Part shown: positions 1-64,000 of the stretch, one piece after another
Numbering within the stretch: the first letter of the stretch is position 1
How the letters are laid out: each line of letters begins with the position of its first letter
DNA from: Trichomonas vaginalis G3
Taxonomy: Eukaryota > Parabasalia > Trichomonadida > Trichomonadidae
Direction of reading: 5' to 3'
DNA length: 64,000 nt
Assembly: GCF_026262505.1 (NCBI RefSeq)
Contig: NC_067207.1
Location: forward strand, 7,532,082-7,596,081
The notes under the pieces: generated by a model
What the model was told of the DNA's origin: nothing
Databases searched by the model: none
Seen by the model: only the letters and a program-made list of their open reading frames with translations
Translations under genes and position numbers: made by a program

Positions 1-1
1 C

Positions 2-262
2 GACCAGAGCCCAAAGGCAAAAAGGACATGGGAAATTTACAACATACTAGGTGAACATGAGGCAAAGATGCAACAACTTGAAGCAGAGGGCAAGTTACCA
101 AAAGCGACACCAAAGAAGAAGAGAAGAGTAGAACAAAGTGAAAGTAGTGAAGAAGTAACTTCATCTAGTGAAAGTAGTGGCAATGAAGGAAAAAGAAGAG
201 TTAAAAACTCAGTCAGGAAGAAAGTAAAGCTTGGTCCGAGTGGGTTCTATTATGACATATAA
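2..262 (+). CDS. Maverick large coiled-coil protein, C-terminal end only (partial)
   Basis: The last 86 codons of the gene that is complete at 58602-61976. The tail is highly charged. It has a basic cluster PKKKRRVE that looks like a classical monopartite nuclear localisation signal, then a Ser/Glu-rich acidic stretch and a second Lys/Arg-rich stretch, ending GFYYDI. The gene stops 32 bp before the capsid gene. The start lies outside the window. A nuclear or DNA-binding tail is an inference from composition only. Confidence 0.8.
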   Translation, partial: DQSPKAKRTWEIYNILGEHEAKMQQLEAEGKLPKATPKKKRRVEQSESSEEVTSSSESSGNEGKRRVKNSVRKKVKLGPSGFYYDI

Positions 263-294
263 ATCCAACTATTCTATATTTTTACCCATATGAA

Positions 295-1902
295 ATGTAC
301 GCCGCTCAGAATATAACGCCAACAGTTTTGGATGCCATGAATGGAAATGTTTCCGAATGGTATAACGAATGCGACAATGCCATTAGAAGGTCAGAAATAG
401 TTCCTGGAACTTACGAATATACAACTGCTGTTTCTTATGGAAACGTAGGTGAGTTTGGAGAAGGTTCTTCAACAACAGTAGATATTGCTTGCGACAGGTT
501 TCATATTATTTCTATTGACAACTCTTTCTTATACGTGGAACAAGACATTGAAATAAAACCTTCTGCCAAGTTGTCTGAAAAGAAAGGTTGCAATGGAATT
601 TTCTATGTCGGATACCAATATGCTCCAGAAGTTTTCATGGGATATAAGATATATTCTAACTCTGACTTAGTTCAAACAGTAACATGGGCAAACTATGAAT
701 GGTTCGCTTTAAGAAACTCAGTACAACCACAAGCTAGAGAACAAACAGACCAGTATGCAACTATTGAGAAAATAAGAAGACTTGACCCTAACGTTCCAGG
801 AGTTTATGTTAACCTTTCTGGTTCAGATGGAACTGCTGCCACTAAAGTAAAACTGAAACTTAGAGTTCCTTTGTCATCTTTCCTCATCTTCAGGTTTTTA
901 AGATACTTGCCAAACTGGGCAGGAAAAATTTCTATCGAACTTACTCCAAGCAAAAATAACTTAGTCATTGCACCAACACAAGACCCATTCACTCTTACAG
1001 ACGTAAAGGGAACAAATAAAACGTCATTCGCCGAATTTTGCAAAGACAAAGTTGACTTAGACTTTGGTTTCTCAAACCTCAACACTGAAGTAAACTATTA
1101 TTTCAATGCTGCTGGAGATGCTTGGGACCCAGTTAAGTTCACATGCGAAAAATTTGAATGCAAGAGAATAGAAAGCAGACTTGCAGTCTATATGTTGGAC
1201 CCAGATATTTCAAATGCTTTAGCTGCCAAATATATTGCAGTTCCACTTATGTTCCCTATACACCAAATATCTGTCAAAGACTTTGCAGGTGAAGTTGGAA
1301 ACCAAAGTGCTGACCCAGGTGCAAGAACAGATATTGCCTTAACAACTGCAATGAAACATGCAGATACTATGTTTGTTCTTTTCAGACGAACTATAAATGA
1401 CTATTCTTGTTTCTACAACCCTGGTATTAAATATCATATAAACATAGATGGCAAATATTATCCAAGAGAAGAATATTCTACAGTTGAGGATATGAGGTCA
1501 TACAACTTGACATTAGATGCTATGAACTTTAACAACAACTTCACAACAACCATTAACCCTGAAATGCAAAGTTCTATTATGCCATATGTGAAAGTATGGA
1601 CCCATACAGGAGGTCAAAAAACTCAATATACAAATGGAGACCGTTCAAACTTTTGGCTTGGCATTCCATTTGCTGACTCAGAAGACTTTATGGGTGGTAT
1701 TTCAACTGTTGGTACAGTTCAAATACAATATACTGGTGACAGAGACGGTCCAGATGAATTGAAAGCAAAGAAGTTTACAAAACCAATAGCACTTTTCACG
1801 GAAGATGCTCTTTTGAAAATTCGTTCGATGAAACCTGCTGGGGCTCCTCAGATTGGCATAACGACAGCTTCCATCGAGCAGATTTTGGCAGCAGGTCAGT
1901 AA
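295..1902 (+). CDS. Probable major capsid protein of a Maverick (535 aa), copy 1
   Basis: An uninterrupted 535-aa frame identical to 11990-13597. The sequence is rich in alternating hydrophobic strands. It contains the run VPLSSFLIFRFLRY followed by a Pro, then GKISIEL, at about residues 194-220. That pattern resembles the join region of double jelly-roll capsid proteins of Polintons and related viruses. Length and position next to other virion-like genes fit. I recognise fold-like features, not a specific signature, so the role as capsomer is probable and not proven. The 3' end overlaps the convergent 139-aa gene by about 107 bp. A TCTATA motif in T-rich DNA lies about 25 bp upstream of the start. 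Confidence 0.6.
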   Translation: MYAAQNITPTVLDAMNGNVSEWYNECDNAIRRSEIVPGTYEYTTAVSYGNVGEFGEGSSTTVDIACDRFHIISIDNSFLYVEQDIEIKPSAKLSEKKGCNGIFYVGYQYAPEVFMGYKIYSNSDLVQTVTWANYEWFALRNSVQPQAREQTDQYATIEKIRRLDPNVPGVYVNLSGSDGTAATKVKLKLRVPLSSFLIFRFLRYLPNWAGKISIELTPSKNNLVIAPTQDPFTLTDVKGTNKTSFAEFCKDKVDLDFGFSNLNTEVNYYFNAAGDAWDPVKFTCEKFECKRIESRLAVYMLDPDISNALAAKYIAVPLMFPIHQISVKDFAGEVGNQSADPGARTDIALTTAMKHADTMFVLFRRTINDYSCFYNPGIKYHINIDGKYYPREEYSTVEDMRSYNLTLDAMNFNNNFTTTINPEMQSSIMPYVKVWTHTGGQKTQYTNGDRSNFWLGIPFADSEDFMGGISTVGTVQIQYTGDRDGPDELKAKKFTKPIALFTEDALLKIRSMKPAGAPQIGITTASIEQILAAGQ

Positions 1903-2215
1903 GTTGTTCTTGAACTGACTTCTCTCCGTCAAATATTGACAGTACGCCAGTTTTGACATAATATTGTATTATAAACTTTCCTTTAGAAATATCTGTAAGT
2001 TTTGAAGTTATATTTTTGTCTGCTTCAAGAACTTTCACCATTTCAGTTATACCAACTTTCTTTGCTTTATGAAAATATTTAGGTTCAGCAAAGACTGCTA
2101 TTCTATAACATTTTCCATTGTTTGTGTAAAGAACTATTCTGTCAATGTATTTGTATTGTTTGTGTGTGTAAACTTTGTTTTGCTTCAATTCGAAGAGATA
2201 TCTGAATACGTCCAT
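1796..2215 (-). CDS. Maverick hypothetical protein, 139 aa, copy 1
   Basis: An open frame starting 18 bp from the divergent 193-aa gene and running tail-to-tail into the last 107 bp of the capsid gene. The N-terminal half is Lys/Tyr-rich and mixed alpha/beta in look (residues 1-95). The last 35 residues lie antisense to capsid codons and may be little constrained. I do not recognise a family. It is accepted as a gene because it fills an otherwise empty 330 bp and shares an apparent bidirectional promoter with its neighbour. Confidence 0.55.
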   Translation of the reverse strand: MDVFRYLFELKQNKVYTHKQYKYIDRIVLYTNNGKCYRIAVFAEPKYFHKAKKVGITEMVKVLEADKNITSKLTDISKGKFIIQYYVKTGVLSIFDGEKSVQEQLTDLLPKSARWKLSLCQSEEPQQVSSNEFSKEHLP

Positions 2216-2233
2216 CTTTTTATTCTAAGTAAA

Positions 2234-2815
2234 ATGTCATTTCCGAAAAATAGAAGTGTAAGTGTTTCAAAAGGTTTAATGGCGGTGGCAGATGTGAAGT
2301 TAAATTCACCAACTCAAACAAACAGTCAAAGTGTTGTTGTCAATGTCAAAGACAGAGATGTTGAAGTGGGGAAACCATACGAAGACGAAGATGGTATAAC
2401 AATAGTTCCTGTAAAAGAACAACCAACATATCCTGAAGTTAGCAGAGACTTAAGTTCTGTTGCAGATATTCGAAACGACTACCAACAACTGAAAGACAAA
2501 CTTAAAACTCAGGAGAAGATTTGTCAAGCTTTAAGTATAATGTTAAACTTGGTCGAACACAACCCTGTAAAAGTGAACTCATATGTCATTGCACCTCATG
2601 AAGTTTTGAAAGAACTATTGAAACTTTTGACAGAGGCAGACGATATAAACATCAAAGAAATAGAACCCGACATTAGTTGCTGTGGTGTTTCATATAATGT
2701 CATTGACAAGATATACGTTATGAAAGGAGGTGAAACGTTGAACTTAAAATATAGTTTCCCAGACGTTATAAAAATATTTGACGACCACAACATTTCATTA
2801 AAATTTATTTGCTAA
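2234..2815 (+). CDS. Maverick hypothetical protein, 193 aa, copy 1
   Basis: The start at 2234 is chosen because it follows a TTCTAAGTAAA promoter-like block. Upstream in-frame codons (from 2069) are antisense to the 139-aa gene and are rejected as coding. The N-terminus is Ser/Lys-rich. Residues 80-130 contain a heptad-like stretch (DYQQLKDKLKTQEKI) suggesting a short coiled coil. The C-terminal part has a CC pair. No family is recognised. It is separated from the next gene by 4 bp, so the promoter of that gene must lie inside this one or the two share a transcript. Confidence 0.65.
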   Translation: MSFPKNRSVSVSKGLMAVADVKLNSPTQTNSQSVVVNVKDRDVEVGKPYEDEDGITIVPVKEQPTYPEVSRDLSSVADIRNDYQQLKDKLKTQEKICQALSIMLNLVEHNPVKVNSYVIAPHEVLKELLKLLTEADDINIKEIEPDISCCGVSYNVIDKIYVMKGGETLNLKYSFPDVIKIFDDHNISLKFIC

Positions 2816-2819
2816 GTAA

Positions 2820-3615
2820 ATGGCAGAAGACATAATGGTTTATACTATTACGACTAAAAACCCTGAGTCATATAATTCTATAACAACAAACTTACAAAGT
2901 CCTCAAGGACGATATTGTAAACTAACCTTAAACACAATGACGACTAAAGCCTGTTTTGCTCTTTTGACACCAGAAGACTTTATTGTTGTGAATGGTAAAA
3001 AATACTCCTTTGAAGATACTTACTCAGATATACCACCAACAGGTTTTGTTGACTTATTTAATACTTTAAGGACGGGTGTAACATGTGCTGCAACTAGAGC
3101 AGGTTTCATTATGTTTGGATGTCCGACTGAGTTTACTATAAACGATATGAGTTATAATACAAAACTTATATCTGGTTTTTACTACCAACAGTTTCCTATA
3201 ACAGGAAAAGGTGTCATACAAGGAATGTCTGTTCCATTGACTTTAAGCACACCAATCTTATATATTGTTTCAAACTTAGGTTCAAAGTGTTATTCGAATG
3301 TCGACAGAAACTATTATGACCAAAAGATACTTATGCGTATAAACAATACTTTCTCTGCTGGTTTGCCTATTGTTCATTCGAATGCAGATTTTCAGCTTTA
3401 GTAAACTCAAACACTTTAGCAATAAACTTAACCTTAGTTGACGCAAACTTTGTTCCTGTAAAACTTTTATGTCCTATGTATTTGTCAATGACGGCAGAAA
3501 GTTTCGAATTGGAAGATGCAACTGGTGAAAGTATTGTATTACAAGAACAACTTCAACAACAAATAGCTCAAGAACAAACAACAAAGAACAAATGGAACAA
3601 CAAGCTCAAGAATAA
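2820..3615 (+). pseudogene. Minor-capsid-like gene, frameshifted copy 1
   Basis: The equivalent of the intact 268-aa gene at 14515-15321. Here one base is missing near 3386 (GCAGATTTT against GCAGAGTTTT), which ends the frame at 3401. A 3-base loss follows near 3421, and the Gln/Met-rich tail near 3575 is rearranged. The upstream 189 codons are identical to the intact copy. Either this copy is decaying or the read has errors at this point; the scattered nature of the changes favours decay. Confidence 0.75.
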
Positions 3616-3645
3616 AAAAATATTTTTTTTTATTTTTATAAAAAA

Positions 3646-5741
3646 ATGTACAGAATAGATGTTTCAGATTTTTATGACTTCCAAGCATTCAGAAATATGT
3701 GTCCATTTCGAGACTATAACAAAGCAGTCGAGAATTTGAAACGTTTAGTCATTTATGTTGACTCTGCCCCAGAATGTTATGTCATGAAAGAATGGGATGT
3801 TGTCTTTAACAAACCAAGAGCAACAATAGTGTCTGAACAAGAATGTAGACAGAAACTTAAGAAAATAAAAGTTGTACAAGTTGGAAGGAAGATGTTAGAT
3901 GCTTGGGATATCTTATTGTCAAAGTTAGAAGATTTTTCAGTTCGAGGTATAAAGTTCTATACACCATCTCCAAACTTCTATTCTATCTTCACTGGATATA
4001 AATACGAACAAGTAGAATGGACTTTCAAAGTTAACGCTCCAGAGGATCATAATAAGACAAAGTTACTTGTTGTTGTTGAGTTCGCCGCCAATCATAAATC
4101 CAACTTAGGTACCGGTAATGTTACATATTCTTCCACAGTCCCCACACCAGTTATCGAGAGTGTTCAATACAACGAAGGCAACGAAGTAATTTCAGGCAAT
4201 CCATACACAGCCAAAATCATACTCGAAACAGGCTTAAATATTACAAAGACATATTATCTCTTTGCAACAGAAAGCGAAGCTTCCAACGCCTCTGCCACTA
4301 GCGTCGCAATATCACAAAATGTTCTCAATGCAACAGCCGTAGCAAGCGGGAACAAGAAAGAATGGACTTTCAAAGTTAACGCTCCAAGGATCATAATAAG
4401 ACAAAGTTACTTGTTGTTGTTGAGACCGACGCCGATCATAAATCCAACTTAGGTACCGGTAATGTTACATATTCTTCCACAGTCCCCACACCAGTTATCG
4501 AGAGTGTTCAATACAACGATGGCAACGAAGTAATTTCAGGCAATCCATACACAGCCAAAATCATACTCGAAACAGGCTTAAATATTACAAAGACATATTA
4601 TCTCTTTGCAACAGAAAGCGAAGCTTCCAACGCCTCTGCCACTAGCGTCGCAATATCACAAAATGTTCTCAATGCAACAGCCGTAGCAAGCGGGAACAAG
4701 AAAGAATGGACTTTCAAAGTTAACGCTACAAAGGATCATAATAAGACAAAGTTACTTGTTGTTGTTGAGACCGACGCCGATCATAAATCCAACTTAGGTA
4801 CCGGTAATGTTACATATTCTTCCACAGTCCCCACACCAGTTATCGAGAGTGTTCAATACAACGAAGGCAACGAAGTAATTTCAGGCAATCCATACACAGC
4901 CAAAATCATACTCGAAACAGGCTTAAATATTACAAAGACATATTATCTCTTTGCAACAGAAAGCGAAGCTTCCAACGCCTCTGCCACTAGCGTCGCAATA
5001 TCACAAAATGTTCTCAATGCAACAGCCGTAGCAAGCGGGAACAAGAAAGAATGGACTTTCAAAGTTAACGCTACAAAGGATCATAATAAGACAAAGTTAC
5101 TTGTTGTTGTTGAGACCGACGCCGATCATAAATCCAACTTAGGTACCGGTAATGTTACATATTCTCTTGGAAAGTCTCCATATTTATCTGCGGCAACTGT
5201 TGTTGCTGAAAATCATACACAACCATTCAAGGCCGGTGAATATATTCCAGTTAAAGTTACATTACAACACTTTGAGGCAAAGACAGGAAGCTTCCAATAT
5301 AGATTCTATGCAGATCAGAAATGGATAGATCTCCCAGACGACAATGTAACTGAAGTAGAAACCCCATCTGCAATTAAGAAATTACATGCCGACGAAGGCA
5401 AAACATATCTACTCAACATTCCAGCTCCAAAGTATGAAGATATCAAAGAAGATGGAAAAGTTAAACTTCAAATTAGGTTAGCTGGATCCAATGTCATTGA
5501 AACGGAGGTTTCACTTCAGAAACAACAATACGTTGCACCAAGCCCTGATGATTCCAAGCCAACACCAACACCTGAAAATAGTGGACTTACTGGTGGACAG
5601 AAGGCTGGTATTGTTATTGGCGTTCTTCTTGCTGTTATTCTTATTATTCTCATCATCTACTTCGTTTTCTGCAGGAAACCATCTAAAGATAAATCATCAT
5701 CTGATATCCAAGATGATTCCGGCTCCGGTGTTAATGTGTAA
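3646..5741 (+). pseudogene. Chimeric gene: Maverick primase-like N-terminus fused to surface-protein repeats and membrane anchor, copy 1
   Basis: Codons 1 to about 123 are Maverick sequence, including FYSIFTGYKYE, which resembles the fNxFxG region at the N-terminus of D5-type primase-helicases. At about 4014 the frame runs straight into host repeats of 345 bp (EWTFKVNAP motif), about 3.3 copies here. These are followed by a unique Pro-rich stalk, one membrane segment (GIVIGVLLAVILIILIIYF) and a short acidic/Ser tail ending GVNV. One missing base near 4386 (GCTCCAAGG against GCTCCAGAGG) breaks the frame; the rest stays open to 5741. There is no signal peptide because the host 5' end has been replaced. 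Copy 2 at 15352-22637 carries 18 repeats. Confidence 0.75.
4015..5165 (+). repeat. 345-bp coding tandem repeats, about 3.3 units
   Basis: The anchor GAATGGACTTTC recurs at 4015, 4360, 4704 and 5049, giving a 345-bp period (115 codons) with one 344-bp interval caused by a single-base loss. Units here carry a variant with VVVETDADHKSN in place of VVVEFAANHTSE found in most of the 18-unit array, so the two arrays have been homogenised separately. Confidence 0.95.
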
Positions 5742-5917
5742 TTTAATTTAATTAAGGATGTCAATTTGGAAGAAAAGTGAGAAAATTCCTAAAATGCTAA
5801 AAATGAATTTTCCAAACGTACTTTTTTATCTCATTTTTTTGATTTTGAAAAAAATTTGGAGAGAAGAACTCTTCGTTTTTGAATTTTGTCACGATGGTTT
5901 TAAAGTATATTATTTTT

Positions 5918-6028
5918 GTATATTTTGAGAGAAAATTATATTCTCCTAAAGTGAAAACAATTTTCCAAATTGCAGCTCCTTCAAAGATTTCTGAAGACTC
6001 AACGGTTAAAATTACAGTTTCTATCACA
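5918..6028 (+). pseudogene. Relic of a related surface-protein domain, copy 1
   Basis: Translating this stretch gives a short piece containing FQIAAPSKISEDSTVKITV, which aligns by eye with the WTFKVNAPEDHNKTKLLVV part of the 345-bp repeat. It has no start and is cut off at 6028 by the deletion that fuses this DNA to the WDR11-like gene. The interval 5742-5917 between it and the chimeric gene is AT-rich and shows nothing else. Confidence 0.4.
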
Positions 6029-8342
6029 GAAGCAACGCCGAACAAATGCTTGCCACTATTGTGAACTCGCTTTTGTTGGAGAGACTCTTGAAAACTTCGA
6101 CAGCTCCTCTTCTATCACCCATTCTGAACTTGAACAACAAGTTGAAAATGGCAGAAATCGGAGTATCTGCAGGAGAAAACAGAGAAGATTGAATCCTCAA
6201 CGCGGAAACAACTTCTTCTTTCCCTCCAAACATGGAATGTCGTGCTTGCAACCTCGGACCTCCCAAACTACGTGAAACACACTTCCAAATAATGGAATCA
6301 GTTGGAAATCCATGGTCATTAGCTATCTCAGCTATTTGAAGTGCTTCTGACCATGTTCCTGTAGTAGGATTCGTTAATAATTGCTCACCCATAAGCTCTA
6401 ACCGTTGCTGGGCGGTTTTTAGCGGTTTTAAGAGGGCAGGTGAAGTGATTCTTTTTACAGATCTCCAGTCTCTTGCAATAACGAATTTCACGGCTTCGTC
6501 ATTGAGCGGGGAGACGAGGACGAGTCCATTTCCTGTTACAGCGAATGAGGAAACAGAAAAAGGACAACTTTCCACTTTTTCAAGTGAAAAACCAAATTTT
6601 CCGTCTCTCGCGTGTACGTACAATCCGCTGGATGATCTCTCGAACTCTATCCTGTCTATGTCGATGAAAGGAGAGTATGTTTGCTTCGATGTACCGAAAG
6701 CAAAGTCGTAAAACATAATTACGCCGTCTGTGTCAGCAGTTATGATGCAATCGCCTTTCCAAGCAAGACAAGTTGTCCTGGAGTTCTCCCGTGAGTTACG
6801 CAGCCTCAGAACAGGCATCTGTGCTATGCCGTTCTTGTATGTGTAGACTTGGATTTCTCCGGTAGATAATAATACGGCGAAATTGGGAGTATCGCCTTGG
6901 AAACATGTTGCTGGTATTCTGGATACTTGGACTGCAACAGCGGTGATGGATGTTTGAAGAGTCATCGGCTTTTGTTTGACATCATAAAAAATACCAAGGT
7001 CGTATTTGCCGTGGACGAAAACGCCGAGCTCCTCTGAACATATTAGGTCTGTGGCAGGGCCAAGGCGAGTGTGGATTGGAATAACTTGGCGCTTGGGAAG
7101 ATTTATTGATCCACACTCGGTTTTTGAGTACCACAGAAGGACATCTTTGGTAAGGAACTTGATCTTTTCAATGGATGTGCTGGATGCAAGGTAGTTCTGT
7201 GTGTATTTCCCTTCTGAAACGTCTGCGAAAATTATCTTTCCGGTTGGAGTGCCGAAAGCAAGGATTCCGTCGTAGAAATCGTAACAGGTTGGTATCTGTG
7301 GTATAATTTGAGACTGCGCGATGACGTAAGGTATATCATCTTTTATGGCAAACATAACTAAGCCATTTGATGGAGAGAACGCGATGTATCGCTCGGGAAG
7401 TGCACGGTTACATGCAGCGGATAGTGGTAAATACTTCGATTTTAAGTCAAACAGCTCTCTTTTCAATTTTATTGTTCCTGATTTTGTAAAAATGTAGTCT
7501 TCGTTACAGATATAGATACTGAGTGACGAGTCTTGACCATAAACTGTAATTTCGTTGTCATTTGTTAAAGAAGGAAGCAGTTTATGGAAAGATGATTGGG
7601 ATGATTCATCGATTACAAGATTTCGGCCAGATTTGGTCGCTATGTTAAACGTAAGTATTTTTCCTTCAAGCATAATTAATAAAATATTACTAATATGGGG
7701 ATGATGTTGAATTTCTACGATTTTTTCTGATTTATCTAAAGTATGGGATTGAGATTGAGATGTTGGAGCCTGCTTGGCATTCTTTGACGTGATAATTGTA
7801 AAGGATGGACCATTAGAATATAGAATTGCAGTGAATATATCTGAACTATTAACAGCCATCCTTGTATATGTACCAGGAACATCTATCTTCCAAAGTATTC
7901 GTGAGTTTTTCGCTTGATCTTCAGCTTCATACGGCCAAAAATCGATACTATAAATTGTATTTGGTTCTGCAAAGCCTAAAACGATTTTACGGGACCATTG
8001 AAGCTCCGATACATACTGAGCTTCAGATACTTGACGAGTGATTCCGAGTGTAAGACCTGATTCACAATCCCATAACAAAACTCTTCCGCAATCGTCTGAA
8101 ATTGCAAGATAAGGTAGCTCATAGTGGAATTTAAGGCAAGTTATGTTAGAATTTAGAATTTCAATGGATCATAAGAAAGAAATATCATTTTTAGTAGTTT
8201 TATAGAGATAAATTGTGCCTTTACCGGCTAATGCAAGTAGCCCACATGCTTCCCAGTCCATGCTCCCTGTGTTGAACACTTTACTAGGTGGACAAAGTGA
8301 AGCAAATCGTATCTTAGCTTTATTAAAAGGATTCGCTTGCAT
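6029..8342 (-). pseudogene. WDR11: WDR11-like WD40 protein, 3'-truncated copy 1
   Basis: A copy of the gene at 25689-28493. Its last 160 or so codons are missing because about 960 bp have been deleted, joining surface-gene relic DNA directly to codons for the alpha-solenoid region at 6028/6029. The deletion ends share the trinucleotide AGA. Codon 58 is TGA (8169-8171), as in copy 2. There is also a 3-bp in-frame insertion near 6240 (one extra Arg). The start ATG is at 8342, 94 bp from the Maverick TIR. Confidence 0.8.
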
Positions 8343-8436
8343 TTTTTTTATAAATTGATATCGTCAAAAATTTTAATTCTACAATGTTTTAAATATATTA
8401 ATATTTAGTTGTACAGAATCAAATCACATCTACTTG

Positions 8437-8503
8437 AAAAAAAAAAGGTAGTGGGGCTTCCAGGCGCGTTGCGCCCTCTAGCCCCGAAGATGTTTAGTAT
8501 AAA
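8437..8503 (+). repeat. Maverick terminal inverted repeat fragment
   Basis: A run of ten A, then GGTAGTGGGGCTTCC and on to TTTAGTATAAA. This matches the outermost bases of both ends of the elements at 41449-51711 and 53177-63438. After 8503 the sequence switches to the promoter of the coiled-coil gene. The join falls in an AAA shared by both parents, which suggests a microhomology-mediated internal deletion. Confidence 0.9.
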
Positions 8504-8517
8504 ACCGCTTTTTAACT

Positions 8518-8523
8518 TCACTT
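8518..8523 (+). promoter_or_regulatory. Trichomonad-type initiator (TCACTT) of the coiled-coil gene
   Basis: TCACTT lies 4 bases before the ATG at 8527. This matches the T. vaginalis initiator pattern TCA(+1)Y(A/T) and its usual closeness to the start codon. The same hexamer precedes the start at 28678 and, on the minus strand, at 50249 and 61976. It is assigned from pattern only. Confidence 0.6.
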
Positions 8524-8526
8524 AAA

Positions 8527-11500
8527 ATGCCACGTAAGCTACGTAAGAATATACGTAAGAGGAAGGGAGCATTGAAACATCCAATAGTAAAACTGACACC
8601 ACAACAACAGTTGCAACAACAAATGCTGAATGACCCCACTATGTTGCAACAAATGTCAAGCAACCCTATGCTTTTAAACCGAGTTATTGGTGCACAGAGT
8701 GGAGGTTTAAGAGCGGCACTTTTAGCGAAAATGGCAGGCTATGGTGGAGCTGCAGACGGAACAGCTTATAACCCTCAAAGTCAAATGAATTTGAGTTCAC
8801 TCAAAAATCAAATAACAGATGTCAAAAAGTCAAACATAGACATACAGAAACAAATAAGTGAAAACGAAAAGAAACTAGAATATGACAGACACACAAAGAA
8901 ACTCAATGAGTTAAACGTAGAGAAAAAGAAGAAAGAAGAACAACTGAAAGAACTAAGTACAGAGGAATATGCGAAAAAAGTGTCAGAAAAAGCAGCAGAA
9001 GTAGCAAAAATGGAACAAGATGTTATAAATTTGAAAAACCATACTACTCAATATAAAGTACTGAAAGATGAAGAAATAAAACAAAAAGCCCTGAAGACAT
9101 ATATGGATAGCGATGAGTATAAAAAAGAAGTTGAAGCAAATGTAAAGGCAGAAAAACTTTTACAGTTGCAAAACCAAACCGTACAGTATGAAAACTTAGC
9201 ACAAGAAAGTAAAAATAACGACGCAGCCATGCAAAAGGCAATGAAAAGCGCAGAATATATAAAAGCTAATAATGACTGGTTAGACGCCCAAGCCAACGCT
9301 AAAGCAGCCCAACTTATAGGGTCAATAAGGACAAAAATACAAGCGGATGAAGACAGTTCAAATGAAGCTTTAACGAATGCTGACTTTAAGAACGCCTTCG
9401 AAGCTCTTCATAGTAAGGTGAAACTAGTGAACGACTTCTCATCTGGAAAGAAACTGAAGTCTGAAGGTTTCGACAAAGAGTTAAAAGAAGTAGCACAAAA
9501 TATGACGAAAATAACAGATGCAGCAACGAGACAGGCAGTTCAAAGTGCCCATGACGCCGTTAGAACAGCTGTTGTGGAAAGTCAAGAAAAAGAGTTACAA
9601 CAGACCAAAAGAGACCTAGTAAATGCTTTCTTAAGAACGAAAAGTCAGGTAGGACATTATGCTGCAGATGGAACATATGTGCCAGCTGGTGGAACTTATA
9701 TACCAGCTGGTGGAACTTATATACTAGCTAGTGGAACTTATATACCACCAAACCCTCCAAGAGAAGCACCTGCACCAGGACTACCTAAAACATTTACATC
9801 GTCACATGGACACAGACACAGGCATGCACCAAAACCAACACAACAACCAACAGTTCAAAATCCAGCACACAACAACAACAACAACCAGCACAACAACCAC
9901 CTCCACAACCAGCACAGCAAACCAACAGTTCAAAACCCTGCACAACAACCACCTCCACAACCAGCACAGCAACCAACAGTTCAAAACCCTGCACAACAAC
10001 CACCTCCACAACCAGCACAACAACCACAAACAGAGCAAGGACATAAAAGAAGTAGAGAACAAGGAAACCAAGATTTCTTAAAAATGCTTAAGGAAGAATA
10101 TGGTTACCCAGATACTCTTGACTTTAGTGACAGATATAAAGAAGCTATTAGAAAGTTCAAGGAAGGAAATACAGACCGAACCTATTTAGCTTTATGGTTC
10201 AGCACCAAATGGGATATAATTTCAAACCTGGAAAATACAAGCTCGCTAAGGGATATGATTTAATAGCATATCATCCAAATGACATGAACGAATTTACTCC
10301 GAGATATTTGGTGTCAGAGCTAAATGACAATTCAACTCTCTTCATGAAACGCGTAAAAAATAGAGACGGAACGAAAGAAGAAAGGTTTATGAGTCCGGAT
10401 GACTTAGATAGGGAACTTTTTTAAAAACGGTCTCGGAATATATGAAATGCCAGCAGATGAGGTACAAGAAACTCAACAGGAAGAAGTTCAGATACAACCA
10501 GACATGGAAGAAATAGTTCAGCAACAACAGCTAGAAGAGCCTGAAGGAAACGAACAAGTCCCTCCTTTGGAAACTAACCTCACAGAACTAGATGAAGATT
10601 TGGAACAGCCGAAAAATCTTGACCCTCAACAAGAGTATGAGGTGAATATGGAATCTTTCCAAGAGTCTAAAAAAATTCGGCTGACATAGTAGAAGAATAT
10701 CGAAAAATGTTTGCCGACATACAAAAGACTCCAACATCAGATGAAAATATTCAGCATAGAATGGAAGTACTGAAAGATAATGTACGCAAATACAACAATC
10801 CTTTTTACTTACGACCATATAACGTTCAATCTTTGGCTGAACTCGGTGAAAATAAAAGGTTAAATTTCAACAAAACATATAGAAATGAAACATTGTTTAA
10901 AGTTCATTCAGAACCTAACCAATATGGAAACAAACCTACTTTTGTTTCTGCAGACTATGGAACTACAATGAGATGGGGTCATAAAGCTAATCCGGATAGG
11001 TGGTTCATAAACTTACAACCACAATTCCAAGAAGTTGTAGACGCAATGGAAGTGAATGGTGAACCAGATATAGCTGGTATTTTCAGCGCGGCTTTAATGC
11101 CATTGAAAGATATGAAAGATGCAGATATTTTGAACCAGTATGAAATGAACATGGCTGATGGAAATATAACACCTGACGTTCTAAAACATTTATCTCAAAG
11201 AACTACACAGAACCATAGAGATGGTATATTTGGTGAAGAGTTTAGAAAGACAGTTAGGGAGAGAGAAGGAAGAGAACCTATTGTACATGACCTTGCAAAC
11301 GAAAGTTTACAAAATGTCATAAAAACTTACTTTGCAGACAATGAACCGAGAAGGGATGAATATTTAAGAAAACTCAAATGGACAGTACCAAATGAAATGT
11401 TAGTATTGAAAAACATGTTCCTTGACAAAATAAAACCAACTACAGAAATAAATGACGAAAGACTGAAACATTGGGTAAAAGCTTTCCCATTCACAAAAGA

Positions 11501-11957
11501 TATTATTGGTAACATGGAAAGAAAACCAGAATGGCTACAAAAACATATATTTGGAAACGAGCTTATTCCATATGGACAAGCTCTGTTTGAAGAGCTTGAA
11601 CCGGAAACTCAGGAAAGAGTCATGCAAACAATACGCGAAGACTCAAATACAAACTATGACAAAATCTTTCTAGGATATAGGTTACCTGAGATGGGCGACC
11701 AGAGCCCAAAGGCAAAAAGGACATGGGAAATTTACAACATACTAGGTGAACATGAGGCAAAGATGCAACAACTTGAAGCAGAGGGCAAGTTACCAAAAGC
11801 GACACCAAAGAAGAAGAGAAGAGTAGAACAAAGTGAAAGTAGTGAAGAAGTAACTTCATCTAGTGAAAGTAGTGGCAATGAAGGAAAAAGAAGAGTTAAA
11901 AACTCAGTCAGGAAGAAAGTAAAGCTTGGTCCGAGTGGGTTCTATTATGACATATAA
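8527..11957 (+). pseudogene. Maverick large coiled-coil protein, frameshifted copy in unit 2
   Basis: Counterpart of the intact 1124-aa gene at 58602-61976. Single-base changes in short runs break it. A compensated pair near 9865 and 9919 puts about 18 codons of the Pro/Gln-rich region out of frame. Others are a lost C near 10175, an extra T near 10415 and a lost A near 10670. The last 416 codons, from 10707, are open. Positions 9670-9745 hold extra GGTYIPA-type repeats absent from the 10.26-kb elements. All lesions are in homopolymers or simple repeats, so sequencing error cannot be excluded. Confidence 0.8.
9669..9745 (+). repeat. 24-bp in-gene tandem repeat (GGTYIPA type)
   Basis: Four degenerate copies of a unit encoding (A/S)GGTYI(P/L)A lie just before the Pro/Gln-rich segment. 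The elements at 41449 and 53177 have only two. This length difference between otherwise near-identical copies marks the repeat as unstable. Confidence 0.7.
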
Positions 11958-11989
11958 ATCCAACTATTCTATATTTTTACCCATATGAA

Positions 11990-13597
11990 ATGTACGCCGC
12001 TCAGAATATAACGCCAACAGTTTTGGATGCCATGAATGGAAATGTTTCCGAATGGTATAACGAATGCGACAATGCCATTAGAAGGTCAGAAATAGTTCCT
12101 GGAACTTACGAATATACAACTGCTGTTTCTTATGGAAACGTAGGTGAGTTTGGAGAAGGTTCTTCAACAACAGTAGATATTGCTTGCGACAGGTTTCATA
12201 TTATTTCTATTGACAACTCTTTCTTATACGTGGAACAAGACATTGAAATAAAACCTTCTGCCAAGTTGTCTGAAAAGAAAGGTTGCAATGGAATTTTCTA
12301 TGTCGGATACCAATATGCTCCAGAAGTTTTCATGGGATATAAGATATATTCTAACTCTGACTTAGTTCAAACAGTAACATGGGCAAACTATGAATGGTTC
12401 GCTTTAAGAAACTCAGTACAACCACAAGCTAGAGAACAAACAGACCAGTATGCAACTATTGAGAAAATAAGAAGACTTGACCCTAACGTTCCAGGAGTTT
12501 ATGTTAACCTTTCTGGTTCAGATGGAACTGCTGCCACTAAAGTAAAACTGAAACTTAGAGTTCCTTTGTCATCTTTCCTCATCTTCAGGTTTTTAAGATA
12601 CTTGCCAAACTGGGCAGGAAAAATTTCTATCGAACTTACTCCAAGCAAAAATAACTTAGTCATTGCACCAACACAAGACCCATTCACTCTTACAGACGTA
12701 AAGGGAACAAATAAAACGTCATTCGCCGAATTTTGCAAAGACAAAGTTGACTTAGACTTTGGTTTCTCAAACCTCAACACTGAAGTAAACTATTATTTCA
12801 ATGCTGCTGGAGATGCTTGGGACCCAGTTAAGTTCACATGCGAAAAATTTGAATGCAAGAGAATAGAAAGCAGACTTGCAGTCTATATGTTGGACCCAGA
12901 TATTTCAAATGCTTTAGCTGCCAAATATATTGCAGTTCCACTTATGTTCCCTATACACCAAATATCTGTCAAAGACTTTGCAGGTGAAGTTGGAAACCAA
13001 AGTGCTGACCCAGGTGCAAGAACAGATATTGCCTTAACAACTGCAATGAAACATGCAGATACTATGTTTGTTCTTTTCAGACGAACTATAAATGACTATT
13101 CTTGTTTCTACAACCCTGGTATTAAATATCATATAAACATAGATGGCAAATATTATCCAAGAGAAGAATATTCTACAGTTGAGGATATGAGGTCATACAA
13201 CTTGACATTAGATGCTATGAACTTTAACAACAACTTCACAACAACCATTAACCCTGAAATGCAAAGTTCTATTATGCCATATGTGAAAGTATGGACCCAT
13301 ACAGGAGGTCAAAAAACTCAATATACAAATGGAGACCGTTCAAACTTTTGGCTTGGCATTCCATTTGCTGACTCAGAAGACTTTATGGGTGGTATTTCAA
13401 CTGTTGGTACAGTTCAAATACAATATACTGGTGACAGAGACGGTCCAGATGAATTGAAAGCAAAGAAGTTTACAAAACCAATAGCACTTTTCACGGAAGA
13501 TGCTCTTTTGAAAATTCGTTCGATGAAACCTGCTGGGGCTCCTCAGATTGGCATAACGACAGCTTCCATCGAGCAGATTTTGGCAGCAGGTCAGTAA
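11990..13597 (+). CDS. Probable major capsid protein (535 aa), copy 2
   Basis: Identical in length and, as far as I can read, in sequence to 295-1902. It is intact while the upstream coiled-coil gene and the downstream chimeric gene are broken. It starts 32 bp after the coiled-coil stop. The stubs at 46430-46843 and 58156-58569 preserve only its first 108 codons. Confidence 0.6.
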   Translation: MYAAQNITPTVLDAMNGNVSEWYNECDNAIRRSEIVPGTYEYTTAVSYGNVGEFGEGSSTTVDIACDRFHIISIDNSFLYVEQDIEIKPSAKLSEKKGCNGIFYVGYQYAPEVFMGYKIYSNSDLVQTVTWANYEWFALRNSVQPQAREQTDQYATIEKIRRLDPNVPGVYVNLSGSDGTAATKVKLKLRVPLSSFLIFRFLRYLPNWAGKISIELTPSKNNLVIAPTQDPFTLTDVKGTNKTSFAEFCKDKVDLDFGFSNLNTEVNYYFNAAGDAWDPVKFTCEKFECKRIESRLAVYMLDPDISNALAAKYIAVPLMFPIHQISVKDFAGEVGNQSADPGARTDIALTTAMKHADTMFVLFRRTINDYSCFYNPGIKYHINIDGKYYPREEYSTVEDMRSYNLTLDAMNFNNNFTTTINPEMQSSIMPYVKVWTHTGGQKTQYTNGDRSNFWLGIPFADSEDFMGGISTVGTVQIQYTGDRDGPDELKAKKFTKPIALFTEDALLKIRSMKPAGAPQIGITTASIEQILAAGQ

Positions 13598-13910
13598 GTT
13601 GTTCTTGAACTGACTTCTCTCCGTCAAATATTGACAGTACGCCAGTTTTGACATAATATTGTATTATAAACTTTCCTTTAGAAATATCTGTAAGTTTTGA
13701 AGTTATATTTTTGTCTGCTTCAAGAACTTTCACCATTTCAGTTATACCAACTTTCTTTGCTTTATGAAAATATTTAGGTTCAGCAAAGACTGCTATTCTA
13801 TAACATTTTCCATTGTTTGTGTAAAGAACTATTCTGTCAATGTATTTGTATTGTTTGTGTGTGTAAACTTTGTTTTGCTTCAATTCGAAGAGATATCTGA
13901 ATACGTCCAT
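13491..13910 (-). CDS. Maverick hypothetical protein, 139 aa, copy 2
   Basis: Same as 1796-2215. It is convergent with the capsid gene, with about 107 bp of overlap, and divergent from the 193-aa gene with only 18 bp between start codons. No family is recognised. Confidence 0.55.
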   Translation of the reverse strand: MDVFRYLFELKQNKVYTHKQYKYIDRIVLYTNNGKCYRIAVFAEPKYFHKAKKVGITEMVKVLEADKNITSKLTDISKGKFIIQYYVKTGVLSIFDGEKSVQEQLTDLLPKSARWKLSLCQSEEPQQVSSNEFSKEHLP

Positions 13911-13928
13911 CTTTTTATTCTAAGTAAA
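13911..13928. promoter_or_regulatory. Eighteen-bp bidirectional promoter with TCTA core
   Basis: The whole spacer between two divergent ATGs is CTTTTTATTCTAAGTAAA. The TTCTA core followed by an A-rich stretch recurs before other Maverick starts: 31374-31391, 44092-44109, 42590-42614 and 50706-50720. The copy at 2216-2233 is identical. No longer regulatory region is available unless it lies in the coding sequence. Confidence 0.5.
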
Positions 13929-14510
13929 ATGTCATTTCCGAAAAATAGAAGTGTAAGTGTTTCAAAAGGTTTAATGGCGGTGGCAGATGTGAAGTTAAAT
14001 TCACCAACTCAAACAAACAGTCAAAGTGTTGTTGTCAATGTCAAAGACAGAGATGTTGAAGTGGGGAAACCATACGAAGACGAAGATGGTATAACAATAG
14101 TTCCTGTAAAAGAACAACCAACATATCCTGAAGTTAGCAGAGACTTAAGTTCTGTTGCAGATATTCGAAACGACTACCAACAACTGAAAGACAAACTTAA
14201 AACTCAGGAGAAGATTTGTCAAGCTTTAAGTATAATGTTAAACTTGGTCGAACACAACCCTGTAAAAGTGAACTCATATGTCATTGCACCTCATGAAGTT
14301 TTGAAAGAACTATTGAAACTTTTGACAGAGGCAGACGATATAAACATCAAAGAAATAGAACCCGACATTAGTTGCTGTGGTGTTTCATATAATGTCATTG
14401 ACAAGATATACGTTATGAAAGGAGGTGAAACGTTGAACTTAAAATATAGTTTCCCAGACGTTATAAAAATATTTGACGACCACAACATTTCATTAAAATT
14501 TATTTGCTAA
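13929..14510 (+). CDS. Maverick hypothetical protein, 193 aa, copy 2
   Basis: Same as 2234-2815, with the start fixed by the shared bidirectional promoter. The stop is followed after 4 bp by the start of the minor-capsid-like gene, with GCTAAGTAA spanning the join. That copies the promoter motif inside the stop-codon region. Confidence 0.65.
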   Translation: MSFPKNRSVSVSKGLMAVADVKLNSPTQTNSQSVVVNVKDRDVEVGKPYEDEDGITIVPVKEQPTYPEVSRDLSSVADIRNDYQQLKDKLKTQEKICQALSIMLNLVEHNPVKVNSYVIAPHEVLKELLKLLTEADDINIKEIEPDISCCGVSYNVIDKIYVMKGGETLNLKYSFPDVIKIFDDHNISLKFIC

Positions 14511-14514
14511 GTAA

Positions 14515-15321
14515 ATGGCAGAAGACATAATGGTTTATACTATTACGACTAAAAACCCTGAGTCATATAATTCTATAACAACAAACTTACAAAGTCCTCA
14601 AGGACGATATTGTAAACTAACCTTAAACACAATGACGACTAAAGCCTGTTTTGCTCTTTTGACACCAGAAGACTTTATTGTTGTGAATGGTAAAAAATAC
14701 TCCTTTGAAGATACTTACTCAGATATACCACCAACAGGTTTTGTTGACTTATTTAATACTTTAAGGACGGGTGTAACATGTGCTGCAACTAGAGCAGGTT
14801 TCATTATGTTTGGATGTCCGACTGAGTTTACTATAAACGATATGAGTTATAATACAAAACTTATATCTGGTTTTTACTACCAACAGTTTCCTATAACAGG
14901 AAAAGGTGTCATACAAGGAATGTCTGTTCCATTGACTTTAAGCACACCAATCTTATATATTGTTTCAAACTTAGGTTCAAAGTGTTATTCGAATGTCGAC
15001 AGAAACTATTATGACCAAAAGATACTTATGCGTATAAACAATACTTTCTCTGCTGGTTTGCCTATTGTTCATTCGAATGCAGAGTTTTCAGCTTTAGTAA
15101 ACTCAAACACTTTAGCAAACATAAACTTAACCTTAGTTGACGCAAACTTTGTTCCTGTAAAACTTTTATGTCCTATGTATTTGTCAATGACGGCAGAAAG
15201 TTTCGAATTGGAAGATGCAACTGGTGAAAGTATTGTATTACAAGAACAACTTCAACAACAAATAGCTCAAGAACAACAAATGCAACAAATGGAACAAATG
15301 GAACAACAAGCTCAAGAATAA
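14515..15321 (+). CDS. Possible minor capsid (penton-like) protein, 268 aa
   Basis: The intact copy of the gene broken at 2820-3615. Residues 1-235 are beta-rich and lack charged helices. The body ends with NLTLVDANFVPVKLLC and then MYLSMTAE, the strand-turn-strand end seen in single jelly-roll penton proteins. Residues 236-268 are a Gln/Met/Glu tail (QQMQQMEQMEQQAQ). Size and position two genes after the capsid gene fit a Polinton minor capsid protein, but this is recognition by eye and not by a diagnostic motif. A non-capsid virion protein is the main alternative. Confidence 0.4.
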   Translation: MAEDIMVYTITTKNPESYNSITTNLQSPQGRYCKLTLNTMTTKACFALLTPEDFIVVNGKKYSFEDTYSDIPPTGFVDLFNTLRTGVTCAATRAGFIMFGCPTEFTINDMSYNTKLISGFYYQQFPITGKGVIQGMSVPLTLSTPILYIVSNLGSKCYSNVDRNYYDQKILMRINNTFSAGLPIVHSNAEFSALVNSNTLANINLTLVDANFVPVKLLCPMYLSMTAESFELEDATGESIVLQEQLQQQIAQEQQMQQMEQMEQQAQE

Positions 15322-15351
15322 AAAAATATTTTTTTTTATTTTTATAAAAAA

Positions 15352-18300
15352 ATGTACAGAATAGATGTTTCAGATTTTTATGACTTCCAAGCATTCAGAA
15401 ATATGTGTCCATTTCGAGACTATAACAAAGCAGTCGAGAATTTGAAACGTTTAGTCATTTATGTTGACTCTGCCCCAGAATGTTATGTCATGAAAGAATG
15501 GGATGTTGTCTTTAACAAACCAAGAGCAACAATAGTGTCTGAACAAGAATGTAGACAGAAACTTAAGAAAATAAAAGTTGTACAAGTTGGAAGGAAGATG
15601 TTAGATGCTTGGGATATCTTATTGTCAAAGTTAGAAGATTTTTCAGTTCGAGGTATAAAGTTCTATACACCATCTCCAAACTTCTATTCTATCTTCACTG
15701 GATATAAATACGAACAAGTAGAATGGACTTTCAAAGTTAACGCTCCAGAGGATCATAATAAGACAAAGTTACTTGTTGTTGTTGAGTTCGCCGCCAATCA
15801 TAAATCCAACTTAGGTACCGGTAATGTTACATATTCTTCCACAGTCCCCACACCAGTTATCGAGAGTGTTCAATACAACGATGGCAACGAAGTAATTTCA
15901 GGCAATCCATACACAGCCAAAATCATACTCGAAACAGGCTTAAATATTACAAAGACATATTATCTCTTTGCAACAGAAAGCGAAGCTTCCAACGCCTCTG
16001 CCACTAGCGTCAAAACATCACAAAATGTTAGCACTGCAACAGCCGTAGCAAGCACGAACAAGACAGAATGGACTTTCAAAGTTAACGCTCCAGAGGATCA
16101 TAATAAGACAAAGTTACTTGTTGTTGTTGAGTTCGCCGCCAATCATACATCCGAGTTAGGTACCGGCAATGTTACATATTCTGACACACTCTCCACACCA
16201 GTTATCGATAGAGTTCTTTACAACGATGGCAACGAAGTAATTTCAGGCAATTTATACTCAGCCAAAATCATACTCAAAAGTAACTTAACAATTACAAAGA
16301 CATATTATCTCTTTGCAACAGAAAGCAACGCTTCCAGCGCCTCTGTCACTAGCGTCAAAACATCACAAAATGTTAGCACTGCAACAGCCGTAGCAAGCAC
16401 GAACAAGACAGAATGGACTTTCAAAGTTAACGCTCCAGAGGATCATAATAAGACAAAGTTACTTGTTGTTGTTGAGTTCGCCGCCAATCATACATCCGAG
16501 TTAGGTACCGGCAATGTTACATATTCTGACACACTCTCCACACCAGTTATCGATAGAGTTCTTTACAACGATGGCAACGAAGTAATTTCAGGCAATTTAT
16601 ACTCAGCCAAAATCATACTCAAAAATAACTTAACAATTACAAAGACATATTATCTCTTTGCAACAGAAAGCAACGCTTCCAGCGCCTCTGTCACTAGCGT
16701 CAAAACATCACAAAATGTTAGCACTGCAACAGCCGTAGCAAGCACGAACAAGACAGAATGGACTTTCAAAGTTAACGCTCCAGAGGATCATAATAAGACA
16801 AAGTTACTTGTTGTTGTTGAGTTCGCCGCCAATCATACATCCGAGTTAGGTACCGGCAATGTTACATATTCTGACACACTCTCCACACCAGTTATCGATA
16901 GAGTTCTTTACAACGATGGCAACGAAGTAATTTCAGGCAATTTATACTCAGCCAAAATCATACTCAAAAATAACTTAACAATTACAAAGACATATTATCT
17001 CTTTGCAACAGAAAGCAACGCTTCCAGCGCCTCTGTCACTAGCGTCAAAACATCACAAAATGTTAGCACTGCAACAGCCGTAGCAAGCACGAACAAGACA
17101 GAATGGACTTTCAAAGTTAACGCTCCAGAGGATCATAATAAGACAAAGTTACTTGTTGTTGTTGAGTTCGCCGCCAATCATACATCCGAGTTAGGTACCG
17201 GCAATGTTACATATTCTGACACACTCTCCACACCAGTTATCGATAGAGTTCTTTACAACGATGGCAACGAAGTAATTTCAGGCAATTTATACTCAGCCAA
17301 AATCATACTCAAAAGTAACTTAACAATTACAAAGACATATTATCTCTTTGCAACAGAAAGCAACGCTTCCAGCGCCTCTGTCACTAGCGTCAAAACATCA
17401 CAAAATGTTAGCACTGCAACAGCCGTAGCAAGCACGAACAAGACAGAATGGACTTTCAAAGTTAACGCTCCAGAGGATCATAATAAGACAAAGTTACTTG
17501 TTGTTGTTGAGTTCGCCGCCAATCATACATCCGAGTTAGGTACCGGCAATGTTACATATTCTGACACACTCTCCACACCAGTTATCGATAGAGTTCTTTA
17601 CAACGATGGCAACGAAGTAATTTCAGGCAATTTATACTCAGCCAAAATCATACTCAAAAAACTTAACAATTACAAAGACATATTATCTCTTTGCAACAGA
17701 AAGCAACGCTTCCAGCGCCTCTGTCACTAGCGTCAAAACATCACAAAATGTTAGCACTGCAACAGCCGTAGCAAGCACGAACAAGACAGAATGGACTTTC
17801 AAAGTTAACGCTCCAGAGGATCATAATAAGACAAAGTTACTTGTTGTTGTTGAGTTCGCCGCCAATCATACATCCGAGTTAGGTACCGGCAATGTTACAT
17901 ATTCTGACACACTCTCCACACCAGTTATCGATAGAGTTCTTTACAACGATGGCAACGAAGTAATTTCAGGCAATTTATACTCAGCCAAAATCATACTCAA
18001 AAATAACTTAACAATTACAAAGACATATTATCTCTTTGCAACAGAAAGCAACGCTTCCAGCGCCTCTGTCACTAGCGTCAAAACATCACAAAATGTTAGC
18101 ACTGCAACAGCCGTAGCAAGCACGAACAAGACAGAATGGACTTTCAAAGTTAACGCTCCAGAGGATCATAATAAGACAAAGTTACTTGTTGTTGTTGAGT
18201 TCGCCGCCAATCATACATCCGAGTTAGGTACCGGCAATGTTACATATTCTGACACACTCTCCACACCAGTTATCGATAGAGTTCTTTACAACGATGGCAA

Positions 18301-21300
18301 CGAAGTAATTTCAGGCAATTTATACTCAGCCAAAATCATACTCAAAAATAACTTAACAATTACAAAGACATATTATCTCTTTGCAACAGAAAGCAACGCT
18401 TCCAGCGCCTCTGTCACTAGCGTCAAAACATCACAAAATGTTAGCACTGCAACAGCCGTAGCAAGCACGAACAAGACAGAATGGACTTTCAAAGTTAACG
18501 CTCCAGAGGATCATAATAAGACAAAGTTACTTGTTGTTGTTGAGTTCGCCGCCAATCATACATCCGAGTTAGGTACCGGCAATGTTACATATTCTGACAC
18601 ACTCTCCACACCAGTTATCGATAGAGTTCTTTACAACGATGGCAACGAAGTAATTTCAGGCAATTTATACTCAGCCAAAATCATACTCAAAAATAACTTA
18701 ACAATTACAAAGACATATTATCTCTTTGCAACAGAAAGCAACGCTTCCAGCGCCTCTGTCACTAGCGTCAAAACATCACAAAATGTTAGCACTGCAACAG
18801 CCGTAGCAAGCACGAACAAGACAGAATGGACTTTCAAAGTTAACGCTCCAGAGGATCATAATAAGACAAAGTTACTTGTTGTTGTTGAGTTCGCCGCCAA
18901 TCATACATCCGAGTTAGGTACCGGCAATGTTACATATTCTGACACACTCTCCACACCAGTTATCGATAGAGTTCTTTACAACGATGGCAACGAAGTAATT
19001 TCAGGCAATTTATACTCAGCCAAAATCATACTCAAAAATAACTTAACAATTACAAAGACATATTATCTCTTTGCAACAGAAAGCAACGCTTCCAGCGCCT
19101 CTGTCACTAGCGTCAAAACATCACAAAATGTTAGCACTGCAACAGCCGTAGCAAGCACGAACAAGACAGAATGGACTTTCAAAGTTAACGCTCCAGAGGA
19201 TCATAATAAGACAAAGTTACTTGTTGTTGTTGAGTTCGCCGCCAATCATACATCCGAGTTAGGTACCGGCAATGTTACATATTCTGACACACTCTCCACA
19301 CCAGTTATCGATAGAGTTCTTTACAACGATGGCAACGAAGTAATTTCAGGCAATTTATACTCAGCCAAAATCATACTCAAAAATAACTTAACAATTACAA
19401 AGACATATTATCTCTTTGCAACAGAAAGCAACGCTTCCAGCGCCTCTGTCACTAGCGTCAAAACATCACAAAATGTTAGCACTGCAACAGCCGTAGCAAG
19501 CACGAACAAGACAGAATGGACTTTCAAAGTTAACGCTCCAGAGGATCATAATAAGACAAAGTTACTTGTTGTTGTTGAGTTCGCCGCCAATCATACATCC
19601 GAGTTAGGTACCGGCAATGTTACATATTCTGACACACTCTCCACACCAGTTATCGATAGAGTTCTTTACAACGATGGCAACGAAGTAATTTCAGGCAATT
19701 TATACTCAGCCAAAATCATACTCAAAAATAACTTAACAATTACAAAGACATATTATCTCTTTGCAACAGAAAGCAACGCTTCCAGCGCCTCTGTCACTAG
19801 CGTCAAAACATCACAAAATGTTAGCACTGCAACAGCCGTAGCAAGCACGAACAAGACAGAATGGACTTTCAAAGTTAACGCTCCAGAGGATCATAATAAG
19901 ACAAAGTTACTTGTTGTTGTTGAGTTCGCCGCCAATCATACATCCGAGTTAGGTACCGGCAATGTTACATATTCTGACACACTCTCCACACCAGTTATCG
20001 ATAGAGTTCTTTACAACGATGGCAACGAAGTAATTTCAGGCAATTTATACTCAGCCAAAATCATACTCAAAAATAACTTAACAATTACAAAGACATATTA
20101 TCTCTTTGCAACAGAAAGCAACGCTTCCAGCGCCTCTGTCACTAGCGTCAAAACATCACAAAATGTTAGCACTGCAACAGCCGTAGCAAGCACGAACAAG
20201 ACAGAATGGACTTTCAAAGTTAACGCTCCAGAGGATCATAATAAGACAAAGTTACTTGTTGTTGTTGAGTTCGCCGCCAATCATACATCCGAGTTAGGTA
20301 CCGGCAATGTTACATATTCTGACACACTCTCCACACCAGTTATCGATAGAGTTCTTTACAACGATGGCAACGAAGTAATTTCAGGCAATTTATACTCAGC
20401 CAAAATCATACTCAAAATAACTTAACAATTACAAAGACATATTATCTCTTTGCAACAGAAAGCAACGCTTCCAGCGCCTCTGTCACTAGCGTCAAAACAT
20501 CACAAAATGTTAGCACTGCAACAGCCGTAGCAAGCACGAACAAGACAGAATGGACTTTCAAAGTTAACGCTCCAGAGGATCATAATAAGACAAAGTTACT
20601 TGTTGTTGTTGAGTTCGCCGCCAATCATACATCCGAGTTAGGTACCGGCAATGTTACATATTCTGACACACTCTCCACACCAGTTATCGATAGAGTTCTT
20701 TACAACGATGGCAACGAAGTAATTTCAGGCAATTTATACTCAGCCAAAATCATACTCAAAAGTAACTTAACAATTACAAAGACATATTATCTCTTTGCAA
20801 CAGAAAGCAACGCTTCCAGCGCCTCTGTCACTAGCGTCAAAACATCACAAAATGTTAGCACTGCAACAGCCGTAGCAAGCACGAACAAGACAGAATGGAC
20901 TTTCAAAGTTAACGCTCCAGAGGATCATAATAAGACAAAGTTACTTGTTGTTGTTGAGTTCGCCGCCAATCATACATCCGAGTTAGGTACCGGCAATGTT
21001 ACATATTCTGACACACTCTCCACACCAGTTATCGATAGAGTTCTTTACAACGATGGCAACGAAGTAATTTCAGGCAATTTATACTCAGCCAAAATCATAC
21101 TCAAAAATAACTTAACAATTACAAAGACATATTATCTCTTTGCAACAGAAAGCAACGCTTCCAGCGCCTCTGTCACTAGCGTCAAAACATCACAAAATGT
21201 TAGCACTGCAACAGCCGTAGCAAGCACGAACAAGACAGAATGGACTTTCAAAGTTAACGCTCCAGAGGATCATAATAAGACAAAGTTACTTGTTGTTGTT

Positions 21301-22637
21301 GAGTTCGCCGCCAATCATACATCCGAGTTAGGTACCGGCAATGTTACATATTCTGACACACTCTCCACACCAGTTATCGATAGAGTTCTTTACAACGATG
21401 GCAACGAAGTAATTTCAGGCAATTTATACTCAGCCAAAATCATACTCAAAAATAACTTAACAATTACAAAGACATATTATCTCTTTGCAACAGAAAGCAA
21501 CGCTTCCAGCGCCTCTGTCACTAGCGTCAAAACATCACAAAATGTTAGCACTGCAACAGCCGTAGCAAGCACGAACAAGACAGAATGGACTTTCAAAGTT
21601 AACGCTCCAGAGGATCATAATAAGACAAAGTTACTTGTTGTTGTTGAGTTCGCCGCCAATCATACATCCGAGTTAGGTACCGGCAATGTTACATATTCTG
21701 ACACACTCTCCACACCAGTTATCGATAGAGTTCTTTACAACGATGGCAACGAAGTAATTTCAGGCAATTTATACTCAGCCAAAATCATACTCAAAATAAC
21801 TTAACAATTACAAAGACATATTATCTCTTTGCAACAGAAAGCAACGCTTCCAGCGCCTCTGTCACTAGCGTCAAAACATCACAAAATGTTAGCACTGCAA
21901 CAGCCGTAGCAAGCACGAACAAGACAGAATGGACTTTCAAAGTTAACGCTCCAGAGGATCATAATAAGACAAAGTTACTTGTTGTTGTTGAGTTCGCCGC
22001 CAATCATACATCCGAGTTAGGTACCGGCAATGTTACATATTCTCTTGGAAAGTCTCCATATTTATCTGCGCCAACTGTTGTTGCTGAAAATCATACAGGA
22101 CCATTCAAGGCCGGTGAATATATTCCAGTTAAAGTTACATTACAACACTTTGAGGCAAAGACAGGAAACTTCCAATATAGATTCTATGCAGATCAGAAAT
22201 GGATAGATCTCCCAGACGACAATGTAACTGAAGTAGAAACCCCATCTGCAATTAAGAAATTACATGCCGACGAAGGCAAAACATATCTACTCAACATTCC
22301 AGCTCCAAAGTATGAAGATATCAAAGAAGATGGGAAAGTTAAACTTCAAATTAGGTTAGCTGGATCCAAAGATCAAGCTCAATCCAATATCATTGAAACA
22401 GAGGTTTCACTTCAGAAACAACAATACGTTGCACCAAGCCCTGATGATTCCAAGCCAACTCCAACACCTGAAAATAGTGGACTTACTGGTGGACAGAAGG
22501 CTGGTATTGTTATTGGCGTTCTTCTTGCTGTTATCCTTATTATTCTCATCATCTACTTCGTTTTCTGCAGGAAACCATCTAAAGATAAATCATCATCTGA
22601 TATCCAAGATGATTCCGGCTCCGGTGTTAATGTGTAA
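15352..22637 (+). pseudogene. Chimeric gene: Maverick primase-like N-terminus fused to 18-repeat surface protein, copy 2
   Basis: The first 792 codons (to 17730) form one open frame: about 123 Maverick residues, then surface repeats. The frame is broken three times at the same spot of the repeat, CTCAAAAATAAC: two bases are lost near 17660 and one each near 20414 and 21792. After the array come a unique extracellular domain (22040-22440), a Pro-rich stalk, one membrane helix and a 26-residue cytoplasmic tail ending GVNV at 22637. Each 115-residue unit has seven N-glycosylation sequons (NKT, NHT, NVT, NLT, NAS, NVS, NKT), as expected for an ectodomain. No signal peptide survives. Compared with copy 1, the stalk has five extra residues (KDQAQ). 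Confidence 0.75.
15721..22040 (+). repeat. 345-bp coding tandem repeats, 18 units plus a partial
   Basis: The anchor GAATGGAC occurs at 15721, 16066, 16411, 16756, 17101, 17446, 17789, 18134, 18479, 18824, 19169, 19514, 19859, 20204, 20548, 20893, 21238, 21583 and 21927. Intervals are 345 bp except 343 at 17446 and 344 at 20204 and 21583. Units 2 to 18 are almost identical; the main variant is AAAAGTAAC against AAAAATAAC (Ser or Asn). The first unit resembles the copy 1 type. This pattern indicates recent expansion by unequal exchange. Confidence 0.97.
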
Positions 22638-22806
22638 TTTAATTTAATTAAGGATGTCAATTTGGAAGAAAAGTGAGAAAATTCCTAAAATGCTAAAAAT
22701 GAATTTTCCAAACGTACTTTTTTATCTCATTTTTTTTGATTTTGAAAAAAATTTGGAGAGAAGAACTCTTCGTTTTTGAATTTTGTCACGATGGTTTTAA
22801 AGTATA

Positions 22807-22832
22807 GGGTGTCCAAAGGTGTGTTTAGCACA
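22807..22832 (+). repeat. Mariner left terminal inverted repeat
   Basis: Twenty-six bases, GGGTGTCCAAAGGTGTG then TTTAGCACA. They pair with 25060-25085 with a single T/C difference. Confidence 0.93.
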
Positions 22833-23360
22833 AACCTGAATACTGCGAATAGAAATAAACAAGTTACATATATATAAAGTTTATTTAAATATAATCACCA
22901 TTGGATTCAATCACGCGTTCGCAGCGATCGATCCAGGCTTGAAAGACACGCTTTAAATCATCATGAGAAAATTGCTCAAATTGCTCTCTTACAAAATTTT
23001 CAAGATCATCTGGACTCGCGAATTCGCGTCCTTCAGCTCTCTTTTTTAGCGTGCCGAATAAATAAAAGTCAGAGGGTGCAATATCAGGTGAATAAATTGG
23101 GTTTGGAACAACTTTGACATTGTTTTCCACCAAGTAATTCATTACCTTATGACTTTTGTGAACTCTTGAATTATCAAAATGAATTGCAAACTTTTGTTTT
23201 TGTTGTTTGGATTTCTCAAACTCATCAGAATTGATAATTTGAGTAAGAACATTGTCAATTAGATACTGAGCATTCATCGTATTAGGTTTTTGAAGAATAT
23301 CAATTGCGATGATGTCATTTACGCCCCAAAAAACCGACAACATCATCATTGGTGTGTCAA

Positions 23361-24319
23361 TTTTTTTCTTCGGGAATGTTTGCGGATTTTTCTCGTAAAC
23401 GAAAAAGGGGATTTGACGGAGTCAAATCCCCGCTCGCAAAAAGTGGACTTTACATGTCAAATTTTATATGCATGTAATGTCCACTTTTATGAGTTTTAGG
23501 AAGGAATTGGAAGCCATGAGTTACTGACATTTCATCAGTATCTCATAGCCTCCAATTCCTTCTTAAAATGGGAGAAACTTTGTCCGAATAGTTTAACATT
23601 CGGACAAAGTTTCTCCCATTTTAAGAAGGAATTGGAGGGTAAGAGATATACCATATGAATGTATATCTCTTACCCTCCAATTCCTTCTAGAAAGTGTCCA
23701 AACTTTGGGTTAATTGCAAACTATTAACCCAAAGTTTGGACACTTTCAAGTGGAGATGGAAGGCTTTGGGGTATATATTAATACAATATACCTCAAAGCC
23801 TTCCATCTCCACTACAAATGGGAGAAACTTTGTCCGAATAGTTTAACATTCGGACAAAGTTTCTCCCATCTTTCAATGTAATTGCTACCTGTGAGGTACT
23901 GACTTGAAGTCAGTGCTTCACAGGTAGCAATATCCAAAAATTTAAAAACATTTTATCAGTTCGTTAAAGAACTAGAGCCTCCTAGGTACTGAACCAGAAT
24001 CAGTGCCTAGGGGACTCTAGTGATCTATATAAATCTGAGAAACTTTGAGGAAATTGTTCGACATTTCCTCAAAGTTTCTCAGCAATTTAGCGAGGAATGT
24101 TCGTTATCGTGTAGATATTTATAATATATACATGATAACAAACATTCTCCGCTAAAAGATGTAAAATCTTATAAGAAATGATTGCAAAAGAATAACAAAT
24201 TGCAACAAATTTTATATGAAACTGAACCTTATGAGGTAGTGATTCAAGATCACCGCCTCATAAGATTCAGTTTCAATCTCAAGTATCTCAAAAGTAAGGC
24301 TCTATTTTTTGCCATGTAA
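23361..24319. other. Cluster of about 13 hairpins inserted in the mariner transposase
   Basis: Stems read directly (arms; loop): 23407-23431 (11 bp; 3), 23439-23488 (17 of 18; 14), 23501-23561 (24 of 27; 7), 23549-23638 (41 bp perfect; 8), 23624-23688 (28 bp perfect; 9), 23690-23747 (25 bp perfect; 8), 23749-23813 (28 bp, one G-T; 9), 23818-23869 (22 bp perfect; 8), 23881-23931 (23 bp, two G-T; 5), 23971-24021 (22 bp with two G-T and one mismatch; 7), 24035-24082 (20 bp perfect; 8), 24086-24156 (28 positions, four imperfect; 15), 24217-24275 (27 positions, three imperfect; 5). Both borders carry GTGTCA, a possible target duplication. No ORF or terminal inverted repeat is seen. The hexamer and block structure are direct observations; function is unknown. 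Confidence 0.9.
23549..23638. repeat. 41-bp perfect inverted repeat overlapping two hairpins
   Basis: Arms 23549-23589 and 23598-23638 are perfectly complementary around the 8-base loop AGTTTAAC. Its outer 15 or so bases on each side are also used by the neighbouring hairpins (23501-23561 and 23624-23688), so alternative, mutually exclusive foldings exist. The inner 22 bp and loop are repeated exactly at 23818-23869. Confidence 0.92.
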
Positions 24320-25059
24320 AGTGTCACTTTACTGTCAAACCGTTTTTATCGTTTTCGTTTACAACATTTTCATCCTTCGGGATCCATATGATTTTGGCTT
24401 CTGTTGCATATTGAAACCAAGACTCGTCCCCTGTTACTAAAAAGCGAAACTTCTTGGATTGATACGCACCCAATATAGAGAGGAGCTCTTTCGAAGATTG
24501 GACTCTAGATTTTTTTTGAACTGAATTAAGGTTGTGCGGAACCCAACGTGTATACGCTAGTTTGTAGTTCAAATAATTGTGCAGATAATAACTGACTGTT
24601 GTACGTGGTATCTTTGTCATCTCCTCTATCCTTCTAAGTGATGCTCTTGGGTCTTCATCTAGCGCTTGAAGAATTGCTTTGATTTTTCTTTGATCCGGCG
24701 ATTTTTTGTCAATTTTTATGATGGGCGCCTTTTTGTTCATGAAGTGATACATCCTAACATGATACGTTACAGTGGAATAGCTAGGAGCATCCATACCGAA
24801 GCATTTTACCAATGTCTCGTAGATTTTTTTACAGTCTTTGCATTTTTTGCAAGAGCGAGGATGTTTTCTTTATGATTCATTAAAAAAATGAAAAAAATCC
24901 CGCCAAAATTTCCCGCGAAACCGCCTCTTGTCTCAAAATTCATTTTATATCCCGGCATGGCGCCAAAATACAACATACTCATCATATACATATATTCATA
25001 TTTTTTATTATATATTTATAATCAGCATATATCTCCTTTAATAGTCTCATATAGAGCGC

Positions 25060-25085
25060 TGTGCTAAACGCACCTTTGGACACCC
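25060..25085 (-). repeat. Mariner right terminal inverted repeat
   Basis: Inverted match of 22807-22832, followed by the TA duplication at 25086-25087. Confidence 0.93.
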
Positions 25086-25121
25086 TATATATTATACACA
25101 TGTATTGATATTACTATTTTT

Positions 25122-25268
25122 GTATATTTTAAGAGAAAATTATATTCTCCTAAAGTGAAAACAATTTTCCAAATTGCAGCTCCTTCAAAGATTTCTGAAG
25201 ACTCAACGGTTAAAATTACAGTTTCTATCACAGATCCAGCTGGTCAAACTGCTACCTCTTTATATTAA
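25122..25268 (+). pseudogene. Relic of a related surface-protein domain, copy 2
   Basis: An open stretch without a start, reading FQIAAPSKISEDSTVKITV and then SITDPAGQTATSLY before a stop at 25268. It resembles the EWTFKVNAPEDHNKTKLLVVV part of the 345-bp repeat and is probably the end of an older paralogue. Copy 1 of this relic is cut at 6028. Confidence 0.4.
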
Positions 25269-25688
25269 TATAATATTTATTTTGATATATTTTTTAGTTT
25301 AACTTTTTTTCTTTGATAAATATTTTATTTTATATTTTAAACCCTTTATTTTTTAATTAAATCATGTCTTGTAAATCAAATTACAACATGGCAAACTTTT
25401 GATTCGATATATATAGTTTACGTAACAAGTGATAGCTCCATTAGAAAGCTGAGTTTTGAAAATTACAATACATAGCATATCATTTCCAGACTTTCCCACT
25501 TTATTTTTTTTTATTTTTTTTTAAAATGTTTCGTAATTTCAGGATGCTTTTCCCCTTTAACTTTGTTAAATGCGTAATTTTTTTCTATCTGACAACTGGC
25601 TTGAAAGATCATTGAAAATGCGATATAAACAATTTCATTTTTTTTCGACTTTTTTTTATAAATAAAGAAAATAAATATACAAATAAAA
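25269..25688. other. AT-rich spacer without recognised features
   Basis: T-rich, low-complexity DNA between the surface relic and the convergent stop of the WDR11-like gene. I see no gene, RNA or repeat. In unit 1 this whole stretch is deleted. Confidence 0.6.
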
Positions 25689-28493
25689 TTATTTCTTAAT
25701 TATTTTGTCATATTTGACAATTATATCCTGTCTCAAAGTATCCAAATCCGCAAACTGTGTTGCGTATCTCGAAGTGTCTTCGTCGTACGGCTTAATTACA
25801 TCAGCCCTATCCAAGAACATCATCAAATGAAACGCGAGAGCTTTGTATTTTATCTGCATCAAAATTGCCAAAGCAGGATGGAAATCTCTTATTGATATGA
25901 ACAGCAACAAAGCGTTCATTGCATTTCCAGTATCCAAGAAGTGGTGGGCGGCTCTTCTCAACAAACTCTTCGACTCATTCGAAAACTCTTCCAATTTGCA
26001 GACTTCGACAGAATCTTCCCATCTTCCGTTGTCCTGAAGATATCTTGCGGCAGAAAGATTAGCGCCAGCTAAATGCATCAATATACAGCCTTCTATAAAT
26101 CTGTGCTGTGCAAAAAGTGGAACAGCGGTTGTTATCAAAAATTCTGTCACGTTTTGTGGCAAAATTTTATCTTCGTAACCGAGAAGCAACGCCGAACAAA
26201 TGCTTGCCACTATTGTGAACTCGCTTTTGTTGGAGAGACTCTTGAAAACTTCGACAGCTCCTCTTCTATCACCCATTCTGAACTTGAACAACAAGTTGAA
26301 AATGGCAGAAATCGGAGTATCTGCAGGAGAAAACAGAGAAGATTGAATCCTCAACGCGGAAACAACTTCTTCTTTCCCTCCAAACATGGAATGTGCTTGC
26401 AACCTCGGACCTCCCAAACTACGTGAAACACACTTCCAAATAATGGAATCAGTTGGAAATCCATGGTCATTAGCTATCTCAGCTATTTGAAGTGCTTCTG
26501 ACCATGTTCCTGTAGTAGGATTCGTTAATAATTGCTCACCCATAAGCTCTAACCGTTGCTGGGCGGTTTTTAGCGGTTTTAAGAGGGCAGGTGAAGTGAT
26601 TCTTTTTACAGATCTCCAGTCTCTTGCAATAACGAATTTCACGGCTTCGTCATTGAGCGGGGAGACGAGGACGAGTCCATTTCCTGTTACAGCGAATGAG
26701 GAAACAGAAAAAGGACAACTTTCCACTTTTTCAAGTGAAAAACCAAATTTTCCGTCTCTCGCGTGTACGTACAATCCGCTGGATGATCTCTCGAACTCTA
26801 TCCTGTCTATGTCGATGAAAGGAGAGTATGTTTGCTTCGATGTACCGAAAGCAAAGTCGTAAAACATAATTACGCCGTCTGTGTCAGCAGTTATGATGCA
26901 ATCGCCTTTCCAAGCAAGACAAGTTGTCCTGGAGTTCTCCCGTGAGTTACGCAGCCTCAGAACAGGCATCTGTGCTATGCCGTTCTTGTATGTGTAGACT
27001 TGGATTTCTCCGGTAGATAATAATACGGCGAAATTGGGAGTATCGCCTTGGAAACATGTTGCTGGTATTCTGGATACTTGGACTGCAACAGCGGTGATGG
27101 ATGTTTGAAGAGTCATCGGCTTTTGTTTGACATCATAAAAAATACCAAGGTCGTATTTGCCGTGGACGAAAACGCCGAGCTCCTCTGAACATATTAGGTC
27201 TGTGGCAGGGCCAAGGCGAGTGTGGATTGGAATAACTTGGCGCTTGGGAAGATTTATTGATCCACACTCGGTTTTTGAGTACCACAGAAGGACATCTTTG
27301 GTAAGGAACTTGATCTTTTCAATGGATGTGCTGGATGCAAGGTAGTTCTGTGTGTATTTCCCTTCTGAAACGTCTGCGAAAATTATCTTTCCGGTTGGAG
27401 TGCCGAAAGCAAGGATTCCGTCGTAGAAATCGTAACAGGTTGGTATCTGTGGTATAATTTGAGACTGCGCGATGACGTAAGGTATATCATCTTTTATGGC
27501 AAACATAACTAAGCCATTTGATGGAGAGAACGCGATGTATCGCTCGGGAAGTGCACGGTTACATGCAGCGGATAGTGGTAAATACTTCGAATTTAAGTCA
27601 AACAGCTCTCTTTTCAATTTTATTGTTCCTGATTTTGTAAAAATGTAGTCTTCGTTACAGATATAGATACTGAGTGACGAGTCTTGACCATAAACTGTAA
27701 TTTCGTTGTCATTTGTTAAAGAAGGAAGCAGTTTATGGAAAGATGATTGGGATGATTCATCGATTACAAGATTTCGGCCAGATTTGGTCGCTATGTTAAA
27801 CGTAAGTATTTTTCCTTCAAGCATAATTAATAAAATATTACTAATATGGGGATGATGTTGAATTTCTACGATTTTTTCTGATTTATCTAAAGTATGGGAT
27901 TGAGATTGAGATGTTGGAGCCTGCTTGGCATTCTTTGACGTGATAATTGTAAAGGATGGACCATTAGAATATAGAATTGCAGTGAATATATCTGAACTAT
28001 TAACAGCCATCCTTGTATATGTACCAGGAACATCTATCTTCCAAAGTATTCGTGAGTTTTTCGCTTGATCTTCAGCTTCATACGGCCAAAAATCGATACT
28101 ATAAATTGTATTTGGTTCTGCAAAGCCTAAAACGATTTTACGGGACCATTGAAGCTCCGATACATACTGAGCTTCAGATACTTGACGAGTGATTCCGAGT
28201 GTAAGACCTGATTCACAATCCCATAACAAAACTCTTCCGCAATCGTCTGAAATTGCAAGATAAGGTAGCTCATAGTGGAATTTAAGGCAAGTTATGTTAG
28301 AATTTAGAATTTCAATGGATCATAAGAAAGAAATATCATTTTTAGTAGTTTTATAGAGATAAATTGTGCCTTTACCGGCTAATGCAAGTAGCCCACATGC
28401 TTCCCAGTCCATGCTCCCTGTGTTGAACACTTTACTAGGTGGACAAAGTGAAGCAAATCGTATCTTAGCTTTATTAAAAGGATTCGCTTGCAT
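25689..28493 (-). pseudogene. WDR11: WDR11-like WD40/alpha-solenoid protein, full-length copy with in-frame TGA
   Basis: From the ATG at 28493 the frame is open for 57 codons, meets TGA at 28322-28320, and continues open for about 876 codons to 25689. The N-terminal two thirds are WD40-like blades (for example LPYLAISDDCGRVLLWD and TTCLAWKGDCIITADTDG). The C-terminal third is helical and contains AARYLQDNGRWEDSV. Order and these segments match WDR11, a membrane-trafficking protein at the trans-Golgi network. At about 930 codons it is shorter than animal WDR11. Both units carry the same TGA, so it predates the duplication and is not a random read error. The gene may be dead, or may start downstream. 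Confidence 0.75.
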
Positions 28494-28587
28494 TTTTTTT
28501 ATAAATTGATATCGTCAAAAATTTTAATTCTACAATGTTTTAAATATATTAATATTTAGTTGTACAGAATCAAATCACATCTACTTG

Positions 28588-28654
28588 AAAAAAAAAAGGT
28601 AGTGGGGCTTCCAGGCGCGTTGCGCCCTCTAGCCCCGAAGATGTTTAGTATAAA
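28588..28654 (+). repeat. Maverick terminal inverted repeat fragment, left end of unit 3
   Basis: Same sequence and same internal junction as 8437-8503, showing that the loss of the 300-aa gene at this end happened before the tandem duplication. Confidence 0.9.
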
Positions 28655-28677
28655 ACCGCTTTTTAACTTCACTTAAA

Positions 28678-30852
28678 ATGCCACGTAAGCTACGTAAGAA
28701 TATACGTAAGAGGAAGGGAGCATTGAAACATCCAATAGTAAAACTGACACCACAACAACAGTTGCAACAACAAATGCTGAATGACCCCACTATGTTGCAA
28801 CAAATGTCAAGCAACCCTATGCTTTTAAACCGAGTTATTGGTGCACAGAGTGGAGGTTTAAGAGCGGCACTTTTAGCGAAAATGGCAGGCTATGGTGGAG
28901 CTGCAGACGGAACAGCTTATAACCCTCAAAGTCAAATGAATTTGAGTTCACTCAAAAATCAAATAACAGATGTCAAAAAGTCAAACATAGACATACAGAA
29001 ACAAATAAGTGAAAACGAAAAGAAACTAGAATATGACAGACACACAAAGAAACTCAATGAGTTAAACGTAGAGAAAAAGAAGAAAGAAGAACAACTGAAA
29101 GAACTAAGTACAGAGGAATATGCGAAAAAAGTGTCAGAAAAAGCAGCAGAAGTAGCAAAAATGGAACAAGATGTTATAAATTTGAAAAACCATACTACTC
29201 AATATAAAGTACTGAAAGATGAAGAAATAAAACAAAAAGCCCTGAAGACATATATGGATAGCGATGAGTATAAAAAAGAAGTTGAAGCAAATGTAAAGGC
29301 AGAAAAACTTTTACAGTTGCAAAACCAAACCGTACAGTATGAAAACTTAGCACAAGAAAGTAAAAATAACGACGCAGCCATGCAAAAGGCAATGAAAAGC
29401 GCAGAATATATAAAAGCTAATAATGACTGGTTAGACGCCCAAGCCAACGCTAAAGCAGCCCAACTTATAGGGTCAATAAGGACAAAAATACAAGCGGATG
29501 AAGACAGTTCAAATGAAGCTTTAACGAATGCTGACTTTAAGAACGCCTTCGAAGCTCTTCATAGTAAGGTGAAACTAGTGAACGACTTCTCATCTGGAAA
29601 GAAACTGAAGTCTGAAGGTTTCGACAAAGAGTTAAAAGAAGTAGCACAAAATATGACGAAAATAACAGATGCAGCAACGAGACAGGCAGTTCAAAGTGCC
29701 CATGACGCCGTTAGAACAGCTGTTGTGGAAAGTCAAGAAAAAGAGTTACAACAGACCAAAAGAGACCTAGTAAATGCTTTCTTAAGAACGAAAAGTCAGG
29801 TAGGACATTATGCTGCAGATGGAACATATGTGCCAGCTGGTGGAACTTATATACCAGCTGGTGGAACTTATATACTAGCTAGTGGAACTTATATACCACC
29901 AAACCCTCCAAGAGAAGCACCTGCACCAGGACTACCTAAAACATTTACATCGTCACATGGACACAGACACAGGCATGCACCAAAACCAACACAACAACCA
30001 ACAGTTCAAAATCCAGCACCACAACAACAACAACAACCAGCACAACAACCACCTCCACAACCAGCACAGCAACCAACAGTTCAAAACCCTGCACAACAAC
30101 CACCTCCACAACCAGCACAGCAACCAACAGTTCAAAACCCTGCACAACAACCACCTCCACAACCAGCACAACAACCACAAACAGAGCAAGGACATAAAAG
30201 AAGTAGAGAACAAGGAAACCAAGATTTCTTAAAAATGCTTAAGGAAGAATATGGTTACCCAGATACTCTTGACTTTAGTGACAGATATAAAGAAGCTATT
30301 AGAAAGTTCAAGGAAGGAAATACAGACCCGAACCTATTTAGCTTTATGGTTCAGCACCAAATGGGATATAATTTCAAACCTGGAAAATACAAGCTCGCTA
30401 AGGGATATGATTTAATAGCATATCATCCAAATGACATGAACGAATTTACTCCGAGATATTTGGTGTCAGAGCTAAATGACAATTCAACTCTCTTCATGAA
30501 ACGCGTAAAAAATAGAGACGGAACGAAAGAAGAAAGGTTTATGAGTCCGGATGACTTAGATAGGGAACTTTTTAAAAACGGTCTCGGAATATATGAAATG
30601 CCAGCAGATGAGGTACAAGAAACTCAACAGGAAGAAGTTCAGATACAACCAGACATGGAAGAAATAGTTCAGCAACAACAGCTAGAAGAGCCTGAAGGAA
30701 ACGAACAAGTCCCTCCTTTGGAAACTAACCTCACAGAACTAGATGAAGATTTGGAACAGCCGAAAAATCTTGACCCTCAACAAGAGTATGAGGTGAATAT
30801 GGAATCTTTCCAAGAGTCTAAAAAAAATTCGGCTGACATAGTAGAAGAATAA
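28678..30852 (+). CDS. Maverick coiled-coil protein, C-terminally truncated (724 aa)
   Basis: The frame is uninterrupted from the start, unlike unit 2, and runs through the basic N-terminus (MPRKLRKNIRKRKG), a Glu/Lys-rich coiled coil (about 90-270) and the Pro/Gln/Ala-rich segment (about 425-510) into the acidic region. It then stops at a deletion breakpoint just after NSADIVEE. The lost part is the 400-residue C-terminal domain and its basic tail. Confidence 0.75.
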   Translation: MPRKLRKNIRKRKGALKHPIVKLTPQQQLQQQMLNDPTMLQQMSSNPMLLNRVIGAQSGGLRAALLAKMAGYGGAADGTAYNPQSQMNLSSLKNQITDVKKSNIDIQKQISENEKKLEYDRHTKKLNELNVEKKKKEEQLKELSTEEYAKKVSEKAAEVAKMEQDVINLKNHTTQYKVLKDEEIKQKALKTYMDSDEYKKEVEANVKAEKLLQLQNQTVQYENLAQESKNNDAAMQKAMKSAEYIKANNDWLDAQANAKAAQLIGSIRTKIQADEDSSNEALTNADFKNAFEALHSKVKLVNDFSSGKKLKSEGFDKELKEVAQNMTKITDAATRQAVQSAHDAVRTAVVESQEKELQQTKRDLVNAFLRTKSQVGHYAADGTYVPAGGTYIPAGGTYILASGTYIPPNPPREAPAPGLPKTFTSSHGHRHRHAPKPTQQPTVQNPAPQQQQQPAQQPPPQPAQQPTVQNPAQQPPPQPAQQPTVQNPAQQPPPQPAQQPQTEQGHKRSREQGNQDFLKMLKEEYGYPDTLDFSDRYKEAIRKFKEGNTDPNLFSFMVQHQMGYNFKPGKYKLAKGYDLIAYHPNDMNEFTPRYLVSELNDNSTLFMKRVKNRDGTKEERFMSPDDLDRELFKNGLGIYEMPADEVQETQQEEVQIQPDMEEIVQQQQLEEPEGNEQVPPLETNLTELDEDLEQPKNLDPQQEYEVNMESFQESKKNSADIVEE

Positions 30853-31373
30853 CTTTACTGTCATAAGTCCCTTATCTACCTTATTTTCAAGGCTAACGTT
30901 TAAGTCTGTTATTTCAGATATAGAATGTATATGAGTCTTTTTAGAATATTCGTTTTCAGCTCTTGTCACTTCACTTGACATTTTATTGTCAACATATGTT
31001 TTGTCTGCTAGTTCAGGATGAGTATGTTCTTTGTTGCATAAGCATTGTTAGCTCTTTCTTCTTCTTTTGCTATTGCATCGTCTACATATTCTTTGTCAGC
31101 TTTGTTGTCAACATCTGCTTTCAAAAGAAGTTCATTTATAGGTTTCTCGTTTAAAGTTCCTTTTGTTGGATTTATACAGACAGTATTGTTCTTCTTGTCT
31201 TGAAATAGAAACTCATCTGTCATTGGGTTTAATGTCAGTTTTAAGTTTCCTTCTTTCAATGACTCAGATATCTTAGAATAGTTTGAAAAGTTTGTTGTGT
31301 CTTTATTTAGAGCTTGCATAATGAGTTGTCGGTTGTGTTGTATTTCTCTCATGGAAGCAATATCTTTCGACAT
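30853..31373 (-). pseudogene. Phage-type tail-fibre gene, 5' fragment
   Basis: It starts at 31373 and matches the first part of the gene at 55837-57234 but with many substitutions. It has no copy of the 66-bp repeat and is cut by the unit 3 deletion. One base is missing near 31036 (an A3 run in place of A4), which breaks the frame. Confidence 0.75.
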
Positions 31374-31391
31374 TTTTATTCTAGATAAAAT
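31374..31391. promoter_or_regulatory. Bidirectional TCTAGA promoter, unit 3
   Basis: The spacer between divergent starts is TTTTATTCTAGATAAAAT. The TCTAGA core is self-complementary and serves both directions. It corresponds to 44092-44109. Confidence 0.5.
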
Positions 31392-32238
31392 ATGCTTTCA
31401 ATAGAAAAAGAAAATTCAAGAGTTGCTACAACTAAACCATTAGATGAACTTTTTACTAATGTCGTCAAAAGTTGAGACAGAGACCGTAAAGCATGAAGGC
31501 TATCGTTTTGACTACCCATTAAGATGGCTAAGAGACCCATCTGTCACAAAAGCTATTGGCTTTCGTAGAATGAAGTTCATTTCAGAAGCCATACATGGTT
31601 TCCCATTTACGGTCGGTTTTGAAGTTCGATACTATAACAAAGAAAAACGTATGTATGAGAAATTTGAACAGGGAAAACTTTTACAAGTTAGTTTGCTTGT
31701 AAACTTAGAAACAACTCTTCAAGCTTTTCAAGAAAAAATAAACGATATCTATATCGAATATGCAAACCAGTATAACATTGACGAGGGAGAGTACCATCTC
31801 GATATTATTTATGACAGAAAAATGCAACTGTTAAAATCAATAGAATAGAAGACCTTGGAGAAAACGTTTATATTTCTACAAAAATATAAACAACTTGGCA
31901 TGGTATAGATTTATGAGGATGTTAAATCAGCCTGCAGCATATCCAGTACACCCAGACTTTTATGAAGTCGAAAACCCTAATGGAACATATGAAAATATTT
32001 TCGACCCAGCTGCTATTATTGTTCATGCTTCATTTTCTGGCGCCCAAAACTCTTTCTTATGCTTGGCAAATGACTTTTACGAAAAACCTACAAAGTTATA
32101 CGAACCACCAAGTGGAAGTATTTCAGACTTTCAAGTATGGTTTACTACAATGGAAGAAAAAGAATAATTCCATTATACCATGCGTTTTACTTAGAACTTA
32201 GTTTCATATACAACTACTATCGAACGGTAAAAATATAA
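31392..32238 (+). pseudogene. Maverick 282-aa protein gene, multiply frameshifted
   Basis: Counterpart of 43244-44091. Frame breaks lie near 31465, 31822, 31885 and 32145, all single-base changes in short runs. The reading still ends with the conserved YNYYRTVKI tail at 32238. Confidence 0.75.
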
Positions 32239-32242
32239 TTTT

Positions 32243-32485
32243 TTAATACGGTTGAGGTGTTGGATTTGGTTGCCAACTAGACTGTGGTGCAGGTTCAGGC
32301 TGTTGTATAACAGGAGCTTGCTCTTCTGGTTCAGGGTCTTTAGGTATAATACACAACAACTGACCTACCCTTTTACCAATATTTTTGACACCGTTCCAAA
32401 TTCCTCTTCCTACGGTTTTTATTCCATTCCATATACCTCTTCCAACATTTCGAAAGAAGTTTCCTATCTTACTGAAGAAACCCAT
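32243..32485 (-). CDS. Basic amphipathic peptide with Pro-rich tail, 80 aa (unit 3 copy)
   Basis: Intact. It differs from the copies at 42997 and 54724 by a few residues (for example LLCII for FVGII). Residues 1-45 repeat VGRGIWNGIKT and VGRGIWNGVKN, alternating hydrophobic and Arg/Lys residues. Residues 46-80 are Pro/Gln/Glu-rich. It is the only intact gene on the right side of this decayed element. Confidence 0.65.
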   Translation of the reverse strand: MGFFSKIGNFFRNVGRGIWNGIKTVGRGIWNGVKNIGKRVGQLLCIIPKDPEPEEQAPVIQQPEPAPQSSWQPNPTPQPY

Positions 32486-32504
32486 TTTACTATATGTAAA
32501 AATC

Positions 32505-32866
32505 TAATGTCCGCCTAGTCTCTTACGTTTCCTGTTGAGTTCCATAGCATTCTTTAACTGGAGCTCATACATTCTGTTTCTCCTCTGGTAGAAAACATAT
32601 TCTGGGTCAACTCCTGTGTTCGCGTCATCTGCATAAAGTTGTTTATTTATCCCACTTCAGGGTTTGTATAAAACTCTTTCATCTCATATTTGCATACCAT
32701 GGTGGCAAACCTAACGCAGCGTCATTTGACATGGCAGTTTGCATTTGTACATCTGTTGGCACTTGACCATAGTTTGCCATTGCAGTTTGTATTCTAACTT
32801 CATTTGGAATATTCTCGGGTTTGGTTGTCCAGGTTGCTGTGCATTCGCTAAGTTCTGTGCGTCCAT
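32505..32866 (-). pseudogene. Maverick 120-aa protein gene, frameshifted
   Basis: Counterpart of 54343-54705. An extra TT near 32645 and other small changes break the frame. The start at 32866 is preceded by the TTTTTATCTAATATT promoter block. Confidence 0.7.
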
Positions 32867-32889
32867 TTAATATTAGATAAAAATATCTC

Positions 32890-33020
32890 TTACGAGTACA
32901 TATACTGAACATTTGCAGGCATTGGTTCATCTTCATATTCTCTGTACTTTTCTGCCACGTCAAATAAATAAATGACACAATGGAAAAACCTAAAACAAGT
33001 AGTCCTATTTCAAACCACAT
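32890..33020 (-). pseudogene. Maverick 43-aa membrane peptide, frameshifted
   Basis: One base shorter than 42460-42591 in the T-run that encodes the hydrophobic segment, which shifts the tail out of frame. It overlaps the end of the methyltransferase gene as in the other copies. Confidence 0.5.
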
Positions 33021-44109: not shown

Positions 44110-45508
44110 ATGTCAAATGAAACAGCGTCTATGAGAGAAATACAACACAACCGACAACTCATTATACAAGCTCTAAATAAGAACACAACAAACTTTTCAA
44201 ACTATTCTAAGATATCTGAGTCATTGAAAGAAGGAAATTTAAAACTGACATTAAACCCAATGACAGATGAGTTTCTATTTCAAGACAATAAGAACCATAC
44301 TGTCTGTATAAATCCAACAAAAGGAACTTTAAACGAGAAACCTATAAATGAACTTCTTTTGAAAGCAGATGTTGACAACAAAGCAGACAAAACATATGTA
44401 GACGATGCAATAGCAAAAGAAGAAGAAAGAGCTGACAAAGCTTATGCAACAAAAGAACATACTCATCCTGAACTAGCAGACAAAACATATGTTGACAATA
44501 AAATGTCAAGTGAAGTGACAAGAGCTGAAAACGAATATTCTAAAAAGACTCATATACATACCATTGCAAATATTACAAACTTACAAGAAACCTTAAACAG
44601 TAAAAGTGCCGTTGGACATACACATACCATTGCAAATATTACAAACTTACAAGAAACCTTAAACAGGAAAAGTGCCGTTGGACATACACATACCATTGCA
44701 AATATTACAAACTTACAAGAAACCTTAAACAGGAAAAGTGCCGTTGGACATACACATACATCTTCTGAAATAACAGACTTAAACGTTAGCCTTGAAAAGA
44801 AAGCAGATAAGAACCATACACATACAAGTTTTACAACTGTTGCTATAGAAAGTATTGAAGGAACGGTTGAAGAAACTGGTGGGGATGCATTATATTGGAA
44901 ACCTCCTAACTTTCCACAAGGTTTAACATCGGATGACGACATAACGACGATGAGAAACATTAGATGTAAAGATGTTTATGTCATGAAGGATGAATATAAT
45001 ATTAAATTCACTGCTCAAGATTTATATGACAAGAAAGCAGACAAAACAGAGCTTCAAACATTAAAGACAGAAATACTTCAAACATTATATCCTATAGGCT
45101 CTATTTATACGTCAATGAACTCTACCAGACCAGAAGTAGTACTTGGTTTTGGAACTTGGACTCAAATAGTCGACAGGTTTTTGTATTGTGCAAACTCTTC
45201 AAAGGAAACAGGTGGAAGTAAAACGATTTCAGGTGAAAATTTACCTGCACACAGTCACTACATAGATTTAAGTACATCTCAAGCAGGTTGGCATAAGCAT
45301 AGATATTGGGATTGGTCAGCAATGACAAAAGGTAAAGGATATGATGTTAAAGACAACGTTAAGTTTGCTATAAAATTGTTTCTGGAGTAACACTGAGGGA
45401 GGAGGAAACCATACACATCGCGTTTCAGGATATACGCAAACAACGGGACAAAGTAAAGACTACATGCCACCTTACATGACAGTTTACGCATGGTATAGAA
45501 TTGCTTAG
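44110..45508 (+). pseudogene. Phage-type tail-fibre/collar protein, frameshifted in array copy 1
   Basis: Identical in layout to 55837-57234, but an extra A near 45372 (ATAAAATTG against ATAAATTG) shifts the last 45 codons or so, including the conserved MPPYMTVYAWYRIA end. It keeps Trp in DALYWKPPN, where array copy 2 has Cys. Confidence 0.85.
44557..44754 (+). repeat. 66-bp tandem repeat in the tail-fibre gene, 3 units
   Basis: Three 22-codon units, HTIANITNLQETLN(S/R)KSAVGHT, almost identical at DNA level. Unit 3 of the window (30853-31373) has none, so the repeat number is variable. Confidence 0.95.
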
Positions 45509-46464
45509 TCGTCATTTTCAACTTCTTTAGCATATTCGTCAGGAGTTGTCTTATATTTGTTAGGAACTGTCTTTGAAAGTATACCACCTTGAACTTTGAC
45601 AAGTTTGAAACGAGGTCTGACAATAGTAGTTTTATCTTCTGCTTGCAGTGTGTACATTTTGCCATGTTTGCCTAAAACTTCATAATATTCTCTTGTATAC
45701 TTTCTTCTATTTTTACGAACACGAATGTGAGTACCTGTCGGGTTCCCATTGTTGTCATAGTCAATAGTATTTTCATATGGGTCGCGTTTAGGTATTTCTA
45801 TTTTTACTTTGTCACCTTTCTGAAGTTTGAAGCCCGGCATTCTTTCTTGTTTGTCTCTTTTGACTAAATTATTAAATATATAGTCTTTCTCTAAGTCAGG
45901 GTTGTTTTTCATTTCTTCGGGGAATGGTTTCCCAAACCTTTTTGTTTACGGCTATTGTAAATATTTAAAACTTGTCTCATCTTTGCCTGGGAGAAGTGTC
46001 TATATTTGTCGTCATATGACATTTCATTTGCTTCACCACCTTGTGGTTGGTTTAAGTCTCTTAACATTTTTATACAACCGTCAATGACACCAAGAGCAGA
46101 ATGGTTTTGGTCGACAATGAAATATTGGTTTACATTTTTTGAACGCAGATAGTTTTTTTACATCATCTGATTTGAAAGAACTTTCACAGTCAGATGTCAG
46201 TTTTGTTGGATGGTATTTGTCAACGAATATTGTCAAAGCTGCTAAGATATCTAAAATAGCTTTGGACTGTAATGGTATGGCTTCACAGTATCTTGTATTT
46301 TGACCAACAAATATTAACCAGTATGGTGGTCCATCTTCTCTATACCTCGGAATGTTTTCCAAGATATCCATAAACCAAGCATTTGGTGTTGAACTAAAGA
46401 TTTTTATCATGAGTGCTTTCTTTGTCGCTTTAGAAACATAGGGGTCCTTGTTCGGATTCGTCAT
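45505..46464 (-). pseudogene. Maverick integrase, two frameshifts
   Basis: Counterpart of the intact gene at 57231-58190. An extra T near 46157 and a missing G near 45919 break it. The catalytic core and C-terminal domain are otherwise preserved. Its stop overlaps the tail-fibre stop on the other strand (TTAG). Confidence 0.85.
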
Positions 46465-46843
46465 TTTTTACCCTATAAGAAATGGGTTTATTTGGCGCAT
46501 TAGCAGGAGTTGCATCCGTCTGGTATCCGACATAGAAAATTCCATTGCAACCTTTCTTGTCAGACAACTTGGCAGAAGGTTTTATTTCAATGTCTTGTTC
46601 CACGTATAAGAATGAGTTGTCAATATAAATAATATGAAACCTGTCGCAAGCAATATCTACTGTTGTTGAAGAACCTTCTCCAAACTCACCTACGTTTCCA
46701 TAAGAAACAGCAGTTGTATATTCGTAAGTTCCAGGAACTATTTCTGACCTTCTAATGGCATTGTCGCATTCGTTATACCATTCGGAAACATTTCCGTTCA
46801 TGGCATCCAAAACTGTTGGCGTTATATTCTGAGCGGCATACAT
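46430..46843 (-). pseudogene. Capsid gene 5' stub, 108 codons, array copy 1
   Basis: Codons 1-108 match the capsid gene, up to GIFYVGYQ. Then an internal deletion joins it to DNA just upstream of the integrase start, adding about 29 unrelated codons that overlap the integrase start in another frame. The rest of the capsid gene and whatever lay beyond it are missing. Confidence 0.85.
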
Positions 46844-46875
46844 TTCATATGGGTAAAAATATAGAATAGTTGGAT

Positions 46876-49800
46876 TTATATGTCATAATAGAACCCACTC
46901 GGACCAAGCTTTACTTTCTTCCTGACTGAGTTTTTAACTGAGTTTTTAACTCTTCTTTTTCCTTCATTGCACTACTTTCACTAGATGAAGTTACTTCTTC
47001 ACTACTTTCACTTTGTTCTACTCTTCTCTTCTTCTTTGGTGTCGCTTTTGGTAACTTGCCCTCTGCTTCAAGTTGTTGCATCTTTGCCTCATGTTCACCT
47101 AGTATGTTGTAAATTTCCCATGTCCTTTTTGCCTTTGGGCTCTGGTCGCCCATCTCAGGTAACCTATATCCTAGAAAGATTTTGTCATAGTTTGTATTTG
47201 AGTCGTCGCTTATTGTTTGCATGACTCTTTCCTGAGTTTCCGGTTCAAGCTCTTCAAACAGAGCTTGTCCATATGGAATAAGCTCGTTTCCAAATATATG
47301 TTTTTGTAGCCATTCTGGTTTTCTTTCCATGTAACCAATAATATCTTTTGTGAATGGGAAAGCTTTTACCCAACGTTTCAGTCTTGCGTCATTTATTTCT
47401 GTAGTTGGTTTTATTTTGTCAAGGAACATGTTTTTCAATACTAACATTTCATTTGGTACTGTCCATTTGAGTTTTCTTAAATATTCATCCCTTCTCATTT
47501 CATTGTCTGCAAAGTAAGTTTTTATGGCATTTTGCAAACTTTCGTTTGCAAGGTCATGTACAATAGGTTCTCTTCCGTCTCTCTCCCTAACTTTCTTTCT
47601 AAACTCTTCACCAAATATACCATCTCTATGGTTCTGTGTAGTTCTTTGAGATAAATGTTCTAGAACGTCAGGTGTTATATTTCCCTCAGCCATGTTCATT
47701 TCATACTGGTCCAAAATATCTGCATCTTTCATATCTTTCAATGGCATTAAAGCCGCGCTGAAAATACCCGTTATATCTGGTTCACCATTCACTTCCATTG
47801 CGTCTACAACTTCTTGGAATTGAGGTTGTAAGTTTATGAACCACCTATCCGGATTAGCTTTATGACCCCACTTCATTGTAGTTCCATAGTCTGCAGAAAC
47901 AAAAGTAGGTTTGTTTCCATATTGGTTAGGTTCTGAATGAACTTTAAACAATGTTTCATTTCTATATGTTTTGTTGAAATTTAACCTTTTATTTTCACCG
48001 AGTTCAGCCAAAGATTGAACGTTATATGGTCGTAAGTAAAAAGGATTATTGTATTTGCGTACATTTTCTTTCAGTACTTCCACTCTATGCTGAATATTTT
48101 CATCTGATGTTGGAGTCTTTTGTATGTCGGTGAACATTTTTCGATATCCTTCTACTATGTCAGCCGAATTTTTCTTAGACTCTTGGAAAGATTCCATATT
48201 CTCCTCATACTCTTGTTGAGGGTCAAGATTTTTCGGCTGTTCCAAATCTTCATCTAGTTCTGTGAAGTTAGTTTCCAAAGGAGGGACTTGTTCGTTTCCT
48301 TCAGGCTCTTCTAGCTGTTGTTGCTGAACTATTTCTTCCATGTCTGGTTGTATCTGAACTTCTTCCTGTTGAGTTTCTTGTACCTCATCTGCTGGCATTT
48401 CATATATTCCGAGACCGTTTTTAACAAGTTCCCTATCTAAGTCATCCGGACTCATAAACCTTTCTTCTTTCGTTCCGTCTCTATTTTTTACACGTTTCAT
48501 GAAGAGAGTTGAATTATCATTTAGCTCTGACATCAAATATCTCGGAGTAAATTCATCCATGTCATTTGGATGATATGCTATTAAATCATATCCCTTAGCG
48601 AGCTTGTATTTTCCAGGTTTGAGATTATATCCGATTTGATGCTGAACCATAAAGCTAAATAGGTTCGGGTCAGTATTTCCTTCCTTGAACTTTCTAATAG
48701 CTTCTTTATATCTGTCACTAAAGTCAAGAGTATCTGGGTAACCATAATCTTCCTTAAGCATTTTTAAGAATTCTTGGTTTCCTTTTTCTCTACTTCTTTT
48801 ATGTCCTTGCTCTGTTTGTGGTTGTTGTTGTGCAGGGTTTTGAACTGTTGGTTGCTGTGCTGGTTGTGCTGGTTTTGGTTGTTGTGCTGGATTTTGAACT
48901 GTTGGTTGCTGTGCAGGGTTTTGAACTGTTGGTTTTGGTTGTTGTTGTGGTGCTGGATTTTGAACTGTTGGTTGTTGTGTTGGTTTTGTTGCATGCCTGT
49001 GTCTGTGTCCATGTGACGATGTAAATGTTTTAGGTAGTCCTGGTGCAGGTGCTTCTCTTGGAGGGTTTGGTGGTATATAAGTTCCACCAGCTGGCACATA
49101 TGTTCCATCTGCAGCATAGTGTCCTACCTGACTTTTCGTTCTTAAGAAAGCATTTACTAGGTCTGTTTTGATCTGTTGTAACTCTTTTTCTTGACTTTCC
49201 ACAACAGTTGCTCTAACGGCGTCATAGGCACTTTGAACTGCCTGTCTCGTTGCTGCATCTGTTATTTTCGTCATATTTTGTGCTACTTCTCTTAACTCTT
49301 TGTCGAAACCTTCAGACTTCAGTTTCTTTCCAGATGAGAAGTCGTTCACTAGTTTCACCTTACTATGAAGAGCTTCGAAGGCATTCTTAAAGTCAGCATT
49401 CATTAAAGCTTCATTTGAACTGTCTTCATCCGCTTGTATTTTTGTCCTTATTGACCCTATAAGTTGGGCTGCTTTAGCGTTGGCTTGGGCATCTAACCAG
49501 TCATTATTAGCTTTTATATATTCTGCGCTGTTCATTGCCTTTTGCATGGCTGCGTCGTTATTTTTACTTTCTTGTGCTAAGTTTTCATACTGTACGGTTT
49601 GGTTTTGCAACTGTAAAAGTTTTTCTGCCTTTACATTTGCTTCAACTTCTTTTTTATACTCATCGCTATCCATATATGTCTTCAGGGCTTTTTGTTTTAT
49701 TTCTTCATCTTTCAGTACTTTATATTGAGTAGTATGGTTTTTCAAATTTATAACATCTTGTTCCATTTTTGCTACTTCTGCTGCTTTTTCTGACACTTTT

Positions 49801-50249
49801 TTCGCATATTCCTCTGTACTTAGTTCTTTCAGTTGTTCTTCTTTCTTCTTTTTCTCTACGTTTAACTCATTGAGTTTCTTTGTGTGTCTGTCATATTCTA
49901 GTTTCTTTTCGTTTTCACTTATTTGTTTCTGTATGTCTATGTTTGACTTTTTGACATCTGTTATTTGATTTTTGAGTGAACTCAAATTCATTTGACTTTG
50001 AGGGTTATAAGCTGTTCCGTCTGCAGCTCCACCATAGCCTGCCATTTTCGCTAAAAGTGCCGCTCTTAAACCTCCACTCTGTGCACCAATAACTCGGTTT
50101 AAAAGCATAGGGTTGCTTGACATTTGTTGCAACATAGTGGGGTCATTCATCATTTGTTGTTGCAACTGTTGTTGTGGTGTCAGTTTTACTATTGGATGTT
50201 TCAATGCTCCCTTCCTCTTACGTATATTCTTACGTAGCTTACGTGGCAT
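46876..50249 (-). pseudogene. Large coiled-coil protein, late frameshift in array copy 1
   Basis: Open for about 1090 codons from 50249. One C is missing near 46966, which changes the last 30 codons or so and removes the final basic tail. All major regions are present. The product could still work if the tail is dispensable. Confidence 0.8.
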
Positions 50250-50720
50250 TTTAAGTGAAGTTAAAAAGCGGTTTTTGACAGATGTTTATATGACACTTTT
50301 TGTTCAGCACAAAAAACTACTCGGTCAAAGTGTTGTCAGTTTTGTAAAATAACCGTCCTATCTCATTCTATAAGGGGAAAAAGGCTTCTCAAAGTATACT
50401 TCCTTGGAACGCCCGTAACTTTTCCTGTAGCGACGATAGACCCTTACTTGTCCGGACAAAGTTATACTATTTTGAGTGCTCTACAAAAAAGTCAACGGCG
50501 ACGACTCTCAAAAACCGTTGTGTAAAAAGTTTTACCGTTGGACAAAAAAGTATATATAGAAAACAAAAAACGTTTATACTTCATTCAATATTTGAAATAA
50601 ACCGTTTTTCCAATGGTAACTATTAAATAAAATAAAAAATAGAGGGGGTTACCGTTGACGAAAACGGTTTATCTCAAATATTTAAATATCTGTCTTTTTT
50701 GGTCAGTTCATTTTTATCTA
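50250..50720. promoter_or_regulatory. Intergenic control region with clustered CCGTTG/CAACGG sites
   Basis: This 470-bp gap between divergent genes has six CCGTT/AACGG sites in about 175 bp: 50493-50498, 50515-50520, 50535-50540, 50602-50606, 50652-50657 and 50663-50667. CAACGG fits the Myb consensus YAACNG, and T. vaginalis has many Myb proteins. The left half is richer in G and C than its surroundings. A regulatory region or a replication start are both possible. Confidence 0.4.
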
Positions 50721-51623
50721 ATGGAAGCCAACGCTGTTAACCACAATTCAAACATTAACAATTCTCAACCGCTAACCAAAGCCAAAGCCCCACAACCTCC
50801 AAGAACTGGCACAGCGGTTAGAATAACCACCAAAAAGTCTAACAGCGAATTAAGAGAAATTCTTCAACAAATTTGCTCTAAATATCTCAAAGACGCCGAA
50901 GAAAACACACAACCAGACGCTACATACAATACTCAGTTCTGTGAAGTTCTGAACAAAGCAATTACTAGTTCAATTGAACTTACTAAGACAATTCCAAGTC
51001 CAATTGAGCTTAGCGATGTCTTAGTTCAGTATTTTCCAACATTTACTAAGCTTATAATGTTGAGAACTTTATACCAAGTTCGTCAAAATCTTCCTCGTTA
51101 CATCCAACGGTCATTCGACAAGAGAATTGCCGAATTCCAAGTCTTTAGTTACGGATATGACGAAGATGAATACGTTGACGAGTTCGGAGACAACCGTACA
51201 AAATGGTTTGAATGTTATACGACAACACAATTTGAATTGGACTTTCTCGAATTCAACGCAGCAACCATTCATATCATTGCTCTTTACCTTTCCGAACAAC
51301 AACAAGACCTCGCAGATGGAGATGTTGTTACTGTCGTCATGAAAACTCCTGAACAATTCGGAAAAAAGAAGTCTCTAATTGCCAAATTCGTTCCAGGACA
51401 TCAGCTTTTCCAACGCACAGAAGTCTTGTGTATTCCTGGAACTAAGTTCTTTGTCAGGAGCGAACTCAAAGAAAGATATAATGTGTCATTCAATTACACA
51501 TTATATAATGTTTTCGACCCAGAAGAAGGCTTCTTCCCAGAAGCAATGGAGGAGGAAGAAGAGGAGGAGGAAATACAAGACTCTATCCAAGAAGAGTCCT
51601 CCGAATTCACACCAGAAGACTAA
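50721..51623 (+). CDS. Maverick acidic-tailed protein, 300 aa
   Basis: The start at 50721 follows TTTTTATCTA. Upstream TTG-initiated codons are rejected. Residues 1-40 are Asn/Pro/Lys-rich and probably disordered, 45-150 helical, 150-265 mixed. The tail is a Glu run (EEEEEEEEI) ending FTPED. The segment RTEVLCIPGTKFFV recalls the final strand region of ADP-ribosyltransferase folds (EVLxPPGTxFxV), but I cannot see the other motifs, so this is only a hint. The last 125 bp lie inside the right TIR. Third-position G/C is higher than in neighbouring Maverick genes, as if it had another origin or stronger expression. Confidence 0.7.
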   Translation: MEANAVNHNSNINNSQPLTKAKAPQPPRTGTAVRITTKKSNSELREILQQICSKYLKDAEENTQPDATYNTQFCEVLNKAITSSIELTKTIPSPIELSDVLVQYFPTFTKLIMLRTLYQVRQNLPRYIQRSFDKRIAEFQVFSYGYDEDEYVDEFGDNRTKWFECYTTTQFELDFLEFNAATIHIIALYLSEQQQDLADGDVVTVVMKTPEQFGKKKSLIAKFVPGHQLFQRTEVLCIPGTKFFVRSELKERYNVSFNYTLYNVFDPEEGFFPEAMEEEEEEEEIQDSIQEESSEFTPED

Positions 51624-51711
51624 CAATTTTCCGAATAAAAACTTCATTTATACTAAACATCTTCGGGGCTAGAGGGCGCAACGCGCCTGGAAGCCCCACT
51701 ACCTTTTTTTT
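51499..51711 (-). repeat. Right TIR, array copy 1
   Basis: 213 bp, pairing with 41449-41567 except for a 94-bp segment present only here, which encodes the acidic tail. It ends CCCCACTACC-T8. Next to the terminus, GGGCGCAACGCGCC forms a small palindrome. Confidence 0.85.
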
Positions 51712-53384
51712 AAATACACTATAAGTTTAAGCTTTAGCTGTAAAATAAACAGTAATATTAAATAAACATTATATTATATAGTCGGAGCGATTCTATATAT
51801 GTACTCTTATGCCAACTAGTTACAACCTAGTAAAATACATGGAAATATTGTAATATCCTAGCATTGCTATCGAGAAATCAAAAAATATAAGCAAAAGTCA
51901 TCTTATATTTAAAGATTTTTCAAGAGCTTTGTTTGGAAATTAGTTCATTGGAAGAAGTATATAGATATGAAAACCCAAAGTATTAAGTTCGATAATATAT
52001 AGTTTTTTTTTATTTTAAAATTGAATGCATACAACATTGCTCCTCTGGAGTGAATTAATTAGTTCCAACTTTTTCAAGATTCTACAGTGTAATATGCTCC
52101 TTGGAATGTCTCTTGCATGAATGTTTTTGTTTACCATCTAAAGAATTAAGATTTGAGATACAATAATCTTTGGAAAAGTAGAGGATACAACAATAAAGTA
52201 TGTTCTTTCGATACATGATATCATTTTGTTACAAAAATATTCTTACTTACTCATGATTCAAAAAAAAGGTTGCAGACATACTAAAATGTTATTTATGTGG
52301 CTTGTATTTACTAGCATATGTAATTTGGTGCTAACGTATACCATCAATTTCATTATAACACAGACATATATATTACTATTAGAATTTTATTTTAATTCAA
52401 TGATAAAATCAAACATTCCTTTTTGAAAATCGTTCTATCTTGTTATTATCTTTGAATGCTGCATCAAGAACTAACAATTTACAATTTTTATTCAAATTAT
52501 AATATAAAATTATAGCATATTGGTTTTCAAAGTATGTTTGCTAAAAGTAATTGCGCTTATCGTTTACCCCCGCATTAACACATATAAATTTGTATTAAAA
52601 AATGATATCAAATCAAAAATATGGCTTCCTTGCTAAGAAAAGCGTCAAATTTATTATGTTTCTCCTTAGCCGAAAGTGTATAAATTGGCAGTTAGATTTA
52701 TAGTATCCTAACTGTTTTTTGTAAAGTTCGTCATATCTTTAATGGTACTATTTCAGCGTGTACAATGAATACAAAAATTCTAAGAGTGCCACATAAAATA
52801 GTACTTTAGACTTGAGTTAATGCTACCAAGCAAATGTTAAAAAGATGACTTTAGTGTTTTGATAATCAAAGATTAAAATCATTATTGTCTAAATCAATAA
52901 TCATAACGACAGAAGTTAATGTTTTTTCATCAGTGCTTTAAATCCACTTTTAAAAGTATACCTCAAAAATCAAAATATCAAAAAAAATCTAGTTTTTATG
53001 AATCTAAAGCTTTCTATAGTTCACATGCAAAAACCTTTAGTTTTATACTTTTTTATGGTTTTCATGAGACAAAAAGTTATGATTTAATAATTATTTTTAA
53101 TTTTCCGCTGTTATCAACATAGATGACAACTTCATACACTTAGTTATCTAATATCTTGACTATTACACTCCTTAACAAAAAAAAGGTAGTGGGGCTTCCA
53201 GGCGCGTTGCGCCCTCTAGCCCTGAAGATGTTTAGTATAAATGAAGTTTTTATTCGGAAAATTGTTAGTCTTCTGGGTCGAAAACATTATATAATATGTC
53301 ACTTTTCACAAATTATATATGTTTTCATGTTTTGTCACTTTTCTGTCACTTTTCGGGTAAAAACATTATTATTATTATATATAA

Positions 53385-54203
53385 ATGAATTTTACAAAAC
53401 CACCGTTACCCTTCTTTGGAAATAAGAGTAGATGTAAAGATATTATATTGAGAGAACTTAAGAAACTACCGAATGGTCTAACATTTGTAGATTTGTTCGG
53501 TGGAAGTTTCTATATATCCCATTTATGTCATACAATATTCCCAGACTCAAAGATTATATGCAATGACTTCGACAACTATATGGACCGTCTCAAACATATT
53601 CCAGACACAAACAATATATTGAAAGAGTTAAAAGAAAAGATACCTATAGGTAAGATGGAAAGTATACCATTAGATAAGAAAAATATTGTGAGAGAGGTTT
53701 TGAAAAAAGCAGAATATATAGATTGGGATAGTATATCTGCTAGACTATTATATAGTGGTGCTATAAGAGTTCATGACATTGAAACACTTATGTCAAAAGT
53801 TTTATATCTTAACTATACAAATGTTTTCAAAGAGGACATAGAAAAATATATTGAGGGTATAGAGTTTGTGAGATGTCATTGGACAGAGTTGTATGAAAAA
53901 TATAAAGACAAGGAAAATGTTTTCTTTATAGTGGACCCGCCGTTCTATAACACATGGGATTTTCAATACCAAGTAGACTGGACTTTGAGAGACTCTTTAG
54001 AAACTTTAGACGTTATACATAACCATCCATGCTTTTACTTTACATCCGATAAAAGTGGTTTGGAAACCGTTATGAGATGGTTAGAGGACATACATGACTA
54101 TGAGTTTATATATGACAAGATAGAATATGAGAGAGGTCCTATAAACTGGAGAAAGTGTCATAACAAAGAAATTTTACTAGTAAGTAAATGTGGTTTGAAA
54201 TAG
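53385..54203 (+). CDS. Dam-like DNA adenine-N6 methyltransferase, 272 aa, array copy 2
   Basis: All motifs are intact, including FVDLFGGSF in motif I, where array copy 1 has Arg. The catalytic DPPF is at residues 184-187. It is the only copy in the window with both an open frame and a normal motif I. As first gene inside the left TIR it has an AT-only 30-bp leader, TATTATTATTATATATAA and so on, before its ATG. Confidence 0.92.
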   Translation: MNFTKPPLPFFGNKSRCKDIILRELKKLPNGLTFVDLFGGSFYISHLCHTIFPDSKIICNDFDNYMDRLKHIPDTNNILKELKEKIPIGKMESIPLDKKNIVREVLKKAEYIDWDSISARLLYSGAIRVHDIETLMSKVLYLNYTNVFKEDIEKYIEGIEFVRCHWTELYEKYKDKENVFFIVDPPFYNTWDFQYQVDWTLRDSLETLDVIHNHPCFYFTSDKSGLETVMRWLEDIHDYEFIYDKIEYERGPINWRKCHNKEILLVSKCGLK

Positions 54204-54319
54204 GATTACTTGTTTTAAGTTTTTTCCATTGTGACATTTATTTATTTGACGTGGCAGAAAAGTACAGAGAATATAAAGATGAACCAATGCCTGCAAATGT
54301 TCAGCATATGTACTCGTAA
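54188..54319 (+). CDS. Small membrane peptide, 43 aa, array copy 2
   Basis: Identical to 42460-42591, with the start nested in the methyltransferase end. Confidence 0.45.
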   Translation: MWFEIGLLVLSFFHCDIYLFDVAEKYREYKDEPMPANVQHMYS

Positions 54320-54342
54320 GAGATATTTTTATCTAATATTAA

Positions 54343-54705
54343 ATGGACGCACAGAACTTAGCGAATGCACAGCAACCTGGACAACCAAACCCAGAGAATA
54401 TTCCAAATGAAGTTAGAATACAAACTGCAATGGCAAACTATGGTCAAGTGCCAACAGATGTACAAATGCAAACTGCCATGTCAAATGACGCTGTGTTAGG
54501 TTTGCCACCATGGTATGCAAATATGAGATGGAAAGAGTTTTATACAAACCCTGAAGTGGGATATAAACAACTTTATGCAGATGACGCGAACACAGGAGTT
54601 GACCCAGAATATGTTTTCTACCAGAGGAGAAACAGAATGTATGAGCTCCAGTTAAAGAATGCTATGGAACTCAACAGGAAACGTAAGAGACTAGGTGGAC
54701 ATTAG
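54343..54705 (+). CDS. Maverick hypothetical protein, 120 aa
   Basis: The intact copy. The N-terminal 60 residues are Gln/Asn/Pro-rich and hold two related stretches, VRIQTAMANYGQVP and VQMQTAMSNDAVLG, an internal repeat. The C-terminal 60 residues are helical and end in a strongly basic NRKRKRLGGH. The promoter block TTTTTATCTAATATTAA lies directly before the ATG. No family is recognised; a small virion or nucleic-acid-binding protein is possible from the basic end. Confidence 0.65.
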   Translation: MDAQNLANAQQPGQPNPENIPNEVRIQTAMANYGQVPTDVQMQTAMSNDAVLGLPPWYANMRWKEFYTNPEVGYKQLYADDANTGVDPEYVFYQRRNRMYELQLKNAMELNRKRKRLGGH

Positions 54706-54723
54706 ATTTTTACATATAGTAAA

Positions 54724-54966
54724 ATGGGTTTCTTCAGTAGTATTGGAAACTTCTTCAGAAGAGTTGGAAGAGGTATATGGAATGGAATAAAAACCGTAGG
54801 AAGAGGAATTTGGAACGGAGTCAAAAATATTGGTAAAAGAGTAGGTCAGTTTGTTGGTATTATACCTAAAGACCCTGAACCAGAAGAACAAGCTCCTGTT
54901 ATACAACAGCCTGAACCTGCACCACAGTCTAGTTGGCAACCAAATCCAACACCTCAACCGTATTAA
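54724..54966 (+). CDS. Basic amphipathic peptide with Pro-rich tail, 80 aa, array copy 2
   Basis: Identical to 42997-43239. The gene begins 18 bp after the 120-aa gene, with TTTTTACATATAGTAAA as leader. Confidence 0.7.
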   Translation: MGFFSSIGNFFRRVGRGIWNGIKTVGRGIWNGVKNIGKRVGQFVGIIPKDPEPEEQAPVIQQPEPAPQSSWQPNPTPQPY

Positions 54967-54970
54967 AAAA

Positions 54971-55818
54971 TTATATTTTTACCGTTCGATAGTAGTTGTA
55001 TATGAAACTAAGTTCTAAGTAAAACGCATGGTATAATGGAATTATTCTCTTTCTTCCATCTGTTGTAAACCATACTTGAAAGTCTGAAATACTTCCACTT
55101 GGTGGTTCATATAGCTTTGTAGGTTTTTCGTAAAAGTCATTTGCCAAGCATAAAAAAGAGTTTTGTGCACCAGAAAATGAAGCATGAACTATAATAGCAT
55201 CTGAGTCGAAAACATTTTCATATGTTCCATTAGGGTTTTCGACTTCATAAAAGTCCGGGTGTACTGGATATTCTGCAGGCTGATTTAACATCCTCATAAA
55301 TCTATACCATGCCAAGTTGTTATATTTTGTAGAAATATAAACGTTTTCTCCAAGGTCTTCTATTCTATTGATTTTAACAGTTGCATTTTTCCTGTCATAA
55401 ATAATATCGAGATGGTACTCTCCCTCGTCAATGTTATACTGGTTTGCATATTCGATATAGATGTCGTTTATTTTTTCTTGAAAAGCTTGAAGAGTTGTTT
55501 CTAAGTTTACAAGCAAACTAACTTGTAAAAGTTTTCCCTGTTCAAATTTCTCATACATACGTTTTTCTTTGTTATAGTATCGAACTTCAAAACCGACCGT
55601 AAATGGGAAACCATGTATGGCTTCTGAAATGAACTTCATTCTACGAAAGCCAATAGCTTTTGTGACGGATGGGTCTCTTAACCATCTTACGGGTAGTCAA
55701 AACGATAGCCTTCATGCTTTACGGTCTCTGTCTCAAACTTTTGACCGACATTCGTAAAAAGTTCATCTAATGGTTTAGTTGTAGCAACTCTTGAATTTTC
55801 TTTTTCTATTGAAAGCAT
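54971..55818 (-). pseudogene. Maverick 282-aa protein gene, frameshifted in array copy 2
   Basis: Here the break is near the 5' end: one A is missing near 55689 (CTTACGGG against CTTAACGGG). The 222-codon remainder to the stop is open and has the normal tail. Array copy 1 is broken near its 3' end, so neither copy is whole. Confidence 0.75.
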
Positions 55819-55836
55819 ATTTTATCTAGAATAAAA
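55819..55836. promoter_or_regulatory. Bidirectional TCTAGA promoter, array copy 2
   Basis: Same 18-bp spacer as 44092-44109. Confidence 0.5.
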
Positions 55837-57234
55837 ATGTCAAATGAAACAGCGTCTATGAGAGAAATACAACACAACCGACAACTCATTATACAAGCTC
55901 TAAATAAGAACACAACAAACTTTTCAAACTATTCTAAGATATCTGAGTCATTGAAAGAAGGAAATTTAAAACTGACATTAAACCCAATGACAGATGAGTT
56001 TCTATTTCAAGACAATAAGAACCATACTGTCTGTATAAATCCAACAAAAGGAACTTTAAACGAGAAACCTATAAATGAACTTCTTTTGAAAGCAGATGTT
56101 GACAACAAAGCAGACAAAACATATGTAGACGATGCAATAGCAAAAGAAGAAGAAAGAGCTGACAAAGCTTATGCAACAAAAGAACATACTCATCCTGAAC
56201 TAGCAGACAAAACATATGTTGACAATAAAATGTCAAGTGAAGTGACAAGAGCTGAAAACGAATATTCTAAAAAGACTCATATACATACCATTGCAAATAT
56301 TACAAACTTACAAGAAACCTTAAACAGTAAAAGTGCCGTTGGACATACACATACCATTGCAAATATTACAAACTTACAAGAAACCTTAAACAGGAAAAGT
56401 GCCGTTGGACATACACATACCATTGCAAATATTACAAACTTACAAGAAACCTTAAACAGGAAAAGTGCCGTTGGACATACACATACATCTTCTGAAATAA
56501 CAGACTTAAACGTTAGCCTTGAAAAGAAAGCAGATAAGAACCATACACATACAAGTTTTACAACTGTTGCTATAGAAAGTATTGAAGGAACGGTTGAAGA
56601 AACTGGTGGGGATGCATTATATTGTAAACCTCCTAACTTTCCACAAGGTTTAACATCGGATGACGACATAACGACGATGAGAAACATTAGATGTAAAGAT
56701 GTTTATGTCATGAAGGATGAATATAATATTAAATTCACTGCTCAAGATTTATATGACAAGAAAGCAGACAAAACAGAGCTTCAAACATTAAAGACAGAAA
56801 TACTTCAAACATTATATCCTATAGGCTCTATTTATACGTCAATGAACTCTACCAGACCAGAAGTAGTACTTGGTTTTGGAACTTGGACTCAAATAGTCGA
56901 CAGGTTTTTGTATTGTGCAAACTCTTCAAAGGAAACAGGTGGAAGTAAAACGATTTCAGGTGAAAATTTACCTGCACACAGTCACTACATAGATTTAAGT
57001 ACATCTCAAGCAGGTTGGCATAAGCATAGATATTGGGATTGGTCAGCAATGACAAAAGGTAAAGGATATGATGTTAAAGACAACGTTAAGTTTGCTATAA
57101 ATTGTTTCTGGAGTAACACTGAGGGAGGAGGAAACCATACACATCGCGTTTCAGGATATACGCAAACAACGGGACAAAGTAAAGACTACATGCCACCTTA
57201 CATGACAGTTTACGCATGGTATAGAATTGCTTAG
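55837..57234 (+). CDS. Phage-type tail-fibre/collar protein, 465 aa
   Basis: The N-terminal 140 residues contain repeated DNKADK(T/E)YVD modules typical of trimeric phage fibres. Next come three 22-residue units with HTH motifs (56284-56481), the pattern of His-rich fibre shafts. Residues from about 330 form a tail-collar domain: YPIGSIYTSMNSTRPE, FGTWTQIVDRFLYC, GENLPAHSHYIDL, and the C-terminal GNHTHRVSG with MPPYMTVYAWYRIA. These are hallmarks of bacteriophage tail-fibre and baseplate-wedge C-termini that bind receptors. It probably acts as a virion attachment fibre. It shares an 18-bp bidirectional promoter with the 282-aa gene and ends against the integrase with overlapping stops. Confidence 0.88.
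   Translation: MSNETASMREIQHNRQLIIQALNKNTTNFSNYSKISESLKEGNLKLTLNPMTDEFLFQDNKNHTVCINPTKGTLNEKPINELLLKADVDNKADKTYVDDAIAKEEERADKAYATKEHTHPELADKTYVDNKMSSEVTRAENEYSKKTHIHTIANITNLQETLNSKSAVGHTHTIANITNLQETLNRKSAVGHTHTIANITNLQETLNRKSAVGHTHTSSEITDLNVSLEKKADKNHTHTSFTTVAIESIEGTVEETGGDALYCKPPNFPQGLTSDDDITTMRNIRCKDVYVMKDEYNIKFTAQDLYDKKADKTELQTLKTEILQTLYPIGSIYTSMNSTRPEVVLGFGTWTQIVDRFLYCANSSKETGGSKTISGENLPAHSHYIDLSTSQAGWHKHRYWDWSAMTKGKGYDVKDNVKFAINCFWSNTEGGGNHTHRVSGYTQTTGQSKDYMPPYMTVYAWYRIA
56284..56481 (+). repeat. 66-bp tandem repeat in the tail-fibre gene, 3 units
   Basis: Units 56284-56349, 56350-56415 and 56416-56481. The last two are identical; the first differs at one codon (Ser for Arg). Confidence 0.95.
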
Positions 57235-58190
57235 TCGTCATTTTCAACTTCTTTAGCATATTCGTCAGGAGTTGTCTTATATTTGTTAGGAACTGTCTTT
57301 GAAAGTATACCACCTTGAACTTTGACAAGTTTGAAACGAGGTCTGACAATAGTAGTTTTATCTTCTGCTTGCAGTGTGTACATTTTGCCATGTTTGCCTA
57401 AAACTTCATAATATTCTCTTGTATACTTTCTTCTATTTTTACGAACACGAATGTGAGTACCTGTCGGGTTCCCATTGTTGTCATAGTCAATAGTATTTTC
57501 ATATGGGTCGCGTTTAGGTATTTCTATTTTTACTTTGTCACCTTTCTGAAGTTTGAAGCCCGGCATTCTTTCTTGTTTGTCTCTTTTGACTAAATTATTA
57601 AATATATAGTCTTTCTCTAAGTCAGGGTTGTTTTTCATTTCTTCGGGGGAATGGTTTCCCAAACCTTTTTGTTTACGGCTATTGTAAATATTTAAAACTT
57701 GTCTCATCTTTGCCTGGGAGAAGTGTCTATATTTGTCGTCATATGACATTTCATTTGCTTCACCACCTTGTGGTTGGTTTAAGTCTCTTAACATTTTTAT
57801 ACAACCGTCAATGACACCAAGAGCAGAATGGTTTTGGTCGACAATGAAATATTGGTTTACATTTTTTGAACGCAGATAGTTTTTTACATCATCTGATTTG
57901 AAAGAACTTTCACAGTCAGATGTCAGTTTTGTTGGATGGTATTTGTCAACGAATATTGTCAAAGCTGCTAAGATATCTAAAATAGCTTTGGACTGTAATG
58001 GTATGGCTTCACAGTATCTTGTATTTTGACCAACAAATATTAACCAGTATGGTGGTCCATCTTCTCTATACCTCGGAATGTTTTCCAAGATATCCATAAA
58101 CCAAGCATTTGGTGTTGAACTAAAGATTTTTATCATGAGTGCTTTCTTTGTCGCTTTAGAAACATAGGGGTCCTTGTTCGGATTCGTCAT
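57231..58190 (-). CDS. Maverick retroviral-type integrase, 319 aa
   Basis: The catalytic core starts at once: Asp33 in WFMDI, Asp92 in TSDCESSF, then HSALGVIDGCIKMLRDL. In that last segment the position normally held by the third acidic residue (Glu) is Asp128, with 35 residues between it and Asp92. The C-terminal part has GDKVKIEIPKR and HGKMYTLQAEDK, then RPRFKLVKV, like the SH3/chromo-type end of Polinton integrases. The N-terminal zinc-binding HHCC domain is missing. Either it was lost in the deletion that removed the capsid region, or this group lacks it. It is intact here and broken in array copy 1. Confidence 0.85.
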   Translation of the reverse strand: MTNPNKDPYVSKATKKALMIKIFSSTPNAWFMDILENIPRYREDGPPYWLIFVGQNTRYCEAIPLQSKAILDILAALTIFVDKYHPTKLTSDCESSFKSDDVKNYLRSKNVNQYFIVDQNHSALGVIDGCIKMLRDLNQPQGGEANEMSYDDKYRHFSQAKMRQVLNIYNSRKQKGLGNHSPEEMKNNPDLEKDYIFNNLVKRDKQERMPGFKLQKGDKVKIEIPKRDPYENTIDYDNNGNPTGTHIRVRKNRRKYTREYYEVLGKHGKMYTLQAEDKTTIVRPRFKLVKVQGGILSKTVPNKYKTTPDEYAKEVENDD

Positions 58191-58569
58191 TTTTTACCCT
58201 ATAAGAAATGGGTTTATTTGGCGCATTAGCAGGAGTTGCATCCGTCTGGTATCCGACATAGAAAATTCCATTGCAACCTTTCTTGTCAGACAACTTGGCA
58301 GAAGGTTTTATTTCAATGTCTTGTTCCACGTATAAGAATGAGTTGTCAATATAAATAATATGAAACCTGTCGCAAGCAATATCTACTGTTGTTGAAGAAC
58401 CTTCTCCAAACTCACCTACGTTTCCATAAGAAACAGCAGTTGTATATTCGTAAGTTCCAGGAACTATTTCTGACCTTCTAATGGCATTGTCGCATTCGTT
58501 ATACCATTCGGAAACATTTCCGTTCATGGCATCCAAAACTGTTGGCGTTATATTCTGAGCGGCATACAT
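58156..58569 (-). pseudogene. Capsid gene 5' stub, 108 codons, array copy 2
   Basis: Same deletion junction as in array copy 1, so the deletion precedes amplification. The stub differs from the full capsid at two positions (Tyr for Ser in IIYIDNS, Asp for Glu in LSDKKG). Confidence 0.85.
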
Positions 58570-58601
58570 TTCATATGGGTAAAAATATAGAATAGTTGGA
58601 T

Positions 58602-61600
58602 TTATATGTCATAATAGAACCCACTCGGACCAAGCTTTACTTTCTTCCTGACTGAGTTTTTAACTGAGTTTTTAACTCTTCTTTTTCCTTCATTGCCACT
58701 ACTTTCACTAGATGAAGTTACTTCTTCACTACTTTCACTTTGTTCTACTCTTCTCTTCTTCTTTGGTGTCGCTTTTGGTAACTTGCCCTCTGCTTCAAGT
58801 TGTTGCATCTTTGCCTCATGTTCACCTAGTATGTTGTAAATTTCCCATGTCCTTTTTGCCTTTGGGCTCTGGTCGCCCATCTCAGGTAACCTATATCCTA
58901 GAAAGATTTTGTCATAGTTTGTATTTGAGTCGTCGCTTATTGTTTGCATGACTCTTTCCTGAGTTTCCGGTTCAAGCTCTTCAAACAGAGCTTGTCCATA
59001 TGGAATAAGCTCGTTTCCAAATATATGTTTTTGTAGCCATTCTGGTTTTCTTTCCATGTAACCAATAATATCTTTTGTGAATGGGAAAGCTTTTACCCAA
59101 CGTTTCAGTCTTGCGTCATTTATTTCTGTAGTTGGTTTTATTTTGTCAAGGAACATGTTTTTCAATACTAACATTTCATTTGGTACTGTCCATTTGAGTT
59201 TTCTTAAATATTCATCCCTTCTCATTTCATTGTCTGCAAAGTAAGTTTTTATGGCATTTTGCAAACTTTCGTTTGCAAGGTCATGTACAATAGGTTCTCT
59301 TCCGTCTCTCTCCCTAACTTTCTTTCTAAACTCTTCACCAAATATACCATCTCTATGGTTCTGTGTAGTTCTTTGAGATAAATGTTCTAGAACGTCAGGT
59401 GTTATATTTCCCTCAGCCATGTTCATTTCATACTGGTCCAAAATATCTGCATCTTTCATATCTTTCAATGGCATTAAAGCCGCGCTGAAAATACCCGTTA
59501 TATCTGGTTCACCATTCACTTCCATTGCGTCTACAACTTCTTGGAATTGAGGTTGTAAGTTTATGAACCACCTATCCGGATTAGCTTTATGACCCCACTT
59601 CATTGTAGTTCCATAGTCTGCAGAAACAAAAGTAGGTTTGTTTCCATATTGGTTAGGTTCTGAATGAACTTTAAACAATGTTTCATTTCTATATGTTTTG
59701 TTGAAATTTAACCTTTTATTTTCACCGAGTTCAGCCAAAGATTGAACGTTATATGGTCGTAAGTAAAAAGGATTATTGTATTTGCGTACATTTTCTTTCA
59801 GTACTTCCACTCTATGCTGAATATTTTCATCTGATGTTGGAGTCTTTTGTATGTCGGTGAACATTTTTCGATATCCTTCTACTATGTCAGCCGAATTTTT
59901 CTTAGACTCTTGGAAAGATTCCATATTCTCCTCATACTCTTGTTGAGGGTCAAGATTTTTCGGCTGTTCCAAATCTTCATCTAGTTCTGTGAAGTTAGTT
60001 TCCAAAGGAGGGACTTGTTCGTTTCCTTCAGGCTCTTCTAGCTGTTGTTGCTGAACTATTTCTTCCATGTCTGGTTGTATCTGAACTTCTTCCTGTTGAG
60101 TTTCTTGTACCTCATCTGCTGGCATTTCATATATTCCGAGACCGTTTTTAACAAGTTCCCTATCTAAGTCATCCGGACTCATAAACCTTTCTTCTTTCGT
60201 TCCGTCTCTATTTTTTACACGTTTCATGAAGAGAGTTGAATTATCATTTAGCTCTGACATCAAATATCTCGGAGTAAATTCATCCATGTCATTTGGATGA
60301 TATGCTATTAAATCATATCCCTTAGCGAGCTTGTATTTTCCAGGTTTGAGATTATATCCGATTTGATGCTGAACCATAAAGCTAAATAGGTTCGGGTCAG
60401 TATTTCCTTCCTTGAACTTTCTAATAGCTTCTTTATATCTGTCACTAAAGTCAAGAGTATCTGGGTAACCATAATCTTCCTTAAGCATTTTTAAGAATTC
60501 TTGGTTTCCTTTTTCTCTACTTCTTTTATGTCCTTGCTCTGTTTGTGGTTGTTGTTGTGCAGGGTTTTGAACTGTTGGTTGCTGTGCTGGTTGTGCTGGT
60601 TTTGGTTGTTGTGCTGGATTTTGAACTGTTGGTTGCTGTGCAGGGTTTTGAACTGTTGGTTTTGGTTGTTGTTGTGGTGCTGGATTTTGAACTGTTGGTT
60701 GTTGTGTTGGTTTTGTTGCATGCCTGTGTCTGTGTCCATGTGACGATGTAAATGTTTTAGGTAGTCCTGGTGCAGGTGCTTCTCTTGGAGGGTTTGGTGG
60801 TATATAAGTTCCACCAGCTGGCACATATGTTCCATCTGCAGCATAGTGTCCTACCTGACTTTTCGTTCTTAAGAAAGCATTTACTAGGTCTGTTTTGATC
60901 TGTTGTAACTCTTTTTCTTGACTTTCCACAACAGTTGCTCTAACGGCGTCATAGGCACTTTGAACTGCCTGTCTCGTTGCTGCATCTGTTATTTTCGTCA
61001 TATTTTGTGCTACTTCTCTTAACTCTTTGTCGAAACCTTCAGACTTCAGTTTCTTTCCAGATGAGAAGTCGTTCACTAGTTTCACCTTACTATGAAGAGC
61101 TTCGAAGGCATTCTTAAAGTCAGCATTCATTAAAGCTTCATTTGAACTGTCTTCATCCGCTTGTATTTTTGTCCTTATTGACCCTATAAGTTGGGCTGCT
61201 TTAGCGTTGGCTTGGGCATCTAACCAGTCATTATTAGCTTTTATATATTCTGCGCTGTTCATTGCCTTTTGCATGGCTGCGTCGTTATTTTTACTTTCTT
61301 GTGCTAAGTTTTCATACTGTACGGTTTGGTTTTGCAACTGTAAAAGTTTTTCTGCCTTTACATTTGCTTCAACTTCTTTTTTATACTCATCGCTATCCAT
61401 ATATGTCTTCAGGGCTTTTTGTTTTATTTCTTCATCTTTCAGTACTTTATATTGAGTAGTATGGTTTTTCAAATTTATAACATCTTGTTCCATTTTTGCT
61501 ACTTCTGCTGCTTTTTCTGACACTTTTTTCGCATATTCCTCTGTACTTAGTTCTTTCAGTTGTTCTTCTTTCTTCTTTTTCTCTACGTTTAACTCATTGA

Positions 61601-61976
61601 GTTTCTTTGTGTGTCTGTCATATTCTAGTTTCTTTTCGTTTTCACTTATTTGTTTCTGTATGTCTATGTTTGACTTTTTGACATCTGTTATTTGATTTTT
61701 GAGTGAACTCAAATTCATTTGACTTTGAGGGTTATAAGCTGTTCCGTCTGCAGCTCCACCATAGCCTGCCATTTTCGCTAAAAGTGCCGCTCTTAAACCT
61801 CCACTCTGTGCACCAATAACTCGGTTTAAAAGCATAGGGTTGCTTGACATTTGTTGCAACATAGTGGGGTCATTCATCATTTGTTGTTGCAACTGTTGTT
61901 GTGGTGTCAGTTTTACTATTGGATGTTTCAATGCTCCCTTCCTCTTACGTATATTCTTACGTAGCTTACGTGGCAT
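58602..61976 (-). CDS. Maverick large coiled-coil protein, 1124 aa
   Basis: The complete copy. Residues 1-20 are very basic (MPRKLRKNIRKRKGALKHP), then Gln/Met-rich to 60. Residues 90-270 form a long Glu/Lys/Gln coiled coil. Residues 425-500 are built of QPTVQNPAQQ-type repeats next to an SSHGHRHRHA His cluster. Residues 620-690 are acidic. Residues 700-1050 form an apparently globular conserved domain. The tail has PKKKRRVE and a second basic stretch with a duplicated KNSV. It starts 4 bp after a TCACTT initiator and ends 33 bp before the capsid start. The role is unknown; a scaffold or DNA-packaging role is a guess from layout. Confidence 0.75.
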   Translation of the reverse strand: MPRKLRKNIRKRKGALKHPIVKLTPQQQLQQQMMNDPTMLQQMSSNPMLLNRVIGAQSGGLRAALLAKMAGYGGAADGTAYNPQSQMNLSSLKNQITDVKKSNIDIQKQISENEKKLEYDRHTKKLNELNVEKKKKEEQLKELSTEEYAKKVSEKAAEVAKMEQDVINLKNHTTQYKVLKDEEIKQKALKTYMDSDEYKKEVEANVKAEKLLQLQNQTVQYENLAQESKNNDAAMQKAMNSAEYIKANNDWLDAQANAKAAQLIGSIRTKIQADEDSSNEALMNADFKNAFEALHSKVKLVNDFSSGKKLKSEGFDKELREVAQNMTKITDAATRQAVQSAYDAVRATVVESQEKELQQIKTDLVNAFLRTKSQVGHYAADGTYVPAGGTYIPPNPPREAPAPGLPKTFTSSHGHRHRHATKPTQQPTVQNPAPQQQPKPTVQNPAQQPTVQNPAQQPKPAQPAQQPTVQNPAQQQPQTEQGHKRSREKGNQEFLKMLKEDYGYPDTLDFSDRYKEAIRKFKEGNTDPNLFSFMVQHQIGYNLKPGKYKLAKGYDLIAYHPNDMDEFTPRYLMSELNDNSTLFMKRVKNRDGTKEERFMSPDDLDRELVKNGLGIYEMPADEVQETQQEEVQIQPDMEEIVQQQQLEEPEGNEQVPPLETNFTELDEDLEQPKNLDPQQEYEENMESFQESKKNSADIVEGYRKMFTDIQKTPTSDENIQHRVEVLKENVRKYNNPFYLRPYNVQSLAELGENKRLNFNKTYRNETLFKVHSEPNQYGNKPTFVSADYGTTMKWGHKANPDRWFINLQPQFQEVVDAMEVNGEPDITGIFSAALMPLKDMKDADILDQYEMNMAEGNITPDVLEHLSQRTTQNHRDGIFGEEFRKKVRERDGREPIVHDLANESLQNAIKTYFADNEMRRDEYLRKLKWTVPNEMLVLKNMFLDKIKPTTEINDARLKRWVKAFPFTKDIIGYMERKPEWLQKHIFGNELIPYGQALFEELEPETQERVMQTISDDSNTNYDKIFLGYRLPEMGDQSPKAKRTWEIYNILGEHEAKMQQLEAEGKLPKATPKKKRRVEQSESSEEVTSSSESSGNEGKRRVKNSVKNSVRKKVKLGPSGFYYDI

Positions 61977-62447
61977 TTTAAGTGAAGTTAAAAAGCGGTT
62001 TTTGACAGATGTTTATATGACACTTTTTGTTCAGCACAAAAAACTACTCGGTCAAAGTGTTGTCAGTTTTGTAAAATAACCGTCCTATCTCATTCTATAA
62101 GGGGAAAAAGGCTTCTCAAAGTATACTTCCTTGGAACGCCCGTAACTTTTCCTGTAGCGACGATAGACCCTTACTTGTCCGGACAAAGTTATACTATTTT
62201 GAGTGCTCTACAAAAAAGTCAACGGCGACGACTCTCAAAAACCGTTGTGTAAAAAGTTTTACCGTTGGACAAAAAAGTATATATAGAAAACAAAAAACGT
62301 TTATACTTCATTCAATATTTGAAATAAACCGTTTTTCCAATGGTAACTATTAAATAAAATAAAAAATAGAGGGGGTTACCGTTGACGAAAACGGTTTATC
62401 TCAAATATTTAAATATCTGTCTTTTTTGGTCAGTTCATTTTTATCTA
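61977..62447. promoter_or_regulatory. Intergenic control region, array copy 2
   Basis: Identical to 50250-50720, with the same six CCGTT/AACGG sites 11727 bp further on. Confidence 0.4.
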
Positions 62448-63350
62448 ATGGAAGCCAACGCTGTTAACCACAATTCAAACATTAACAATTCTCAACCGCT
62501 AACCAAAGCCAAAGCCCCACAACCTCCAAGAACTGGCACAGCGGTTAGAATAACCACCAAAAAGTCTAACAGCGAATTAAGAGAAATTCTTCAACAAATT
62601 TGCTCTAAATATCTCAAAGACGCCGAAGAAAACACACAACCAGACGCTACATACAATACTCAGTTCTGTGAAGTTCTGAACAAAGCAATTACTAGTTCAA
62701 TTGAACTTACTAAGACAATTCCAAGTCCAATTGAGCTTAGCGATGTCTTAGTTCAGTATTTTCCAACATTTACTAAGCTTATAATGTTGAGAACTTTATA
62801 CCAAGTTCGTCAAAATCTTCCTCGTTACATCCAACGGTCATTCGACAAGAGAATTGCCGAATTCCAAGTCTTTAGTTACGGATATGACGAAGATGAATAC
62901 GTTGACGAGTTCGGAGACAACCGTACAAAATGGTTTGAATGTTATACGACAACACAATTTGAATTGGACTTTCTCGAATTCAACGCAGCAACCATTCATA
63001 TCATTGCTCTTTACCTTTCCGAACAACAACAAGACCTCGCAGATGGAGATGTTGTTACTGTCGTCATGAAAACTCCTGAACAATTCGGAAAAAAGAAGTC
63101 TCTAATTGCCAAATTCGTTCCAGGACATCAGCTTTTCCAACGCACAGAAGTCTTGTGTATTCCTGGAACTAAGTTCTTTGTCAGGAGCGAACTCAAAGAA
63201 AGATATAATGTGTCATTCAATTACACATTATATAATGTTTTCGACCCAGAAGAAGGCTTCTTCCCAGAAGCAATGGAGGAGGAAGAAGAGGAGGAGGAAA
63301 TACAAGACTCTATCCAAGAAGAGTCCTCCGAATTCACACCAGAAGACTAA
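62448..63350 (+). CDS. Maverick acidic-tailed protein, 300 aa, array copy 2
   Basis: Identical in length to 50721-51623. Its 3' end lies in the right TIR. Remnants of its tail are found in the left TIRs and at 33921-34004. Confidence 0.7.
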   Translation: MEANAVNHNSNINNSQPLTKAKAPQPPRTGTAVRITTKKSNSELREILQQICSKYLKDAEENTQPDATYNTQFCEVLNKAITSSIELTKTIPSPIELSDVLVQYFPTFTKLIMLRTLYQVRQNLPRYIQRSFDKRIAEFQVFSYGYDEDEYVDEFGDNRTKWFECYTTTQFELDFLEFNAATIHIIALYLSEQQQDLADGDVVTVVMKTPEQFGKKKSLIAKFVPGHQLFQRTEVLCIPGTKFFVRSELKERYNVSFNYTLYNVFDPEEGFFPEAMEEEEEEEEIQDSIQEESSEFTPED

Positions 63351-63438
63351 CAATTTTCCGAATAAAAACTTCATTTATACTAAACATCTTCGGGGCTAGA
63401 GGGCGCAACGCGCCTGGAAGCCCCACTACCTTTTTTTT
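63226..63438 (-). repeat. Right TIR, array copy 2
   Basis: Same as 51499-51711. Confidence 0.85.
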
Positions 63439-64000
63439 AAATACACTATAAGTTTAAGCTTTAGCTGTAAAATAAACAGTAATATTAAATAAACATTATA
63501 TTATATAGTCGGAGCGATTCTATATATGTACTCTTATGCCAACTAGTTACAACCTAGTAAAATACATGGAAATATTGTAATATCCTAGCATTGCTATCGA
63601 GAAATCAAAAAATATAAGCAAAAGTCATCTTATATTTAAAGATTTTTCAAGAGCTTTGTTTGGAAATTAGTTCATTGGAAGAAGTATATAGATATGAAAA
63701 CCCAAAGTATTAAGTTCGATAATATATAGTTTTTTTTTATTTTAAAATTGAATGCATACAACATTGCTCCTCTGGAGTGAATTAATTAGTTCCAACTTTT
63801 TCAAGATTCTACAGTGTAATATGCTCCTTGGAATGTCTCTTGCATGAATGTTTTTGTTTACCATCTAAAGAATTAAGATTTGAGATACAATAATCTTTGG
63901 AAAAGTAGAGGATACAACAATAAAGTATGTTCTTTCGATACATGATATCATTTTGTTACAAAAATATTCTTACTTACTCATGATTCAAAAAAAAGGTTGC
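63439..64000 (+). repeat. Start of tandem array unit 3 (flank)
   Basis: Repeats 51712 onward without visible change until the window ends, so at least a third flank copy follows. Whether another Maverick lies beyond cannot be seen. Confidence 0.95.

Follow-up and report, generated by a model that had tools for sequence, protein, structure and literature searches.

A hairpin cluster inserted in a Trichomonas vaginalis mariner: a probable IS481EU-type element carrying a palindromic satellite

Within a window of 64,000 nt from Trichomonas vaginalis G3 (GCF_026262505.1; NC_067207.1, positions 7,532,082–7,596,081 of the forward strand), a 976-bp element made up largely of hairpins sits in a mariner. 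Judged by its sequence, the block is very probably a copy of a non-autonomous IS481EU (Banshee)-type DNA transposon that jumped into the mariner. The explanation as a whole, an IS481EU-type element with a hairpin satellite that is kept by template switching and is selfish, appears likely to us. We do not regard the element as a new class of mobile element; the hairpin satellite inside it is apparently undescribed, the comparison with IS481EU being one with its text description. The analysis connects a recently named transposon superfamily with a hairpin satellite found in the repeat-rich genome of a parasite.

Results

Borders of the insertion

The interrupted mariner, which we take to be Tvmar1-like, has its transposase split over two minus-strand ORFs. 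The left ORF gives a DDE_3 match under the DDE_3 cut-off (Pfam), and the right one gives a helix-turn-helix match and extends 43 bp inside the insert. Tvmar1 is also the family name given in the excerpted text of PMC7845603. The preliminary description had the hairpin cluster inserted in a mariner, and this is borne out by an empty site: uninterrupted mariner copies (L035, L036 and L037; three of three examined) match the window to 23390 and resume at 24366, the two flanks overlapping by 5 bases in the uninterrupted copy. The limits of the block, previously placed at 23361–24319, are corrected to 23391–24366. The features of the insertion are as follows (window coordinates).

22803..25090, minus strand: host mariner, transposase split into ORFs 22885–23349 and 24324–24812
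23387..23390: left target-site duplication (TSD), TTTT; a 5-bp ATTTT could also be read at this single site
23391..24366, plus strand: probable non-autonomous IS481EU-type element with hairpin array, 976 bp; ends common to L019, L040/L020 and L049; 4-bp TSDs; empty site in L035–L037
23391..23405, plus strand: left end TCTCGTAAACGAAAA, terminal repeat (inverted-repeat scan)
24352..24366, minus strand: right end TTTTCGTTTACAACA, terminal repeat (inverted-repeat scan)
24367..24370: right TSD, TTTT (mariner empty site and junction comparison)

Where the block had been thought to lack terminal inverted repeats (TIRs), its ends share an exact 11-bp core (GTAAACGAAAA at 23395–23405 and TTTTCGTTTAC at 24352–24362). 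The motif GTGTCA, earlier offered as a possible target duplication, is rejected as such, one copy (23354) lying in the mariner and the other (24321) within the element; the duplication is TTTT. Mariner was also considered as the class of the insert and rejected, the TSD being TTTT and not TA and the mariner being the interrupted host. The same ends are flanked by separate duplications in independent copies, namely GAAT (L040/L020), TTTT (L019) and TGAC (L049). Altogether a 4-bp TSD is present at four of the five distinct junction pairs of this 1-kb type; the fifth, L021, has a 1-bp match and no 4-bp duplication, and looks rearranged. No ORF of at least 100 aa lies wholly within the 976-bp element.

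Hairpins within the element

An inverted-repeat scan of the insert gave 13 hairpins with arms of 11–34 nt and loops of 3–14 nt, which span 722 of its 976 bp and have perfect stems in six cases. Two hairpin classes recur here and in related arrays. Class B has stems mostly of 20–26 nt with the core AAACTT and a loop mostly of 8 nt; class A has stems mostly of 22–34 nt whose inner part resembles GAGGTA.

23407..23431: hairpin, arms 11, loop 3 (GGA here, TCC in the copies on C3)
23439..23488: hairpin, arms 18, loop 14, 1 mismatch
23494..23568: class A hairpin, arms 34, loop 7, 4 mismatches
23565..23622: class B hairpin, arms 25, loop 8, perfect
23625..23687: class A hairpin, arms 27, loop 9, perfect
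23690..23747: class B hairpin, arms 25, loop 8, perfect
23749..23813: class A hairpin, arms 28, loop 9, 1 mismatch
23818..23869: class B hairpin, arms 22, loop 8, perfect; core 250 bp past the same core of the hairpin at 23565
23881..23931: class A hairpin, arms 24, loop 3, 2 mismatches
23971..24021: class A hairpin, arms 22, loop 7, 3 mismatches
24035..24082: class B hairpin, arms 20, loop 8, perfect
24086..24156: class A hairpin, arms 34, loop 3, 5 mismatches
24217..24275: class A hairpin, arms 27, loop 5, 3 mismatches

The number agrees with the roughly 13 first noted, and it is beyond chance. Under a fixed scoring rule, the stretch 23361–24319 contains 11 non-overlapping hairpins at a score of at least 10, whereas 200 dinucleotide shuffles averaged 0.05 and never exceeded 1; at a score of at least 14, the full 64-kb window contains nine, every one of them within the block. 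The proposed comparison of the RNA fold with shuffled sequence gave the same picture: 23387–24366 (980 nt) folds at −516.5 kcal/mol, versus −209.9 (sd 6.6) in 20 shuffles (z −46).

Copies and amplification

When the whole genome was searched with the block, 20 of the best 40 of 1,305 candidates, including the window copy, fell in C5 7.45–8.25 Mb, nine in C3 21.42–21.61 Mb and one on C61; ten were single and dispersed. Across the C5 stretch (about 0.8 Mb) both the block (at least 20) and the right mariner junction (at least 23) recur in both orientations. The junction matches, obtained with the last 47 bp of the insert plus the right part of the mariner, are full-length, so the carrier region itself has been heavily amplified. 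Genome-wide, there are 147 occurrences of the element's final 17 bp (reversed control 0), and 77 of the 100 places listed from this total are outside the C5 and C3 clusters. Two such places, L049 and L050, both have the array; both ends are present in L049 only, and L050 has the right end alone, which abuts a Maverick end.

The ten dispersed copies (L009–L018) represent a distinct element of about 2.02 kb with the TIR TGTTGCATGCTAAGTTCGGTCAA and a TSD of 4 bp (5 bp in L015). Compared with L047, described below, the block and extra hairpins replace most of the transposase gene in these copies, and L009, the one 2-kb copy checked, has no reading frame of at least 80 aa within the element.

Relatives with a transposase gene

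L047 is a 2,217-bp element with the TIRs of L009–L018 (about 23 bp) and the TSD GTTT. It consists, in order, of a TIR, a region matching the L009 transposase (its open frames interrupted in that copy), seven alternating class A and B hairpins, and a TIR. Taken together, the 2-kb and L047 types have a 4-bp TSD in 10 of 11 cases, L015 being the exception. A second transposase family is represented by L040 and L048, where the array likewise follows the gene on its 3´ side. By eye, their right end (...CGGTACGGAACA) and the left end of a different locus, L051, seem to form a TIR-like pair. The top NCBIfam match is IS481 for both the L009 ORF (E 3.9e-13, 49.6 bits) and the L040 ORF (E 1.1e-25, 90.7 bits), in each case below the curated cut-off of 224; Pfam recognizes an rve integrase core in both, under the cut-off in L009. 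IS481-like genes, as expected of an autonomous partner, were thus seen in the related families L047/L009 and L040/L048; no transposase gene with exactly the ends of the window element was found.

The hallmarks given for IS481EU in T. vaginalis, as far as the available text of PMC10045372 goes, are TNT..AYA ends, TSDs of about 4, 15 or 25 bp, and TIRs mostly below 50 bp. The window type has TCT..ACA, and L047 and the 2-kb type have TGT..ACA; the TSDs are 4 bp, and the TIRs comprise an exact 11-bp core in the window and about 23 bp in L047. The block had initially been matched to no transposon class, a view superseded by ends, 4-bp TSDs and relatives that fit IS481EU (PMC10045372, in the portion available). 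The non-autonomous T. vaginalis families of that text have in common with the present element TNT..AYA ends, short TIRs, 4-bp TSDs and an IS481-type transposase in relatives. Hairpins do not figure in that description, whereas the element here is full of them; a term search of the main text of PMC10045372 returned no match to 'hairpin' or 'palindrom'. Hairpin arrays in T. vaginalis or IS481EU were likewise found in none of the open-licence titles and abstract openings searched, nor in the accessible parts of PMC10045372, PMC7845603, PMC7844918, PMC10664404 and PMC12859917. The element may already be on file as a sequence among the published IS481EU consensus sequences.

Mavericks were met solely as neighbours of the element's relatives. 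A Maverick as carrier was suggested by L009, where a Maverick end is joined to the hairpin array, and was rejected: L047 shows that the integrase-like gene belongs to a small TIR element. Membership of the Maverick/Polinton class (large, with DNA polymerase B and a 6-bp TSD) was also rejected, the element having 976 bp, a 4-bp TSD and no ORF of at least 100 aa.

Organization of the arrays

Alternation of the two classes is strict in three of ten arrays examined (ABABABA in L047 and ABABA twice in L009) and nearly strict in L045 and L046; the remaining arrays have breaks, some of which stem from the no-overlap rule of the scan or from sub-threshold hairpins. In L045, Tandem Repeats Finder reports a period of 248 bp repeated 9.7 times with 97% matches, each unit of about 250 bp holding four hairpins in the order A-B-A-B. 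L045 is thus a homogeneous tandem array, that is, a satellite. The window element, with spacings of 125 and 250, is a short, diverged stretch of such a satellite. One class-B core motif occurs 1,697 times in the genome (reversed-pattern control 0) and one class-A hairpin 495 times (reversed control 0); the class-B hairpin had no exact match in viral contigs or bacterial and archaeal genomes.

Independent nested insertions of miniature inverted-repeat elements (MITEs), or an assembly artefact, would agree with short palindromes of MITE-like size and with a region situated in highly duplicated sequence. We consider either very improbable: several arrays have their hairpins in register, with a period of 125/250 bp and in much the same order, independent copies have 4-bp TSDs of their own, and the mariner has its empty site. 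A multicopy satellite or MITE that explained all hairpins as nested insertions had been named as grounds for abandoning the original view. Its first half has proved correct, in that the element is multicopy with a satellite-like array; its second half has not, the hairpins looking like in-register tandem units rather than nested ones.

A search with the present ends found no pair of them around the L045 and L046 arrays, and this, together with the lone right end of L050, suggests that the satellite may also live outside the transposon. Two further repeats were seen beside arrays. In L048 (reverse complement, 1981–2567) another tandem repeat, with units of about 125 bp, intervenes between transposase gene and hairpins; as this is also the length of an A+B half unit, the repeat may represent a decayed or an ancestral form. 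At L046:3500–3790, tandem repeats of the ACTGACAGTAGCAGTACTTTT type adjoin the hairpin array.

Covariation and inverted loops

The stems covary almost perfectly. Pairing reaches 99.1% of 220 cells in 11 distinct class-B hairpins (all with 8-nt loops and arms of at least 20 nt, other class-B hairpins being excluded) and 95.7% of 301 cells in 15 class-A arm pairs (14 of 30 available and one from the window), figures that are inflated because the sequences are related and were selected as hairpins. The informative part is the both-sided changes, which affect 12 of 20 pairs in class B, with no pair changed on one side only, and 18 of 25 pairs in class A, with two changed on one side. Pairing in shuffled and slid controls was far below that observed.

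Homologous hairpins also have inverted loops, at five places in all: GGA at 23418–23420 of the window versus TCC in the C3 copies; two loops of L048 versus L040 (cagatgca versus tgcatctg, and tatgc versus gcata); gttc versus gaac within L045; and the hairpin at C1:92521 versus that at C1:92771. A difference of L049 and L050 at 23696–23699 is mirrored at 23738–23741. The mismatches in 76 distinct hairpins (1,776 pairs, arms longer than 38 nt excluded) comprise 34 A·C, 33 G·U and 22 others, so there is no strand preference.

Among 16 distinct close sequences (without L049 and L050), variable sites number 6 of 630 in stems versus 8 of 232 in linkers (p 0.028, uncorrected and from copies that are not independent), and 6 of 92 in loops; the stem variants among close copies are one-sided. 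When L049 and L050 are included, the counts are 24 of 630 and 10 of 232 (p 0.70), with 11 variable loop sites, and the difference is gone. The lower number of stem than linker variants among close copies could reflect selection on the stem.

Discussion

Taken together, loop flips, mirrored changes and the lack of strand bias favour arm-to-arm copying in DNA. The element would be mobilised by an IS481EU transposase acting in trans on its tips, and slippage or unequal exchange would lengthen and shorten the array by units of 125/250 bp. The arms would stay complementary chiefly because the palindromes fold in the course of replication or repair and one arm serves as template for the other (template switching), which could flip the loops as well. 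Whether it is template switching that maintains the stems we judge to be an even call. Selection on pairing could also maintain them, as the flips prove that arm exchange is possible and not that exchange is the keeper. Under template switching the array would be a selfish passenger with no host function, and its hairpins need not be RNA; near-perfect stem covariation is by itself no proof of RNA structure. The thousands of short palindromes make this a natural system in which to read mirrored arm changes and loop flips, and a comparison of strains would allow selection and template switching to be told apart in palindrome upkeep.

An alternative is a transcribed array whose hairpins work at the RNA level, as precursors or decoys for the RNase III/Argonaute small-RNA pathway of the parasite, e.g. 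in controlling or protecting the transposon, with selection keeping the pairing. The very strong covariation in both classes, the stable fold, the unit size of 50–70 nt, the position of the arrays 3´ of the transposase gene in L047, L048 and L040, and the lower variability of stems than linkers among close copies all speak for it, as does the presence in T. vaginalis of 34-nt small RNAs, RNase III and two PIWI-like Argonautes (PMC7845603, in the text available). We nevertheless hold it to be rather unlikely. G·U and A·C mismatches are equally frequent and loops flip; the described small RNAs, at 34 nt, exceed most arms (PMC7845603, same portion), and miRNA reads amount to 0.0046% according to the abstract of PMC7844918. 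One class-B arm occurs 1,341 times forward and 1,314 times reverse in the genome, and isolated arms as small-RNA targets were sought among the places listed for it: none was seen apart from hairpin arrays, so there is no obvious target. Rfam gave no match at the gathering threshold for L047 and L045; with E<=0.1, window 22800–25100 gave 107 matches, all sub-gathering, mostly miRNA look-alikes and many on both strands. The earlier likening of the units to small-RNA precursors finds no support here, given the missing G·U strand preference, the Rfam result and the miRNA read fraction.

REP-associated transposases and integron integrases bind or cut folded hairpins. The palindromes might similarly persist for a role at the DNA level, if a transposase, recombinase or host factor binds or cuts them in their folded form; the array would then help the element to move or attract other insertions. 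Consistent with this are the perfect stems of class B with a fixed 8-nt spacer (in a set chosen for 8-nt loops) and invariant AAA/AAT blocks, loop flips that imply extrusion or template switching, and Maverick ends that abut the arrays of L009 and L050, with another 127 bp from the hairpin C1:92521. Tips and a 4-bp TSD suffice for insertion, however, arrays of widely differing length are mobile, and both genes scanned beside arrays (L009 and L040) are rve integrases, which makes such a role distinctly improbable in our estimation. A bolder proposal would make the arrays a working part of a eukaryotic DDE transposon lineage: two alternating palindrome classes, copied arm to arm, would promote their own amplification and provide recombination or insertion sites for the element or for Mavericks, as a eukaryotic counterpart of REP/BIME or attC. 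We think this unlikely.

Maverick ends (…TATACTAACT) were observed against or near arrays at L009:1946–1955, L050:646–655 and C1:92379 (hairpins at C1:92521), and a further one at C2:10237910 lies near a transposase at C2:10238308. These four adjacencies to an array or transposase look as if Mavericks insert into arrays; exact Maverick ends of this type number 436 in the genome.

Several known systems bear a likeness to the element. Bacterial REP/BIME arrays and REPINs consist of alternating hairpin classes in short arrays that are moved in trans; REP hairpins are smaller and depend on HUH (RAYT) transposases, whereas the relatives here have a DDE-type transposase, tips and a TSD. Foldback (FB) elements have inverted repeats composed of tandem short units, but form one large palindrome with the repeats at the ends, in contrast to the many small interior hairpins of the present element. 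Transposon-derived satellite DNA includes tandem arrays found inside transposons too; the 250-bp monomer here differs in being four hairpins. The pithovirus M1/M2 repeats (PMC10664404, as far as its text was available) offer a parallel of description and not of sequence: two palindrome types alternate as (M1-M2)n-M1, are MITE-like and spread by proposed recombination. They differ in their arms of 47–54 bp, a putative TA duplication and their location in giant virus genomes, and the authors, in the same portion of PMC10664404, did not find a transposase.

The window has other repeats besides. Self-comparison revealed tandem repetition at 15710–22043, with units of about 345 bp, in an array that overlaps and outruns a 792-aa ORF (15352–17730). 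At 39981–52273 and 51711–64000 there is a 12.3-kb tandem duplication, 99.9% identical, containing ORFs that Pfam matches to DUF4106 and to phage-tail repeats (PTR, Gp10_C).
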